Source: Pseudidiomarina tainanensis (lineage in GTDB: Bacteria; Pseudomonadota; Gammaproteobacteria; Enterobacterales; Alteromonadaceae). From it: DNA of 64,000 nt. The notes under the pieces are model-generated. The model did not search any database. It saw only the letters and a program-made list of their open reading frames with translations, and was not told where the DNA came from. The stretch's first letter is position 1. The number at the start of each line of letters is the position of its first letter. A program made the translations under genes and the position numbers. This document shows positions 1 to 64,000 of this stretch, piece by piece. The DNA lies in contig NZ_PIQJ01000001.1 in the NCBI RefSeq assembly GCF_004214835.1, positions 744,001 through 808,000 of the forward strand, written 5' to 3'.

Positions 1-2835
1 GAAAATGTCGAAGCGGAAGAGCGCGCTGAGCGCATTACCGTTGTTGGTTCGCGTATTCGTTCTGATGGTTTAGATAATGACTCACCACTTGAAGTGATTT
101 CAACTGAAATTGCCGTCGAGCAGGGGTTAAGCACGTTAGGTGAATTATTACGTACATCTACCGTTGCATCAGGTTCAAATCAGTTAACTTCAGCGATGTC
201 GGTTGGCAGCGTGACAGAGGGCGGTGCTGGTAACGAATCTATTTCAATGCGTGGTCTTGGTGCGAACCGGACCTTGGTCTTGCTTAACGGTCGTCGTGCC
301 GGCCCTGCAGGTACCCGTGGCCAGGTTGCTGCATTCGACATGAACTCAATTCCGGTATCGGCAGTTGAGCGAGTTGAAATCCTAAAAGATGGTGCATCAT
401 CTTTATACGGTTCAGATGCAGTTGCTGGTGTTATCAACATTATTACCAAAAAAGGTGATGATTCATCGTTTAACGTTAGCGCTAATCAGCCAATGGAATC
501 AGGCGGTGAGAACTACCGTTTGAACGGAACTATCGGCCGTGCATACAGCAAAGGTTCGGTGCGCTTAGTTGCCGATTATCGTTTGCAACAAGAGCTCGCT
601 CGTGGCGACCGTGACCACTTTGCTTGTGGTCAGCGCATGTACTTTGATCAGGAAACTGGAGAGCGTGCTGATCCAATTGACCCGCGTACTGGCGATTACC
701 ACTGTAACGATTTGCCATACGGTATGTGGATGTGGGATTACGGCGCAGAAGACTATATCTCACTGATTCAAAACTACGACTATGACGGTTCAAAAACTGC
801 TGCTGGATTACCAACGTATGATCCACAGAATCCAGGTGATATCGCCGTTCCTGAAGGCTGGTTCCCGGTCGGTTATGACAAAACCAGTGATGGTTGGGCT
901 GATGCCGATCATCCTTTCCAAAACTTAGAAACCATGATTCCACGCACTGAAGCGTGGTCATTGTACGGTCAAGCTGATTATGATTTGACAGATACAGTGC
1001 GTTTCTATTCGGAACTCTTGTACAGCCGTCGTGAAACCCAAATCAACAGTTATCGCCAATTCTGGGAACCGTTCATTCCTGCTTGGTATGGTTTAGTTGA
1101 AGGCTGGGATGGTTATGTTGCGCTTGACCCAACTGCAGTTACCGATCACTCAGGCAGCACCACAACGATCGATTATACCCGTGGCGTATTAGGCCTTGAA
1201 GGTTCAATTGGTTTTTGGAACTGGGATGTATCATGGCAGCGTAGTTTAAGTAGCGGCACGTATGCTACGAAAATCATCTACCAAGATGCTTTAGAAATGG
1301 CTGCCAACGCAATTTGGGGAGACCCATGTGAAGGTGAATTGTCGCCAATTTCACAACGCGAATGTTATGCGATTGATTTCTTCGATCCAGAATATTTGCG
1401 CGGTAACTTCGATCAAGGTACGCGTGACTTCTTGTTTGGCGTTGACCATGGCAAAACTATCTATAAGCAAGATACCGTTGATGCGTATATAACGGGTGAC
1501 TTGTTTGATTTGCCAGCCGGTACTGTTGCAACAGCCGTTGGTATGGCTTACCAAACTGACGAAATCGTTGATACTCCGGGAGAAGCTACTTTAGCGAAAA
1601 ACTCATGGGGAATGAGCAGTGCAGGTATCACCGCAGGGCGTCAAACCACCGTTGCAGCCTATGGCGAAGTACAAGTACCGGTATTGCGTGACTTGCCCGG
1701 TATTTACAGCTTGGACGTCACCGGTTCGGCACGTTGGACTGATGTAAACACCTACGGTAGCGACACGACTTATAAACTGGGCGTCAACTGGGCTGTCACT
1801 GATAGCTTCCGAGTTCGTGCATCACGTGGCACCTCGTTCCGTTCGCCAGCGTTGTTTGAGCTGTATCTTGGCGACCAATCAGCGTTCTTTGATCAGCGCA
1901 GTGACCCCTGCTGGAACTGGGCGCAGCGCGAACAAGACGGCACCATTAACCCAACGGTATTGGCGAACTGCCAAGCTGACGGTATCCCAGGTGATTACGC
2001 GCAAGATTTCGGTTCAGGTACCGCTTATACCGGCGGTGGCGCTGGCACCTTACGTGCTGAAACATCAGTATCAGAAGGCGTTGGCTTCGTTTGGACTAGT
2101 CCTGAAGGTGTGTGGGCAACCTCGGTTGATTACTACAGTGTTCAAATCGACAACCAAGTTGATGATTTGTCAGGCGTGCAGATCCTCAACCTATGTTATA
2201 CCTCTGAGAACTTCGAGAACGAACCGTTCTGCGATCGTTTCACCCGTAATGACGGTAGCGAAAGCGGCAACTGGGGTATCGACGAAGTTTATGGTGGCTA
2301 CGTGAACGTGGCGAGCCAAAAGGTTCGTGGTATCGATACTGTTGTGAGCTACCAAGATGAAACTGATGTTGGTTTCTTGCGTGTTCGTCTTGACCACACC
2401 ATTCAAATTGAACGTACTTATCGTCAATTTGAAGACAGTGCGCCAATTCAATACGTTGGTCGTTTAGGTAACCCACGTCACTCAGGTTCATTAACTGTAG
2501 CACTTGAGCGTGATAGTTGGGCGTATACTTGGGTTGCTCGTTATGTTAGCAAAGTAGACGATTACGATCGTTTTGCTAGCGGAAACGAAACGACTTATCG
2601 TGGTACACCGGTTTACTTCATCAGTGAAGCACCAACCACCGTTTATCATACCGCATCGGTTAACAAGAAGTTCGACAACAATGTTGACGTGACTTTAGGT
2701 ATGACCAACGTGTTTGATAAGAAGCCACCGATGGGTAGCCCATCAGCTACTTACGCGGTGGGTAATGCGATGTTGTACTCGCAGTATGACCAGTTTGGTC
2801 GTCAGCTGTTCGTTAACATCGGTTATTCGTTCTAA
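1..2835 (+). CDS. TonB-dependent outer membrane receptor, 5' end outside window
   Basis: Outer-membrane TonB-dependent receptor, probably for a peptide-like or other organic ligand. The frame is open from base 1, so the signal peptide and true start lie upstream. Visible residues begin with a TonB-box-like ITVVGSRI at about residues 11-18, followed by a plug domain (LGELLR, SMRGLGANRTLVLLNGRR, VERVEILKDGASSLYGSDAVAGVINIITKK). A long beta-barrel rich in aromatic strand ends follows and closes with a terminal Phe (FVNIGYSF), the usual barrel signature for BAM recognition. It converges on a secreted metalloprotease and shares its terminator. Family is certain; substrate is unknown. The protease neighbour makes peptide uptake a reasonable inference only. 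Confidence 0.93.
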   Translation, partial: ENVEAEERAERITVVGSRIRSDGLDNDSPLEVISTEIAVEQGLSTLGELLRTSTVASGSNQLTSAMSVGSVTEGGAGNESISMRGLGANRTLVLLNGRRAGPAGTRGQVAAFDMNSIPVSAVERVEILKDGASSLYGSDAVAGVINIITKKGDDSSFNVSANQPMESGGENYRLNGTIGRAYSKGSVRLVADYRLQQELARGDRDHFACGQRMYFDQETGERADPIDPRTGDYHCNDLPYGMWMWDYGAEDYISLIQNYDYDGSKTAAGLPTYDPQNPGDIAVPEGWFPVGYDKTSDGWADADHPFQNLETMIPRTEAWSLYGQADYDLTDTVRFYSELLYSRRETQINSYRQFWEPFIPAWYGLVEGWDGYVALDPTAVTDHSGSTTTIDYTRGVLGLEGSIGFWNWDVSWQRSLSSGTYATKIIYQDALEMAANAIWGDPCEGELSPISQRECYAIDFFDPEYLRGNFDQGTRDFLFGVDHGKTIYKQDTVDAYITGDLFDLPAGTVATAVGMAYQTDEIVDTPGEATLAKNSWGMSSAGITAGRQTTVAAYGEVQVPVLRDLPGIYSLDVTGSARWTDVNTYGSDTTYKLGVNWAVTDSFRVRASRGTSFRSPALFELYLGDQSAFFDQRSDPCWNWAQREQDGTINPTVLANCQADGIPGDYAQDFGSGTAYTGGGAGTLRAETSVSEGVGFVWTSPEGVWATSVDYYSVQIDNQVDDLSGVQILNLCYTSENFENEPFCDRFTRNDGSESGNWGIDEVYGGYVNVASQKVRGIDTVVSYQDETDVGFLRVRLDHTIQIERTYRQFEDSAPIQYVGRLGNPRHSGSLTVALERDSWAYTWVARYVSKVDDYDRFASGNETTYRGTPVYFISEAPTTVYHTASVNKKFDNNVDVTLGMTNVFDKKPPMGSPSATYAVGNAMLYSQYDQFGRQLFVNIGYSF

Positions 2836-2860
2836 GCGTAATCACTTATTACGACAAATG

Positions 2861-2888
2861 AAAACGCCAGCATGATGCTGGCGTTTTT
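2861..2888. terminator. Bidirectional rho-independent terminator
   Basis: Stem CGCCAGCA/TGCTGGCG with a 3-base loop, flanked by AAAA on the left and six T on the right. It lies between the converging receptor and metalloprotease genes and can stop both. Confidence 0.85.
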
Positions 2889-2895
2889 TATGGGA

Positions 2896-5271
2896 TTAAA
2901 TAGGTGAGCCGGGGGGTAAATCTGGCGCCGCTTTGAGCGGCCAAGGTTTCCCAGCAAACCATTGTTCTAGGGCATACAAGGCATAATCACGATGTGCAGA
3001 ACTTGCAGCGCTTTGCCAGCTTTGTTGCTGGGCTTTTAAGAACGCAAACAACGGCGCTTTGATTGCCGCACTCAGATTGTCTTGACTATAAGTTGTAACA
3101 ACCGCATCAAGCGCCTCAAATGCTAAGCGTTGCTCTAGCGTTGATGCATTGGCTGCATACGCTGGTGCAATTGCAGCATCAGCAACATGTTTGAGTAAAA
3201 CTGATACCGCTGGAATTGATTGGTCGCGACTATGCTGTTGCTGCAATCGTTCAAGGCGCTGTGAGTTCAGCATCAAATTCAATACGAAACGTGCTGAGCT
3301 CGCAGCCATCGTATCTGGATCAGCGACCAGGCCAGTTAAGCCGTTAAATCGTTCGCGGTCGTAACCCTCACCGTACGCAGCTGGCGCTAAGAGGTTGATG
3401 ATGCGCTCAGGTAAGGCAAGCATGTCAGCGCTTAATGATTGACTGAGGACACTTATCGCACGCTGTTGCTGCGAGGCATTCACTGGACGAATATCAATTT
3501 CACCGGCCCCTTTAACTGCGTAGTCGTAATGTAAACCAGCAATCATTTTCACTGCCGCTTCGGCTTGATAGCGATGCAACAAGTACATGGGTACCAGCAA
3601 ATTCTGTAATTCGCTCAGTGGCCGGCCATCAGCGAGATTGCCTAAACCAAACTGCTCTAATGCCGTTTTTCTAACGGCCAGCACCCGCTCTAATTCGGTG
3701 ACTGCGTCGCTACCGTTATCCCATAGGTGTGCATCTGGATGAGCACCACCGGCGGCGCGTGCATCACGGTCAGAAATGAAACTTAAACCTAAACGACGGT
3801 TTTGCGCTAATACCGATTCAGGGTCAGCGCTACCATAACCATAGGCAATGACTTGCATGTCCCACAAACCAACGCCTTCGGTGTAGGCATCGGCTAACGA
3901 TAAGCCACCTGTTTCAATATCGATACTAATCAGCGGGTGTGGATAATCCATCACCGACGCGCGATCATCTGCGCTGGCGGCAAAATTATGTGCAATACCT
4001 AGGGTATGGCCAATTTCATGAGCAGACAATTGACGAATCCGCGCCAGTGCCATGGCTTCGATTTGTGCTGTTAGCTCAGCCTGCTGTTCAGGGGTATCCG
4101 CAGCAAATGGGGCCAATAGCCCCTGTGCTATCAACATATCTTGACGCACGCGTAGCGAGCCCAAGGTGACATGACCTTTGATTATTTCGCCGGTTCGTGG
4201 GTCTATAATGGATGAACCATAGGACCAACCGCGAGTGGCTCGATGTACCCATTGAATCACGTTGTAACGCACATCCATTGGATCTGCATCGGCAGGTAAC
4301 TCGCGTACTTGAAAGCCGTTGGGTAAATCGATGGCGGCAAAAGCCTCGGCCCACCAGCGCCCACCTTCCAATAGAGCGCTACGCACCGGCTCAGGAACGC
4401 CCGGATCGAGATAATAGATAATCGGCTGGTCTTTGCTCATGCGATGCCGTGGAATATATTGCACGGTAGTCGGGGCATCAAGCGGCGCCGCATAGTCACG
4501 ATGTGTTTCAGACCAATAGCCACTTTGTGGATGAAATTGGCGGGGCTGATATTGTGCATCCGGCAAGCGAATAAATGAGTGGTGTAGATGCATGGTTAAA
4601 TGGTCAGGGTCAGCCGCAACACTGCGGACATACTGACCTGTACCTTCGCCGCTAAAGGTAATTTTTGCCTCTAATTCAGTATTGTCGGCAAACGCTTTAC
4701 TGCGCGCTGGATAAATGACCGACTTGTCAGTGCTGAGTTTGTATTGACCTTGTTTGCTGTCTCGTAAGCGTTTGACTACGCCATGCGTGTCACTTAGCAG
4801 AAACGGGGTATAGTCAATCAGCACGTGATTGGCATCTTGCGCAACAACCGTGAAGCCGGCAATGACTGAATCAGCAAAGGCCTCGTTGATACTTTTGCGC
4901 TCAGCTTCGTTGTCGCTGTTGGCGCGAAACTGCGTGTTGTGTTGCAGGAGTAATATTTTGTCGCCTTCAAGATAAAAGCTAGCAAGTCGTGTCGCGCCGA
5001 GTTGGCCACGATCTAAGCCGATATCGTTTGAACCAAGCCCCCATGGTAAGCTGGTTTGAAAAATAAACTGTTGCTGCTGTTTCGGTACTTGTAAGTAAAT
5101 TTTGCCTTGCGACTGATCATGATAGAAGGTGAAAAAACCTTCATGAGCACGCATCTCAGCGGTAAACTGAGCAACCGCGGATGTTGTTACTGGCGTGCTG
5201 GATTGCGCATAAGTCGCAGATGAAAAGCTTGCAGTTAAAATTAAAAACGTAAATAAAACAATGCGTAGCAT
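2896..5271 (-). CDS. Secreted zinc-dependent metalloprotease (metzincin, DUF5117/DUF5118-DUF4953 family)
   Basis: Predicted exported zinc protease of 791 residues. The N-terminus (MLRIVLFTFLILTASFSSA, then TYAQS) is a Sec signal peptide. A metzincin zinc motif HEIGHTLGIAH stands near residue 416, followed by a Met-turn-like SVMDYPH about 20 residues later, so both catalytic signatures are intact. Length and the region before the motif fit the DUF5117-DUF4953 proteins common in marine Alteromonadales and Bacteroidetes. It converges on the TonB receptor with a shared terminator. A role in extracellular or periplasmic protein breakdown coupled to uptake is inference; no family member's substrate is assumed. 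The start is the only Met placed before the signal peptide. Confidence 0.9.
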   Translation of the reverse strand: MLRIVLFTFLILTASFSSATYAQSSTPVTTSAVAQFTAEMRAHEGFFTFYHDQSQGKIYLQVPKQQQQFIFQTSLPWGLGSNDIGLDRGQLGATRLASFYLEGDKILLLQHNTQFRANSDNEAERKSINEAFADSVIAGFTVVAQDANHVLIDYTPFLLSDTHGVVKRLRDSKQGQYKLSTDKSVIYPARSKAFADNTELEAKITFSGEGTGQYVRSVAADPDHLTMHLHHSFIRLPDAQYQPRQFHPQSGYWSETHRDYAAPLDAPTTVQYIPRHRMSKDQPIIYYLDPGVPEPVRSALLEGGRWWAEAFAAIDLPNGFQVRELPADADPMDVRYNVIQWVHRATRGWSYGSSIIDPRTGEIIKGHVTLGSLRVRQDMLIAQGLLAPFAADTPEQQAELTAQIEAMALARIRQLSAHEIGHTLGIAHNFAASADDRASVMDYPHPLISIDIETGGLSLADAYTEGVGLWDMQVIAYGYGSADPESVLAQNRRLGLSFISDRDARAAGGAHPDAHLWDNGSDAVTELERVLAVRKTALEQFGLGNLADGRPLSELQNLLVPMYLLHRYQAEAAVKMIAGLHYDYAVKGAGEIDIRPVNASQQQRAISVLSQSLSADMLALPERIINLLAPAAYGEGYDRERFNGLTGLVADPDTMAASSARFVLNLMLNSQRLERLQQQHSRDQSIPAVSVLLKHVADAAIAPAYAANASTLEQRLAFEALDAVVTTYSQDNLSAAIKAPLFAFLKAQQQSWQSAASSAHRDYALYALEQWFAGKPWPLKAAPDLPPGSPI

Positions 5272-5302
5272 GATTGTGGCTCACCGTTTTAATAACTAGT
5301 TC

Positions 5303-5800
5303 ATGGATTATTGGATGCAAAATACAACCTCAAAAAACCGTTATAACAAACTCGCTGTGCAAAGTAACGCAGGGAATTCGTTGAACGCGGCTGATGGCGA
5401 CAAATTTACGTTAGACACGCGCTTGGCAAGCGACAGCTTTCTACTTGCACATTGGCCTTTGTGCGACGTGCGGCGTTTTGATGACGAGCGCTACGATTGG
5501 TTGATGTTAATTCCGCGGGTCGACAATAGTGTTGAATTTACGGATTTATCCGCGCCGCAACAGCAGCAGCTGGCGCTTGAAGTACAGCAAGTCTCTTTGC
5601 TATTGAAGCAAGTTGGGATAGGGCAAAAACTCAATGTGGGTGCGCTTGGCAATGTCGTAAGCCAATTACACGTGCATTTAGTGATGCGCCACCCACAAGA
5701 TCCGGCATGGCCGGGGCCGGTATGGGGGCACTCAGCCGCCCAGCGCTTTGACGAGTCGGCAAGAAAGCAAGAAATTAAACGCTGGCAAGCTCTTCTTTAA
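5303..5800 (+). CDS. HIT-domain protein
   Basis: Histidine-triad family protein of 165 residues, likely a nucleotide hydrolase or transferase acting on dinucleotide-type substrates. The HIT motif is read as QLHVHLVMRH, followed by DPAWPGPVWG, which is typical of the short bacterial HIT proteins beginning FTLDTRLASDSF. About 34 residues precede that conserved start here. No clear Shine-Dalgarno sequence supports the first ATG, so the true start may be the ATG at 5318 or an internal codon. Its 3' end overlaps the 3' end of the opposing fldB by 26 bases. Substrate cannot be told from sequence. Confidence 0.85.
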   Translation: MDYWMQNTTSKNRYNKLAVQSNAGNSLNAADGDKFTLDTRLASDSFLLAHWPLCDVRRFDDERYDWLMLIPRVDNSVEFTDLSAPQQQQLALEVQQVSLLLKQVGIGQKLNVGALGNVVSQLHVHLVMRHPQDPAWPGPVWGHSAAQRFDESARKQEIKRWQALL

Positions 5801-6308
5801 GCTGAGCGCACCACTGCTGAATACGTTCTTCGCTAAATTCGTATTGGCTGTCTTCATCGAGCGCTAAACCGACAAAAAACTCACCATCAGCGGTCAGTGC
5901 TTTGGAGGCGGCGAAATCATAACCTTGATTGGGCCAAAAGCCGATACGAATACAGCCTTGCGTACCAGGGTTTGCCGCTAACTCATCGTGTAACATACCA
6001 AGCGCATCTTGGAACCAGTCGGTATAACCGACTTGATCGCCCATACCAAATAGAGCAACAATTTTGCCGTTTAGCTGAAGATCAGCAATATCGCTCCAGT
6101 GACTTTCCCAATCTTCTTGGATTTCGCCGAAATCCCACGTGGAAAGGCCAAAAATAATAACATCAAACTGTTCGGCGTCGCTTAGAGGTACATCTTTAAT
6201 ATTGAATAACTCAACTTCACCCGGAGCAAACTGAGCTTGAATTTTTTCTGCTGCAATTTCGGTAAAACAAGTGGTTGAGCCGTAAAATAAACCAATGCGT
6301 AAAGCCAT
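5775..6308 (-). CDS. fldB: Flavodoxin FldB
   Basis: Long-chain flavodoxin, an FMN electron carrier in the cytoplasm. The phosphate-binding loop GLFYGSTTCFTE and the segments TWDFGEIQEDWESHW, GMGDQVGYTDWFQDALG and LDEDSQYEFSEERIQQW match E. coli FldB closely, better than FldA. I take the ATG at 6308 (MALRIGLFYG) rather than the upstream one at 6326, because AGGCGA sits at correct spacing before it and it matches the family start, giving 177 residues. It converges on the HIT gene with a 26-base 3' overlap and is divergent from yfcL. Confidence 0.92.
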   Translation of the reverse strand: MALRIGLFYGSTTCFTEIAAEKIQAQFAPGEVELFNIKDVPLSDAEQFDVIIFGLSTWDFGEIQEDWESHWSDIADLQLNGKIVALFGMGDQVGYTDWFQDALGMLHDELAANPGTQGCIRIGFWPNQGYDFAASKALTADGEFFVGLALDEDSQYEFSEERIQQWCAQLKEELASV

Positions 6309-6431
6309 GTCTTGTCGCCTAATCATTGATGAGTTCGAGGAATAAAAGAGGCCTGTAGTGTATCAGAAAATAGCCGCTTTATGGTATGCTTGCGCTTCTA
6401 AAAACAAGCATCGCGCAACAGAGGTAATTTT

Positions 6432-6719
6432 ATGGCATCAGCAGCATTTCATGACTACATCCAATCACTCGAACAAGTTTTTGATGACGTGGTCGCCACT
6501 GGTTCCGACGATGAACTCTTTGCTAGCGGTTATTTACGTGGCCACTTCGATTTAGTCGTGGCGCAGCTTGAATTGAATGACAACGCCAGTGCTGATGCCG
6601 TGCTCCCGGCAGTGCATGCATCGGTTGAACAAGCGAAACACGAATTAGCTCCAGTGGACATGGCACACATTCAAGCTATGCTGACTCGGCTTGAAGCCGT
6701 TGCGGCTCAAGTCGCTTAA
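6432..6719 (+). CDS. yfcL: YfcL family protein
   Basis: Small acidic all-helical protein of 95 residues with no known biochemical role. The sequence (FHDYIQSLEQVFDDVVATG, then SDDELFASGYLRGHFDLVVAQ) and the position next to mnmC and fabB match YfcL of E. coli. GAGGTAA precedes the ATG at good distance. Its last 44 bases overlap the 3' end of mnmC on the other strand, so the two messages are complementary at their ends. Identification is by family resemblance and synteny; function remains unknown. Confidence 0.88.
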   Translation: MASAAFHDYIQSLEQVFDDVVATGSDDELFASGYLRGHFDLVVAQLELNDNASADAVLPAVHASVEQAKHELAPVDMAHIQAMLTRLEAVAAQVA

Positions 6720-8562
6720 TTAACGAATTGGCTAATGGCTGTGGCTCGCCGAGCCACTGGCTTACGAGAAGTTCAGCGCACAACGGTGCGCTGGTGAAAC
6801 CGCGCGAACCAAGCCCACTTAACATCCCCAAATTATTCGTTAGCCAACCACAAGCTGGTAAATGGTCACGAGTGGTATTACGCAACGCAGCGCGATCGCT
6901 TACCGCAGTCAATTGCTGCGTCCACGCTTGATTCAGATTGTCCTGCAGTGTTGCTAGATTTTCTGCAGTATCAGCAGCATCAACTTGTTGATAGTTCTCC
7001 GCACTAAATTCGCGATTATAGGTTGCTCCTACACAGTGTGTTAAGCCGCCATTGTCGTTCATGGCAGGGGTGAAATAGCCTTTGTAACACACCACCAAAG
7101 GGCAGCTTGCGCTGGTTTCTGAAGCCTCCACTTGTGTCACTTGCCCGCGTACGTTCTGAGTGACGATGTGCCACGGGGCAAGCAACTCTGTCGTGTGAGC
7201 TCCAGCAGCAACGACCAGTGTTTCAGCATCGAAATTTTTGCCATCACTTGCGCTGACTTGCCAATGTCCAGCGGCACTTCTTTGAATCGATTCAACGGTC
7301 GTTACTTTAGTGATTTTGAGTAATTTACCGCAGCTCTGCAGTATGGTCTCCACTAAGCGCTGCGGTGGTATCCATCCTGAACTCGGATAATACAGCGCAG
7401 GTTGTGCTGGCAAAGCATCCCAAATTTGTTGTGTTTGCTCGGCTGAAATAGCGGTAACCAAATGGTTGTCATAATAGCCACCGCTGGCTATTTTCTGCTG
7501 CCGTTGCTCGCGAATCGTGTTAAAGGCAAGCTGGATGACGCCGGTTGCATGCCATAAATCCGAGTATGAACTCTGATAGAACTGCCGCGCATGGTCAAAT
7601 GCACAAACAAAAAACTGGCTCAACGGACTGAGTTCTGCGTGCAGTAGGGGATACACAGCGCCTTGCGCATTACCAGAAGCGCCATTGGCGATACCACTGG
7701 TAATCAGATGCACTGTATAACCACGCTGCGTCAGTGACCAAGCAAGGCATGCTGAGGCAATCCCCCCGCCAACGACTGTGACGGATTTGCTAGTTGGTGC
7801 TGCGACCTGTGATGATTTACTTATGCTACCCTGTAGCATTTCGCGTTTGCGCCCAAATCCTTTCGCTTTAATAACGTTAAAGCCAGCTTTCTGAAGGCCG
7901 CGGCGCACCGCTCCAGCGGCTGTAAATGTTGCAAAAGTACCGGCGTTTCGGCAACTGCTCGCCATGGCCTGAAAAACATTGGGTTGCCACATTTGTGGAT
8001 TCTTATCGGGTGCGAAGCCATCAAGAAACCAAGCGTCAACGGTGTTCTGTGCCTGCGGAAGCCACTCGGGAAGTTGCTCGTGGATATCACCAAACCACAA
8101 ATCGACGACCACCCGATTATGTTCAAACTGCATGCGATGACAGCCCGTTTGAGCTGATGGATACGCTTGTAGTAGCTCTCGAGCTAATCCCGCTAATTTT
8201 GGAAAAGCACTTAATGCACGTTCAAGATCGGCTCGGCGAAGCGGGTACTTTTCAAAGGAAACATAGTGTAGACGCTTGTTTGCAGGTGCAGTGTTCTGAA
8301 ACAGTTGCCAACAGGCTAAAAAGTTTAAACCCGTGCCAAATCCGGTTTCGGCAACAGTGAAGGTGTTATGCAAAGAGGTTTGCCAGCGTGTTGGGAGATC
8401 GTTATGCTGAAGAAATACGTAACGGCTTTCGGCTAATCCGTTTTCATTGTTAAAATAAATATCATCAAATTCAGTGGAAACCGGAACGCCTAATTGATTA
8501 AAGCTAACCTTGGCAGTAGCAGGTTGTTCGCTGGTGAAATGCTTGTTGAATTGATGACTCAC
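6676..8562 (-). CDS. mnmC: Bifunctional tRNA wobble-uridine modification enzyme MnmC
   Basis: Completes 5-methylaminomethyl-2-thiouridine at tRNA wobble position 34. The N-terminal half is the SAM-dependent methyltransferase (VAETGFGTGLNF, DAWFLDGFAPDKNPQMW). The C-terminal half is the FAD-dependent oxidase with a Rossmann motif VVGGGIASACLAWSL near residue 265 and a late GLGSRGFTSAPL segment. At 628 residues it is normal length, with both domains complete. Translation starts at a GTG preceded by TAGGTT; no ATG is available nearby. It is divergent from fabB and overlaps yfcL by 44 bases at the 3' end, as expected from the conserved yfcL-mnmC-fabB neighbourhood. Confidence 0.96.
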   Translation of the reverse strand: MSHQFNKHFTSEQPATAKVSFNQLGVPVSTEFDDIYFNNENGLAESRYVFLQHNDLPTRWQTSLHNTFTVAETGFGTGLNFLACWQLFQNTAPANKRLHYVSFEKYPLRRADLERALSAFPKLAGLARELLQAYPSAQTGCHRMQFEHNRVVVDLWFGDIHEQLPEWLPQAQNTVDAWFLDGFAPDKNPQMWQPNVFQAMASSCRNAGTFATFTAAGAVRRGLQKAGFNVIKAKGFGRKREMLQGSISKSSQVAAPTSKSVTVVGGGIASACLAWSLTQRGYTVHLITSGIANGASGNAQGAVYPLLHAELSPLSQFFVCAFDHARQFYQSSYSDLWHATGVIQLAFNTIREQRQQKIASGGYYDNHLVTAISAEQTQQIWDALPAQPALYYPSSGWIPPQRLVETILQSCGKLLKITKVTTVESIQRSAAGHWQVSASDGKNFDAETLVVAAGAHTTELLAPWHIVTQNVRGQVTQVEASETSASCPLVVCYKGYFTPAMNDNGGLTHCVGATYNREFSAENYQQVDAADTAENLATLQDNLNQAWTQQLTAVSDRAALRNTTRDHLPACGWLTNNLGMLSGLGSRGFTSAPLCAELLVSQWLGEPQPLANSLIKRLEPQRLQAESA

Positions 8563-8695
8563 AAAAATAACCTACAGCAGTCGATGAAACATGCGTCATA
8601 GTGTAACAATATTTAGGTAAAAAGGCGGAAAGCAGACCACTTTTTTCAAGAAGTGAGCTACCATACAGCAGCGCTCAGCAAGACAGGATAATAGA

Positions 8696-9907
8696 ATGAG
8701 AAGAGCAGTGATTACCGGTATGGGCATTGTGTCCAGTATCGGCGTAAACAAACAAGAGGTGTTGGAGTCGTTACAACAAGGACGCTCGGGCATCGAATTT
8801 TCTCAAGAATTCGCCGACATGGGATTACGTTGTCAGGTATGGGGGCCCGTACGGGCGAACCCAGCTGATCACATCGATCGTAAAGCATTACGCTTTATGG
8901 GTGATTCAGCGGCCTACGCGTACATGGCGATGGCGCAAGCAATTGAAGATGCCGGTTTAACTGACGAGCAAGTATCCAACCCACGTACAGGTTTGGTGGT
9001 TGGCTCTGGCGGTGCGTCAGGCGAGCATCAAGTTGCTGCGGCAGATATCATGCGTGAAAAAGGCGTGAAGCGTGTTGGCCCATATATGGTGCCACGTTGT
9101 ATGGCTTCAACTACATCAGCATGTTTGGCTACACCATTTCAAATTAAAGGTGTGAACTACTCAATCAGCTCTGCTTGTGCAACATCTGCACATTGTATTG
9201 GTCACGCACTTGAGTTGATTCAGTTTGGTAAGCAAGATCGCGTATTTGCTGGCGGCGGTGAAGAGTTGCATTGGACGCTCGGCATGGAATTTGATGCGAT
9301 GGGTGCGCTCTCAACCAAATACAACGAAACACCGAGTAAAGCATCACGTACTTACGATGCCGATCGCGATGGCTTTGTGCCAGCTGGTGGTGGCGGTATT
9401 CTCGTAATTGAAGAGTTGGAAACTGCGTTAGCTCGTGGTGCCCACATCTACGCTGAAATTGTTGGTTACGGTGCTACTTCAGACGGTTATGACATGGTTG
9501 CACCTTCTGGTGAAGGCGCAGTGCGTTGTATGAAGATGGCGATGGACACCGTCGACACGCCAATTGATTATCTCAACACGCATGGTACTTCAACGCCAGT
9601 TGGTGATACCAAAGAGTTGGAAGCGATTCGTGAAGTGTTTGGTGATAAAGCACCTTACATCAGTGCGACTAAAGCAATGACTGGTCACGCATTGGGTGCT
9701 GCAGGTGTCCATGAAGCGATATACTCGTTGTTGATGTTGCAACATGGTTTTGTTGCGCCTTCGATTAACATCGAGAACTTAGACCCAGCTGCAGAAGGCA
9801 TGAACATTGTTCGTGAACCGCAAAAAGCTGAATTAACCACAGTGATGTCGAACAGTTTTGGTTTCGGTGGAACTAACGCAACGTTAGTTTTGCGTAAATA
9901 TCAATAA
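8696..9907 (+). CDS. fabB: Beta-ketoacyl-ACP synthase I (FabB)
   Basis: Condensing enzyme of type II fatty acid synthesis, needed to elongate unsaturated intermediates. The catalytic triad is visible: Cys161 in [10 protein letters not shown], the first His in [11 protein letters not shown] and the second in [12 protein letters not shown], with the glycine-rich end [15 protein letters not shown]. At 403 residues it is close to E. coli FabB (406). The gene is monocistronic, preceded by a weak AGGATAA ribosome site and followed directly by a strong terminator. The shared intergenic region with mnmC shows no operator I can recognise with confidence. Confidence 0.97.
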
Positions 9908-9937
9908 AATTAACATCTTCATCATGCATACGGTGGT

Positions 9938-9965
9938 AAAAAGGTGCGCAAATGCGCACCTTTTT
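9938..9965 (+). terminator. Rho-independent terminator after fabB
   Basis: Stem GGTGCGCA/TGCGCACC with a 2-base centre, flanked by five A and five T. It lies 30 bases after the fabB stop and separates it from pdxB. Confidence 0.85.
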
Positions 9966-10016
9966 GTTGTATGCTCTTTAACAATTCATCCATCGCTATC
10001 TGACAGGGTTTGATTG

Positions 10017-11228
10017 ATGCAGCTTTTAGCTGATGCTTCGATGCCGTTGGTTACCGAACTCGCTCACCGTTTTTCGGATGCGCTTCAGCAGCAGGGCGTC
10101 GCTTTGACGTTGACGACGTTTCAAGGTCGCCAACCCACACCAGAACAACTCGCTCAAGCCGATTTTTTGATGATTCGCTCGATAACCAAAGTCGATCCCG
10201 ATCTGCTGCAACAAGCGCCACAGTTAAAGTGGATTGGTACCGCAACGATCGGTACCGAGCATGTTGATGCAGCAGCCTGCCAAGCTGCCGGCATCGATTT
10301 TGTATCAACACCAGGCGTAAATGCGAATGCAGTGGGTGACTATGTTGCCAGTGCAGTGAGCTGCATCGCGTTAGAACAAGGTAATTTGCCGCGAGGCGAG
10401 GTTGCCATTATCGGCGCCGGTCATACTGGTCGTGCAGCAGGCCAACGCCTCAGCGGGTTGGGATTGCATGTGCACTATTACGATCCGCCATTATTGCAAC
10501 GTGAAGGTACTTCTGCACCTGTCGATGTTCATGCTGATTGGCACCGCGTGCTAGCCAGCGACGTTATAAGTTGTCATGTACCTATGACTAAAGCCGGTGA
10601 ATACCCGACTTATCATTTGTTCACGCAAGCCAGTATTGCAGCGTTGCCTGATAACTGCATTCTGATTAACGCCAGCCGCGGAGCTGTTATTGAAGAGCAG
10701 GCACTGCGTGCAGCCATGCAATGTGGTCAGCGCTTACATGTTGTTTTGGATGTGTGGGAACATGAACCGCAAGTTGCCGCTGACTTATTTCCTTGGTTAC
10801 GCTATGCCACTGCGCATATTGCCGGGCACAGTGTCGCTGGTAAAGTGGGAGGTACACGGCGATTATTTTCCGAGCTAGCGCAGTGGTTAAAGCATGCTAA
10901 ATTAACTTCAGAATTGCCGCCGTTAAGCGAGTTAATGCAACCGTGGCCTGAAGCTGTGCGGATGTATCGTTGGCAGAGTAATGAACCACCAACATGGCAA
11001 ATGCTAGCATCTTGGGTGCGTGACATTTATGATATACGCATCGATGACAAATTATTGCGTCAGGCGACACCAGAACCAGCAACATTTGATGCGCTACGGC
11101 GCAATTATTCGGCCCGCGCAGAGTTATCGCAAGGTACCGTTGCTGGTGGGAGTTGGCTCGCGCAAGAGGCGTGGCAGGTACGTCTGCGACAACTCACATT
11201 TTCACATATACAAAAGCAGGAGCAGTAA
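10017..11228 (+). CDS. pdxB: Erythronate-4-phosphate dehydrogenase
   Basis: NAD-dependent 2-hydroxyacid dehydrogenase of pyridoxal-5'-phosphate synthesis, oxidising 4-phosphoerythronate. The Rossmann motif GAGHTGRAAGQRL is present, as are the catalytic Arg (NASRGAVIEEQAL), Glu (DVWEHEPQ) and His (AHIAGHSVAGK). A C-terminal PdxB dimerisation region follows. I prefer ATG at 10017 over the preceding TTG at 10014; the ribosome site is a weak CAGGGTT. The stop overlaps the asd start (TAATG), so the two are translationally coupled at the head of a long co-directional run to purF. Confidence 0.95.
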   Translation: MQLLADASMPLVTELAHRFSDALQQQGVALTLTTFQGRQPTPEQLAQADFLMIRSITKVDPDLLQQAPQLKWIGTATIGTEHVDAAACQAAGIDFVSTPGVNANAVGDYVASAVSCIALEQGNLPRGEVAIIGAGHTGRAAGQRLSGLGLHVHYYDPPLLQREGTSAPVDVHADWHRVLASDVISCHVPMTKAGEYPTYHLFTQASIAALPDNCILINASRGAVIEEQALRAAMQCGQRLHVVLDVWEHEPQVAADLFPWLRYATAHIAGHSVAGKVGGTRRLFSELAQWLKHAKLTSELPPLSELMQPWPEAVRMYRWQSNEPPTWQMLASWVRDIYDIRIDDKLLRQATPEPATFDALRRNYSARAELSQGTVAGGSWLAQEAWQVRLRQLTFSHIQKQEQ

Positions 11229-12244
11229 TGTCACGTGCATTTAACGTAGCTGTACTTGGTGCAACCGGATTGGTTGGTCAACACATGATTGAAATTCTTG
11301 AAGCGCGGGATTTCCCAGTCGCTCAACTGTTTCCATTAGCAAGTAGCCGCTCGGCCGGCTCAACGGTTACGTTCCGTGGCGAAGAAATCACGGTAGAAGA
11401 CGCTGAAACCTTTGATTGGAGTCAAGTTGAGCTTGGTTTTTTCTCGGCCGGCGGAAATATTTCACGAATTTATGCGCCGCGAGCTGCGGATGCTGGTTGC
11501 GTGGTTATCGATAACACCTCGGAATTTCGCTATGAGCCCGATATCCCGTTGGTTGTGCCAGAGGTAAATGCTCACGCACTGGCTGACTTTCGTAACCGCA
11601 ACATTATCGCCAACCCAAATTGCTCAACCATTCAAATGCTTGTGGCACTCAAACCGATTCACGATGCGGTAGGTATTGACCGGATAAACGTTGCAACGTA
11701 CCAGTCAACCTCGGGCGCCGGTAAAGAAGCGATGGACGAATTGGCACAGCAAACAGCAGCGCTATTAAATGGACGCCCAGTTGAAGTCGAGCGGTTTAGC
11801 CGTCAAATCGCCTTCAACTGTATTCCACAGATTGATGTGTTTCTAGATAACGATTACACCAAAGAAGAAATGAAGATGGTGTGGGAAACACAAAAAATCT
11901 TTGGGGATGAAAGCATTCGGGTGAATGCAACCGCTGTGCGTGTGCCGGTGTTTTTTGGTCATGCAGAGGCGATACATATTGAAACATTACAACCGATTGA
12001 TGCGGTACAGGCGAAGGAGCTGCTGCGTCACGCACCGGGTGTTGTCTTGTTTGATAATAACGATGATTTTCCGACACAAATAGGTAACGCTGCCGGACAT
12101 GATGAAGTTTTTGTAGGACGCGTGCGTAACGATATTTCTCATCCACAGGGCTTAAACTTGTGGGTCGTAGCCGATAATGTACGCAAAGGCGCCGCGACAA
12201 ATAGTATTCAGATTGCAGAACACTTAATTCGCGACTATATGTAA
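11228..12244 (+). CDS. asd: Aspartate-semialdehyde dehydrogenase family protein (usg position)
   Basis: NADP-dependent enzyme reducing aspartyl phosphate to aspartate semialdehyde, a branch point for Lys, Met and Thr. The nucleotide loop is GATGLVGQHM, the catalytic Cys is Cys132 in NPNCSTIQM, and YQSTSGAGKEA plus PVFFGHAEAIH supply the expected Gln and His regions. The start is the ATG at 11228 with AGGAG before it; a longer in-frame reading from 11153 runs back into pdxB. This locus holds usg in E. coli. The intact catalytic residues favour a working dehydrogenase, but another copy elsewhere cannot be excluded. Confidence 0.85.
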   Translation: MSRAFNVAVLGATGLVGQHMIEILEARDFPVAQLFPLASSRSAGSTVTFRGEEITVEDAETFDWSQVELGFFSAGGNISRIYAPRAADAGCVVIDNTSEFRYEPDIPLVVPEVNAHALADFRNRNIIANPNCSTIQMLVALKPIHDAVGIDRINVATYQSTSGAGKEAMDELAQQTAALLNGRPVEVERFSRQIAFNCIPQIDVFLDNDYTKEEMKMVWETQKIFGDESIRVNATAVRVPVFFGHAEAIHIETLQPIDAVQAKELLRHAPGVVLFDNNDDFPTQIGNAAGHDEVFVGRVRNDISHPQGLNLWVVADNVRKGAATNSIQIAEHLIRDYM

Positions 12245-12307
12245 AACTATCCATCTTTCAATGCGGTACCGATAATTACAACGATTACAAAAGAGGGAAC
12301 CAGCTCA

Positions 12308-14362
12308 ATGAAACGGAATAGCTTGGCACTGGCTGCCGGAATAGCACTGGCACTCGGCTCGTCAGCAGTCGTGACTGCGGACGCGAGTTTTGTGAATACA
12401 AGTGCGGCGGCTATGCTGCAAGGTCAGGCCACCTCAAGATGGCAGCCTGATCGATTTGGTCCAATCGTTTCATCCGACACCTTATGGTCTATCGCCATGT
12501 ACTATGGTGACAAAACGGACTTGTCGGTTTATGAAATGATGGACTTGTTCATTGAGCTAAACCCTGAAGCTTTCATCAACGGTCGCGCTGATCGGATGAT
12601 GGATGGCTATTACCTTAAGGTTCCTGAAATTGCTCAGCGAACCCGAACAGAAACAGCTGTAGTTGCGACTGAATCAGCAACGCCTCAAACGACCACCGAA
12701 GATAGTTCTGTCGCTGCAGTAGCTGTCGATGAAGCTACTGATGTGGTTGAGAGCGTTCCAGCAAAAGCTGATGCCTCGAACCGTGTTGCTACCGAAACTA
12801 GTGTTGAGTTTGATGTAGCAGAACTTACTCAATTACGTACCCAATTGGCTGAATCGATTTCATTGATTGAGCGCTTAAACAGCGAAAATAGTCAGTTACA
12901 AGATCGTCTTGATTCAGTAACCGCGGAGCTTGAGCAGTTGCGGTTGAAGGTTAATGCCGAACAAGTGGCCGAAGATGAACTACAAGACCAGATTGCTGCA
13001 GAAATTGTCGCGACCCGAGTTGAAGCTGGTGAAACGGCTTCGGTAGCAAGCGAAACTCCAGTCGAGACCGTTGCCGCAACACCAGAACCAGAAGCAACAC
13101 CGGTGGAACAACCGGTTGCGTCACAGCCAACTGAAGCAGAGGCTTCAAGCACTACAGTGACTGAATCGGCTACTAAAGAGAAAGTTGCCGAGCCGAAAGC
13201 TGCTGAACCGAAGCCTGTGAAGCGTAAGCAGCAATCTGAATATCAGGAATTTATTGACTGGTTATTACAACCGTTCCAATTGGCCTTGGCAATTCTGATT
13301 CCATTGCTACTTGCCGCCATTATTTGGTACGTGCTGTATGTTCGCCGGTTGAATCGTGAAACGCTGGGTCCGTATAACGGTGCTATGCAAGCCGCTGAGC
13401 AAGAGCAACAGCAAGAACAGGGTGAAGCAGAAGAGAAACTAAGCGCTTATGAGGAAGCTGAGCAAGCCGCTCTGGCCGAAGAAGCGGCTGATATGCCTGA
13501 GTTTGAGCGTTTAGACGAAGATGAAGAAGTGGTTGCGGAAGCAGACGAAGAAGAGGCTCCGGAAACGCTAGAAGATGAACTATCCGCACTAGATGATGCA
13601 GAAGATGAATTTGAGACGATTGATGAAACCGTTGATGACGAAGCGGATCTGGATACACTGCTAGCGAGTAGTTTCGATGAGCCTGAAGCTGAAGCTGAGA
13701 GCGAGATTGAGACCGAAATTCAACCAGATAAAGAGGTTGAGGTAGACCTTGAAGCAGAAAGCGATTTATCGGAAGAGGTGCAACCGGAGGAAGCTACTGC
13801 AGATGATGATTTATCGTTAGAGTTCGATGCAACGCCAGTAGCTCCTGAACAGTCGCAGGCTGAAACGAAGCCAACTGAGCCCGCAACAGCTGACGATGAT
13901 GAAATGAGCTTAGACTTTCATATCGATGATGCCGCAACTGAAGTTGATGCGCCAGCGACCGATGAAACGCCTGTAACGGATTTAGAAGTCGAACTGGAGC
14001 AGTTCGAAGATGTCGACTTAGCTGATATCGATCTTGAAGCATTAAGTGCTGAAACAGAAACTAAATCAGAAGCAGAAGACGACACTGACGATGGTTCATT
14101 TTTAGAAATTGATGCGCTGCTTGAAGAGGCTGAATCAGCAGAATCGGATTACGACAGTCCTCGTTTTGAGCGTGAGTCAGGTCAAGTTGATGATAACGAA
14201 GAAACACCTTCGGGAATGATTGATCTAGCCCGTGCATACTTAGAAATGGATGAGTATGAGCTGGCGCGTTCGGAGCTTGAAAAGGTTGCACAAACCGATG
14301 ACGAAGACGCAAAACGTGAAGCGGCAATGTTATTGCAAAAGATTGAAGAACAGGGACATTAA
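12308..14362 (+). CDS. fimV: FimV/HubP-like polar hub protein
   Basis: Inner-membrane protein with a periplasmic LysM region and a highly acidic cytoplasmic tail. In Pseudomonas and Vibrio relatives it organises cell-pole and type IV pilus or flagellar functions. Seen here: a signal peptide ([20 protein letters not shown]), a LysM-like stretch ([13 protein letters not shown]) at residues 57-69, a coiled coil ([16 protein letters not shown]) and one membrane span near 320-345. A long Asp/Glu-rich region follows, then the C-terminal FimV repeat ([20 protein letters not shown]). At 684 residues it is shorter than P. aeruginosa FimV. It lies between asd and truA, and its stop overlaps the truA start. 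Confidence 0.9.
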
Positions 14363-15159
14363 TGAGTAGTACGCGCATTGCGCTGGGTATTGAATACGAC
14401 GGCAGTCAGTATTTTGGGTGGCAACGGCAACGAGAGGTTGTCTGTGTTCAAGAAGTGCTTGAGCGCGCGTTGAGTAAAGTAGCCAATCATCCGGTTGAAG
14501 TAACCTGCGCAGGGCGTACCGATGCCGGCGTACATGCCACCGGGCAAGTTGTTCACTTCGATTGCCAGTTTGAGCGGGCAATGCCCGCTTGGACCATGGG
14601 TGTGAATAGTAACTTACCGGACTCTGTAGCAGTACGCTGGGCGCGTGAAGTGCCCGAGTCATTTAATGCGCGCTTTAGTGCCACCGGTCGCCGTTATCGA
14701 TACATTATTGCCAACCAAAAAATGCGCCCAGGTATTCTTGGGCGCGGTTTAAGCCATTACCATCAACCACTAGATGCCCAACGGATGCACGAGGCGGCGC
14801 AGCACCTTATCGGAGAACATGACTTTAGCGCATTTCGAGCTGCGCAATGCCAGTCGCACTCACCGAATCGCTGCGTGACACGAATCGACGTACGCCGATT
14901 TGGCGATTTTATTGTGGTTGATATTGCTGCCAACGCATTTTTGCATCACATGGTTCGAAATATTGTTGGCAGTTTGCTCGAAGTTGGTAAAGGTGAGCAA
15001 ACCACAGCTTGGTTGGGGACTTTATTGGCCGGGCGCGATCGAACTTTAGCAGCGGCTACTGCGAAAGCCGAAGGTTTGTACTTAGTGCAAGTGGATTATC
15101 CACAAGAGTTTGATCTGCCGCAATTACCGCCTGGTCCGCTGTGGCTACCTGACTGTTAA
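14362..15159 (+). CDS. truA: tRNA pseudouridine(38-40) synthase TruA
   Basis: Isomerises uridines 38-40 in the anticodon arm of many tRNAs. The catalytic Asp is Asp54 in [19 protein letters not shown], and the N-terminal [12 protein letters not shown] and later [19 protein letters not shown] are family hallmarks. At 265 residues it is the usual length. Its ATG overlaps the fimV stop (TAATG), so it is translated from the same message. A 99-base gap with a possible promoter separates it from accD. Confidence 0.96.
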
Positions 15160-15168
15160 GACCACTTT

Positions 15169-15196
15169 TTGCTAAACTGATTTCATAGAATATGCT
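15169..15196 (+). promoter_or_regulatory. Possible sigma-70 promoter for accD
   Basis: TTGCTA and TATGCT spaced by 16 bases in the truA-accD gap. The boxes are imperfect; this is the best match in the interval. Confidence 0.35.
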
Positions 15197-15258
15197 TTAA
15201 TAGAGCGTATTTATTGGCAATTACGCCAGATGACCGAACAAGTTAACAACGGAATATT

Positions 15259-16122
15259 ATGAGTTGGATAGAGCGAATTCTCGCAAAACCGAAGAGCAAC
15301 AAACGTCGCAACATTCCAGAAGGCGTGTGGGCGAAGTGCACCAGTTGTGATGCTATTCTCTACAGTGCTGATTTAGAACGCAGCTTGAATGTTTGTCCGA
15401 AATGTGACCATCACATGCGCGTTTCTGCACGCGTGCGCCTCGCAAACTTTCTTGACGACGGCAAAGGTGAAGAACTCGGTGCCGAACTTGAGCCAAAGGA
15501 TGTTCTAAAGTTTCGTGATTCGAAGAAATATAAAGACCGTATCGCTGCAGCGCAGAAGGCTACCGGTGAGAAAGATGCGTTGATCGCTCAAAAAGGCCGC
15601 TTAAAAGGCATGCCAGTCGTTGCTGTGGCGTTTGAATTCGACTTTATGGGCGGTTCAATGGCATCGGTGGTTGGCGCGCGCTTTGTCAAAGCTGCTGAAG
15701 TTTGCTTGCGTGAACGCATTCCTCTTGTCTGCTTCTCAGCATCAGGTGGTGCCCGTATGCAAGAAGCCTTGTTGTCATTGATGCAAATGGCGAAAACATC
15801 GGCTGCGCTTGCGCGTATGAGCGAAGAAGGCATTCCATTTATTTCGGTATTAACTGACCCAACGATGGGTGGTGTATCGGCCAGTTTAGCGATGCTTGGT
15901 GATATCAATATTGCCGAACCAAAAGCGTTGATTGGTTTCGCCGGCCCTCGAGTTATCGAGCAAACTGTCCGTGAGACATTACCTGAAGGCTTCCAACGTG
16001 CTGAGTTCTTAGTGGAGCACGGCGCAGTGGATATGATTGTGGATCGTCGTCAGATGCGTAATCGAATTGCCGCATTATTGGCAAAATTCCAACATCTGCC
16101 GGCTGTTGCTGACGAATACTAA
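15259..16122 (+). CDS. accD: Acetyl-CoA carboxylase carboxyltransferase subunit beta
   Basis: Beta half of the carboxyltransferase that makes malonyl-CoA with AccA, using carboxylated biotin on AccB. The N-terminal zinc ribbon has Cys27, Cys30, Cys46 and Cys49 (KCTSC and VCPKC). The crotonase-like core shows [22 protein letters not shown] and [11 protein letters not shown]. It is 287 residues and complete. It starts the accD-folC-dedD subset, with folC beginning 3 bases after its stop. Confidence 0.97.
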
Positions 16123-16125
16123 GCA

Positions 16126-17421
16126 ATGACAGCCGCAATGAAACCCTCTAATTCAGCCGGGCTAGATGCCTGGCTGAGTTATTTAGAGCAGTTGCATCCT
16201 AGTGCCATTGATATGGGGCTAGAACGCGTGAAAACTGTTGCAGAACGTTTAGACCTCACCACAACTTCGGCGCAGGTTTTTACCGTTGCCGGAACCAATG
16301 GCAAAGGCTCAACGGTTCGTTATCTTGAAACCATACTTCGCTGTGCGGGCTACAATACCGGTGTATATATCTCACCGCATCTACACCATTACGCCGAACG
16401 TGTACGCATTAATGCCCTTCAGCTAGCTGAGCAGGAACACGTGGCGGCATTTGCTGCCATTGAAGAGGTTCGCGGCGATATCTCATTAACTTATTTTGAA
16501 TTTGGCACGCTTGCTGCGCTGTGGCTGATGAAACAGCGTGATTTAGATGCCTGGATTCTAGAGGTTGGTCTAGGTGGACGCCTTGACGCCGTAAATATTA
16601 TTAATGCAGATGTGGCGCTGTTGACCAGTGTCGGTATTGACCATATTGGTTTTTTGGGTGACGACCGTACCGGCATTGCGCGTGAAAAGGCGGGTATTTT
16701 CCGGCCGCATCGCCCGGCAATTGTGGGTGAACCTGATTTTCCAAATGCAGTTGCTACTGCGGCGCTGGAACAAGATGTTCAATTACATCGGGTTGGTCAG
16801 GATTTTCATTATCGTGTGACCGGTGCCGATACTTGGCAGTTTCGTGATAGTCATAATTTTCTGCAAGACTTACCGTTACCGCAGTTGCCATTGCCTAATG
16901 CTGCAACCGCCATCGCGGCGTTAGCGGCAAGTAAATTGCCGGTTTCCGACCAAGCGATTAGAGATGGATTAAATCAGGCAAGAGAGCCTGGGCGTCTACA
17001 ATTTGTTTCCGGTGATAAGCAACATCATATCGATACGTTGCTTGATGTTGCTCATAATCCGCATGCAGCAAACTATCTGGTGCAAGCCTTGGCGCATCGC
17101 TATCCACAACGCGAGATTTTTGCGGTTGTTGGGATGTTGCATGATAAGGACATTGCAGGAACACTCGCTGCTTTGCAGCCAGCGGTATCACGTTGGTATT
17201 TTGCGAGCTTGGCCGAACCACGTGGCGCAAGTGCTGCGCAATTGCTTGAAAACGCCCCATCGGAAGCGAATTATACCGAATGTTTTGAGAGTGTGACCGT
17301 CGCATACCAGAAGGCTCAGGAAGATGCGCTAGCGATGTCCTTAACCATGCAATCAACACAACCTCTGGTATTGGTCTGCGGCTCGTTTTACACTGTAGGG
17401 AAAATTCCAACAACGGAGTAG
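16126..17421 (+). CDS. folC: Folylpolyglutamate/dihydrofolate synthase
   Basis: Adds glutamate to dihydropteroate and to folates, an ATP-dependent ligase of the Mur ligase fold. The P-loop reads VAGTNGKGSTVRYLE near residue 55; SPHLHHYAERVRIN, LEVGLGGRLDAVN and DVAHNPHAANYL are the usual folate and ATP-binding blocks. It is 431 residues. The ATG at 16126 follows the accD stop by 3 bases; an in-frame ATG at 16138 is an alternative start. dedD follows after 3 bases. Confidence 0.96.
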   Translation: MTAAMKPSNSAGLDAWLSYLEQLHPSAIDMGLERVKTVAERLDLTTTSAQVFTVAGTNGKGSTVRYLETILRCAGYNTGVYISPHLHHYAERVRINALQLAEQEHVAAFAAIEEVRGDISLTYFEFGTLAALWLMKQRDLDAWILEVGLGGRLDAVNIINADVALLTSVGIDHIGFLGDDRTGIAREKAGIFRPHRPAIVGEPDFPNAVATAALEQDVQLHRVGQDFHYRVTGADTWQFRDSHNFLQDLPLPQLPLPNAATAIAALAASKLPVSDQAIRDGLNQAREPGRLQFVSGDKQHHIDTLLDVAHNPHAANYLVQALAHRYPQREIFAVVGMLHDKDIAGTLAALQPAVSRWYFASLAEPRGASAAQLLENAPSEANYTECFESVTVAYQKAQEDALAMSLTMQSTQPLVLVCGSFYTVGKIPTTE

Positions 17422-17424
17422 TTC

Positions 17425-17964
17425 ATGGCCTCGCAGTTGCAAAATAGAATTGTCGGCAGCGTTATTCTTATTGCCCTCGCAGTAATTATTTTACCGGAGT
17501 TATTTGACGGTAAGCCGCAACAACAACGCGAGTCGTTTGAAACGATTCCATTACAGCCGGATGTCGAAGTAGCCGAAGTGCCTGCACAAAAGGTACCTGA
17601 ACAAGAAAAGCTACCCGCGTCATTGGAACAAGTCGAAACACTTGAGCTTGATGCTGATGATGCCCCGCCAATTAAAACCGCACAACAACGCACGCCAGAG
17701 GCGCCAAGCAACGCCGAGCTACAACAACCAGGTTGGATTATTCAACTCGGTGTATTCCGCAATCAAGCATCAGTTGATCGCTTAGTGAAAGAGCTACGTG
17801 CGGCCGGCTATCCTGCTTACCGCGAGGTAGTTCAAACCGCTGATGGCCCCCGCAATAAACTATTAGTTGGGCCAGGCTTGGTGAAAGAAGAGCTTGAAGC
17901 TGATTTACCAAAGTTACGGGAATTAACCGATCTCCGTGGTCGAGTTTTTCGCTACGAACCTTAA
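17425..17964 (+). CDS. dedD: DedD-like SPOR-domain division protein
   Basis: Single-pass inner-membrane protein whose periplasmic SPOR domain binds denuded septal peptidoglycan. A hydrophobic span (IVGSVILIALAVIILPELF) is at residues 9-27. A Glu/Pro/Gln-rich linker and a SPOR domain at about 107-175 (GWIIQLGVFRNQASVDRLV, then YPAYRE and LVGPG) follow. It is 179 residues. It follows folC by 3 bases with GGAG inside the folC end. Family and the conserved folC-dedD-cvpA order agree. Confidence 0.92.
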   Translation: MASQLQNRIVGSVILIALAVIILPELFDGKPQQQRESFETIPLQPDVEVAEVPAQKVPEQEKLPASLEQVETLELDADDAPPIKTAQQRTPEAPSNAELQQPGWIIQLGVFRNQASVDRLVKELRAAGYPAYREVVQTADGPRNKLLVGPGLVKEELEADLPKLRELTDLRGRVFRYEP

Positions 17965-17969
17965 TAAAT

Positions 17970-18000
17970 TTGCGCAAAATGTCCGCCTTTCTGATACAAT
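17970..18000 (+). promoter_or_regulatory. Possible promoter for cvpA-purF
   Basis: TTGCGC, then TGATACAAT about 17-19 bases on, in the dedD-cvpA gap. Spacing is ambiguous. No PurR operator is evident. Confidence 0.3.
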
Positions 18001-18036
18001 TCGCGCGAAATTTTAATCCGCTAGGGAATGCTAACA

Positions 18037-18528
18037 ATGGTCTGGATTGATATCGCGATTTTAGTGGTAATAGGTCTTTCGACGTTAATCAGCTTAACCC
18101 GAGGCTTCGTGAAAGAAGCACTGTCATTAGCCATTTGGGTGGCTGCCTTTTTTATCGCAAAGTTTTTCTATCTCGACCTCGCGACGTTGTTTACTGGCAT
18201 TCAAGATACGATGCTGCGTAACGCCGCAGCCGTCGCAGCGCTGTTTATAGCGACCTTGATTGTTGGCTCACTAGTGAATTATTTAATTGGCCGCCTAGTT
18301 GAGAGCACCGGTTTAACCGGTACCGACCGGCTGTTAGGTGCGCTGTTTGGAGCATTACGTGGCGTATTAATAGTCGCCGCATTGCTATTTTTCATGGATT
18401 CATTCACGGGCTTATCTGATGAACCATGGTGGCAAGCTTCAAATCTGATTCCACATTTCGGTGTGGTCATTCAGTGGTTTTTTGAATACTTGGAAAATAC
18501 TTCAAGTTTCTTACCCCAAAATGTTTAA
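18037..18528 (+). CDS. cvpA: CvpA family membrane protein
   Basis: Small polytopic inner-membrane protein, linked in E. coli to colicin V export and envelope stress but without a settled biochemical role. Four hydrophobic stretches are visible: [49 protein letters not shown] and [17 protein letters not shown] choose ATG at 18037 because AGGGA lies 9 bases before it; the in-frame ATG at 18028 is only one base from that site. The result is 163 residues, close to E. coli CvpA. It precedes purF by 15 bases. Confidence 0.92.
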
Positions 18529-18543
18529 TGAGGTTGTCGTTGC

Positions 18544-20058
18544 ATGTGTGGCATTGTTGGAATTGTAGGTAAAGACCCAGTCAATCAAGCGTTGTATGAC
18601 GGTTTAACGATGCTACAGCATCGTGGCCAAGATGCCGCCGGTATCATGACCGTTGATAACGGAACACTGCGTTTACGTAAGGCCAATGGTTTAGTGCGCG
18701 ACGTGTTTCACACGCGCCATATGCACCGACTACAAGGCCGTATTGGGATTGGTCATGTTCGTTACCCAACGGCAGGCAGTTCAAGCTCTGCTGAAGCGCA
18801 GCCATTTTATGTGAATTCACCGTTTGGTATTGCGATGGCTCACAATGGTAACTTGACCAATGCACACGAGTTGCAAGAGCAACTGTTTGCCAAAGCGCGT
18901 CGCCACATTAACACTACCTCAGATTCAGAAATTCTGCTGAACGTGTTCGCCCACGAACTTTATCAGCAGGAGAGTTTGCACCTCACACCAGAAGATGTAT
19001 TTGCAACTGTTGCGCGAGTGCACCGTCAAATTCGCGGTGCCTATGCCGTGGTTGCCATGATTATTGGTCATGGTATCGTTGCATTCCGCGACCCGTGGGG
19101 GATTCGTCCGTTGGTATTGGGTATGCGTGAAACGGCGAATGGCAACGAATACATTGTTGCGTCGGAGAGTGTTGCCGTTGATGGTACCGGGTTTAAATAC
19201 GTTCGCGATGTAGAGCCAGGCGAAGCGATTTATATCAGCGAAGATGGGGAATTGTTCTCGCGTCAGTGTGCAGATAATCCGCAACATTGCCCATGTATTT
19301 TTGAATATGTTTACTTTGCTCGTCCTGATTCATTTATCGACAAAGTATCCGTGTATGCATCACGCGTGAACATGGGCCGTAAACTTGGCGAAAAAGTGAA
19401 ACGCGACTACGCCGATTTAGATATCGATGTGGTGATTCCAATTCCAGAAACCAGCTGTGATATCGCTTTGGAAATGGCGAATGTGTTGGATTTACCGTAT
19501 CGCCAAGGCTTTGTAAAAAATCGCTATATTGGTCGTACTTTTATTATGCCGGGACAAACCCAACGGCGTAAGTCAGTACGTCGCAAACTGAACGCGATTA
19601 GTGCTGAATTCCGTGGCAAAAATGTCTTGTTAGTCGACGACTCGATTGTACGTGGTACGACTTCTGAGCAAATCATTGAGATGGCTCGTGAAGCTGGTGC
19701 TAAGAAAGTTTATTTCGCCTCGGCCGCACCAGAGATTCGTTTCCCGAACGTTTACGGGATTGATATGCCAAGTGCGAACGAGTTAATTGGTCATGGTCGT
19801 GAAGCATCAGAAATCAACGACTTGATTAAAGCGGATGGTTTGATTTACCAAGAACTCGACGATTTGATTGCGGCAGTTCAGCAAGAAAATAAAGAGATCA
19901 CGCGCTTTGAGACATCGGTATTTAACGGTGAGTATATCACTGGCGATATCAACCAAAGCTATTTGGATCGTCTTGATGCTGCGCGTAATGATGTTGCTCG
20001 CCATGGTAGCGATCAAAGCGAAGATGCCAATTTAGAGCTTCACAACGAAGACGAATAA
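18544..20058 (+). CDS. purF: Amidophosphoribosyltransferase
   Basis: First committed step of purine synthesis, making phosphoribosylamine from PRPP and glutamine. Mature protein begins at the nucleophile Cys2 (MCGIVGIVG). The glutaminase domain shows [12 protein letters not shown] and AHNGNLTNA, and the PRPP loop is [15 protein letters not shown]. It is 504 residues, equal to the E. coli enzyme. It ends the pdxB-to-purF run and is followed by a strong terminator. Confidence 0.97.
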
Positions 20059-20076
20059 GACAAGTCAGTCAGTCAT

Positions 20077-20107
20077 AAAAAAAACGGACGCCAAGGCGTC
20101 CGTTTTT
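20077..20107. terminator. Bidirectional terminator between purF and astB
   Basis: Stem CGGACGCC/GGCGTCCG with a 2-base AA loop, flanked by eight A and five T. It serves the converging purF and astB genes. Confidence 0.85.
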
Positions 20108-20120
20108 CGTTAGATAGCGA

Positions 20121-21458
20121 TTAAAGCTGGAACGGATAGACTGAACCCAGTTTCAAAATCTGAGTCAGCTCATCAAGTGCAGTGCGTGATTCCATCAACA
20201 GCTGCGGATCACGTAAATCAGCGACACTGAGTTCATCACGATAGTGCTTATCAACCCACTGATTTAAACGAGCGAATAATTCGTCGTTCATAATAACCGC
20301 AGGATTAACCGCCGCTAATTCCGTGTCGTTTAACGCCACACGCAAACGTAAACATGCAGGGCCACCGCCGTTACGCATGCTTTGTTTGACATCAAAGTAG
20401 TGCACTTGGCGAATTGGTGTGTTACGTGTCACGAGCTCTGCTAAGTAGGCCGCAACGCGCGGATTTTCCTGGCACTCAGTTGGCGCAATAATCGCCATAG
20501 TGCCATCTTGCATGGTCAGCAGTTGGGTGTTGAATAAGTAGGTTTGTACGGCATCTTCAACTGAAACTTCAGACGTCTTAACTTCGACGAAGTGAACTGG
20601 TTCTTCGCCAAATTTACGTTGAATTTCGGCAAATTTCGCCTCGGTATCTAAAAACGCTTGTTCATGATAGAACATCACGTTTTGGTTACCCACAGCAATG
20701 ACGTCGTTGTGAAAAACACCTTGATCAATCACCTCAGGGTTTTGCTGGATGTACACGGTATTGTCATCGCTTAAACCGTGTAATCGCGCAATGGCTTGCG
20801 ACGCTTCAAAGGTTTGCCGTGCTGGGAATTTACGTGGCGCTGGCTTGCTACTGTCAAACGCATAGCGGCCAAAGGTAAACACTTCGACGCCAGCATGACC
20901 ATAGTTACTACAAAGGCGCGTGTGGTTAGCGGCTCCCTCGTCACCAAAATGCTCGTTGTCTGGCAAATGCGTGTGGTGTGCAAAGTAGCGACTATTATTA
21001 AACATCGCTTGAAGAATGCGACCGCTAGTTGTCGGTTCTAATGAACGATGAAACTTGTTGGTTAAGTTTGCCGGCGTGAAATGAACTTTACCGTCGGCCG
21101 TATCGGCGCCTGGTGATACCGTTGCGGCATTTGCTGTCCACATGCTTGATGCTGAGCAAACAGCTTGAAAAATTTCAGGTGCTTGCTGCGCGGCTTTACT
21201 GAGTACGTCGGCGTCTGATCCGCTAAAGCCCAATCGGCGTAAGGTTGCAATATCAGGGCGCTCTTGCGGGGCTAACACACCTTGCACCATGCCCATATCA
21301 TGCAACGCCTTCATTTTCGCAAGGCCTTGCTTCGCCGCAGATTTTGGGCTAGAGGTAGATTTAGCATTGCTTAATGAAGCAACGTTTCCGAACGACAGCC
21401 CGGCATAATTGTGGGTTGGGCCAACAAGGCCATCGAAATTAACTTCATAGTGGTGCAT
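20121..21458 (-). CDS. astB: N-succinylarginine dihydrolase
   Basis: Second enzyme of the arginine succinyltransferase pathway, hydrolysing N2-succinylarginine to succinylornithine, CO2 and ammonia. It shows the conserved N-terminus ([19 protein letters not shown]), the [10 protein letters not shown] segment and the catalytic-Cys region [13 protein letters not shown] set the start at the ATG at 21458, matching the family; GGAGG lies 11 bases before it, and a longer ATG at 21476 would add six residues. At 445 residues it is complete. No other ast gene is in the window, so it stands apart from an ast cluster. Confidence 0.95.
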
Positions 21459-21562
21459 GCTCAAACAAACCTCCATTGCAGTTGCAAGCGTTGAATTGTT
21501 GGCTATTATACCCGCAAGTTGGTCTTGGCGTAAGGGCTGAACGCCTTGATTTTATTGGTCTG

Positions 21563-21588
21563 ATGCACGTGTACGTGAATTCGTGCAT
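21563..21588. repeat. Inverted repeat in the astB-topA intergenic region
   Basis: Perfect 7-base arms ATGCACG and CGTGCAT separated by 12 bases, in the divergent promoter region. It could be an operator for astB or topA, or chance. It does not match an ArgR box well. Confidence 0.4.
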
Positions 21589-21704
21589 AGATATAAAGCA
21601 AAAACGTATTTTTATGATTTTTGTTCAGGGTGGTTGTGTAGCGGCCGCAGAACAGATATATCTAAAAAAAGAATCCTACAAGCTTACGGATAAAAGAGAG
21701 TCGC

Positions 21705-24338
21705 ATGGCAAAAGCGTTAGTTATTGTCGAGTCGCCCGCAAAAGCGAAGACAATTAATAAATATTTAGGGAATGATTTTGTGGTGAAGTCGAGCGTGGGT
21801 CACGTGCGCGACTTACCGACAAAATCAACCGCGACCGTCAAAACCAAGCCGCCGGCGGAAGTCCGCAAAATGTCGCCGGAGCAAAAAGAAGCCTACCGCC
21901 AAGAGCGCGAATTTCAGAAACTCGTTGCCCGTATGGGGATCGACCCGCAGCATGGCTGGGAAGCGCATTATGAAGTACTACCCGGTAAAGAAAAGGTTGT
22001 GGCTGAACTGAAGAAACTCGCAGCGAAAGCAGACGCTGTTTATCTCGCGACGGATTTGGACCGCGAAGGGGAGGCCATTGCGTGGCACCTGCGCGAACTG
22101 ATTGGTGGCGATGACAGTCGATTCCAGCGGGTGGTGTTTAACGAAATCACCAAGAAGGCCATTCAAGACGCGTTTTCGAAACCGGCAGCTTTGAATATTG
22201 ATCGGGTTAATGCGCAGCAAACGCGACGCTTCCTTGACCGTGTGGTCGGTTTCATGGTGTCGCCGTTGTTGTGGAAGAAAATAGCACGTGGCTTGTCAGC
22301 TGGCCGGGTGCAATCGGTTGCAGTGCGATTAGTGGTTGAGCGTGAGCGCGAGATTAAAGCATTTGTGCCTGAAGAATATTGGGACATTTACGCCGATTTA
22401 GCGACACAAAATAAAGATGAATTGCGTATGCAGGTGCAAAAGCACCTCGGCAAGACCTTTAAAGCGAACGATAAGGCAGCTGCCGACGCCGCTGTGGCTA
22501 CATTGAAGGGTGCCCAATACAAAGTCATTGATCGCGAAGATAAACCGACTAGCAGCCGTCCCTCGGCGCCATTCATTACGTCAACCTTGCAGCAAGCCGC
22601 GAGCACGCGGTTGGGCTTCGGGGTGAAAAAGACGATGATGTTGGCACAGCGCTTGTACGAAGCCGGTCATATTACCTACATGCGTACCGACTCAACGAAC
22701 TTGAGCCAAGAGGCTGTCGCGAACTGTCGTGACTACATTGGCAAGAACTATGGCGCAGATTATTTGCCAGCGAAACCGAATGTTTACGGCTCGAAGCAAA
22801 ACGCCCAAGAAGCGCACGAAGCGATTCGTCCTTCTAGTGTCGGCGTGAAGTCTGAAAGCTTGCGTGATATGGAACGCGATGCGCAGCGTTTATACGAATT
22901 AATTTGGCGTCAATTTGTGGCGTGTCAAATGACGCCTGCACAATACGATGCCACCACCATTTCAGTGCAAGCCGCAGATTACGAACTCCGTGCACGTGGT
23001 CGAGTATTGCGCTTCCCGGGCTGGACCAAAGTACAACCACCGGCTGGCTCGAAGAATAGCGAAGATGCAACGTTGCCAGACGTGAAAACCGGTGAAATAT
23101 TAGCGTTGCAGCAACTTGACCCGCAACAGCACTTCACTAAACCGCCAGCGCGTTTCAGTGAAGCATCGTTGGTCAAAGAGCTTGAAAAGCGCGGCATTGG
23201 CCGTCCTTCAACCTACGCTTCGATTATTTCAACCATTCAAGACCGTGGCTATGTGCGCGTTGACAGTCGCCGCTTTTACGCCGAGAAAATGGGTGAAATC
23301 GTTAATGATCGCTTGGTCGATAACTTCCCGCGTTTGTTGAACTACAGCTTCACTGCTGAAATGGAGCAGGCGCTGGATGAAATCGCTGAAGGTAAACGGA
23401 ACTGGAAAGCAACGCTAGACAAGTTCTACGAAGATTTCAGTGCGAAATTGCAACAAGCAGAGATGCCCCCTGAAGAAGGCGGCATGCGTCCGAACCAAAT
23501 GGTGCTGACCGACATTAAATGTCCGAAGTGCGGTCGCCCGATGGGTATTCGCACCGCGTCAACGGGTGTGTTCTTGGGTTGTTCAGGTTACGAATTGCCG
23601 CCAAAAGAGCGCTGCACACAAACTATGAACCTGTTGCCAGGTGAAGAAGCGGTGCGCGTTAAAGATGACGACGATGAAGCGGAAACCATAGCATTGCGGG
23701 CGAAAAAACGTTGCCCGAAATGTGGCACCGCGATGGATAGCTACTTGATTGACCAAGAGCGCAAGCTTCACGTGTGCGGTAACAATCCAGCATGTGACGG
23801 CTTTGTGGTTGAACAGGGCGAGTTCCGCATTAAAGGTTACGATGGTCCGATACTTGAATGTGACCGTTGTGGCAGTGAGATGCAGCTCAAAACGGGCCGT
23901 TTTGGTAAGTATTTTGACTGTACTAACAGCGAGTGCAAAAACACCCGTAAGCTGTTGAAAAACGGTCAACCGGCGCCACCAAAAGAAGATCCTGTGCCGT
24001 TCCCTGAGCTACCGTGTGAAGACTCAAACGCCTATTTTGTTTTGCGCGATGGCGCTTCAGGTGTGTTCTTGTCAGCAAATACCTTCCCGCGATCACGTGA
24101 AACTCGAGCGGTGAAAGTGAGCGAGCTGAAACGCTTTAAAGATCGCATTCCAAGCAAGTTTCATTATTTAACCGAAGCGCCTGAAAAAGACGATGACGGC
24201 AACGAAGCCATTGTACGTTACAGCCGCAAAAACAAAGAACAGTACGTGATTACCGAAGTAAACGGGAAAGCTACAGGCTGGCAAGCGTTCTACCGCGACG
24301 GTGAATGGGAAGTTCAAGAAGGTAAAAAACGTAAGTGA
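21705..24338 (+). CDS. topA: DNA topoisomerase I
   Basis: Type IA topoisomerase that relaxes negative supercoils. The Toprim domain opens with [33 protein letters not shown] gives the acidic metal site and Tyr325 in [10 protein letters not shown] is the catalytic tyrosine. Three four-Cys zinc ribbons follow in the C-terminal part ([27 protein letters not shown]). It is 877 residues, like the E. coli enzyme (865). The ribosome site is AGAG before the ATG. A separate 93-residue reading from 21476 overlaps its start and looks spurious. Confidence 0.97.
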
Positions 24339-24343
24339 TAATC

Positions 24344-24359
24344 GGCGCAGCAATGCGCC
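24344..24359 (+). other. GNRA-type hairpin just after topA
   Basis: Perfect 6-base stem GGCGCA/TGCGCC closed by GCAA, a GNRA tetraloop, 5 bases after the topA stop. There is no T tract, so it is more likely a 3'-end stabiliser or processing element than a simple terminator. Confidence 0.5.
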
Positions 24360-24405
24360 ATCTCCGCCTTGTTAGCCGCCCATAGCTGGGCTAGATTAAA
24401 AGTCT

Positions 24406-24423
24406 ACTGCGAAGGATCGCAGT
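24406..24423 (+). promoter_or_regulatory. Inverted repeat before the pilus operon
   Basis: Perfect 7-base arms ACTGCGA and TCGCAGT around AGGA. It sits 22 bases before the first pilus ATG, just upstream of the AAGGAGG ribosome site. It may act as an operator or as a leader hairpin; it has no T run. Confidence 0.45.
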
Positions 24424-24445
24424 GTGAGGTTAACAAGGAGGTTTT

Positions 24446-24916
24446 ATGGTTGTTAAACCATGTCGGACGTCAGTCCATCGGTACGTCATCGCAAGCAGCT
24501 TAGCGCTGAGCTGCTTGTGGTCGACGTCAGTATTTGCAACGTCATGTCCGGTTTACCAATTTTCTGGTGTTACTGCGCTCACGCAACAGCAAACGCAACG
24601 ACAAACAGAGCCAGAAACTCGCCAAGCCAAACAGCAACCTGCAAGAATGACCGATAGTCGTGCGAGCCAATTGGTATTGCATGAAGGTTTATTGCAGCCG
24701 CAACTAGAACAATTCCTGCGTAAAGAGTTTGCCGTCGAAACGATAGACTGGCGTGTATCTCCTCATTATCAATGGCCGACCAATTTCACCCTTAAAGCAA
24801 GCAATGCCGAGGCATTGTTAGAGCAAATTCTGGCGCCTTATACCTTTGTTGTCACGATGTTCGCTAATCATGCAGCGATTGTCAGTTATCGTTATGAGGT
24901 TGCGGAGGCGCTATGA
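24446..24916 (+). CDS. TcpQ/PilL-like pilus protein, first gene of the type IVb pilus locus
   Basis: 156-residue exported protein. Residues 1-33 look like a signal peptide (long hydrophobic run YVIASSLALSCLWSTSVFA). A Gln-rich linker follows, and about 85 C-terminal residues (LHEGLLQPQLEQFLRK, WRVSPHYQWP, LEQILAPYTF) resemble the TcpQ domain found in PilL of R64-type pili, thought to partner the secretin. The assignment rests on this faint resemblance plus position. A very strong ribosome site AAGGAGG precedes the ATG. The stop overlaps the secretin start as ATGA. Whether it is lipidated is unclear: ATSC is a poor lipobox. Confidence 0.6.
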   Translation: MVVKPCRTSVHRYVIASSLALSCLWSTSVFATSCPVYQFSGVTALTQQQTQRQTEPETRQAKQQPARMTDSRASQLVLHEGLLQPQLEQFLRKEFAVETIDWRVSPHYQWPTNFTLKASNAEALLEQILAPYTFVVTMFANHAAIVSYRYEVAEAL

Positions 24917-26394
24917 AAGCACACCACGTCGTTGCTTTGCTCTGTTTCGGGCTTAGTAGCTGTTCTAGCTCTCAGCAGTTGGATCTGCAGCAACAGCACG
25001 AGCAAGCAAGTCAGCGGTTAGCAATTCTGCAAGAATTAGAGCCCGAGTCGGAGCATGTTCGTTTTAAGCAACAGCTCTATGTTCCGCCGTTGTCGCGAAG
25101 TACAGCGCGTTTGCCGGCATGGAGTGCCCAGCCGGTGACACTTTCAGCCCAAGGTTTAGCAGCTGGAACATTAATATCCAAAGCATTAGAACCGCATGGT
25201 GTTGTGCCGTATTTCGATAGTGAAACGTTAGCGCAACAACCGGTGCATATGCAGTTTTCCGGTTCGCTTGCTGAGCTATTGCAACGTATGGCGAGTCGTT
25301 ATCGATGGCATTTGGAGTGGCGGGATGAGCTCCTATTTATTCGCGAATTTGAAGTGGCCGAGTTCGATGTCGCGTTTATTGCCGGAGATACCAGTTACTT
25401 TTTAGGGAGCCGAGATCAACAACAACAAGGGCAAGCAGCTGCATCTGATTTTGCTCAAGCAAATGTCGTTACTCGACAAAGCGAACAATATCTAAATTTT
25501 AGTAATGAGAAGCTATCCGTTTGGGCTGATTTAGAACAAGCACTAAGTTTGCTGTTATCCGAGGAAGGTCGGTTGACGGTTAATCAGAGCTCGACATCGG
25601 TGCTAGTGCGCGACTATCCACATCATGTAGCTCAGGTGAAAAATTATCTACAACAACAAAATGAACGGTTGACGCGTCAAGTCGCCATTGATGTACAAAT
25701 TTTAGAAGTCACATTCAATGACACGCAGCAGTTTGCGATTGACTGGGATGCGGTTCTTAAAACAGCAGGTGGTGAGGGTGTTTTAGGATTTGCCTCGGCA
25801 CAACTCAGTGCGCTCAGCGGTGGTCAGGTTTTATGGCAGCAACAACAAGGACGAGCTGCTGGCTCTCAGATATTAATCGACGCATTGCAGCAACAAGGAC
25901 TCGTTCAGATCAGTAACCACCCTCGTATTGTCAGTTTAAATAATCAGATAGCGCGAATTGTTCTCGAAGATAATGCAACTTATCTTGCCGCAGCAGGCTC
26001 GGCTGCAACAGCCAACGTGGGACGCGCTGATGTATTGCAACCAGGTGTCGTTACCACCGGTTTTGAATTGTATTTATTGCCAAATATTCGTGCCAACGAA
26101 GTGATTCTGCAGTTATCAACTGAGCTCTCTGATCTGGAGCGAATTGATGAGGTTCGCTCTGGCACTCAGATGATTCAAACACCGCATACCAATCGTAAAA
26201 AGTTTTTTATGAAGGCGCTGGTTGCACATGATCAAACGCTGTTAATGAGTGGCCTTAAAAACCAACGTAATGCCGCCTTAAAACAGCAAAGCTGGTGGAG
26301 CTTGCTACTTGGTGGGCGCAATGAACAGCAACAACGCCACAGTGAGACATTGGTATTGCTTACACCTCATATCATTAGTCGAGAGGTGCGCTAA
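24913..26394 (+). CDS. pilN: Type IVb pilus secretin lipoprotein (PilN-like)
   Basis: Outer-membrane secretin through which the pilus would exit. A lipobox LSSC gives a lipidated Cys17. An N-domain lies at about 70-160 (TLISKALEPHGVVPYFDSE). The secretin core covers about residues 255-493, starting RQVAIDVQILEVTFND and ending SETLVLLTPHIISREV, with the conserved late segment ALVAHDQTLLMSGLKN. At 493 residues with a lipoprotein signal it fits the PilN/BfpB/TcpC class rather than PilQ or MshL. It overlaps its upstream neighbour by ATGA and the next gene by one base. Confidence 0.88.
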   Translation: MKAHHVVALLCFGLSSCSSSQQLDLQQQHEQASQRLAILQELEPESEHVRFKQQLYVPPLSRSTARLPAWSAQPVTLSAQGLAAGTLISKALEPHGVVPYFDSETLAQQPVHMQFSGSLAELLQRMASRYRWHLEWRDELLFIREFEVAEFDVAFIAGDTSYFLGSRDQQQQGQAAASDFAQANVVTRQSEQYLNFSNEKLSVWADLEQALSLLLSEEGRLTVNQSSTSVLVRDYPHHVAQVKNYLQQQNERLTRQVAIDVQILEVTFNDTQQFAIDWDAVLKTAGGEGVLGFASAQLSALSGGQVLWQQQQGRAAGSQILIDALQQQGLVQISNHPRIVSLNNQIARIVLEDNATYLAAAGSAATANVGRADVLQPGVVTTGFELYLLPNIRANEVILQLSTELSDLERIDEVRSGTQMIQTPHTNRKKFFMKALVAHDQTLLMSGLKNQRNAALKQQSWWSLLLGGRNEQQQRHSETLVLLTPHIISREVR

Positions 26395-27533
26395 TGATTG
26401 ATTGGTGTGTGACAGCTTGGCGACAACAATCATCGCAACGCGATCAAATTCTTACTTGGCTTGCAGAAGCTAGAAGACTTGGATTTGAACAGTATGGCTT
26501 GGTGAAGCAAGGCAATCATTATTGGCTCTGTTGCTGTAATTACGCGAAATCTGATCTCGCTATACATGTACGAGACCACGTTAGATTGAGTAAAGCGGTG
26601 TTTGTGCAGTTGGAAGGGAATCAACTTATTTGTGTCGCCTGGAACGGCGATACGTTGCTTGGAGCCAGTCAATTTAACGCGGATGCACTGGGTATCAAAA
26701 GTCTTACTACAATTGCCAAACATTGGTTTTCAACTGATGGGATGAGTTGCCCTTTGGTATTCGGGGGGGCTCATTCACGACAAATTTTAGAAACAGTAAT
26801 TAGCGCCGACATCATCGTCAAAGATATGCCTGAAATTGACTTTAGCTCATGTTCACGGCGTGCCAGATTACGTTCGATTCGCCGGTCACCTATTTGGTTG
26901 AGGCGTCGTGTGATTATTATCGCGATGATTTTTGCGCTAATCAGTGCGGTCATTACGAGTTGGGTATATTGGCCAGCACAAGTAAAGGTCGCGACAGCGC
27001 CAAAGCCGACAATAGTTAAACCGGTAGAACATCTTAGACCGCACTGGTCGCCGAGCCACTTGCGCCACCTAAACGATTTGCTTGCCAGTGTGAGTTATTT
27101 AGCCGGCTGGCAGGTTCAACGTTGGCAACTTTCTGAATTCGGCGAGGAACTATGGCTTCAGTCTACTTATGGTTCACAGCAAGATTTATTTGCTCAACTT
27201 CCAAATGCTGCAGATTGGCGTTTGCGCAGAAGTGGTAACGCGGTTTATGTGGAACGCGAACTACCAACGGTGCAGAGCCAAGCGCTGAGTCGCAATGCTG
27301 TTGCAGTAAATTTAGAGCAATTTGATTTTGTGATAACTCGTAGCGAATCTGGACTGAAAATAGAACATGCTGCGTTTGATCCAACTGATGCAAACCAATG
27401 GGACGCATTGTTGAACTGGTTAATTCAACATGCTGATTCGACTCAATTAGTCTCAGCCGAGGCTGAGGCGAGCGGTTATTTTTGGTCACTATCACTACAA
27501 CTTGAGCAGATTTCGCAAGGAGCGCGATTATGA
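26394..27533 (+). CDS. pilO: PilO-like inner-membrane pilus accessory protein
   Basis: 379-residue bitopic protein. Residues 1-170 form a cytoplasmic domain, a basic stretch (RRARLRSIRRSPIWLRRR) leads into one membrane span at about 173-193, and a periplasmic domain of some 180 residues follows. This matches the layout of R64 PilO, proposed to link the ATPase complex to the periplasmic parts. Sequence identity to any member looks low, so the name rests on architecture and on position between secretin and PilP-like genes. Oddities are a CCC run at residues 46-48 and further Cys in the cytoplasmic half. Start overlaps the secretin stop by one base; the end overlaps pilP by ATGA. Confidence 0.72.
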   Translation: MIDWCVTAWRQQSSQRDQILTWLAEARRLGFEQYGLVKQGNHYWLCCCNYAKSDLAIHVRDHVRLSKAVFVQLEGNQLICVAWNGDTLLGASQFNADALGIKSLTTIAKHWFSTDGMSCPLVFGGAHSRQILETVISADIIVKDMPEIDFSSCSRRARLRSIRRSPIWLRRRVIIIAMIFALISAVITSWVYWPAQVKVATAPKPTIVKPVEHLRPHWSPSHLRHLNDLLASVSYLAGWQVQRWQLSEFGEELWLQSTYGSQQDLFAQLPNAADWRLRRSGNAVYVERELPTVQSQALSRNAVAVNLEQFDFVITRSESGLKIEHAAFDPTDANQWDALLNWLIQHADSTQLVSAEAEASGYFWSLSLQLEQISQGARL

Positions 27534-27937
27534 TTTGGACACTTTCTGTTCTGTTAGCTACGACTGCTACATTCGATAGCAACGATACTATCCAAAAGCT
27601 AAGAATAAGTGAGCTTAAGGAACGGCTCGCTCAAACTGAAGCAAAACGGTTGCAACTTGAACTGCAAATCGCCAAAGCAAAACATGCCATCGATGAATTG
27701 AATCCCGCACCTGAGGAAAAATCAGAGATTGCCGATGAGTTAGCGCGTTATCAGTTAGTGGGAATCGTTGCGATTGCAGACAAAACTCATGTGGTTTTGC
27801 GCAAAGGCGATGAATTGATTCGTTTGCTGAATGGCGTGCAAGGTGCCATGAGTCTTATCGCGGAAGTACAACCAGGCAAGGTAAGAATTTCTCGGTTTGG
27901 GCATTTTCGCGATTTACCACTGACAGAACGGTGGTAG
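27530..27937 (+). CDS. pilP: PilP-like pilus biogenesis protein
   Basis: Small 135-residue protein with a short hydrophobic N-terminus (MIWTLSVLLATTATF), a coiled coil over about 20-65 (ISELKERLAQTEAKRLQLEL) and a compact beta domain (YQLVGIVAIADKTHVVLRKG). This is the R64 PilP plan and resembles the T2SS GspC homology region that contacts the secretin N-domains. It most likely sits in the periplasm between PilO-like and secretin proteins. It overlaps pilO by four bases, and its stop is two bases before the next ATG. Confidence 0.75.
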   Translation: MIWTLSVLLATTATFDSNDTIQKLRISELKERLAQTEAKRLQLELQIAKAKHAIDELNPAPEEKSEIADELARYQLVGIVAIADKTHVVLRKGDELIRLLNGVQGAMSLIAEVQPGKVRISRFGHFRDLPLTERW

Positions 27938-27939
27938 GT

Positions 27940-29328
27940 ATGTATCAATTGAACGATGAAACGCTCACTGGTTTATCAGCGAGTCAAACGAGTCTCTCGC
28001 TGTGCTCCGCCGTCAGCGATCAGTACATGCAAGATGATGTCGCGGTATTGATAAGTGTTGAGGGTGCTCTTATCGCGAGCTTGCCGGCATGGCAACATCA
28101 CTTTATGACCTTGATGAATATTGTGACGCAAGCGAATCTTAACGGTGAAGTCGTTACACAATGGTGTCTTGCTAATGCTCGTTCGATTCGCAATTTATTG
28201 CATGATGCCACCGCCCATGAACTGCAGTCGGCACATGTTGAAACCGTTGAGCTGGATCACACCCGCGCACAGCAATCATTGGAAGATCTAGTGCAGCAGG
28301 CCTTGGTTTTGCAGGCATCGGATATTCACCTACTTTTTTCTCCAACACATGCGGCGCTATCGTTTCGTGTACATGGTCGTTTGGTTGGCAAGGTTGAGCG
28401 TAACCGAGAGTCGATGGCGGGGGCTATTGCCGCCGCGTTGAATACGCGCTCTGAGGATTTTCATGAGCTATTTGATGAGCAACGCTTATCGAGTGCCAGT
28501 ATTTCCTTGTCGGTATTAGACAACGATAGCTTTCAGCGTATTCGCTTGCGTGTACAGAAGTCACCCACTCGCAATGGCTTTGCGGTAACTATGCGCTTGC
28601 AGCGAGAGCAGAGCAAAATATTGCGCTTACACGAACTTGGCTTAAGTGCGGATGTTGTTAATCGACTCCAAGCCATTTTGAGAGAACCATCCGGACTATT
28701 GATTATTGCTGGGCCAACAGGACAGGGGAAAACAACTACTTTGGCAGCTTTAAACGCCGAAATACCGACAACTGCAAAGGTCATTTCGTTAGAGGACCCA
28801 ATTGAAATCATTCAGCCTCAGATTGAGCAAAAACCCGTTATTGCGGAACATCATGAGCTGAACTTTGCGAATATGGTAAAAGTCGCCTTGCGTGAAGATC
28901 CCGATGTGATTTCAATAAGCGAAATTCGTGATGAGGCAACAGCCAAAGCTGCTTTCACCGCAGCGTTAACTGGGCATTTGGTAACTGCAACGGTGCATGC
29001 TCACGATACATTTGGTGTGTTAAGTCGATTACTCGATCTCGGGCTATCACCAGAATCATTAGCGCAGTTTGGCGTTGTGCGGGGAATTTTGGCGCAACGA
29101 TTAGTTGCGAATATTTGTATCGATTGCGAAGGCACCGATCGTGGCTGCCCGCGTTGCCATGGGGTAGGAGTTATCGGGCGTCGCATTGTCAGTGAGTATT
29201 TACCCATTGACAATAATATTCGACAAGCATTACTAGCAAAGCAGTTTGAAAATTGTCGCAGCGAACTCATAGCGCAGGGCTGGCAGACACTTGATGAGCA
29301 ATTATTAGGTGCTCAAGAATGCATTTGA
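27940..29328 (+). CDS. pilQ: Type IVb pilus assembly ATPase (PilQ/GspE family)
   Basis: Cytoplasmic hexameric ATPase powering pilus extension. Numbered from ATG 27940: Walker A GPTGQGKTTT at 258-267, Asp box SLEDPIE, Walker B region REDPDVISISEIRD around 318-331, and His box GHLVTATVHAHD. A compact zinc site has Cys393, Cys396, Cys403 and Cys406 (CIDC and CPRC). The usual Gly before the Walker B Glu (GEIRD) is Ser here. An overlapping GTG at 27931 is an alternative start with no better ribosome site. The symbol follows the R64 scheme, where PilQ is the ATPase and not the secretin. No retraction ATPase is encoded nearby. Confidence 0.88.
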   Translation: MYQLNDETLTGLSASQTSLSLCSAVSDQYMQDDVAVLISVEGALIASLPAWQHHFMTLMNIVTQANLNGEVVTQWCLANARSIRNLLHDATAHELQSAHVETVELDHTRAQQSLEDLVQQALVLQASDIHLLFSPTHAALSFRVHGRLVGKVERNRESMAGAIAAALNTRSEDFHELFDEQRLSSASISLSVLDNDSFQRIRLRVQKSPTRNGFAVTMRLQREQSKILRLHELGLSADVVNRLQAILREPSGLLIIAGPTGQGKTTTLAALNAEIPTTAKVISLEDPIEIIQPQIEQKPVIAEHHELNFANMVKVALREDPDVISISEIRDEATAKAAFTAALTGHLVTATVHAHDTFGVLSRLLDLGLSPESLAQFGVVRGILAQRLVANICIDCEGTDRGCPRCHGVGVIGRRIVSEYLPIDNNIRQALLAKQFENCRSELIAQGWQTLDEQLLGAQECI

Positions 29329-30341
29329 GTAGACAACGTCAATTAGCATTTCTTGAAGATTTCGCCCTCGCCTTAGGTGATGGGTTAAGTCCATTACAGT
29401 GTTGCCAAGACCTTTTAGTGAATGCACGTAAACTTAGATTACGCCAAGAAGAATTGATTGCTGCTCACTTAATCCGGCAGCTTAGTCACGGCCGAGCACT
29501 CGGAACATCCCTACAAGAATGGTTTGCTCATGATCTCGTTATGTTGGTTGCGGTTGGTGAAAATAGTGGGGTATTAGAGCAACTATTACAGCAACATCGA
29601 CTTTTTGAAGTGGAGCGACAGGCAGCTTGGCGCGAGTTTTGGAAACCTCTGCTGTATCCAATTGCGATGATGATTTTAGCATTTGGCGCTAGTTTATTTA
29701 TCGGGCGCGGAGTCATTCCAAAACTAGCTAAATCGCTACCTAAATCTGATTGGCCGGAATTGAGCCAGTGGCTGTTGGTTTTGACGCATAGTCTTTGGCT
29801 ACCAATTTTGGTGAGTGGCGTGATCATCATATTTATTCTTGTTTGGGGACCGCCAGGGGTTATTCGTTTCAAATGGTCTTGGTGTCGTTGGCTAGCAGGT
29901 TGCGGCGCGTTCATGATTCAGCGTTACTTCCATGCGGTCTTACTTCTGCAGACGCTAACCGTTCTCCTCCAATCAGGAAGTAATCTTGATAAATCGTTGG
30001 CCGCTATGCAACGTTACGGTAGTCAAGAGCTCAACTATTATTTTAGTTTTATGCGCCAGCAGCTTGCCGAAGGAGAGAGAAAATTAGAGCGAATTTTTGC
30101 AAGTGGATTACTCTCGCCGCGTATGCTCTTTCGCTTGGGTAATGGTAGCCGTAATGCGACGGAGCACGGCACTCTATTGCGTGTTGCAGGTTATGCTTCT
30201 CGTGATGCTTTGCAGGCCTTAAGGCGGTTGCGAAGTGCTTTACAAGCTTTTTGTTACAGCCTTATTTTTGCTTTGTTGATTATTGTGCTTGGAGGTATGG
30301 GCAGCATGTTAATGGCAATAACACAACAAAGTATCGTTTGA
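29319..30341 (+). CDS. pilR: Polytopic inner-membrane pilus assembly protein (PilR/GspF family)
   Basis: Platform protein that couples the ATPase to pilin insertion. It has two GspF-type cytoplasmic domains. The first is residues 1-105 (FLEDFALALGDGLSPLQC, ENSGVLEQLLQ) and the second about 185-305 (VLLQSGSNLDKSLAAM, GNGSRNATEHGTLL). Membrane spans are at about 110-130, 150-175 and 310-334. It is 340 residues, typical for the family. Its ATG lies 10 bases inside the end of the ATPase gene, so the two are translationally coupled. Confidence 0.85.
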   Translation: MHLSRQRQLAFLEDFALALGDGLSPLQCCQDLLVNARKLRLRQEELIAAHLIRQLSHGRALGTSLQEWFAHDLVMLVAVGENSGVLEQLLQQHRLFEVERQAAWREFWKPLLYPIAMMILAFGASLFIGRGVIPKLAKSLPKSDWPELSQWLLVLTHSLWLPILVSGVIIIFILVWGPPGVIRFKWSWCRWLAGCGAFMIQRYFHAVLLLQTLTVLLQSGSNLDKSLAAMQRYGSQELNYYFSFMRQQLAEGERKLERIFASGLLSPRMLFRLGNGSRNATEHGTLLRVAGYASRDALQALRRLRSALQAFCYSLIFALLIIVLGGMGSMLMAITQQSIV

Positions 30342-30385
30342 CCTATAACTTTTAAATTTTTTCACAAAACAACGGAGTGTTAATT

Positions 30386-30826
30386 ATGCAATCTCAAAAA
30401 GGATTTACTTTTATCGAAGTGCTGACGGTACTTTCAATTATTGCGCTTGCCACCATTGGTTCATTGGCCTTACGAGACTGGGCGGTGGGCAACTCGCGCA
30501 TTAGCGAGGCCAAAAGTCAGATTATTACTATTCAATCTGGCGCCCAGCTTTGGCGCCCTCGAACCGGTGACTTAACCGGTATTAGCATGAGTGCAATGTC
30601 TAGTATTGCGGCTGTACCTGAAATTTGGGGAGCAGGGAGCAGCATTAACCCCTGGGGCGGTGATATCGCAATTGCTGTTGATGGCACCGATACGTCGGTT
30701 TATGTCATTACTGTAAGCGGTATTGAGCAAGCTGCAGAGGGCGCTCGTTTAGCTTATGACTTTACTGATTATGCGATTTCTAGCACCTTCTCCGGTGATA
30801 CATTAACACTGCGTTTTCAAGGATAG
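30386..30826 (+). CDS. pilS: Major type IVb pilin (PilS-like)
   Basis: 146-residue prepilin, start chosen at ATG 30386 with GGAG 8 bases ahead. The six-residue leader MQSQKG is cut before FTFIE, giving Gly-1 and Glu+5, then a hydrophobic alpha-1 helix to about residue 32. The globular part (GAQLWRPRTGDLTGIS, AVPEIWGAGSSINPWGG) resembles the PilS/bundlin-type pilin domain, in which NPWGG is recurrent. The leader is short and +1 is Phe, as in type IVa pilins. There is no Cys at all, so the disulfide-bounded D-region of most type IV pilins is missing. A 44-base gap before it, the largest within the cluster, may hold its own promoter. Confidence 0.85.
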   Translation: MQSQKGFTFIEVLTVLSIIALATIGSLALRDWAVGNSRISEAKSQIITIQSGAQLWRPRTGDLTGISMSAMSSIAAVPEIWGAGSSINPWGGDIAIAVDGTDTSVYVITVSGIEQAAEGARLAYDFTDYAISSTFSGDTLTLRFQG

Positions 30827-31048
30827 ATGACTGTGAAGTGGGTCAAGTCGCGCGGATTTATGCTGCTGGAATCGACCGTTGGCATAGCTATTCTGGCGGT
30901 GTTTATAGCGAGTATGGGGGTGATGCTTCCCAGTTTAAACACCGCAATTAAGTCGTATGACAACGGTGCATGGATTAATCATCGTTTGATAAAACAAAGA
31001 TTAGACACGCAACTTTCTCAGTATCACAAGTTTGCAGATGCAATGTAG
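30827..31048 (+). CDS. Very short prepilin-like protein
   Basis: 73 residues, starting at the ATG directly after the pilin stop. Leader MTVKWVKSRG ends in Gly and is followed by FMLLE, so Gly-1 and Glu+5 are present, then one hydrophobic helix (TVGIAILAVFIASMGVML) and only about 40 further residues. After cleavage the product would be 63 residues, essentially a pilin alpha-1 helix with a short tail and no room for a normal globular head. It may be an initiator or capping minor pilin. I know no named family for it. Confidence 0.75.
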   Translation: MTVKWVKSRGFMLLESTVGIAILAVFIASMGVMLPSLNTAIKSYDNGAWINHRLIKQRLDTQLSQYHKFADAM

Positions 31049-31066
31049 ATACTGCATGGAGGCATT

Positions 31067-31786
31067 ATGAGACAACAAGGATTTGTCATGCTCGAGGTAA
31101 TTACGGCGGTGGTGATTGTTAGCTCTTTATTATTAATGATTAATCAAGCATGGTTGTTCAAATCATCGCAGCAACAGCGGCAGGGATGGCTTGTAGACGC
31201 CGAGCAAGTCAACCTTGCGGCTAGTGATTTTTGGGCCGAAAACGGTGCACCCCCGGCTACCACTCGTGATCTCTTTACTGAACAAGAGCTCGCTATATTG
31301 CGTTTCCCATGGCATCAAGAATGGCAGTTTACGCTTGGAGAAAATTGGCTTGAATTAAGTGTTAGCGCCCCCTCATTAGATCAGGCGCAATGGTTCGTGC
31401 GACAGATTGCGGGAGCATTCGTTCGTGGCAACGAGGTTGTTATGCCGGTGTGGCAGCCGCGTCCGAGTAATGCCACCAATGAAGATTATTTGCATCGATT
31501 AGAACAAACTGATGCCCCTCATCTTAATACAATGGCAACCGACTTAGATATGGGCCAATTCGATATTATTGACATCAATAATTTAGATACCCAACGGCTA
31601 ACCGTCGAGACTATCAGAGCTGATGAATTAGAGGCAACGTCAGTGAAAACGACAGAACTAATTGTCACAACAGTCTATGCTCAGGACGTTATTACACCCA
31701 CAACAAGTTTACAGGAAGTATCAGATCGACTTGCTGAATATATTCAACTGTGGAAGCAATGTGAACTTCAAGGCAAATGCAGTTAG
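31067..31786 (+). CDS. PilV-like minor pilin with repeat fibre C-terminus
   Basis: 239 residues. The 5-residue leader MRQQG is cut before FVMLE (Gly-1, Glu+5), followed by a membrane helix and a globular region to about 150. A linker (LNTMATDLDMGQ) recalls PilV tip adhesins. Residues 165-214 are five consecutive 10-residue units with hydrophobics in matching positions, suggesting a beta-solenoid or tail-fibre-like stalk. An amphipathic helix and a C-terminal Cys pair (CELQGKC) end the protein. GGAGG precedes the ATG. No recombination sites or alternative 3' cassettes follow, so there is no shufflon. Tip location is inference. Confidence 0.7.
   Translation: MRQQGFVMLEVITAVVIVSSLLLMINQAWLFKSSQQQRQGWLVDAEQVNLAASDFWAENGAPPATTRDLFTEQELAILRFPWHQEWQFTLGENWLELSVSAPSLDQAQWFVRQIAGAFVRGNEVVMPVWQPRPSNATNEDYLHRLEQTDAPHLNTMATDLDMGQFDIIDINNLDTQRLTVETIRADELEATSVKTTELIVTTVYAQDVITPTTSLQEVSDRLAEYIQLWKQCELQGKCS
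31559..31708 (+). repeat. Five 10-residue coding repeats in the PilV-like pilin
   Basis: Units FDIIDINNLD, TQRLTVETIR, ADELEATSVK, TTELIVTTVY and AQDVITPTTS align with Ile/Leu/Val at positions 4 and 9 in most units. The repeat is at protein level; the DNA copies have diverged. Confidence 0.6.
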
Positions 31787-32477
31787 AAAAAGTCGGTATC
31801 ATGCGTATCAATGTGGCGCTGTCTCTGTAGAAGCTTTGATTATTTTGCCATTAATAACTTGGCTGATTATCGCAAGTCTGCAACTTGTTTGGATTTTCTG
31901 GGCGCAACATACATTGCATCAAACAAGCCACTACGTGCTACGTGCAGGACAAATACAACACGGTAGTAAAAGCAAAATGTTGAATGTGTTGGCAACCGGT
32001 ATGGCGAGCACTAAATTGCAATGGCATGATAAAGACTCAACTACTGAGCTAGAAAGCTTAAGAGAACACGTATGGAAAGCGACATTAGAGACTTTAATCC
32101 ATGCAAAACTCGCCGCTAAAATTATTGTTCACAGCCCTGATGATGCTGCGTTTAAAAATTATTCTGAGCGGCGCTTTGATCTGAGATTAAACAACTGGGT
32201 GACTGAAGTTTCAATTGATCATGCTATTGAGCGAGCTAAAAACAGCGACGATCCAGCAGCTTGGCTTGACGCACGTCAGCTTGATATTGAAATTTGGTGG
32301 TGTTTGCCACTTGAGATACCTTTTGTTGCAAGTGCATTACAAAACTGGCATCAGTTGATGAATAGCGAAGCGCAGCGTTTTTGCCGATTGCGTGAGACGA
32401 TTATTGGCAAACCGCTCTGGCCCCTGATAACGCGGCGTAAAGGACCGATGCTATCAGGGTTTAGAACAACAGAGTAG
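31761..32477 (+). CDS. TadE-like pseudopilin ending the pilus cluster
   Basis: 238 residues from the GTG at 31761, which has GGAAG 4 bases before it and overlaps the PilV-like gene by 26 bases. Longer readings from ATG 31677 or TTG 31662 lack a good ribosome site. The basic leader ends in Gly (residues 1-19), followed by AVSVEALIILPLITWLII, which is the TadE signature and also keeps Gly-1/Glu+5. Then comes a long hydrophilic domain with three Cys. TadE proteins belong to Tad/Flp pili, so its place in a PilL-PilV type cluster is unusual. The gene ends 5 bases before the folD stop. Confidence 0.72.
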   Translation: MNFKANAVRKSRYHAYQCGAVSVEALIILPLITWLIIASLQLVWIFWAQHTLHQTSHYVLRAGQIQHGSKSKMLNVLATGMASTKLQWHDKDSTTELESLREHVWKATLETLIHAKLAAKIIVHSPDDAAFKNYSERRFDLRLNNWVTEVSIDHAIERAKNSDDPAAWLDARQLDIEIWWCLPLEIPFVASALQNWHQLMNSEAQRFCRLRETIIGKPLWPLITRRKGPMLSGFRTTE

Positions 32478-32482
32478 AGAGC

Positions 32483-33346
32483 TTACTTTAAAGGCGCGTG
32501 CCAAGTATCACACGCCTGCAAGGTATTCTGCATGAGTGTGGCTACGGTCATTGGGCCAACACCGCCTGGTACTGGCGTTATGTACGATGCGCGTTGCTCT
32601 GCAGCATCAAATTCAATATCACCAACGAGTTTTCCAGAAGGCAAACGGTTAATACCGACATCAATCACAACGGCGCCAGGTTTTACCCACTCGCCAGGAA
32701 TAAAGTTGGGCTTACCAACAGCAACCACAAGCACATCAGCGCCTTGCACGTGTTCTTTAAGGTCATTGGTGAAGCGGTGACAAACGGTTGTAGTGGCACC
32801 GGCAAGCAATAATTCCAAACTCATGGGACGACCGACGATATTGGAAGCACCAACGACCACGGCGTTTTTACCGTGTAAGTCTAAGCCAATGGAATCGAGT
32901 AGGGTGATGACACCGCGCGGCGTACATGGGCGTAATGCGGGATTCCGCTGCGCTAAGCGGCCCATGTTGAACGGGTGGAAACCGTCAACGTCTTTAAATG
33001 GATTAATGCGCTCGAGAATCGCTTGAGCGTCCAAGCCTTGAGGTAACGGCAATTGCACCAAAATGCCATCGACTTCGGCATCTTCATTCAACTGGTCAAT
33101 GAGTGCTTCTAGTTCAGCTTGGCTTGTGCTTGCTGGTAAATCGAAAGCTTTAGAGACAATACCAACTTCTTTACAGGCGTTACGCTTACTGCCAACGTAT
33201 ACAGCTGAGGCTGGGTCTTCGCCGACCATGACAACGGCAAGCCCGGGTGCACGAGCTCCGGCGGCAAGGCGTTTGGCAACTCCTTGTTTTACTTCATCAC
33301 GAACTTGTTGAGCTACTTGTTTACCATCAATACGTTGCGCAGTCAT
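32483..33346 (-). CDS. folD: Bifunctional methylenetetrahydrofolate dehydrogenase/cyclohydrolase
   Basis: Interconverts 5,10-methylene-, methenyl- and 10-formyl-tetrahydrofolate with NADP. Signature blocks are present: [20 protein letters not shown] with the catalytic Lys, [12 protein letters not shown], the NADP loop [13 protein letters not shown] and the end [15 protein letters not shown] (here [15 protein letters not shown]). I start at ATG 33346 (MTAQRIDGK), the family start, rather than GTG 33358. The product is 287 residues. It converges on the pilus cluster with only 5 bases between stops and no visible terminator. Confidence 0.97.
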
Positions 33347-33445
33347 TGCTTTGAGCACCTTATTCGGTTGAATGCTGATATGTCGAGTTCATGGGCTGCT
33401 ATTTTCGCATGTTTTTTGCTAAGGTTGTAGCGTCTATTCAGGGGG

Positions 33446-33476
33446 GACTGAAATACAAAATGAATAAATTTCAGTC
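33446..33476. repeat. Inverted repeat upstream of folD and the tRNA operon
   Basis: Perfect 9-base arms GACTGAAAT and ATTTCAGTC separated by 13 bases. A further CAGTCAG copy lies about 25 bases downstream. It could be an operator for folD or part of an unrecognised transcript. Confidence 0.45.
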
Positions 33477-33523
33477 AGCCTGTTGGTATTTTCAGCAGTC
33501 AGACATTTTGGGCAAAAAAATGT

Positions 33524-33552
33524 TTGACGCGTTACGGCCCAACAGGTAATAT
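33524..33552 (+). promoter_or_regulatory. Strong sigma-70 promoter of the tRNA operon
   Basis: TTGACG and TAATAT separated by exactly 17 bases. A GC-rich discriminator (TCGCCCCCG) follows, the pattern of stringently controlled stable RNA promoters. First tRNA begins about 60 bases downstream. Confidence 0.75.
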
Positions 33553-33611
33553 TCGCCCCCGTTGTCAGGCCGCGTCCTGCACGGGATTTTAAAGACTTAT
33601 AAGAAGTATGT

Positions 33612-33688
33612 CGGCGAGTAGCGCAGCTTGGTAGCGCACTTGTTTTGGGTACAAGGGGTCGCTGGTTCGAATCCAGTCTCGCCGACCA
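33612..33688 (+). tRNA. tRNA-Pro (anticodon TGG)
   Basis: 77 bases with encoded CCA. Acceptor CGGCGAG pairs with CTCGCCG; anticodon arm CTTGT-TTTGGGT-ACAAG places TGG at 33646-33648; the T arm contains GGTTCGAATCC. Identical copy at 33928. Confidence 0.97.
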
Positions 33689-33707
33689 TTTCTTAAAAGT
33701 GCGAATT

Positions 33708-33784
<77 letters not shown>

Positions 33785-33812
33785 TTAAAGCCCTGGCACA
33801 ATTTATGAAGTG

Positions 33813-33888
33813 GTGGCTGTAGCTCAGTTGGTAGAGCCCCGGATTGTGATTCCGGTTGTCGTGGGTTCAAGTCCCATCAGCCACCCCA
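33813..33888 (+). tRNA. tRNA-His (anticodon GTG)
   Basis: 76 bases with encoded CCA. Acceptor GTGGCTG pairs with CAGCCAC; anticodon loop TTGTGAT gives GTG. A G at 33812 faces discriminator C and supplies the extra G-1 characteristic of tRNA-His. Confidence 0.97.
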
Positions 33889-33927
33889 TTTCTCTGCTTT
33901 ATCAGCAACATTTCAAAATTCTGAAGT

Positions 33928-34004
33928 CGGCGAGTAGCGCAGCTTGGTAGCGCACTTGTTTTGGGTACAAGGGGTCGCTGGTTCGAATCCAGTCTCGCCG
34001 ACCA
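33928..34004 (+). tRNA. tRNA-Pro (anticodon TGG), second copy
   Basis: Identical over its 77 bases to the tRNA-Pro at 33612. It closes the four-gene array. No T-rich terminator is obvious immediately after it. Confidence 0.97.
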
Positions 34005-34142
34005 TTCTCTTCTCGATATCATTAGCGCTGCGTTTTGTCGCATAGTTCTTTACAGTGCATAGATTTTTACCGAGATTTGCGTATAATTTCAGCATCTGTA
34101 TAAAAAATGCTACAAGCTATAACAACTATAAGAGCTTTATAC

Positions 34143-35285
34143 ATGCTAGAGAATCCGTCCAAGCAATCCACGACTGCACCTGCATCTTCTACAGAGGAAG
34201 GTTTTGGGTTGATGATCTCGGTCATCAGCATGCAATTGATAAATTCCACTCCCGATCAAAGTCAGACGCATATCGAGCACGCACTCGCACTTTTAGGTCG
34301 CGGGGGAAGTAAAGATCGTTGCTATGTGTTTGAGTTTTCACCCGATCATTTGAGTATGTCGAATACCTATGAGTGGACCAACGACGGTATTCAAGCACAC
34401 AAACCTGAACTGCAAAACATTCCTGCGGAAACTATGCCGTATTTTTTTGAGCGCATGTGTCACGATGGTCAAATCCTAGTCGATGACGCCAAATTATTGC
34501 CGGAAGAAGCCGGTGGTTTTCGTGATGAGCTGTTGCGTGAAAATATCCGCTCAATGATGGCCGTTGGCATGTACATGGAAGGTAAGCTGGTTGGTTTTGT
34601 TGGTTGTGATTTGGTGAATCGACAGACGCAATGGTTAGAGCGCGATATCCGTCATATGCGCTTAGTTGCAGATATGATTGCCAATACCATTGCGCGCCAT
34701 AAAACCGAAGAACAATTGCGTGCCACCGAAGCGCAGCTGTTGGAAGCCAACGCAAAATTAGCCCAGTTAGCTCGGCAAGATAGTCTGACCGGTTTAGTGA
34801 ATCGACGTGGCTTAGATGAATGTCTTGAGCATGAATTACGTCGGGCGATTCGGGCGCAACATCCATTGACCTTGTTGATGGTGGACGTCGATTTCTTTAA
34901 ACGCCTGAACGATGAACACGGTCACTTGCATGGCGACGAAGTGCTCAAGGCTGTTGGCCAAATTTTACAACGTCATTTCAAACGCACCGGTGAGTATGTG
35001 GCGCGGTTTGGTGGCGATGAATTTATGGTTGTTTGTCCGCAATCAGAACTTGACGAATTAACCACGCAAGCCAAAAAAGTACTCGCTCGTGTACGCTTAC
35101 TCGAGCAGCAACTAGGTAGCAGTGTCACAGTGAGTATCGGCGTTCATTCCGCCATACCGAAGCCACAAACCAGCACCGATGATTTAATGCGCGAAGTTGA
35201 TGTCGCGGTGTATTTCGCCAAACAATGCGGTCGTAATCGTATTGAAGTAAACCCCAAGGCCCAAGGCAATCTCGCAACCAGCTAA
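34143..35285 (+). CDS. GAF-GGDEF diguanylate cyclase
   Basis: Cytoplasmic c-di-GMP synthase of 380 residues. A GAF-like sensor occupies about 20-190 (LALLGRGGSKDRCYVFEF, IRSMMAVGMYMEGKLVGFVG), then a coiled linker (EEQLRATEAQLLEANAKLAQ) and a GGDEF domain. The active site ARFGGDEFMVV is intact. The inhibitory I-site position nine residues before GGDEF reads RTGE instead of RxxD, so product feedback may be weakened. I start at ATG 34143 with AAGAG at good spacing; ATG 34107 lacks a ribosome site. A TATAAT at 34082 is a plausible -10. The signal bound by the GAF domain is unknown. Confidence 0.9.
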   Translation: MLENPSKQSTTAPASSTEEGFGLMISVISMQLINSTPDQSQTHIEHALALLGRGGSKDRCYVFEFSPDHLSMSNTYEWTNDGIQAHKPELQNIPAETMPYFFERMCHDGQILVDDAKLLPEEAGGFRDELLRENIRSMMAVGMYMEGKLVGFVGCDLVNRQTQWLERDIRHMRLVADMIANTIARHKTEEQLRATEAQLLEANAKLAQLARQDSLTGLVNRRGLDECLEHELRRAIRAQHPLTLLMVDVDFFKRLNDEHGHLHGDEVLKAVGQILQRHFKRTGEYVARFGGDEFMVVCPQSELDELTTQAKKVLARVRLLEQQLGSSVTVSIGVHSAIPKPQTSTDDLMREVDVAVYFAKQCGRNRIEVNPKAQGNLATS

Positions 35286-35303
35286 GGCGCTGTCAGGAGC
35301 GCC
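35286..35303 (+). other. Hairpin directly after the GGDEF gene
   Basis: Stem GGCGCT/AGCGCC with a 6-base loop starting one base after the stop codon. No T tract follows, so terminator strength is doubtful. Confidence 0.4.
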
Positions 35304-35351
35304 GTATTCGCGTTGGTATTGAGTAATCGCCGCAAAAATGTCCGTTGCTAC

Positions 35352-35380
35352 TCGACGTAGGCCCATGGCTTCGCTATAAT
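35352..35380 (+). promoter_or_regulatory. Sigma-70 promoter of tig
   Basis: TCGACG and a perfect TATAAT separated by 17 bases, 70 bases before the tig ATG. Confidence 0.6.
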
Positions 35381-35449
35381 GCGGCGTCATTTTGAAGGGC
35401 CCCGTTGGTAGTGGGCTCAGGCCAATAGTGAAGCCGAGGTAACAAAGCA

Positions 35450-36748
35450 ATGCAGGTTTCTGTAAAGACAACCCAAGGATTAGAGCGTCGCGCCACGATC
35501 ACCGTGCCAGCTGACGTTATCGAAAACGAAGTCAAGCGTCTGTTAAAAGACGAGTACCGTAACCGTCGTATCAACGGTTTCCGTAAAGGCAAAGTTCCAC
35601 CAAATGTTTTGCAGAAGTTATATGGCAAAGAAGCACGTGCTCGTGCGGCGTCAAACCTTATGCAAAGCAAATACTTCGAAGCGATGATGCAGGAAAAAAT
35701 CAACCCAGTGGGTATGCCTGCAATTGAGCCAAAAGTAAACGAAGAAGGCAAAGACCTTGAATTCGTAGCTACTTTCGAAGTGTATCCAGAAGTTAAAGTT
35801 GCGACTTTAGACAAGTTAGCTGTTGAAAAGCCAGATGTTGAAGTGACTGATAAAGATGTCGACAACATGTTGGAAACGCTACGCAAGCAACATGCAAGCT
35901 GGAAAGAAATTAAGCGTAAGTCGAAAAAAGGTGAGCGTATCACTATCGATTTCACTGGTTCAGTAGACGGTGAAGAATTCGAAGGTGGTAAAGCGACTGA
36001 TTTCGCACTTGAGCTTGGCGAAGGCCGTATGATTCCTGGTTTTGAAGACCAAATTATTGGTATGAAAGCCGGCGAAGAAAAAACTATTACGGTAACCTTC
36101 CCGGAAGATTACCACGCTGAAAACCTGAAAGGTAAAGAAGCGCAGTTTGTGATTGTGGCGAAGAAAGTTGAAGAGCGTGACTTGCCAGAATTAACGGACG
36201 AATTCGTTTCTTTATTCGGTATCAAAGACGGCGGCGTTGACGCATTGAAAGCTGAAGTTCGCAAGAATATGGAACGTGAGCTGAAAAATGCGGTACAAAG
36301 CAAAGTGAAAGAGCAAGTGTTGAAAGGCTTAGTTGAGCAAAACGACGTCGACTTGCCAAAAGCGATGGTAGACCAAGAAATTGATGTGTTGCGTCGTCAA
36401 GCAATGCAGCGTTTCGGTGGTAACCAGGCACAATTGCCACAACTGCCAGCTGATTTGTTTGAAGAACAAGCAAAAGAGCGTGTGAAAGTTGGTTTGTTAC
36501 TGGGCGAAGTCATTCGTGGTAACGAGTTGAAAGTTGACGAGAAGAAAGTCGACGAGATCATCGAGAACAACGCTTCTGCGTACGAAGATCCAGCTGAAGT
36601 TATCGCTTACTACAAAGGTAACGAAGAAATGATGCAACAGATTCGCAATGTTGCATTAGAAGAACAAGCGATTGAGTTCATTCTTGCGCAAGCAAAAGTT
36701 AAAGCGAAGAAAACTAGCTTTGACGAGTTGATGAACCCGAAAAAGTAA
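35450..36748 (+). CDS. tig: Trigger factor
   Basis: Ribosome-bound chaperone and prolyl isomerase that meets nascent chains at the exit tunnel. The ribosome-binding signature [17 protein letters not shown] is at residues 43-59. The FKBP-type isomerase domain lies at about 160-245 ([35 protein letters not shown]), and a helical C-terminal chaperone arm follows. It is 432 residues, the same as E. coli. The ribosome site is GAGG before the ATG. It heads the tig-clpP-clpX-lon order conserved in gammaproteobacteria and is closed by its own terminator. Confidence 0.97.
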
Positions 36749-36776
36749 AACAGTTGCGAATACCGTCACAACAACG

Positions 36777-36806
36777 TTGACGGCATCGACTACAACTTGG
36801 TTTAAT
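36777..36806 (+). promoter_or_regulatory. Candidate clpP promoter overlapping the tig terminator
   Basis: TTGACG and TTTAAT spaced by 18 bases. The predicted start falls inside the following hairpin, so this promoter's transcripts would not form the full terminator. Confidence 0.45.
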
Positions 36807-36840
36807 GGCTCGTATAACCTTATACGGGCCATTTTTATTT
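36804..36840 (+). terminator. Terminator after tig
   Basis: Long stem with outer arms AATGGC/GCCATT and inner arms CGTATA/TATACG, followed by a T-rich tract (TTTTATTT). Confidence 0.75.
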
Positions 36841-36855
36841 CAGGAGTCGTAAATT

Positions 36856-37473
36856 ATGTCGGATATGGCGCTAGACCCAATGGCACAATTGGTGCCCATG
36901 GTAGTGGAACAGACAGCAAAAGGAGAGCGCTCGTACGATATCTACTCGCGCTTACTTAAAGAGCGCGTAATTTTCTGTTGTGGTCAGGTGGAAGACCACA
37001 TGGCCAATTTGATTGTGGCTCAGCTATTATTCTTAGAATCAGATAATCCAGACAAAGATATCTATTTATACATTAACTCACCGGGCGGCGCGGTAACAGC
37101 AGGTATGGCGATTTATGATACCATGCGTTTTATCAAGCCGGATGTAAGCACCGTATGTATGGGCCAAGCGGCCAGCATGGGGGCATTCTTGTTAGCTGGT
37201 GGTGCGAAAGGTAAACGCTTCTGTTTACCAAATTCACGTGTGATGATTCACCAACCGTTAGGTGGCTTCCAAGGGCAGGCCTCTGATTTTGAAATTCATG
37301 CACGTCAGATTTTAGATATCAAAGACAAATTGAATCGGATGTTGGCGGAAAATACTGGAAAAGATCTTGAGCAAGTCGCTAAAGATACTGACCGCGATTA
37401 CTTTATGTCTGCGGAAGAAGCCGTAAATTATGGTTTGGTTGACAAAGTATTGACGCAACGAGGCGGAGAATAG
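36856..37473 (+). CDS. clpP: ATP-dependent Clp protease proteolytic subunit
   Basis: Serine protease that forms a 14-mer barrel fed by ClpX or ClpA. The triad is Ser107 (QAASMGAF), His132 (MIHQPLGG) and Asp181 ([11 protein letters not shown]). The stretch up to about residue 10 is probably a removed propeptide, since mature E. coli ClpP begins at the equivalent of [15 protein letters not shown] precedes the ATG. clpX begins one base after its stop, so the pair is one transcript. Confidence 0.97.
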
Positions 37474-37474
37474 A

Positions 37475-38761
37475 ATGACCGATAAAACTGAAGGTAATGG
37501 CGAAAAGCCGTTGTTTTGTACCTTCTGCGGAAAAAGTCAGCACGAGGTTCGCAAGTTAATTGCGGGGCCATCGGTATTTATTTGTGATGAATGTGTCGAT
37601 TTGTGTAACGATATTCTGGAAGAAGAAATTCAGAATATAGCGCCGCAAGAAGAGCAAAAGAAATTACCAACTCCACACGAAATTCGCTCACACCTTGATG
37701 AGTACGTCATTGGGCAAGAAATGGCGAAGAAAGTGTTGGCGGTAGCGGTGTATAACCACTACAAGCGCTTGGCAAATAATGAAGCTAAGGGCAAAGATGA
37801 AGAAATGGTCGAACTTGGCAAGAGCAATATCTTGTTAATTGGCCCAACCGGTAGTGGTAAAACGTACCTTGCTGAAACCATGGCGCGCTTCTTAGACGTG
37901 CCGTTCACCATGGCTGATGCGACCACCTTAACCGAAGCTGGTTATGTTGGTGAAGACGTTGAAAATATTATTCAAAAGCTACTGCAAAAATGCGATTACG
38001 ATGTTGAAAAGGCGCAACGTGGCATTGTCTATATTGACGAAATTGACAAGATTTCACGCAAGTCAGATAACCCATCGATCACGCGTGATGTTTCTGGCGA
38101 GGGCGTTCAACAAGCGTTGCTGAAACTGATTGAGGGAACTGTTGCCGCGGTGCCGCCACAAGGTGGTCGTAAGCACCCACAACAAGAGTTCCTGCAAGTT
38201 GATACGTCAAAGATTCTGTTTATTGCAGGCGGCGCATTTGCTGGGCTGGATAAAGTTATCGAGCAGCGCATTAGCGTGGGTAGCGGTATCGGTTTTGGTG
38301 CTGAAGTGAAAAGCAAGCAACCCAAAGCTGAGGGCGTCACGTTAACGCAAGTTGAACCAGAAGACTTGGTCAAATATGGTTTGATTCCTGAGTTCATTGG
38401 TCGTTTACCTGTATTGGCCACACTGACTGAGCTTGACGAAAATGCCTTAGTTCAAATCTTGCGCGAACCGAAAAATGCATTAACCAAACAGTACGGCGCA
38501 TTGTTCAAAATGGAAGACGTTGAACTTGAGTTCCGTGAAGATGCATTGCGAGCCATTGCACGCAAAGCAATGTCGCGCAAAACGGGAGCACGTGGATTGC
38601 GCTCAATCGTTGAAGCCGTGTTACTTGACACCATGTACGATTTACCAACATTGGAAAATGTCAGTAAGGTCGTCATTGATGAATCGGTCATCAAAGGTGA
38701 GTCATCGCCGATATTAATTTATGCGAATCAACAGGATGAAAAGCACGCTTCAGGTGAATAA
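37475..38761 (+). CDS. clpX: ATP-dependent Clp protease ATP-binding subunit ClpX
   Basis: AAA+ unfoldase that recognises ssrA-tagged and specific substrates and feeds ClpP. The zinc-binding domain has CTFCGK and CDECVDLC. Walker A is GPTGSGKT, Walker B is [11 protein letters not shown], and the ClpP-docking loop IGF is in [10 protein letters not shown]. It is 428 residues and complete. It sits directly behind clpP and is followed by a strong terminator that separates it from lon. Confidence 0.98.
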
Positions 38762-38788
38762 GTTGCTTGTTTAGCATGAAAATTGTGC

Positions 38789-38815
38789 AAAAAGGGCCTT
38801 TTAGGCCCTTTTTTT
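38789..38815 (+). terminator. Rho-independent terminator after clpX
   Basis: Stem AAAGGGCCT/AGGCCCTTT with a 3-base loop followed by a run of T. Confidence 0.88.
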
Positions 38816-38824
38816 GTGCAAAAC

Positions 38825-38852
38825 ATTGAACTTTCGCTGGAGCGCCACATAT
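38825..38852 (+). promoter_or_regulatory. Heat-shock (sigma-32) type promoter of lon
   Basis: ATTGAAC and CCACATAT separated by 13 bases, compared with the sigma-32 consensus CTTGAAA and CCCCATNT. Seven of eight -10 positions agree. It lies 54 bases before the lon ATG. Confidence 0.65.
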
Positions 38853-38905
38853 TAAGAGGTAAGATAGAGTGACAACAGTCACGAACCGGTTACCTGGAGA
38901 AGTTT

Positions 38906-41254
38906 ATGAGTGAAGAACGGATTGAACGCTTAAGCATTCCCGTGTTGCCATTACGCGATGTCGTCGTGTATCCGCACATGGTTATCCCTTTATTTGTCGG
39001 GCGTGAAAAGTCTATTCGTTGTTTAGAAGCAGCGATGGAGCAAAATAAGCAAATATTTTTATCAGCACAAAAGGACGCGTCAGTGGACGAGCCTGAGCAA
39101 GCTGATATTCATACCATTGGTACAGTCGCAACCATCTTGCAGTTGTTGAAGTTACCGGATGGCACCGTGAAAGTGTTGGTGGAAGGCAGCCAGCGCGCTG
39201 AGATTGATCAGTTTGAAACCGAGTCGGAATTCTTTCGAGCGCAAGTTCATTATCTTGATTCTGAGGTGATGGACGAGAAAGAAGAGGAAGTTATGATTCG
39301 CTCAGCCATCAATCAATTTGAAGGCTATGTGAAGCTGAATAAAAAAATACCGCCTGAGGTATTAACGAGCTTGTCGGGTATAGAAGAAGCTGACCGCCTA
39401 GCCGATACCATGGCTGCGCATATGCCATTGAAGCTCAACGATAAGCAAAAAGTATTAGAAATTACCGACGTGCGTGAGCGACTCGAGTTTCTAATGGCGC
39501 TGATGGAAGGCGAAATTGATCTGCTCCAAGTAGAGAAGCGCATTCGTTCGCGTGTGAAGAAGCAGATGGAGAAGAGTCAGCGCGAGTATTATTTGAATGA
39601 GCAAATGAAAGCGATTCAAAAAGAATTGGGCGAAATGGAAGACGGCCCAGATGAGTTTGAAGCGCTACAGAAAAAAATTGAAGACGCCAGCATGCCGGAA
39701 GAGGCTGAAAAGAAAACGCAGGCTGAACTTCAGAAGTTAAAAATGATGTCGCCAATGTCGGCGGAAGCGACGGTTGTGCGCGGTTACATTGACTGGATGG
39801 TCTCAGTACCGTGGAAGAAGCGTTCGCGCATTAAAAAAGATTTAGCCAATGCAGAGAAAATTCTCGATGCAGACCACTATGGCTTAGAGAAAGTGAAAGA
39901 GCGCATTCTTGAATATCTAGCGGTGCAGCAGCGTACCAGTAAGGTTCGTGGAGCTATCTTATGCTTGGTAGGTCCTCCGGGTGTTGGTAAAACCTCGTTG
40001 GGACAATCGATTGCGAAGGCGACTGGTCGTAAATATATCCGTATGGCGTTGGGTGGTGTGCGTGATGAAGCCGAAATTCGTGGTCATCGTCGTACTTATA
40101 TTGGTTCAATGCCAGGTAAGTTGATTCAGAAAATGGCGAAAGTTGGCGTGCGTAACCCGCTATTCTTGTTAGATGAAATCGATAAGATGGCCTCAGACAT
40201 GCGCGGCGACCCAGCATCGGCTTTATTGGAAGTTTTGGATCCGGAGCAAAACGTCAACTTTAACGATCATTATCTTGAAGTGGATTACGATCTTTCAGAT
40301 GTAATGTTCGTGGCAACCTCAAATAGCATGAACATACCGGGACCGTTGCTTGACCGAATGGAAGTGATTCGTTTGTCGGGTTATACCGAAGAAGAGAAGC
40401 TGAATATTGCGAAACGTCACTTGTTGCCGAAGCAAATTGATCGTAATGGCCTGAAGAACAAAGAGATCAAGGTAACCGATGATGCAATCATTGGCATTAT
40501 TCGGTACTACACCCGCGAAGCCGGTGTGCGTAATTTAGAACGTGAAATCTCACGTCTATGTCGTAAAGCGGTGAAAAAGATTGTGCTGGATAAACGTATT
40601 AAGCACGTCGAAATCACGGGCGACAACCTTTCTGACTTCTTGGGAGTACAACGCTTTGACTATGGTAAAGCGGAAGAAACGAACCAAGTTGGTCAGGTAA
40701 CAGGTCTTGCTTGGACCGAAGTCGGTGGCGACTTATTGACGATTGAAGCGACCAACGTTGCCGGTAAAGGGAAAATCACTTCAACTGGTTCACTCGGCGA
40801 TGTGATGCAGGAATCCATTCAAACGGCACTTACCGTTGTGCGGAGTCGGGCGAATAAGCTTGGGATCCCTGAAGACTTCCACGAGAAACGTGATATTCAC
40901 GTGCACGTGCCAGAGGGCGCTACGCCGAAGGATGGTCCAAGTGCCGGTATTGCGATGGTCACCGCGTTGGTGAGTTCATTAACCAATATTCCGGTGCGTG
41001 CTGATGTTGCAATGACCGGTGAAATTACCCTTCGTGGCGAAGTACTTGCCATTGGTGGTTTGAAAGAAAAACTACTGGCTGCACACCGGGGGGGTATCAA
41101 GCATGTGTTGATTCCGAAGGATAATGAACGCGATTTGAAAGAAATTAGCGATGCTGTGAAGGGTGATTTGAAGATTCAGCCGGTTCAATGGATAGATGAA
41201 GTGCTGGCAGTTGCGCTTGAATCTGCGCCGAAAACCGGTGAAAAATCGGCCTAA
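38906..41254 (+). CDS. lon: ATP-dependent protease Lon
   Basis: Cytoplasmic AAA+ serine protease degrading misfolded and regulatory proteins. The N-terminal substrate domain opens with [22 protein letters not shown]. The ATPase has Walker [10 protein letters not shown] and Walker [13 protein letters not shown]. The protease domain has the catalytic Ser in [11 protein letters not shown] and the Lys in the later [13 protein letters not shown] region. It is 782 residues, close to E. coli (784). A heat-shock type promoter lies just upstream and fits the known control of lon. Confidence 0.98.
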
Positions 41255-41566
41255 AAACGTAAAAATGCGGTCTGCAAGCCCATAACCTGCCTGTAGCCCG
41301 CATTCTTTCGTTAAAAAAATTGCTAAAAAGGGTTCTCAATCCGAAATCTTGTGGTAGCCTAGAGTCAAAGTGATTGGTCAGACACAAACAAACGATGTCT
41401 CTGGCATGCCACTTGAGTGATAGATTAATAAGGAAGATGTCTGCTAATCTGTCGCTATCGCTTGAACAGTTAGTTTAAGCTTGTTATAACCTTCGCTGGC
41501 CCATTGAAAAACAGAACGCAATGGAACCATGCAAATCTGATAATAACAATCTAAGGGGATGATACT
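41255..41566 (+). other. lon-hupB intergenic region
   Basis: 312 bases without a convincing gene. Near the lon end, AATGCGG and CCGCATT could pair around a large loop as a weak terminator. The distal part holds the hupB promoter. Between them lies AT-rich DNA in which I see no other element I can support. Confidence 0.5.
41462..41490 (+). promoter_or_regulatory. Sigma-70 promoter of hupB
   Basis: TTGAAC and TATAAC separated by exactly 17 bases, giving a leader of about 70 bases before the GTG start. Confidence 0.65.
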
Positions 41567-41839
41567 GTGAATAAGTCTCAGTTAGTTGATAAAATTGCAG
41601 ACGGAGCAGAAATTTCTAAAGCTGCGGCTGGACGTGCTCTAGATTCTTTCATTGAAGCAGTAACTGACGCTTTGAAGAAAGGTGATCAAGTAGCATTAGT
41701 TGGTTTTGGTACTTTCAGTGTTCGTGAGCGTTCAGCTCGCACTGGTCGTAACCCACAAACTGGCCAAACTATCCAAATCGCAGCTGCTAAAGTACCTTCT
41801 TTCAAAGCCGGTAAAGCACTGAAAGATTCAGTAAACTAA
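41567..41839 (+). CDS. hupB: DNA-binding protein HU-beta
   Basis: 90-residue nucleoid protein that bends DNA. The start [20 protein letters not shown], the [18 protein letters not shown] segment and the end [12 protein letters not shown] are diagnostic. Translation begins at GTG, with AAGGGG at good spacing. An out-of-frame ATG at 41559 opens a three-codon reading frame that overlaps the start region (ATG ATA CTG TGA). A tRNA-Asp begins only 7 bases after the stop, so the two are probably on one transcript. Confidence 0.97.
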
Positions 41840-41846
41840 TAAAAGC

Positions 41847-41923
41847 GGAGCGGTAGTTCAGCTGGTTAGAATACCGGCCTGTCACGCCGGGGGTCGCGGG
41901 TTCGAATCCCGTCCGTTCCGCCA
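41847..41923 (+). tRNA. tRNA-Asp (anticodon GTC)
   Basis: 77 bases with encoded CCA. Acceptor GGAGCGG pairs with CCGTTCC (one G-U); anticodon loop CTGTCAC in stem CCGGC/GCCGG gives GTC. It lies between hupB and a terminator with no promoter space of its own, so it must be processed from hupB message. Confidence 0.97.
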
Positions 41924-41933
41924 GCAAATGCTG

Positions 41934-41970
41934 AAAATAACCCGAAGCTTGTCTTCGGGTTATTTTTTTT
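41934..41970 (+). terminator. Terminator of the hupB-tRNA-Asp transcript
   Basis: Stem AAAATAACCCGAAG/CTTCGGGTTATTTT with a 5-base loop and further T. It is very strong. Confidence 0.9.
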
Positions 41971-41989
41971 CTGCAATAGCAGATATAAT
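41961..41989 (+). promoter_or_regulatory. Possible ppiD promoter
   Basis: A perfect TATAAT at 41984-41989 lies 40 bases before the ppiD ATG. The best -35 (TATTTT, 17 bases upstream) lies in the terminator T tract and is poor. Confidence 0.4.
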
Positions 41990-42028
41990 ACCCGCCCAAC
42001 AACGGGAATAATTGAGGTTTAGTGAGAT

Positions 42029-43915
42029 ATGTTGGACAGGATTCGTGAAGGGTCGCAAAGCTTTATAGTGAAAGCGATTCTAGTATTGATTGCCCTTACT
42101 TTTGCGTTAGCTGGAATTGGTGGTTATATCACTAATCAGCCAGAGCCATCAGTAGCCGTGGTTAACGGTGAGGAAATTACTCGGGTTGAATTTGATCGAG
42201 CAGTTGAGAATGAACGCGCGCGTCAGCAAGAACAGTTTGGCGATTTTTACGCGACATTGGCAGCTGACCCAGGCTTCAATCAGCAATTACGTCAACAAGT
42301 ATTAGATGATTTAATTAATCAAAAACTTGTTGAGCTCTACTCGCGTGATGCGGGTTTACGCGTATCTGATGAGCAGGTAAAAGCGGCGATTCGTGAAATT
42401 AGTGCATTCCAAGTTGCTGGTCAATTCGATAACACATCGTATCAAATGACCTTAAGCGGCCTTGGTTACACGCCAGACGGCTTTGCCGAATTGATGCGTC
42501 GCGATTTAGCGCGTACACAGTTATTGCAAGCGATGGTTGAATCAGAGTTTGCGTTACCAAGCGAAGCCGCAGCAGTGCAGCGCCTCGTGAATCAAAAACG
42601 CAGCGGTGCTTATGCAACGTTTGAACTTGATCAGTATATTGACGCAGTTGAAGTGACAGATGCTGAGCTTGAACAGTGGTACCAAGAGAATCAACAACGC
42701 TTTAATGTTGCGGAGCAGGTAAAAGTTGAGTTTGTTCAACTTGACGCAGATGTCGTCGCCGAGTCAGTTGAAATTGATGAGTCAGTGGTTCGCGAATGGT
42801 ATGACAACAATCAGTCGCGTTATCAGACCGATGATCGTTATCGCTTTGCTCATATTTTAATTGAAGGTGAAGGTGAAGCGGCCGAGCAAGAAGCCCAAGA
42901 AGTGTTAACAAAACTCACAGAAGGTGCTGATTTTGCGGAGCTTGCGGCTGAATATTCAGACGATATCTTTACCGCTGAAACTGGTGGTGACTTGGACTTT
43001 ATTGAGCCAGGTACAATGGATCCAGCGTTCGATGAAGCGGCATTTGCGCTAACAGAAGTCGGTGAAATTAGCGGTGTTGTTAGCACTTCATTTGGTTATC
43101 ACATCATCAAGCTAACGGATATCGAGGAAGGCTCTTCAACATCATTTGAAGAAGTTCGCGATGAGATTGTGGCTGAAATGCGTCAAGACCAAGTGAAGCA
43201 AGCGTATTACGAGCTCCAACAGAAAGTATCAGCGTTGGCGTTTGATATCCCAGATACGTTGCAGCCGGTCGCTGAAGAAACCGCAGTAAGTGTTCGTCAA
43301 AGTGATTGGTTTAACCGCAACACAGCGCCATCGGCCTTAAATCATCCGGCGGTGCTCGAGCAAGTATTTAACCGTGATTTTATTGATGAAGGGTTAAATA
43401 GCGATCTGATTGAAGTGAATGATAAGCAAGCCGTCGTGGTACGTGTGGTAGATTATCAGCCGGCATCGGTTAAATCACTCGATGAAGTTCGTGCTCAAGT
43501 GCTTGATAACGTTCGTACTGAGAAAGCGCAAGCGGCAGCACGTGAAGATGCCGAAGCGTTGGCGGCGCAACTACGTAACGGCGAATCAGTGACTACCGAA
43601 TTAACTGCATTAGACGCTGTTGACCGTCGTAATACTGAGGTTCCGCGCGCAGTGATTCGTAGCTTGTTTGAACAAGCTGTCCCAGCAGCCGATTCAGTGC
43701 AAGTTGCCGTAACAGAGTTAAGTAGCGGCGCAATTGCTGTGGTTCAACTCACGTCGGTAACAGCTGGCGAAGTGGATGAAACCATGCAGGCCCAGATGGC
43801 TGAGCAATTGACGAATAGTTTTACTCAGCAGAATTATGGCGCGTTTATTGAAGCGTTACGCAACGAGGCGGACATTGAAATTCGTCTTGACGCGCGTGGT
43901 AACGCGACTGAATAA
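42029..43915 (+). CDS. ppiD: Periplasmic folding chaperone PpiD
   Basis: Membrane-anchored SurA-like chaperone acting on newly exported proteins at the Sec translocon. One membrane span lies at about 13-33 (FIVKAILVLIALTFALAGIGG). A SurA_N-type chaperone region follows, and a parvulin domain lies at about 265-365 (YRFAHILIEGEGEAAEQ, YSDDIFTAETGGDLDFIEPG, TSFGYHIIKLTDIE). Long helical C-terminal parts complete it. At 628 residues it matches E. coli (623). It sits behind hupB as in many gammaproteobacteria and is followed by a strong terminator. Confidence 0.96.
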   Translation: MLDRIREGSQSFIVKAILVLIALTFALAGIGGYITNQPEPSVAVVNGEEITRVEFDRAVENERARQQEQFGDFYATLAADPGFNQQLRQQVLDDLINQKLVELYSRDAGLRVSDEQVKAAIREISAFQVAGQFDNTSYQMTLSGLGYTPDGFAELMRRDLARTQLLQAMVESEFALPSEAAAVQRLVNQKRSGAYATFELDQYIDAVEVTDAELEQWYQENQQRFNVAEQVKVEFVQLDADVVAESVEIDESVVREWYDNNQSRYQTDDRYRFAHILIEGEGEAAEQEAQEVLTKLTEGADFAELAAEYSDDIFTAETGGDLDFIEPGTMDPAFDEAAFALTEVGEISGVVSTSFGYHIIKLTDIEEGSSTSFEEVRDEIVAEMRQDQVKQAYYELQQKVSALAFDIPDTLQPVAEETAVSVRQSDWFNRNTAPSALNHPAVLEQVFNRDFIDEGLNSDLIEVNDKQAVVVRVVDYQPASVKSLDEVRAQVLDNVRTEKAQAAAREDAEALAAQLRNGESVTTELTALDAVDRRNTEVPRAVIRSLFEQAVPAADSVQVAVTELSSGAIAVVQLTSVTAGEVDETMQAQMAEQLTNSFTQQNYGAFIEALRNEADIEIRLDARGNATE

Positions 43916-43934
43916 GGTGTAATGACACCAGCAG

Positions 43935-43964
43935 AAAAAACCCGGACTAAGTCCGGGTTTTTTT
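43935..43964. terminator. Bidirectional terminator after ppiD
   Basis: Stem AAAAAACCCGGAC/GTCCGGGTTTTTT with a 3-base loop. It lies between converging ppiD and batD. Confidence 0.9.
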
Positions 43965-43989
43965 ACATCTCATGTTCTCTGCTTAATAC

Positions 43990-45702
43990 CTAGTTCGGGT
44001 AGAGAGGCGATAGCTGTGGTATTTTCTGTCTATCAACTTTCCGATGTTTTTGTGCCGCCTTAAGAGCTCTTATTAAAGCTTTACCTTCCAGCCAGCTTGC
44101 GCCACTACTTGAGAACCGACAACGCTGTAAATGCTCAATCTGACTGGTTAGCGGTTGGTGGCTAAAATAATGTGCCAACTCAAACAGATCTTGCATCGGC
44201 AACTGATAAGTTTCTCGAGCCCATTGGCGAAGTGCCAAGTCTGTCGCTGTCGCATCATTTGTTAGCGCGACCTTTTGCACATGGCGCCATGAAGCGCTAC
44301 TACCATCTTGCTCGCTATGACCTACAGCCTTTTTAGTCGCTGATGGGCGACGTAGCCACCACCAAGCCCAAATAATGAGCGTCAGCAGCCACAACAAAGC
44401 GAAGATGATTGCTAAATAATAATAAAGAGCTGGTTCCGCTGCGCTCGCTGCTGGTTCTGGTTGTTCGGCGCTTGAGGCTTGAGCTGGTTCAGTTGCCTTT
44501 GGTTCAGCCGTAGCTGGATTCGGCGTGGCAGGCTGTGAACTGGGGCTTATCTCTAAGGTAATTGGCTCTGATGCTGCGATTTGAGCTTGACCGAGACGCG
44601 TATTAAACCATTCAACCTGAACCGCAGGAATTTCAAATGCACCGGCTTGACGCGGAATCACCGCGACCGTTTGGGCCCGCTGTGCGATGACACGGCCGTT
44701 GCGTGTGGTACTCGCAAACTCTGGTGATTCAGGATATACCGAAGCGTTCTCGATATTCTCAAATGACAAGGCCGGTAATTGCTCGGTATTCACCCCAATT
44801 GCCGTGACCCGATAGGTTAGGGTAATCGGTTGACCGACTTCTACGGGTTGTTCTGGATTCGCTCGTTCGACACTCACACTCACTAGCTCAGAGGGAAGCC
44901 AATGGCCCTGCCAGTCAGCGGGACGAGGCAACACGGTAATGGACGTCGGCACGGCAACCGCGCTCACCGGTTGTGTAGTTGCTATTGCAGAAAAAACCGA
45001 ACGATTGGTATCGCGGGTAATTTGACCTTCGAAAACAGGTCCTTCAAGCGTCAAATCGCCCGAGCGTTGTGGCGTGATTAGATAGGTACGTTGAAAGACT
45101 TGGTAGCGTTTGCCATTAATAATTTCGTACGACTCTTCGTCTTTGCCGAACTGAACAACTTCCGCTTCAGCGAGGTTTGGTGCAATGAGGTTGCCGCTGT
45201 GTAGGTTCGCACTCAAGTATAAACGCGACACCAGTTTGAATTGCTGCTGCACATATACACGTTTTGACTCTAACGATGTTCGAATAAATGCTGGTCGCTG
45301 CTCTAACTCGTCGACTGATGTTGCCGCATCAAGAATAGTGAGCTCTATGGCATTACTCTTTGCGGCACCAATTTGAATTGGCGGGATTCGGACAATTCCA
45401 GGAGTGGCTGGGGCTTGTAAATTAACTATGAAAGAGGTGGTGCGCGTGGTGACACCATTAATCACGCTTGTTCGGCGCGACGAGCGAACATTCAAAATGC
45501 GAAAATCTTTTAATTGCTGTTCTGCGTCCCATACCGATTCACTGACGTCATCATTAATGGTGACCGTGAGGGTAAAAGGCTCGCTTTGAATGATGGGATT
45601 CTTATCAACGCTTGCAATCACCTCGGCTTCTTGCGCAACACCGGCTGCACTAAAAATAATAGCCATTGTTAATAGAGCAAACTTTAAGACGTAATTTACC
45701 AC
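43990..45702 (-). CDS. batD: BatD-like protein of the MoxR-Bat operon
   Basis: 570 residues, last gene of the Bat operon. A signal peptide (FALLTMAIIFSAAGVAQ) is followed by a periplasmic beta-rich region typical of BatD (SVDKNPIIQSEPFTLTVTIN, RTTSFIVNLQAPATPG). A Pro/Ala-rich linker, one membrane span near 425-450 (YYLAIIFALLWLLTLIIWAW) and a cytoplasmic tail complete it. The Bat genes were named for aerotolerance in Bacteroides. In gammaproteobacteria their job is unsettled, with envelope stress or metal-cofactor assembly proposed. Its start overlaps the preceding gene by 7 bases. Confidence 0.88.
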   Translation of the reverse strand: MVNYVLKFALLTMAIIFSAAGVAQEAEVIASVDKNPIIQSEPFTLTVTINDDVSESVWDAEQQLKDFRILNVRSSRRTSVINGVTTRTTSFIVNLQAPATPGIVRIPPIQIGAAKSNAIELTILDAATSVDELEQRPAFIRTSLESKRVYVQQQFKLVSRLYLSANLHSGNLIAPNLAEAEVVQFGKDEESYEIINGKRYQVFQRTYLITPQRSGDLTLEGPVFEGQITRDTNRSVFSAIATTQPVSAVAVPTSITVLPRPADWQGHWLPSELVSVSVERANPEQPVEVGQPITLTYRVTAIGVNTEQLPALSFENIENASVYPESPEFASTTRNGRVIAQRAQTVAVIPRQAGAFEIPAVQVEWFNTRLGQAQIAASEPITLEISPSSQPATPNPATAEPKATEPAQASSAEQPEPAASAAEPALYYYLAIIFALLWLLTLIIWAWWWLRRPSATKKAVGHSEQDGSSASWRHVQKVALTNDATATDLALRQWARETYQLPMQDLFELAHYFSHQPLTSQIEHLQRCRFSSSGASWLEGKALIRALKAAQKHRKVDRQKIPQLSPLYPN

Positions 45703-47495
45703 GATTTCTGAACTCCTGGAGGCGGGCCTTGGCGGCGGCGTTGCTGTGCCTCGAACTGCATTTTATTACGTAATAATACAGCGGGATCATCCTCAATGCG
45801 ATTCAGCCATTGCTGCATTTGCTGTTGTAATTCTTCTTCAGAGGAGTCACCCAACTGGCCTTGTAAGGGCTTTTGCTCCCCCTCTGGTTGAGCCTGATTT
45901 TGTTGTGCCTCAGCTTGTTCTTGCTCAGAGGATTTTTCAGCGTCTTGTTCCGACTGCTGCTGGCTTTGCTGATCCTGTTCGGTGTCGGACTGCTCCTGCT
46001 CGCCCTCTTGCTCAGCGTTCTGTTGCTCACCTGATTGTTGTGATTGGCCTTGCTGCTGAGATTGGTTTTGCTGACCTTGCTGGTTTTGGCTTTGTTGATT
46101 TTGCTGTTGCTGTTGTTGCTGTTCAGCTAACTGCTCAGCTAAATCGAGATTTTGTTGTGCGGCAGGCCAATCAGGACGACGCTCAAGCGCTGCGGCGTAG
46201 GCATTCTTTGCCTCATCATAACGCTCCATTTGCATGAGGCTATTGCCTTGGTTATAGAATCCTTCAGCACTATCTAATTGAGAAAAATCGACTAATGCTT
46301 GATCATAGTTGCCGGCGCGATAATTGGCCGTGCCACGTTGCCACGCATCATCGGTGATGGTGGCGGCGCGCTCGTAATTACCATTTTTCAATGCCTGATC
46401 AGCTTGCTGATAAGGCGTTTGCCACAATTTTTCATGCCATGCCAGAGGCTCTTGCTGAGCAGCCTGCAGCGGCGATGTCACCAACACAAGGAGCATAAAC
46501 GGGGCTAAGCTGAGTAAGCGACCGCGACGAGCCAGTGGCAACAGTAACAATAAAATAAGAGGAATCAACCAAGGACCTTGGTCAGCCCATTGATCGCCCG
46601 CTTGCATATTGCTCTCGTCACCTTCACGAGCAATCGGGGCCTGCGACGTAAGATAAATGATATCTTGTTGATCTGCGCGAATTTGAATGAAGCGCCCGTT
46701 GCTGCGCTCTGCTAGGGCTGGTAGGCCATTGACCGCTAGCTTAGGAATCACCACATTGTCACTGCTATCACGCAACAAACGGCCATCAGGCAGTTCAATT
46801 GGTGCGCCAGCTTCAGTACCTACCGCCAAAATATTGAGGCGATGCGCCGTGCGGTTAATAAAATCGCTGATGTCGGTTTGATCACGGCTGTCGATGCCAT
46901 CGGTTAACCAGTAAATATCACCGGTTGGGTAACCGGCTTCGCGTAACAATTGATCGGCAAGTTCCAGTGCGCGTACTGGATAACTCCCCGGCGTTGGCAT
47001 GATATCGGGGCTTAGGGCACGAATTAGGTTAGTTAAGTTACCACCGTCGGCGGTCAACGGACTGATCGTAAAGGCATCACCGGCATAGGCGACTAGGCCG
47101 ATATCACCATCAATATGCTGTGTAACTAAGTCGGTTGCTTTGAAACGCATTTGACTTAAGCGGTTGGGGGCTAAGTCGGTGCTGTAAACCGACAGTGACA
47201 TGTCTAACACCACCACTGAGCCAGCTTTCAGGTGGTATACAGGCTGAGGTAGCTTTTGCCAGGTGGGGCCTGCCAACGCAACAGCGCCAATGCTTAACGC
47301 TCCCGCCAATAGCATCAATGAGAAGTGGGTGCTTTGTTGCCCTTGTTGCGGTAATAAGATAGTGCGCAAGTGGGCAGGTATTATTTGCGCCCAGCCTTGT
47401 TGCTGACGCGCATGCCGCCACGCCCACCATGTAACAATGAGTACGGGAACGAGTGTGAGTAACCACCACGGTCTCAAAAAATGGAAATCAGCCAT
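45696..47495 (-). CDS. batB: BatB-BatC fusion: VWA domain plus TPR and Gln-rich tail
   Basis: 599 residues. Two N-terminal membrane spans (WLLTLVPVLIVTWWAW; MLLAGALSIGAVALAG) are followed by a von Willebrand A domain at about 90-265 with MIDAS motif DMSLS. Another span pair lies near 310-345 (PWLIPLILLLLLPLARRG), then TPR units (YRAGNYDQALVDFSQL, MERYDEAKNAYAAALER). A tail of over 100 residues is dominated by Gln, Glu and Ser, and a short conserved end (QQWLNRIEDDPAVLLRNKMQ) closes it. In other bacteria BatB and BatC are separate, so this is a fused form. It overlaps batA by 8 bases and batD by 7. Confidence 0.88.
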   Translation of the reverse strand: MADFHFLRPWWLLTLVPVLIVTWWAWRHARQQQGWAQIIPAHLRTILLPQQGQQSTHFSLMLLAGALSIGAVALAGPTWQKLPQPVYHLKAGSVVVLDMSLSVYSTDLAPNRLSQMRFKATDLVTQHIDGDIGLVAYAGDAFTISPLTADGGNLTNLIRALSPDIMPTPGSYPVRALELADQLLREAGYPTGDIYWLTDGIDSRDQTDISDFINRTAHRLNILAVGTEAGAPIELPDGRLLRDSSDNVVIPKLAVNGLPALAERSNGRFIQIRADQQDIIYLTSQAPIAREGDESNMQAGDQWADQGPWLIPLILLLLLPLARRGRLLSLAPFMLLVLVTSPLQAAQQEPLAWHEKLWQTPYQQADQALKNGNYERAATITDDAWQRGTANYRAGNYDQALVDFSQLDSAEGFYNQGNSLMQMERYDEAKNAYAAALERRPDWPAAQQNLDLAEQLAEQQQQQQQNQQSQNQQGQQNQSQQQGQSQQSGEQQNAEQEGEQEQSDTEQDQQSQQQSEQDAEKSSEQEQAEAQQNQAQPEGEQKPLQGQLGDSSEEELQQQMQQWLNRIEDDPAVLLRNKMQFEAQQRRRQGPPPGVQKSW

Positions 47496-48474
47496 GTTGC
47501 CTCCAAGAACCGCGAATTGTGTGGAGTAACATCAGCGCCAGTATGAACCAAGCTAACCCCAGCGGCCAGTGGTATAAGGCGGTTTGTGGTCGCCGCAGTT
47601 GATTATCACCTTGCACCGGCTCATAGGCATCAAGTTCGGTATAAATATTTTCAAGCTCTTCTGTACTGCGTGCGCGAAAGTACTCGCCACCGGTTTCATC
47701 GGCTAATTGACGTAACATGTTTTCGTCGAGGTCGCGGCTTGGGTTAACGCGTCGTTGCCCAAAAAAGCCATCAACAATAATTTCTTCTGCACCAACCCCG
47801 ATGGTATAAATTTTAACACCATAATATTTCGCCAGCTCAAGTGCTTGCGCAGGTGACACATTACCAGCAGTATTTTGACCGTCGGTAACTAGAATTAATA
47901 TTTTATTGGTTTGCGGCCGGTCGGCAAAGCGCTTAGCGGTAAGAGCAATAGCATCGCCAATGGCGGTGCGTTCACCGATTAGGCGCAATACGGTTTCATC
48001 CAACATCTTTTGTACCGTTGCGCGGTCAAAGGTCATTGGCGCTTGCACGTAGGCCGTGTCGGCAAACAAGATTAAGCCGAGACGATCACCTACACGCCGT
48101 TCGATAAAGTCATGCATGACATATTTGAGCATGGTCAAGCGGTCGACTTGCTCGCCATTGATCGTCATATCAGCGATTTCCATGCTGCCCGACAAATCAA
48201 CCGCAATCATCATTTCACGGGCGTCATTTTGCGCTGGAATGGGTTCTCCCAGCCACTGTGGTCGCATGAAGGCAACAACAACAAGCGTCCATACTAATAG
48301 CCCTATCAGATTTAACCATGTGCGGCTGGTCGGTTGTATCGCTGTTGAAGCGACGGCTGGCAAGTGGGTTACCGTCAACGGTTGCGATTGTTGCGTAAAA
48401 GCCCGCCTGAACCAACGATAAATAAGAGGAATAGGCCAAATTAAGCCAACCCAAAGCCATGCGAAATCAATCAT
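47488..48474 (-). CDS. batA: BatA-like VWA membrane protein
   Basis: 328 residues. Membrane spans lie at both ends (WLWVGLIWPIPLIYRWF, LNLIGLLVWTLVVVAFM and PLGLAWFILALMLLHTI). A von Willebrand A domain at about 88-270 has an intact MIDAS DLSGSME, plus TAIGDAIALTAKRF and LVTDGQNTAGN, so metal-dependent ligand binding should be possible. It begins 8 bases inside the DUF4381 gene and ends 8 bases inside batB. A partner role with MoxR follows from the family, not from the sequence itself. Confidence 0.9.
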   Translation of the reverse strand: MIDFAWLWVGLIWPIPLIYRWFRRAFTQQSQPLTVTHLPAVASTAIQPTSRTWLNLIGLLVWTLVVVAFMRPQWLGEPIPAQNDAREMMIAVDLSGSMEIADMTINGEQVDRLTMLKYVMHDFIERRVGDRLGLILFADTAYVQAPMTFDRATVQKMLDETVLRLIGERTAIGDAIALTAKRFADRPQTNKILILVTDGQNTAGNVSPAQALELAKYYGVKIYTIGVGAEEIIVDGFFGQRRVNPSRDLDENMLRQLADETGGEYFRARSTEELENIYTELDAYEPVQGDNQLRRPQTALYHWPLGLAWFILALMLLHTIRGSWRQHG

Positions 48475-48961
48475 CGCCTTGCTCCTTGGGCTGCGTCTGT
48501 TGCTGCTTATTCAAAAGCGGTAACGCTCGTTTTAACCATACCTCCGCGAACTCCCGATAAGGCTCCAACCATGGTTGCTGCTCGGCAATGGGTTGGTAAC
48601 TGACTTCGCATAATGCGCTAAGCAGTGGTTGATATCGACGTTGTTGGCGAGCACTAAGTTGGGCGCTTAGAAACTCCCACCACGATAATGTGCGTTCGTG
48701 CGGCAGGTACGCTAATGTCGCTTGCTTGAGCAATAAGGTGACGTCGCTCAATGTTTGCGGAGGGTGTTGGCGAAGCTGGCGCAGGGCGAGTCGCCGCGGA
48801 CGACGTTTGCGATAGGCGCGAACACTCCAAACAATAGTACCAACTATGGTCACAAAAACGACTATGGCGACAATGTACCAGCCGATTGCCAGCGGCCACC
48901 AGGTTGCTGCTGGTGCTGCGACAATGTCATTTATTTCAATGGGCTGATCGAGCAACATCAT
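48467..48961 (-). CDS. DUF4381 family protein
   Basis: 164 residues from ATG 48961. One membrane span lies near residues 28-50 (GWYIVAIVVFVTIVGTIVWS), followed by a basic patch and a helical cytoplasmic domain (TLLLKQATLAYLPHERTLSWWEFL). This layout and position between DUF58 and BatA genes match DUF4381 of Bat operons. I use the ATG at 48961 because it overlaps the DUF58 stop as ATGA with GGGAG before it; a longer reading to 49039 lies within the upstream gene. Function is unknown. Confidence 0.87.
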   Translation of the reverse strand: MMLLDQPIEINDIVAAPAATWWPLAIGWYIVAIVVFVTIVGTIVWSVRAYRKRRPRRLALRQLRQHPPQTLSDVTLLLKQATLAYLPHERTLSWWEFLSAQLSARQQRRYQPLLSALCEVSYQPIAEQQPWLEPYREFAEVWLKRALPLLNKQQQTQPKEQGDD

Positions 48962-49938
48962 AATAATTCTCCCGGCCATTGATTTTCGAGCGCGTCGGCT
49001 GTGGAGAACAAACGCAACGAACATCCCAGTTGCTGCCACTGCTTGAGGGTCGCATGGAGTCGTTGTTGCTGTGAATGTGCATAAGCATGACGTTGGTGCT
49101 TATTATTCGTATCGAAGACAACCTGTTGTTCACCATCCGTCATGGCTAACGGACTGTTCACATTAACTTTGGGTAACGCTAGCTCGAGTGGATCGGAGAT
49201 GGTAAACGGTACCAACTGACAATGCCGTTGTAGGGCAAGACAATGTCGCCATAACGCAGGGTCGTCGCTCATCCAGTCGCTAATTAAATAAATGATACTG
49301 CCTGGGCGTGCAATCTGCTGCAGTCGCTCCAGTGCTTGTGCAAAAACATTCTGATGACGGTGCTGTTGCTGCCAACCGGACAGCGCGAGTTGTTGCTGTT
49401 CAACAAGATGATGAATCACTTGCATAACGCCATGATGCCGCGCTTGCGGCTTTATCTCGACATGCCCATATTGGCTCGTAATCACCGCGCCAATGCGATC
49501 ACCGCGAGCTACCGCTAACCAAGCTAACGAGGCAGCTAGATGGCAAGCTTGTACTGATTTAAATAGCAACTGGCTTCCAAACTGCATGCTGTCACTTAAA
49601 TCGACGACCACAAATACTGGTCGTTCACGTTCTTCACGAAATAGCTTGGTATGCGGCGTACCCGTGCGCGCTGTAACGCGCCAGTCAATTGCGCGAATAT
49701 CATCACCAGCTTGATAATGACGAAATTCATCAAACTCCATGCCGCGGCCTTTAAACTTGCTGAGCAACGCGCCGGACGGCCCCGGCGGCGGGTGCAACCG
49801 GCGAAACCGTTGAAATGCGTTGACTTTGCTACGGTAGTACATCAGTTCGTGACTGCTCACATGAACACCGTCGCTACGCCATGTGTTCAGCCATTGCGTG
49901 ATGAATTCTGGTGTTAATGGGGTACGACGTGCGCTCAT
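48958..49938 (-). CDS. DUF58 domain protein of the MoxR-Bat operon
   Basis: 326 residues with a VWA-like fold. The DUF58 core signature reads GRGMEFDEFRHYQAGDDIRAIDWRVTARTG in two parts around residues 64-93, followed by LFREERERPVFVVVDLSDSMQFGS with a MIDAS-like DLSDS. No membrane span is seen. It begins directly after the moxR stop (TAA then ATG) and overlaps DUF4381 as ATGA. It probably acts in a complex with MoxR, as inferred from constant gene pairing. Confidence 0.92.
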   Translation of the reverse strand: MSARRTPLTPEFITQWLNTWRSDGVHVSSHELMYYRSKVNAFQRFRRLHPPPGPSGALLSKFKGRGMEFDEFRHYQAGDDIRAIDWRVTARTGTPHTKLFREERERPVFVVVDLSDSMQFGSQLLFKSVQACHLAASLAWLAVARGDRIGAVITSQYGHVEIKPQARHHGVMQVIHHLVEQQQLALSGWQQQHRHQNVFAQALERLQQIARPGSIIYLISDWMSDDPALWRHCLALQRHCQLVPFTISDPLELALPKVNVNSPLAMTDGEQQVVFDTNNKHQRHAYAHSQQQRLHATLKQWQQLGCSLRLFSTADALENQWPGELL

Positions 49939-50895
49939 TTAAGGTGCTGGAACTAATTGAATGATTTGCGCTAACACTTGGTCGGCGTCGATACCATCAG
50001 CTTCTGCTTGATAACTCAGAATAATCCGGTGACGCAAAACCTTGGCATAAACCGCATGAATATCATCTGGCGTGACAAAATCGCGCTGTTGCAACCAAGC
50101 GCGTGCGCGCGCACAGCGGTCAAGTGCAATCGTTGCACGAGGGCTGGCGCCGTAATTTAACCAGCGTGCTAAGTCGCTACTATAAAAACTAGGTTCACGA
50201 GTCGCGATGACGAGTTGAACGAGGTAGTTTTCAACCGCTTCGTCCATGTAGATACCCAGTACTTCTTTGCGGGCGTTGAAAATATCTTGTTGCTTTAACG
50301 GTTGCGGCATGTCGGCCTGACCTTGCAACTCTTCGCCACGGGTTAGACGCAAAATATCGCGCTCGGTATCGGCGTTCGGGTAATCCAAATTAAGATGCAT
50401 CAGAAAACGGTCGAGCTGTGCTTCAGGTAGCGGATAAGTGCCTTCTTGCTCGAGCGGGTTCTGAGTGGCAAGCACCATAAACAGCGCCGGCAACGGATAG
50501 GTTTTTTGTCCAACTGTAATTTGGCGTTCAGCCATAGCTTCTAGTAACGCAGACTGAACTTTCGCTGGGGCTCGGTTAATTTCGTCAGCCAAAATAATGT
50601 TATGAAACAACGGCCCTTGCTGAAACACGAACTCCCCAGTTTCTGGGCGATAAATATCGGTACCGGTTAAATCTGCGGGTAATAGGTCTGGGGTAAATTG
50701 TACGCGGTGGAAGCTGCCTTCGACACCTTTAGCTAGCGCGTTAACGGCTCGTGTTTTGGCTAGTCCAGGAGGCCCCTCAACTAACAAGTGACCATCGGCT
50801 AGTAAGGCAACGAGTAAGCTTTCGGTGAAATCAGGTTGCCCCAAAACTTGACTGTCGAGGTAGTTGCGTAATGCTTGAAACTGTTCAGCTGCCAT
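49939..50895 (-). CDS. MoxR family AAA+ ATPase
   Basis: 318-residue ATPase heading the Bat operon. Walker A is EGPPGLAKTRAVNAL near residue 37. Walker B is FHNIILADEINRAPAKVQ, the sensor-1 region is VLATQNPLEQEGTYPLPEAQLDRF, and the MoxR arginine-finger and sensor-2 segments follow. MoxR proteins act as chaperones for VWA-domain partners, four of which (DUF58, BatA, BatB, BatD region) follow here without gaps. AGAGGA stands before the ATG. Its upstream region faces fadI divergently and contains an 11-base-spaced CTATACT repeat. Confidence 0.95.
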   Translation of the reverse strand: MAAEQFQALRNYLDSQVLGQPDFTESLLVALLADGHLLVEGPPGLAKTRAVNALAKGVEGSFHRVQFTPDLLPADLTGTDIYRPETGEFVFQQGPLFHNIILADEINRAPAKVQSALLEAMAERQITVGQKTYPLPALFMVLATQNPLEQEGTYPLPEAQLDRFLMHLNLDYPNADTERDILRLTRGEELQGQADMPQPLKQQDIFNARKEVLGIYMDEAVENYLVQLVIATREPSFYSSDLARWLNYGASPRATIALDRCARARAWLQQRDFVTPDDIHAVYAKVLRHRIILSYQAEADGIDADQVLAQIIQLVPAP

Positions 50896-51012
50896 CAGAT
50901 TCCTCTGCTTTGTGTATATTACTTCTATACTATCGCTATACTCTATGTTCGCACTTTACCGAAAACAACGGTTTAATTCTCGCCAAAGACCCGTTAAAAT
51001 TTGTAACCATCT

Positions 51013-51029
51013 ATGAGGTCAGACCAGAT
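51013..51029. promoter_or_regulatory. FadR-like operator upstream of fadIJ
   Basis: ATGAGGTCAGACCAGAT contains the perfect inverted repeat GGTC-A-GACC. It closely resembles the E. coli fadB operator ATCTGGTACGACCAGAT. It is 39 bases before the fadI ATG, where a fatty-acid-responsive repressor would act. Confidence 0.65.
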
Positions 51030-51067
51030 TAAGGAATGACCATAACAAAACAACAGAGGACAAATCT

Positions 51068-52378
51068 ATGGCCGCACGTCAGAATCTGACCACTGCTTCA
51101 GGCGACCGCATTGCGATTGTCGCCGGCTTGCGTACCCCGTTTGCGAAGCAGGCGACCTATTTCCATGGCGTTCCTGCATTGGACATGGGCAAAATGGTGG
51201 TGCAAGAGCTACTTAATCGTTACAGCTTGGACCCAAATGAAGTAGAGCAGTTAGTGTATGGGCAAGTTGTGCAGATGCCGAAGGCTCCGAACATTGCTCG
51301 TGAAATCGTTTTGGGCACAAGTTTGCCGGTGTCTACTGACGCGTACAGTGTATCACGTGCTTGTGCGACGAGTTTTCAAACTACGGTCAACGTACTAGAA
51401 AGTATGTTGGTTGGAAATATCTCTGTGGGTATTGCTGGCGGCGCTGATTCGTCTTCAGTTTTGCCAATTGGTGTGTCACGAGCACTGGCACATGCACTGG
51501 TTGATTTGAATAAAGCAAAAACTCTAGGCCAACGCTTAAATATATTAAAGCGTTTGCGGTTTAAAGATTTAATGCCGGTACCGCCAGCCATTGCCGAATA
51601 CAGCACAGGTTTGACGATGGGCGATACAGCTGAACAAATGGCAAAGACACACAATATTAGTCGTGCCGATCAAGATGCCTTGGCACACCGCTCACATAGC
51701 CTAGCGCATGAAGCATGGGAAGCCGGCAAGCTTGATAGCGAAGTGATGACGGCCTATGCAGAACCATACAAAGATTTCTTAAAACGCGACAATACAGTAC
51801 GCAGTGACTCTAAGTTGGATGGTTATGCGAAGCTGCGTCCAGTGTTTGATCGTAAACACGGTACGGTGACAGCTGCCAATAGTACCGCGTTAACCGATGG
51901 CGCCAGTGCGGTTTTATTGATGACTGAAAGCAAAGCCAAAGCACTTGGCTATGAGGTTTTAGGTTACATTCGTAGTTATGCATTCAGTGCTATTGATGTG
52001 TGGGAAGACATGCTCATGGGGCCGTCTTATGCCACACCGATCGCACTGGATCGTGCGGGTATGAAGTTAAGTGATTTAACCCTCATTGAAATGCATGAAG
52101 CTTTCGCCGCGCAAACTCTGGCCAATATGAAAATGTTTGCCAGCAAGAAATTTGCTGAAGAGAAACTGGGCCGGAGTGAAGCAATCGGCGAAATCGATAT
52201 GGATAAATTCAACGTGATGGGAGGCTCGTTAGCTTATGGCCACCCATTTGCAGCAACGGGAGCGCGGTTAATTACGCAAACCCTGAATGAATTGAAACGT
52301 CGCGGCGGCGGAGTCGGTTTAACCACGGCCTGTGCCGCTGGTGGATTAGGTGCAGCAATGATTGTGGAGACTGAATAA
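51068..52378 (+). CDS. fadI: 3-ketoacyl-CoA thiolase FadI
   Basis: Beta-oxidation thiolase releasing acetyl-CoA; in the FadI/FadJ pair this is the alpha-2 beta-2 partner. The nucleophile is Cys99 (SRACATSFQ). The His sites are MHEAFAAQ and [10 protein letters not shown], and the second Cys is in [13 protein letters not shown]. It is 436 residues, the same length as E. coli FadI, which distinguishes it from the shorter FadA. Its stop overlaps the fadJ start (TAATG). A FadR-like operator precedes it. Confidence 0.95.
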
Positions 52379-54501
52379 TGAGCGAACAACAAGCCTTTAC
52401 GCTAGAGTTACGCGATGATCAGGTAGCGGTCATCCACATTGATGTACCGGGCGAATCGATGAACACTTTAAAAGCATCGTTTGCCGAAGAAGTTGCCGGA
52501 GTGCTTAATCAATTGGAGCAACAGCGCGACCTGAAGGGCGTTGTGGTCATCAGTGATAAACCAGGTTCATTCGTCGCGGGCGCTGATATTAGCATGATTG
52601 ACGCTTGTGAGAACGCAGCTGATACCGAGAGCCTTGCACGCCAAGGGCAGGCGATGTTCGACCGTATTGAAGCCTTGCAAGTACCAGTGGTAGCTGCCAT
52701 TGATGGCGCCTGTTTGGGCGGCGGTTTGGAGTTGGCGCTCGCTTGTCATTACCGCGTAGCAACGGATAGCAATAAAACCATTATTGGTTTGCCAGAGGTT
52801 CAACTCGGTTTGTTACCTGGCTCAGGCGGAACGCAGCGTCTGCCGCGTTTAATCGGTATTCAAAAAGCATTACCTCTTATTTTAACGGGTAAGCAATTGC
52901 GCGCAAAGCAAGCGAAAAAGCTGGGTATTGTCGATGATGTGGTGCCACCAAGTATTCTATTAGATGCGGCGGTGAAGTTGGCATTATCAAGCAAAGCAAA
53001 AGTGAAGCGCGTACGTCATTCACTGTTAAATAAATTGCTTGAAGGAACCGGTGTTGGTCGTGGCATTATTTTCTCGAAAGCACGCGAGCAAGCCCAAGCG
53101 AAGGCCAAGGGTAATTATCCGGCATTGGATAAAATTATCGATACGATTGCGTATGGTTCTGATAAAGGTTTTCAGGCAGGACTTGAGTATGAAGCTCGTT
53201 CGTTCGGTGAATTAGCGATGACACCTGAGTCGAAGCAACTACGCAATATCTTTTTTGCGACCACAGCAATGAAGAAAGAAACCGGAGCTGGCGATACGAA
53301 ACCTCGTCAGGTTGAGCGCGTTGGTGTACTTGGTGGTGGCTTGATGGGTGGCGGAATTGCCTACGTATCCGCTGCGAAAGCTGGGTTACCTGCACGCATC
53401 AAAGACATTTCAGAGCAAGGTATTGTGCACGCACTGAAATATAGCTACGACTTACTGAACAAGAAGGTTAAACGTAAGCATATGCCGCGCGCTGAGCTTG
53501 AAGCGACGATGTTACGTTTGAGTGGAAGCCTTGATTACAGTGGTTTTGACCGAGTTGATGTAGTGATTGAAGCGGTGTTTGAAGATCTCAACTTGAAGCA
53601 GCAAATGGTTGCCGATATTGAGGCTGTAGCGAGCGAAAACACGATTTTCGCAACAAATACTTCGAGCTTACCGATTACCAAAATTGCCGCGCAAGCGCAG
53701 CGTCCGGAAAATGTGATCGGATTACATTATTTCTCACCGGTTGATAAAATGCCATTGGCTGAAATTATCACCCATGCGGGGACTTCGGATGAAACCATTG
53801 CAACGACGGTGGCACTAGCGAAGAAGCAGGGCAAAACACCTATTGTCGTGAAAGATGGTGCGGGTTTCTATGTCAATCGTATTCTTGCGCCTTATATGAA
53901 TGAATCGGCACGTTTGGTTCTTGAAGGCGAGCCAATTGAGGTTGTTGATAGCGCACTCGTTAAATTTGGCTTCCCAGTTGGCCCCATGAAGTTGATGGAC
54001 GAAGTCGGTATTGATGTGGCTGCGAAGGTGGCGCCAATTATGGCTGATGAGTTGGGCGATCGATTCCGCGCGCCGGATGCGTTTGGTAAGTTATTGGATG
54101 ACGAACGCAAAGGCAAAAAGAACAAAAAAGGCTTTTATGCCTATTCAGGTAAGAAACCAGGAAAGGCCGTTGATGAGTCTGTGTATACCTTGCTTGGCAT
54201 CAGCCCGTCAGCGAAGTTAGGCGGCGAAGAAATTGCTCAACGCACTGTGTTGTTGATGCTAAACGAAGCGGCATACTGTCTTGATGAAGGCATTATTCGT
54301 AGTGCGCGAGATGGTGATATCGGTGCGATTTTCGGAATTGGCTTCCCACCGTTCCGTGGTGGTCCATTCCGTTATATGGATGCCATAGGCGTTGCTGAAA
54401 TCGTACGTCGATTACAGAGCTATCAAAAGCAACATGGTGAGCGTTATACGCCAGCACCATTGTTGCTGAAAATGGCAGAAAATAACGAGCGCTTTTATTA
54501 A
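52378..54501 (+). CDS. fadJ: Multifunctional fatty acid oxidation protein FadJ
   Basis: Enoyl-CoA hydratase and L-3-hydroxyacyl-CoA dehydrogenase. The crotonase domain (residues 1-200) keeps both catalytic Glu regions, [15 protein letters not shown] and [18 protein letters not shown]. The NAD-binding motif [16 protein letters not shown] lies near 317-332, the catalytic His is in [15 protein letters not shown], and C-terminal dehydrogenase repeats include [16 protein letters not shown]. It is 707 residues. It is coupled to fadI by a one-base overlap. A 9-base hairpin encloses its stop codon. Confidence 0.96.
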
Positions 54502-54508
54502 GCGCTCG
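54486..54508 (+). other. Hairpin enclosing the fadJ stop codon
   Basis: Perfect 9-base stem CGAGCGCTT/AAGCGCTCG with loop TTATT. The TAA stop straddles the loop and 3' arm. No T run follows, so it is a possible 3' processing or stability element rather than a terminator. Confidence 0.5.
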
Positions 54509-54547
54509 ATGCTTTAAGTTGTATCAGTTGTAAAAATTGGAGTTAAG

Positions 54548-54745
54548 ATGTTTATTGCGCTGTGTTGTTTGTTGTCTGCGCTGACGTTATATATTCAAGC
54601 TTTAACCCATGCAATGGGTGCAAAACGTTGGGGCGTGTTGGGGCTGTTATTGGGGCCATTCGTCATGCCGATGTTTTTTACCCATAAACGGATGACGATG
54701 TTAAAAGCCCAAGGTCGGGCTAATGTATCGATGCTGGTACGCTGA
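54548..54745 (+). CDS. Small membrane protein of unknown function
   Basis: 65 residues with two hydrophobic stretches (FIALCCLLSALTLYIQAL and WGVLGLLLGPFVMPMFF) and a basic tail (THKRMTMLK). GGAG stands at good spacing before the ATG, and the frame follows fadJ by 46 bases in the same direction, which supports a real gene. The last 26 bases overlap the 3' end of the opposing cyclase gene. I do not recognise the family. Confidence 0.6.
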   Translation: MFIALCCLLSALTLYIQALTHAMGAKRWGVLGLLLGPFVMPMFFTHKRMTMLKAQGRANVSMLVR

Positions 54746-57314
54746 TATGTGCCAAAAACGCATCGCTGGTTAGCGGTTCCGCGAACAAGTAACCTTGCGC
54801 AAATTCGCAGCTTAAGCGGCTTAGTGTTGCCGCTTGAGCTGTATTAACCACCCCTTCGGCGACGACGTCTAGGCCCATGTTGTGCGCCATTGCGACAATT
54901 GACGCAACCATATTACGGTCGCGCTCAGCACCGTTAATATCATCCACAAACGCTTTATCTATTTTCAAGGTTTGAATCGGGAAACGCTTGAGGTAGGCAA
55001 GCGATGAATACCCTGTACCGAAATCATCCAAAGCTAAATGAATACCGCAATTGTGTAGTTCGGTCATAATCGCAATTGCACGCTCAGGATCTTCCATGAC
55101 CACGCCCTCAGTTATTTCGAGCTCAAGGTGTTCAGGTGCCAGCTGTTCTTCTTTGAGGATGCTTATAATGCGCTTGGTTAAATCGGGCTGCACAAACTGC
55201 TTCGCCGATAAGTTCACGGCAACACGCCCCTGAACGGTGCCTTGCTTGACCCATTCACGCATATCACGACAAGTTTGGCGTAATACTTGCTCGCCCATTT
55301 CAATAATCAGGCCGGTTTCTTCAGCAAGTGGAATAAATTCATTTGGGCTGACTAAACCAATACCTGGAATATTCAGTCGAACCAATGCTTCCAAGCCAAC
55401 AAATTCATAATTGCGCAGGGAAACTTTAGGCTGGTACATCACCTGAATATGGTTGTTGCGAAGCGCTTGGCGTAATTGGTTTTCAACCTGCAAACGTCGC
55501 ACTGCGTTTTTATTCATCGATTCATTAAAGAACTGATAATTGTGACCGCCACGGTTTTTGGCATGATACATGGCCGTATCAGCGTTTTGCAGAAGCTCTT
55601 GTGACGAGGTGCCATCGTTGGGATAAACCACAATACCAATGGAACTCCCAATTACGATATCTTGTTGATTGACATGAAAGGCTTCGCCAACCTGTTTAAG
55701 TATCTTTGTCGCGACATCGGTGATTACACTGAGATCGCTGGTATCTTCAAGCATTAACACGAACTCATCACCACCGAGACGGAAAAAGGTATCTTGTGGT
55801 CGTCCTACTTCAGCAACACGTTCAGCAACTTGGAGCAATAGTTGGTCACCAACATCATGCCCGAGCGAATCATTAATTTTCTTAAAATCATCCAAGTCAA
55901 AAAGGAGTAGAGCGTGTTGAATGCGCTTACGCACTAAATTGGCATGGCTCACTTGGAAATAAGAACGGTTAGGCAGACCGGTGAGTGTATCGGTATTTGA
56001 TAGGCGACGTAATTCGCGTTCTGTCGATTTCCGCTCAGTGATATCAGCAAATGTAGCCACGTAATGTGAAATTCGGTCGCTATCATCGCGAATCGCATCA
56101 AGTGTTAGTTCCATTTGGTACAAGCTACCGTCTTTTCGCAGATCTTCCACTTCACCGTGCCAGCTACCATGTTGTTTTAATAAGCGCTTAATTTGTTCAA
56201 TATACTCAGGACTATAGAGCTGCAACTGCAACGGTCGTCCGAGCATATCATCGCGCGAATAGCCGGTTATTTTCGCCACTGATGCATTGGTTTCGATAAT
56301 TTTAAAGCTGGCATTGTAAATACAAACACCATCGGAAATATTGGTAATAGAAGTCGCTAACATCTTCAACCGTTCTTCGGCAGCAACAAGTGGGGTAATG
56401 TCTTTCAAGGTTCCGGTCATGCGCAACGGCTGTTGCTTGTCATCGCGTTCGACAACTTTGCCCCGGTCAAGTACCGAAATCCATCCGTTGTCAGCTTTCA
56501 CGCGGTAGGTCATTTCAAAATAATTGGTGGCGCCGTCTAAATGCTTTCGCAATTGTTGTTGTAGTTTGGGCAGATCAAGCGGATGAATGTTGCTTGGGCT
56601 ACCGCGCTTACCAGAGCGGATATGATCTATTGGAAACTCATTTAGGTTGCGCCAACTGTTATGTCGATGAATGGTTCCTTCGGGAACATGCCAATCCCAT
56701 AGTTGATCGCCGCTTCCCCAAAGACTCAACTTTAAACGCTCTTCGCTACTTCTGAGTTGTTTAATGGCAAGATGGCGCGCGCGCACAACAAAAAATACGG
56801 CTGCTAGAATGCCTAGCAAAATAAGTGCATATGCACTTATTGCCCATGGTGATAGCCAGCTTGGTGCTGCCACATCAAGTAAAATCTGACGGCGACCGCT
56901 CCAAACCACACCGTCGTAGGATGCTTCAACTTTAAAGGTATATTGCCCGTAACTTAAATTGGTATAGGTCGCGCGTCGATATTCGTTGTCTGTATAGACC
57001 CAATCTCTATCAAAGCCTTCAAGTTGGTACCGATAATAGAGTAATCGCGCATTTGGGGCATAGGGTGCACCAAATTCGATGCTGAATGGGTCTTGGATAT
57101 CGGGAACGTAAAGTGTTTCAGTGTTGTATAGCTGTGGGCGGTTACGCTGATCGAGTTGTTGCGCACTAACCGGTTGATTGGCGAGCCGCAGGTTAATCAG
57201 CTCGACCTGCCAATCTTGGGCGTGTAACGGGAAAGACAACGAAAACACCGAGACAATAACAATTGTCAGTGTTCTGAGACCTAAACTGTAATAAAGCTGT
57301 TGCAGGCGTTGCAC
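54720..57314 (-). CDS. Membrane c-di-GMP enzyme: Y_Y_Y - PAS - PAS - GGDEF - EAL
   Basis: About 864 residues. A signal or anchor segment is followed by one periplasmic Y_Y_Y domain (YYRYQLEGFDRDWVYTDN, YGQYTFKVEAS), a membrane span (ISAYALILLGILAAVFFVV), two PAS domains (WDWHVPEGTIHR; NISDGVCIYNASFKIIETNA), GGDEF (RLGGDEFVL, I-site RPQD intact) and EAL (GLEALVRLNIPG, DDFGTGYSSLAYLKRF). Both catalytic signatures are complete, so synthesis, hydrolysis or both are possible. The beta-propeller that normally precedes Y_Y_Y in such sensors is absent. I favour GTG 57314, which has GGGGA five bases ahead, over TTG 57326. Confidence 0.9.
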   Translation of the reverse strand: MQRLQQLYYSLGLRTLTIVIVSVFSLSFPLHAQDWQVELINLRLANQPVSAQQLDQRNRPQLYNTETLYVPDIQDPFSIEFGAPYAPNARLLYYRYQLEGFDRDWVYTDNEYRRATYTNLSYGQYTFKVEASYDGVVWSGRRQILLDVAAPSWLSPWAISAYALILLGILAAVFFVVRARHLAIKQLRSSEERLKLSLWGSGDQLWDWHVPEGTIHRHNSWRNLNEFPIDHIRSGKRGSPSNIHPLDLPKLQQQLRKHLDGATNYFEMTYRVKADNGWISVLDRGKVVERDDKQQPLRMTGTLKDITPLVAAEERLKMLATSITNISDGVCIYNASFKIIETNASVAKITGYSRDDMLGRPLQLQLYSPEYIEQIKRLLKQHGSWHGEVEDLRKDGSLYQMELTLDAIRDDSDRISHYVATFADITERKSTERELRRLSNTDTLTGLPNRSYFQVSHANLVRKRIQHALLLFDLDDFKKINDSLGHDVGDQLLLQVAERVAEVGRPQDTFFRLGGDEFVLMLEDTSDLSVITDVATKILKQVGEAFHVNQQDIVIGSSIGIVVYPNDGTSSQELLQNADTAMYHAKNRGGHNYQFFNESMNKNAVRRLQVENQLRQALRNNHIQVMYQPKVSLRNYEFVGLEALVRLNIPGIGLVSPNEFIPLAEETGLIIEMGEQVLRQTCRDMREWVKQGTVQGRVAVNLSAKQFVQPDLTKRIISILKEEQLAPEHLELEITEGVVMEDPERAIAIMTELHNCGIHLALDDFGTGYSSLAYLKRFPIQTLKIDKAFVDDINGAERDRNMVASIVAMAHNMGLDVVAEGVVNTAQAATLSRLSCEFAQGYLFAEPLTSDAFLAHISVPASIH

Positions 57315-57385
57315 GCTTTTCCCCAAAAGTGACTGTTTTTTGTACAGCTCTTCTATTTGTTATGTTGCTCATCAAATTAAACAAT

Positions 57386-60118
57386 TTAGCGAGAACTGTC
57401 AAAGTTCGCGGGGCTTGCGGACAGAAACATTTGTCCTGAAGTGTTGTTGAATAGTTGTTGCGTTACAAGTTTGAATTGTTCCAAACTGAGTGCTTCTATG
57501 CACAGTGCAATTCGAGATAGTCTTGAGAAATCATGATCTTGTTGGGTAATTGCGCTCCACAAGCGCTGGCTACGTGAGCGTAAACTTGTGTCTTTTTCAG
57601 TCAGCTGTTGCGTTAAGCTCTGTCGTGCTTTGTCGAACTCTTCCTCAGTAATATCCGCCAATATCGTCGGCATTTGCGCAAAGAAGTCAGATATAGCACT
57701 GGCAATATGGTCGTTATCGACGCGTGATGACTGCACATAAAATAGTAGGTGAGGGTATTGCTGCATCGGTAAGTACGTGGTGCCGACCAAATAGCCCAGC
57801 TGTTGTTCGGTACGAAGTTGAGCAAAAAAGCGCGGTTGTAGCATGTGGTTAAGCAACATAAATACACCTTGCTGTGCAACGCTATTTTCCATTGATTGGA
57901 GCACTGCTATGACGGCGTGATCAGGATGTTGAGTTGTAACCGAAACTTTGCTTGATAATGTCGCCAGTGCTGCCGGGGTCAAGTCGATCGGAGGTAATGG
58001 TTGTTCTAACGTTAGCCATTCGCTAAGCGCCTCTTCAACCGGCTTTAATTGGTACTCTTTAATATCACCATGCGCAAACAGTTGCACTTGGGCTTGAGCA
58101 AATAAGTGCGGACTGGTTTCGCAAAAGCTATCGAACTCAAACTGTTCAAGTTCGCCAGCTAAATCGATGACCGAATATGTATGCGGCTGTAACTGAACAT
58201 TCAAATGCGAAAATAGAAAATTTAGTGGCTTATGCAACAATGCCTGGCGCCAGTTCGTCATCAACCTTTGCCGTAAGTCCAACCAGCGTTGCTGACAAAA
58301 GGTTGGTGCGCGCATAGCTTCGATTAACGTGCTACTCAACTGTGGTACATAATGCGCAGGCCCAGTGACATGCAATGTCATGCCTTGTTGTTGTGGGTAC
58401 AGGTTGAAATGCAATCCAGCAATTTCAGCGTCGTAGCACTGCTCATTTAAAATATCGAGCATCATTTCACACCATAGCCGTGCTTGGGCGAAATTGGCTG
58501 AGGTTGCGACGACATTGGGAAGCTGAAAACCAAGGTATAAATGAGCTTTGGGCTGCCGAAAATCAATGTCATGTAAATGCCAGCTTGTTAGCGCTGGTGC
58601 GGTCTGTTTGACGCGGGGTAAACCGGTTGGTTCACCTGCCGCAATTGACTGCAATTGCCAAGGTTCGCTTAAGTACGGATTCGGTTTGGGAAGCGCAACA
58701 TCGATCGCTTTCGCGTTATTAAATTTCGTAATTTGCTCTGTCGAAAACGGACGCACTGTGTAGTGACTGCCGTATATTGGTTCGACCTGATCGGTCGGTA
58801 AATCTTTATGGATGACGGTAACGCGCATGTTATCGACGCGCATGCAGTCCAAAAACTGAAGTGCTTTTGGCTGAAATAATCCATCCATTCGATAATCGCC
58901 AAAAATTATATCTTCAGCTAAGTAATGTTGTAGATTTATCGCTAATTGCGGCGCTAGATCACTTGCCCGTGGTTGTTCTTGAAAATTAAATGCATTCATG
59001 ACACTGACGCGACGTTCGTCGTAACGCCATGCATTTAAACCCTGTTGTCGAATCAGCTGAATGTAACTGAACAAAGCGGCAATAATATCGTCACGATGCG
59101 CCATGCCTTGTTCGGTCAACTGCATATTAATATTGAAATCTTTAAAGTTGCTTCCACTAATGCCGCCACCAGCTGCAAGCGTATTAATCCAATGTTTATC
59201 CCGCAAATAGCCAAACAGGCTGCCGGGACCTTCATAACCTAAAAGATGTGCAATATAACTGGTGGTTTTGTTGGCGTAATCGTCATTAATCCCCGGCAGT
59301 GCGAAGGTAACGATAAGTCGCCGTGCATCTTTTAATGGATTAACGTGCAACTCAACGCCTAGCTGCTCGGCAAGGTAAAGTGGTTCGTCGATATCCCAAA
59401 TATCCGCACAACCGCTTTTTACCGCTTGTGCGTGCGAACTGGCGAGTTCTGTCAATTCATCAAGAGATTGAGGCCCCAACAACACGAGCGTCATGCGTCG
59501 AGCGCAATACCAACGTTGGAAAAAGTCACGAAGCTGTTGCTGCAGTGAGTTATTTGGCTGATTTTTTAAGGTGCTGAGATTACCAACCGAAAATTTGCTG
59601 AACGGATGCTTCGGGTTCGATGTTGCCTTGTGCACCTGGTAGAGACGCCGAAGTTCATCTTGTCGCTTGAGTTGAAATTCCGATTCAATCGATTGAAGCT
59701 CTTTTTCTATCCATTGTTCGGAAAACAATGGCTGATGGAAAAATCGCATAAACCTATCAAGTGCTTGGTCGAGATAACTGGCATCTACGGTAAAATAATA
59801 ATTACTAAATTCAGTGCCAGTCCATGCGTTGTGATTACCACCGTGAGCACTAATAAAGCTTTGGTAACTATTGGCGTCTGGATATTTTTCGGTGCCCAAA
59901 AATAGCATGTGCTCTAAGAAGTGAGCTAAACCTTGAGCGTGGTGAGGGTCGTGGAAATGACCTGCTGCGACAGCCAGCGCTGCACTTGCTTGACGTGCCT
60001 GTGCTTCATGCACCAGTACACAGCGCATACCATTGTCGAGTTCAACGATGCGATAGTGACGTTGATCGGTCGGGCTTTTGGTAATCTCTTGATCATCAAG
60101 TATTACCCGAGCCGACAT
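57386..60118 (-). CDS. M16 family zinc metallopeptidase (pitrilysin/insulinase type)
   Basis: About 910 residues, a protease III-like oligopeptidase. The inverted zinc motif HxxEH is in GLAHFLEHMLFLGTEKYPD near residue 69. The downstream Glu region (ELQSIESEFQLKR) and the substrate-binding C-terminal half with LRTEQQLGYLVGTTYLP are as in insulysins. No signal peptide is visible, unlike E. coli PtrA, so it is probably cytoplasmic. Two starts have ribosome sites: ATG 60118 (AGGAG, preferred) and ATG 60145 (GGGAG). It likely degrades peptides of intermediate size. Confidence 0.93.
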   Translation of the reverse strand: MSARVILDDQEITKSPTDQRHYRIVELDNGMRCVLVHEAQARQASAALAVAAGHFHDPHHAQGLAHFLEHMLFLGTEKYPDANSYQSFISAHGGNHNAWTGTEFSNYYFTVDASYLDQALDRFMRFFHQPLFSEQWIEKELQSIESEFQLKRQDELRRLYQVHKATSNPKHPFSKFSVGNLSTLKNQPNNSLQQQLRDFFQRWYCARRMTLVLLGPQSLDELTELASSHAQAVKSGCADIWDIDEPLYLAEQLGVELHVNPLKDARRLIVTFALPGINDDYANKTTSYIAHLLGYEGPGSLFGYLRDKHWINTLAAGGGISGSNFKDFNINMQLTEQGMAHRDDIIAALFSYIQLIRQQGLNAWRYDERRVSVMNAFNFQEQPRASDLAPQLAINLQHYLAEDIIFGDYRMDGLFQPKALQFLDCMRVDNMRVTVIHKDLPTDQVEPIYGSHYTVRPFSTEQITKFNNAKAIDVALPKPNPYLSEPWQLQSIAAGEPTGLPRVKQTAPALTSWHLHDIDFRQPKAHLYLGFQLPNVVATSANFAQARLWCEMMLDILNEQCYDAEIAGLHFNLYPQQQGMTLHVTGPAHYVPQLSSTLIEAMRAPTFCQQRWLDLRQRLMTNWRQALLHKPLNFLFSHLNVQLQPHTYSVIDLAGELEQFEFDSFCETSPHLFAQAQVQLFAHGDIKEYQLKPVEEALSEWLTLEQPLPPIDLTPAALATLSSKVSVTTQHPDHAVIAVLQSMENSVAQQGVFMLLNHMLQPRFFAQLRTEQQLGYLVGTTYLPMQQYPHLLFYVQSSRVDNDHIASAISDFFAQMPTILADITEEEFDKARQSLTQQLTEKDTSLRSRSQRLWSAITQQDHDFSRLSRIALCIEALSLEQFKLVTQQLFNNTSGQMFLSASPANFDSSR

Positions 60119-60176
60119 GTTGACTCCTGAGTTTTCAGTCGTCATCGTGCTCCCTAAACCTGAGTCGTCCGCAGAG

Positions 60177-60212
60177 GCCGAATATCGGCACGCCAGCGAT
60201 TATTCGCTGGCG
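60177..60212 (-). other. Two adjacent hairpins between bamE and the M16 gene
   Basis: Perfect stem CGCCAGCGA/TCGCTGGCG with a 4-base loop at 60191-60212, and GCCGA/TCGGC around ATA at 60177-60189. There is no T tract; they may attenuate or stabilise bamE message. Confidence 0.5.
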
Positions 60213-60226
60213 CGCTGTGCGCGGGG

Positions 60227-60580
60227 CTATTGTTCCAGCGGTGTATCGAAGTTTTCTGGTCGGTCAAAGGTGCCGTCGTAGGCGATCAATTGATTATTTT
60301 CAAAGGTCAACGTGACTTTGTGTTGGTAATCTTCGCTGCGACTGCGACCAGAGTTTAATTTAAATACGTAATACCAAACATCTTGATCAAAAACATTTTC
60401 AGCGACTGGCTCACCAATCACATAAGCAACTTGTTCTTTCGACATACCGACGCGCAATTGGTCAACGTCGCGTTGCTCAAGATAGTTCCCTTGCGGAATA
60501 TCGATCCGGTACACCCAACTGTCAAAAACGGAACATCCGCTAAGAATTAATACACTACCTGCAATTACGAGAGCTTTCAT
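60227..60580 (-). CDS. bamE: Outer membrane assembly lipoprotein BamE
   Basis: Lipoprotein subunit of the BAM complex that inserts beta-barrel proteins. From ATG 60580 the signal MKALVIAGSVLILSGC ends in a lipobox LSGC with Cys16. The SmpA/OmlA fold follows (YLEQRDVDQLRVGMSKEQV, YVIGEPVAENVFDQDVWYYV). It is 117 residues. A longer in-frame reading reaches into recN and is not the start. It lies 49 bases after recN in the nadK-recN-bamE order known from E. coli. Confidence 0.95.
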   Translation of the reverse strand: MKALVIAGSVLILSGCSVFDSWVYRIDIPQGNYLEQRDVDQLRVGMSKEQVAYVIGEPVAENVFDQDVWYYVFKLNSGRSRSEDYQHKVTLTFENNQLIAYDGTFDRPENFDTPLEQ

Positions 60581-60629
60581 AACACCTGCTGTTAATTTGT
60601 GATTCTGTTGGTGATGATAAACAATGCAC

Positions 60630-62306
60630 CTAACCGACCGCAAGTAATTCAGCAGCATTTGCTTTGGTTGCTGCAGTAATTTCGTCGCCACCAAGAAGCC
60701 GAGCAAGTTCAATTACGCGGGCATCTGGGTCGAGTCGAACCATTGTGGTTTCGGTACTTGCACCATCTGTGACTTTATCGACAAGAAGTTGCTGATGAGC
60801 TTTTGCAGCAACTTGCGGTAAGTGTGTGACACAAATAACCTGATTTGATTCCCCAAGTTGTCGTAATAATTTTCCAACCGTTGCAGCAGTAGCACCGCTC
60901 ACGCCGACATCAACCTCATCAAACATTAAGGTTGGCGTCGTTAATTGACTTGCCGTGATGACTTGAATCGCCAAACTAATACGCGATAACTCACCACCCG
61001 ATGCGATTTTTGCGAGCGCCTGCAATGGTTGGCCTGGATTGGTTGTCACGGTAAAGCACACTTCGTCGGTACCCAAGCGTGTCGCTGGTGCTTGCGCTTG
61101 GTGATTGACTTCGATGACAAAGCGCCCATGCGGCATGTTTAATTGGTGCATGCTCTTAGCGATTCGTTCACTGAGTTCCTGCGCTGCTTGCACTCGACTC
61201 GCGGACAACTTGGCGGCCATGCTGCGATACGAGTGCGCTGCTTGCTCCACACGCTCATCAATGTCTGCTGATTCAGCTTGACTGGTTTCAAGTTGCTGTA
61301 ACTCTTGCAACAACTCTTGATGATGTTGATAAAGTTGTGTTGGTTCTAGTTGATGCTTACGTGCCAACTGAATCGCTTGTGTGACGCGTCGTTCGGCAAG
61401 AACTAATTGTTCGTCATCAAGTTCAATATTGTCTTGGTAATGACGCAACTCACGCGCAGCTTCTTCGACTTGAACACTTGCCTCACTTAACATACGCACG
61501 GTTTCTGCCAAATTTGGATCGGTATCGAGTTGTTGTTCCAGCCGCGTTAAAGCACTTTGTAACAGGCTATATGCGTTGTTGTGCTCTCCTTCATATATGG
61601 CATTCAACGCAAAAGCGGAATCTTCGACTAATGCTGCGCTATTAGCTAAGCGCTTGTGCTGTTGTTCAAGCTCTTCAAATTCGCCCTCGGCAAGCGCAAA
61701 ATCGTTCAATTCCGACACTTGATAACTCAGTAACTGCAAGCGCGATTCCATATCTGCTTGTTGTTGATGCAGTTGCTTCTGCTGCTTACGCAGGCTGTAC
61801 CAATGTTGAAAAGCAGTTTGAACGTCGTCGAGCAGTGCTTGATGGCGCGCATAGGCATCCAACAAAGAGAGTTGGTGTTCGGGACGTGTCAACAATTGAT
61901 GCTCATGCTGTCCGTGAATATTTACCAGTAACGGCGCTAATTGCTTGAGTTGCGATGCGGTGACAGGATAGCCATTTATCCAGGCTTTGGAGCGTCCTTC
62001 GCGGGTTACAATACGGCGCAGTACACAGGTATGAGGCTCGTCATCTTGCAACTCTTGCTCATGCAACCAGAGTAACGCAGGGCTCTGCTGGTCGGCGAGA
62101 TGAAACGTCGCACTGACTTCAGCTTTATCGGCATCAGCACGAATCAGATCAACATCGGCGCGATCGCCTAAACATAAGCCTAAAGCATCCAGTGCAATAG
62201 ATTTACCGGCACCTGTTTCACCGGTAATTGCTGTCATACCGGCGTTAAAGTCAATATCAAGTTGGCGTACAACCGCAAGGTTGCGTATTTGCATATGAAG
62301 CAGCAT
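60630..62306 (-). CDS. recN: DNA repair protein RecN
   Basis: SMC-like ATPase for double-strand-break repair. Walker A TGETGAGKS lies at about 29-37. A long coiled-coil middle, the ABC signature ASGGELSRISLA and Walker B PTLMFDEVDVGVSG are visible. It is 558 residues, near E. coli (553). GAGGTGA precedes the ATG at 62306. A LexA box and repeated half-sites in the 76 bases upstream show SOS control. Confidence 0.97.
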   Translation of the reverse strand: MLLHMQIRNLAVVRQLDIDFNAGMTAITGETGAGKSIALDALGLCLGDRADVDLIRADADKAEVSATFHLADQQSPALLWLHEQELQDDEPHTCVLRRIVTREGRSKAWINGYPVTASQLKQLAPLLVNIHGQHEHQLLTRPEHQLSLLDAYARHQALLDDVQTAFQHWYSLRKQQKQLHQQQADMESRLQLLSYQVSELNDFALAEGEFEELEQQHKRLANSAALVEDSAFALNAIYEGEHNNAYSLLQSALTRLEQQLDTDPNLAETVRMLSEASVQVEEAARELRHYQDNIELDDEQLVLAERRVTQAIQLARKHQLEPTQLYQHHQELLQELQQLETSQAESADIDERVEQAAHSYRSMAAKLSASRVQAAQELSERIAKSMHQLNMPHGRFVIEVNHQAQAPATRLGTDEVCFTVTTNPGQPLQALAKIASGGELSRISLAIQVITASQLTTPTLMFDEVDVGVSGATAATVGKLLRQLGESNQVICVTHLPQVAAKAHQQLLVDKVTDGASTETTMVRLDPDARVIELARLLGGDEITAATKANAAELLAVG

Positions 62307-62321
62307 AGGTCACCTCAAACA

Positions 62322-62337
62322 CTGTGTATGTGTACAG
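62322..62337. promoter_or_regulatory. LexA (SOS) box of recN
   Basis: CTGTGTATGTGTACAG fits the CTGT-N8-ACAG consensus exactly at its conserved ends. It lies 16 bases upstream of the recN ATG. Confidence 0.85.
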
Positions 62338-62361
62338 TAGTTATACAGTATTTATACAGTA
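62333..62361. repeat. Three TACAGTA units at 11-base period upstream of recN
   Basis: TACAGTA occurs at 62333, 62344 and 62355. The first overlaps the LexA box. Each unit carries a LexA half-site, and all face the same side of the helix. Confidence 0.75.
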
Positions 62362-62367
62362 ATGCAA
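62340..62367 (-). promoter_or_regulatory. Candidate recN promoter
   Basis: On the minus strand TTGCAT and TATAAC are spaced by 16 bases and lie within the repeated LexA half-sites, so repressor binding would block it. Confidence 0.55.
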
Positions 62368-62382
62368 GAGGGGCCGAAAAAT

Positions 62383-63273
62383 TTAAAACAAACGGCTACC
62401 CCAACCGAGTTTATTGCGCAGTACGCGGTAATAACTATGGTCTTTCGGGTGTACTAAGCAGAGGCGATGTGCATGTTGTTGAATCACAACATCATCACCG
62501 GGTTGAACGGTCATACGTACATGACCATCACAACTTAACTGTAGGCTATCGTTATCAGCCGCGGCGCGCAGGCGAATGACGCTATGTCCATCCACAACAA
62601 TTGGGCGGCTACTCAACGTATGTGGAAACATGGGGACCATGGTGATGGCATCAAGCCCCGGCGTTAAAATTGGCCCGCCACCAGATAATGAATAAGCGGT
62701 AGAACCGGTTGGGGTACTAATTATGAGCCCGTCGGAGCGCTGCGAATACACGAATTCGTCGTTTACATACACTTCAAACTCAATCATGTGGGCGACTTTA
62801 TCGGAGTGTAAAACAACTTCGTTAATGGCACGCCCAACGCTTTTTGATTTGCCATTATGAAAAACTTCCGCTTGCAATAAGAAGCGCCGCTCGGTTTGAT
62901 ACTCGCCTTCGAGTACCGCTTTTAATTGCTCAATCACATGGTCGGGGTCAAGATCTGTGAGGAAGCCTAAGTTACCGCGGTTGACACCAATGACTGCAAT
63001 ATCCGCTTCGCATAAGATACGAGCGGCACCAAGCATATTCCCATCACCGCCGACAACGACGGCAAGATCGGCCGATTCGCCAATGCGGTGTAGGGGGAGT
63101 ATTTGTGCGCGTGTGGTTTTCAACTGCTCTGCCGTGCGTGACTCAATAATCACGTCATAGCCCATCGACATCAAGCTCTCTTCAAGCTTTAACAACGTTG
63201 TACGCGTTGCTTCGTGATGCACCTTACCGAGCAGTGCGATTCGTCGGAATCCAGATTGCCCTGTTGTCGCCAT
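62383..63273 (-). CDS. nadK: NAD kinase
   Basis: Phosphorylates NAD to NADP. The GGDGN motif ([16 protein letters not shown]) is near residue 70. The NE/D and substrate blocks are [13 protein letters not shown] and [21 protein letters not shown] with [21 protein letters not shown]. It is 296 residues, close to E. coli (292). AAGG stands seven bases before the ATG. It is divergent from grpE and followed by recN after a 76-base regulatory gap. Confidence 0.97.
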
Positions 63274-63300
63274 GTTTTTTTCCTTTTTTTACTGTGATGA

Positions 63301-63328
63301 CTTGAATCATTCACAGCTGACCCCATAA
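63301..63328 (+). promoter_or_regulatory. Near-perfect sigma-32 heat-shock promoter of grpE
   Basis: CTTGAAT and CCCCATAA separated by 13 bases, against consensus CTTGAAA and CCCCATNT. It lies 70 bases before the grpE ATG. Confidence 0.85.
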
Positions 63329-63397
63329 CTGCCTGCAGATAGTTATATCACAACAAATTATTGTTCATTTGTGAATTTCAACCAAGAGTACGCAGTT

Positions 63398-64000
63398 ATG
63401 ACCAAGAATGATTCAACAAAAGCCACTCAGGCGGAAGAACAGCAAGGCGCAGAGGCGCAAGCTGAGCAAGTGGTTCAGGACGAGCAAGTCGAATCTCAGG
63501 CAACCGAAAATGAGTCGGGTGATGAGAATCAACAACGCATTGAAGCTTTGGAATTGGCCTTGAGCCAAGCCGAACAGCGTGCAGACGATGCTAATGATCG
63601 CGCCGTTCGCGCTGTGGCAGAGATGGAAAATGTGCGTCGTCGCTCGGCTCAGGATGTTGAAAAAGCCCACAAATTCGCGTTGGAAAAGTTTGCCGGAGAA
63701 ATTTTAGATACCGTGGACAACTTAGAGCGTGCGATGGACATTGCCAAGCAAGCAGACGATATCAATCAAAGTTTCTTCGAAGGTATTGAGCTGACCCACA
63801 AAAATCTACTCAGCACATTGAATAAATTTGGTGTAGAGGCAGTGGGTGCTGTTGGCGATGCGTTTAATCCAGAGCTGCATCAAGCAATGGCGATGCAACC
63901 ATCTGAAGAGCATGAAAACAACACCGTATTGGCCGTAATGCAGAAAGGCTACACCTTAAGCGGCCGTTTATTGCGCCCAGCAATGGTGATGGTAGTGAAA
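63398..64000 (+). CDS. grpE: Nucleotide exchange factor GrpE, 3' end outside window
   Basis: Exchanges ADP for ATP on DnaK. The frame opens at ATG 63398 and runs to the window edge (201 codons seen). A Gln/Glu-rich disordered N-terminus is followed by the long dimer helix (IEALELALSQAEQRADDAND). The GrpE signature (KFAGEILDTVDNLERAMD) and the beta wing (FNPELHQAMAMQPSEEHEN, VMQKGYTLSGRLLRPAMVMV) come next. Only a handful of C-terminal residues should be missing. It is transcribed divergently from nadK from a heat-shock promoter. Confidence 0.97.
   Translation, partial: MTKNDSTKATQAEEQQGAEAQAEQVVQDEQVESQATENESGDENQQRIEALELALSQAEQRADDANDRAVRAVAEMENVRRRSAQDVEKAHKFALEKFAGEILDTVDNLERAMDIAKQADDINQSFFEGIELTHKNLLSTLNKFGVEAVGAVGDAFNPELHQAMAMQPSEEHENNTVLAVMQKGYTLSGRLLRPAMVMVVK

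What the first reader, a model, noticed from the sequence alone, without database searches (positions are those of the whole stretch)
24446..32477. Chromosomal R64/PilL-PilV-type IVb pilus locus between topA and folD
Ten contiguous, mostly overlapping genes encode a TcpQ-domain protein, secretin lipoprotein, PilO-, PilP-, ATPase and GspF-type proteins, then four prepilin-like proteins. Core order matches the thin-pilus genes of IncI plasmids and the Yersinia pil island. Here it sits in a housekeeping region with no integrase, transfer genes, repeats or tRNA insertion site. It is neither MSHA nor the common IVa set. It may be a resident adhesion, twitching or DNA-uptake pilus not described for this lineage. 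Order and motifs are seen; the function is inferred.
Basis: partly seen in the sequence, partly recalled or inferred. Interest (0 to 1): 0.8.

Follow-up and report, generated by a model that had tools for sequence, protein, structure and literature searches.

The report
Domesticated plasmid-type thin-pilus gene cluster
A marine bacterium's chromosome carries a ten-gene cluster for a thin surface pilus of the kind usually found on plasmids; its close relatives keep it, and one related lineage has lost the pilus genes but kept the outer-membrane gate, which suggests the gate has a use of its own.

Summary

The locus is in 26 of 26 same-genus genomes. Secretin and ATPase trees put the clade near pili on Alteromonas and Glaciecola plasmids; R64 lies farther off. 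Reading: a plasmid-type thin pilus that became a fixed chromosomal trait. It differs from R64 by a short IVa-like prepilin leader, an unusually conserved pilin, no peptidase or transglycosylase in the operon, and a TadE-like tenth gene.

In Aliidiomarina, 17 of 17 genomes keep the secretin, 12 of 17 the ATPase. The five without it form one clade (100/100 on flanking genes; 14 of 17 genomes in the tree) and keep only gene 1, secretin and the TadE-like gene, apparently under purifying selection. That pilus-less trio is the most interesting part. Function, most likely adhesion, is inferred.

The parts
24446..24916 (+). gene 1: exported protein with a weak STN (secretin N0-like) match; inferred TcpQ/BfpG-like secretin partner
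   Evidence: ORF; orthologues in A1; Pfam STN in 5 of 21 orthologues, best 2e-4, not in the window copy; TcpQ in 0 of 21
24913..26394 (+). gene 2: PilN-type secretin, probable lipoprotein (invariant Cys17)
   Evidence: TIGR02520 4e-62, 210 bits, below its 288-bit cut-off; MshL 9e-29; Cys17 invariant in 19 of 19
26394..27533 (+). gene 3: PilO2/BfpC-type inner-membrane protein (actin-like cytoplasmic domain, one TM helix, periplasmic alpha/beta domains)
27530..27937 (+). gene 4: PilP-like periplasmic protein, by position
   Evidence: alignment A7; no family match over cut-off; weak A7-profile match to the Glaciecola plasmid counterpart, 1.5e-4
27931..29328 (+). gene 5: assembly ATPase (counterpart of R64 PilQ; GspE/PilB superfamily), GTG start, four-Cys motif
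   Evidence: T2SSE 1e-68; tree; Cys396/399/406/409 invariant in 14 of 14
29319..30341 (+). gene 6: GspF/PilR-type platform protein
   Evidence: T2SSF 1e-11; A8
30386..30826 (+). gene 7: major-pilin candidate, 6-aa leader, +1 Phe, 140-aa mature part, no Cys, NPWGG motif
   Evidence: N_methyl 19 of 19, PilS 8 of 19 (best 5e-5), Bundlin 6 of 19; start by eye
30827..31048 (+). gene 8: mini prepilin-like protein (73 aa)
   Evidence: a lenient motif script found a prepilin-like short ORF here in 19 of 27 loci examined, one of them a plasmid
31067..31786 (+). gene 9: PilV-like minor pilin, inferred tip adhesin, with stem motif LN.M.TDLDM and terminal CxxxxxGxC-type end; no shufflon
   Evidence: hhalign to Methylovorus PilV E 8e-10; Shufflon_N in 8 of 19 orthologues, best 7e-7; in the window copy only E 0.11; terminal Gly236 and Cys238 invariant
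31758..32477 (+). gene 10: TadE-like prepilin with cysteine-bearing C-terminal domain (WWC.PL.VP ... FC)
   Evidence: TadE 3e-5, 24.5 bits against cut-off 22.9; Gly -1 and Glu +5 invariant in 22 of 22; AlphaFold pLDDT 90; start by eye
21705..24338 (+). topA, left flank
   Evidence: 97% identical to P. marina; name by eye
32483..33358 (-). folD, right flank, convergent
   Evidence: 97% identical to P. marina; name by eye

Best explanation
The cluster makes a thin type IVb-like pilus. Gene 1 and the lipoprotein secretin form the outer-membrane port; PilO2 (gene 3) and PilP (gene 4) link the port to the ATPase (gene 5) and platform (gene 6); the single prepilin peptidase found elsewhere in the genome cuts the prepilins (genes 7-10); the 140-aa pilin forms the shaft; PilV (gene 9) is the tip adhesin. 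It derives from the thin-pilus operon of a plasmid or similar element, fixed in an ancestor of Idiomarina, Pseudidiomarina, Aliidiomarina and genus g28, and now most likely serves cell-cell or surface attachment. Shown: gene identities (genes 2, 3, 5, 6, 7, 9, 10), order, conservation, tree position, low dN/dS in the pairs measured. Inferred: roles of genes 1, 4 and 8, assembly, tip role, attachment, direction plasmid to chromosome.
For: PilN is the best secretin model. PilO2Bp/BfpC fold of gene 3. PilV stem homology, hhalign E 8e-10. Core order shared with Methylovorus pMsip01 pil and R64 pil. In the ATPase tree the family clade groups with Glaciecola and Alteromonas plasmid pili and g40 (94/96); in the secretin tree they are neighbours at an unresolved fork. 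The Alteromonas plasmid locus lies beside a DotD/TraH lipoprotein and a conjugative-transfer-family protein. Five secretins in the genome, one prepilin peptidase, elsewhere. dN/dS 0.024-0.15 for nine locus genes in the pair L039-L043 (gene 8 not computed; topA 0.011). PilV adhesion in IncI plasmids: PMC9045228 (abstract and passages).
Against: No function has been tested. The TIGR02520 score is below its curated cut-off. PF06864 and TcpQ match no orthologue scanned; gene 1 against one TcpQ-family protein and gene 3 against one PilO2 gave no sequence match, and gene 7 against one PilS matched only the N-terminal helix. The pilin leader is IVa-like. The Glaciecola, Alteromonas and Shewanella plasmids are typed 'non-mobilizable' by PLSDB, though Glaciecola's carries an MPF_I call. 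Support for the plasmid group in the secretin tree is weak (84/52), several rows are long-branched, and the Shewanella plasmid moves between trees. Direction of transfer is not proved.
Confidence: 0.75

Rival explanations
1. The essential device is the gate, not the pilus: gene 1, the secretin and the TadE-like prepilin form an outer-membrane port whose own job (export or uptake) is the main one even where the pilus genes are present.
For: 17 of 17 Aliidiomarina genomes keep the secretin, 12 of 17 the ATPase. The five without it form one clade, 100/100 on TopA+AstB+FolD+PurF, with 14 of the 17 genomes in the tree. Four fetched stretches run topA, gene 1, secretin, gene 10, folD; the MAG locus L051 shows topA, gene 1, secretin, gene 10 and then the contig ends. 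Pilin profile: no orthologue in the five reduced genomes (one 4e-4 match in G238, 127-aa frame, taken as a paralogue). A. soli/A. sedimenti dN/dS: gene 1 0.15, secretin 0.09, gene 10 0.08 (topA 0.006, folD 0.027).
Against: The pilus parts are kept in all 26 same-genus genomes and the ATPase in 12 of 17 Aliidiomarina. No substrate is known. The trio could borrow a T2SS- or Tad-like motor, which the reduced genomes keep (by size and place). A very divergent ATPase elsewhere is not excluded. Only one pair of reduced species was close enough for a full dN/dS comparison.
Confidence: 0.15
2. DNA-uptake or twitching pilus.
For: PilT/PilU-sized ATPases exist elsewhere in the genome (by size and place).
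Against: No retraction ATPase in the locus; PilQ- and PilB-sized proteins of another system exist; a PilV-like protein is present. Competence genes were not tested.
Confidence: 0.08
3. MSHA, T2SS or common T4aP locus misread.
For: Secretin, ATPase and GspF proteins are shared by all these systems.
Against: Four other secretins in the genome; PilN model 110 bits over MshL; PilO2 fold; PilV stem.
Confidence: 0.01
4. Decaying remnant of a mobile element.
For: P. marina gene 3 is split into two ORFs.
Against: Kept across the genus; dN/dS well below 1 for the nine genes measured in L039-L043.
Confidence: 0.01

Closest known systems
R64 (IncI1) thin pilus, pilI-pilV
   Same: Order PilN-PilO-PilP-ATPase-GspF-pilin-...-PilV; PilO2 fold by way of PilO2Bp; PilV stem by way of the Methylovorus PilV, and a weak gene 9 profile match in R64 itself (2e-8)
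   Different: No PilM, transglycosylase, prepilin peptidase or shufflon recognised in the locus; extra mini-prepilin and TadE-like gene; short-leader pilin; no gene 7 profile match in R64; R64 falls in another branch of both trees
pil loci on Alteromonadales plasmids (Glaciecola pGLAAG01, Alteromonas MRG65-300)
   Same: Closest grouping in the ATPase tree, together with g40; profile matches to gene 1, secretin, ATPase, GspF, pilin and PilV in both
   Different: On plasmids; the Alteromonas copy stands beside DotD/TraH-type genes; longer PilV-like proteins; no gene 10 profile match
Tad pilus minor pilins TadE/TadF
   Same: Gene 10 matches PF07811 over its N-terminal helix
   Different: C-terminal domain has no credible PDB match; sits in a type IVb-like operon; the genome has another, Tad-sized secretin beside a CpaF-sized ATPase
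TCP/BFP/CS21 type IVb pili
   Same: Secretin plus small partner (TcpQ/BfpG/LngC, PMC4971541 passages); BfpC-like gene 3
   Different: Gene 1 does not match the TcpQ family; no direct comparison of the other genes was made

Membership tests
R64-type type IVb pilus | PilN/BfpB-type secretin lipoprotein | tested here: met
   Best model TIGR02520, 210 bits, though under its 288-bit cut-off; invariant Cys17; on the PilN side of the tree, away from the two other own secretins included
R64-type type IVb pilus | PilO2 with actin-like cytoplasmic domain | tested here: met
R64-type type IVb pilus | PilV minor pilin with shufflon-type stem | tested here: met
   window copy itself only E 0.11
R64-type type IVb pilus | Shufflon and recombinase | tested here: not met
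   no inverted repeats of 18 nt or more in 24300-33700; none of the ten genes matches a recombinase
R64-type type IVb pilus | Own prepilin peptidase (PilU) and lytic transglycosylase (PilT) in the operon | tested here: not met
   one peptidase in the genome, elsewhere; no such gene among the ten
R64-type type IVb pilus | TcpQ/PilL-type secretin partner | tested here: inconclusive
   TcpQ 0 of 21, STN 5 of 21; no match to one TcpQ-family protein
Type IVb major pilin | Long leader, non-Phe +1, C-terminal Cys pair (leader rule in PMC10191384, passages, which adds that it does not discriminate; the rest recalled) | tested here: not met
   6-aa leader, +1 Phe, no Cys in the window; of 50 loci given, 48 had a gene 7 match (not R64, Methylovorus), 47 parsed: 45 of 47 +1 Phe, 45 of 47 no Cys; L132 not parsed, L040 misread
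Type IVb major pilin | PilS/Bundlin globular domain | tested here: inconclusive
   PilS 8 of 19, Bundlin 6 of 19, window copy neither
MSHA pilus | MshL-type secretin | tested here: not met
   another 555-aa secretin lies near a 606-aa ATPase elsewhere
TadE | TadE N-terminal domain over cut-off | tested here: met
   24.5 bits vs 22.9
R64-type type IVb pilus | Filament made and used in mating or adhesion | not testable with these tools
   needs microscopy and mutants

The most novel reading that the evidence does not exclude
Gene 1, the secretin and the TadE-like prepilin form an envelope device that can work without a pilus (alongside the pilus where both are kept). It came with a plasmid-type pilus, and one Aliidiomarina lineage discarded the pilus while selection kept the three-gene gate.
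Probability: 0.35. Interest if true: 0.75.

Novelty: new variant of a known kind. Interest (0 to 1): 0.5.

Why it matters
It looks like a plasmid-type mating-pilus operon that turned into a fixed, vertically inherited trait of a bacterial lineage, with its shaft protein held nearly as constant as a housekeeping gene. The reduced Aliidiomarina loci are a natural experiment that separates the secretin port from the pilus, so it becomes directly testable what a type IVb secretin does without a filament.

Tried and rejected

Whether the locus swaps alleles by recombination was not resolved: against P. marina the dS of the nine locus genes measured is 1.5 or more, or saturated, while topA and folD give 0.83 and 0.93.

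Not tested: expression, competence genes, PADLOC, whether a very divergent ATPase serves the trio (the g52 system's own ATPase scores no better than paralogues), wider tree sampling. The stop reported inside the G292 secretin hit is the gene's own end in L134 and was dropped as a sign of decay; the one in G672 was not looked at.
Full report
What is there. The window lies in a 2.37 Mb genome (5 contigs) of the Idiomarina/Pseudidiomarina group; the nearest named species found is P. marina (83% in the secretin; a MAG named Idiomarina sp. is at 85%). Between topA and folD, ten + strand genes overlap or lie within 40 bases of each other. By Pfam, genes 2, 5, 6, 7 and 10 are secretin, T2SSE, T2SSF, N_methyl and TadE; the other five have no match above a cut-off. 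NCBIfam puts the secretin nearest to PilN (TIGR02520, 4e-62, 210 bits, below the 288-bit cut-off), ahead of MshL (9e-29) and GspD (2e-12).

The pilin. A script was given 50 loci; 48 had a gene 7 match (R64 and Methylovorus had none) and 47 could be parsed: 45 of 47 have Phe at +1 and 45 of 47 have no Cys in the mature part; one parsed row (L040) was a misread motif. In the window the leader is 6 aa and the mature protein 140 aa. Long leaders were once the mark of type IVb pilins, but PMC10191384 (passages) says this does not discriminate. Mean column identity is 77% for gene 7 against 36% for gene 3, 29% for gene 9 and 43% for gene 10 (the gene 10 set includes three reduced loci). In the pair L039-L043 its dN/dS is 0.024, near topA's 0.011.

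Distribution. 26 of 26 same-genus genomes have the secretin, and the 25 others show the locus by folD, 24 with topA visible (gaps in detection are given under the observation check). In a family sample, 40 of 295 genomes and 7 of 52 genera match the secretin profile at 1e-70; 15 of the 40 are same-genus and I fetched the 25 others. The topA-folD site is used in the 13 Aliidiomarina (g11) and 7 g28 loci; in the five others (g34, g40, g44 twice, g52) neither topA nor folD was found in the fetched stretch. In an order sample 8 of 394 match at 1e-50, three of them in the family. In the plasmid collection 2962 records match the secretin, each below 60% identity.

Origin. In the ATPase tree the family clade groups with Glaciecola and Alteromonas plasmid pili and g40 (94/96); R64, Methylovorus and Hydrogenophaga fall in another clade. 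The secretin tree agrees broadly, with weak support (84/52) for the plasmid group and an open fork. The Alteromonas plasmid locus stands beside a DotD/TraH lipoprotein, a conjugative-transfer-family protein, an ATPase and a lytic transglycosylase. Against a simple conjugative reading, PLSDB types the Glaciecola, Alteromonas and Shewanella plasmids as non-mobilizable, though Glaciecola's has an MPF_I call. In the window genome the ATPase profile found the locus's own and six other ATPases, which by size and place belong to MSHA, T2SS, T4aP (three) and Tad, so no transfer ATPase was recognised. Plasmid-to-chromosome direction is inference.

The reduced loci. Secretin is in 17 of 17 Aliidiomarina genomes, the ATPase in 12 of 17 at 1e-60. 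Four fetched reduced loci (L123, L126, L129, L131) run topA, gene 1, secretin, gene 10, folD, the three genes abutting; in the fifth (MAG locus L051, the same genome as G670 by contig numbers and positions) the contig ends inside gene 10. In a tree of four flanking proteins with 14 of the 17 genomes, the five are one clade, 100/100, so one loss is enough; the secretin tree alone leaves G261 unresolved. The pilin profile finds no orthologue in the five reduced genomes; one 4e-4 match in G238 has a 127-aa frame and was taken as a paralogue. Between A. soli and A. sedimenti dN/dS is 0.15, 0.09 and 0.08 for the three genes, against 0.006 for topA and 0.027 for folD; the other two reduced pairs tried were too distant to measure, apart from 0.29 for gene 1 in maris-G261 at dS 2.3. 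The reduced genomes keep T2SS- and Tad-sized secretins and ATPases. So the trio seems kept under selection without its pilus parts; what it does is unknown, and borrowing a T2SS or Tad motor is not excluded.

Literature. Searches for Idiomarina or Pseudidiomarina with pili, type IVb pili with Alteromonadales (no paper) and Alteromonas with type IV pili and megaplasmids listed no paper whose title or abstract start describes this locus; of those I looked into two, a species description that mentions eleven unspecified type IV pilus genes (PMC8055624, passage) and an electrochemical study that names only a TadA pilus ATPase (PMC9230427, passage). PMC6668835 (passages) treats T4bP as a clade and does not mention Idiomarina in its main text. 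Only open-access papers were searched.

Verdict. An R64-like type IVb pilus machine, chromosomal and vertically inherited, with real departures from the type (pilin leader, TadE-like gene, no peptidase in the operon). Best filed as a new variant of a known kind; the pilus-less trio is what deserves experiments.

Noticed in passing
L119 (reverse complement 6637-14783) and L115: In genus g44 (secretin in 2 of 2 genomes) a related secretin sits with a gene-1-like protein, two small proteins at the PilO/PilP positions and a giant exported-looking protein (1669 aa coiled coil in L119, 2004 aa in L115); no ATPase or pilin of this system was found in the fetched stretches.
   Followed up: partly
L121 (reverse complement 9263-12607) and L146 14292-16604: PilV-like large proteins with what look by eye like Sec signal peptides instead of prepilin leaders (Shufflon_N 4e-13 in L121; gene 9 profile 4e-19 in L146), reminiscent of pilus-dependent secreted factors.
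   Followed up: no
L036 11482-12618: The P. marina gene 3 reading frame is split into two ORFs; sequencing error or real break not decided.
   Followed up: no
L134 14520-15253: Two small genes that look by eye like a toxin-antitoxin pair sit between gene 10 and folD in one Aliidiomarina.
   Followed up: no
L039 / L043 folD: folD dS is 0.03 between these species while the other genes compared have 0.35-0.96, suggesting recent exchange of folD.
   Followed up: no
G207, G238, G272 (Aliidiomarina sedimenti, maris, soli): These genomes show PilT- and PilU-sized ATPases but no PilB- or MshE-sized ATPase and no PilQ- or MshL-sized secretin (by size and place).
   Followed up: partly
33612-34004: tRNA cluster Pro-Arg-His-Pro next to folD; the stretches of the two Pro genes cross-match each other's place in P. 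marina and P. gelatinasegens.
   Followed up: no
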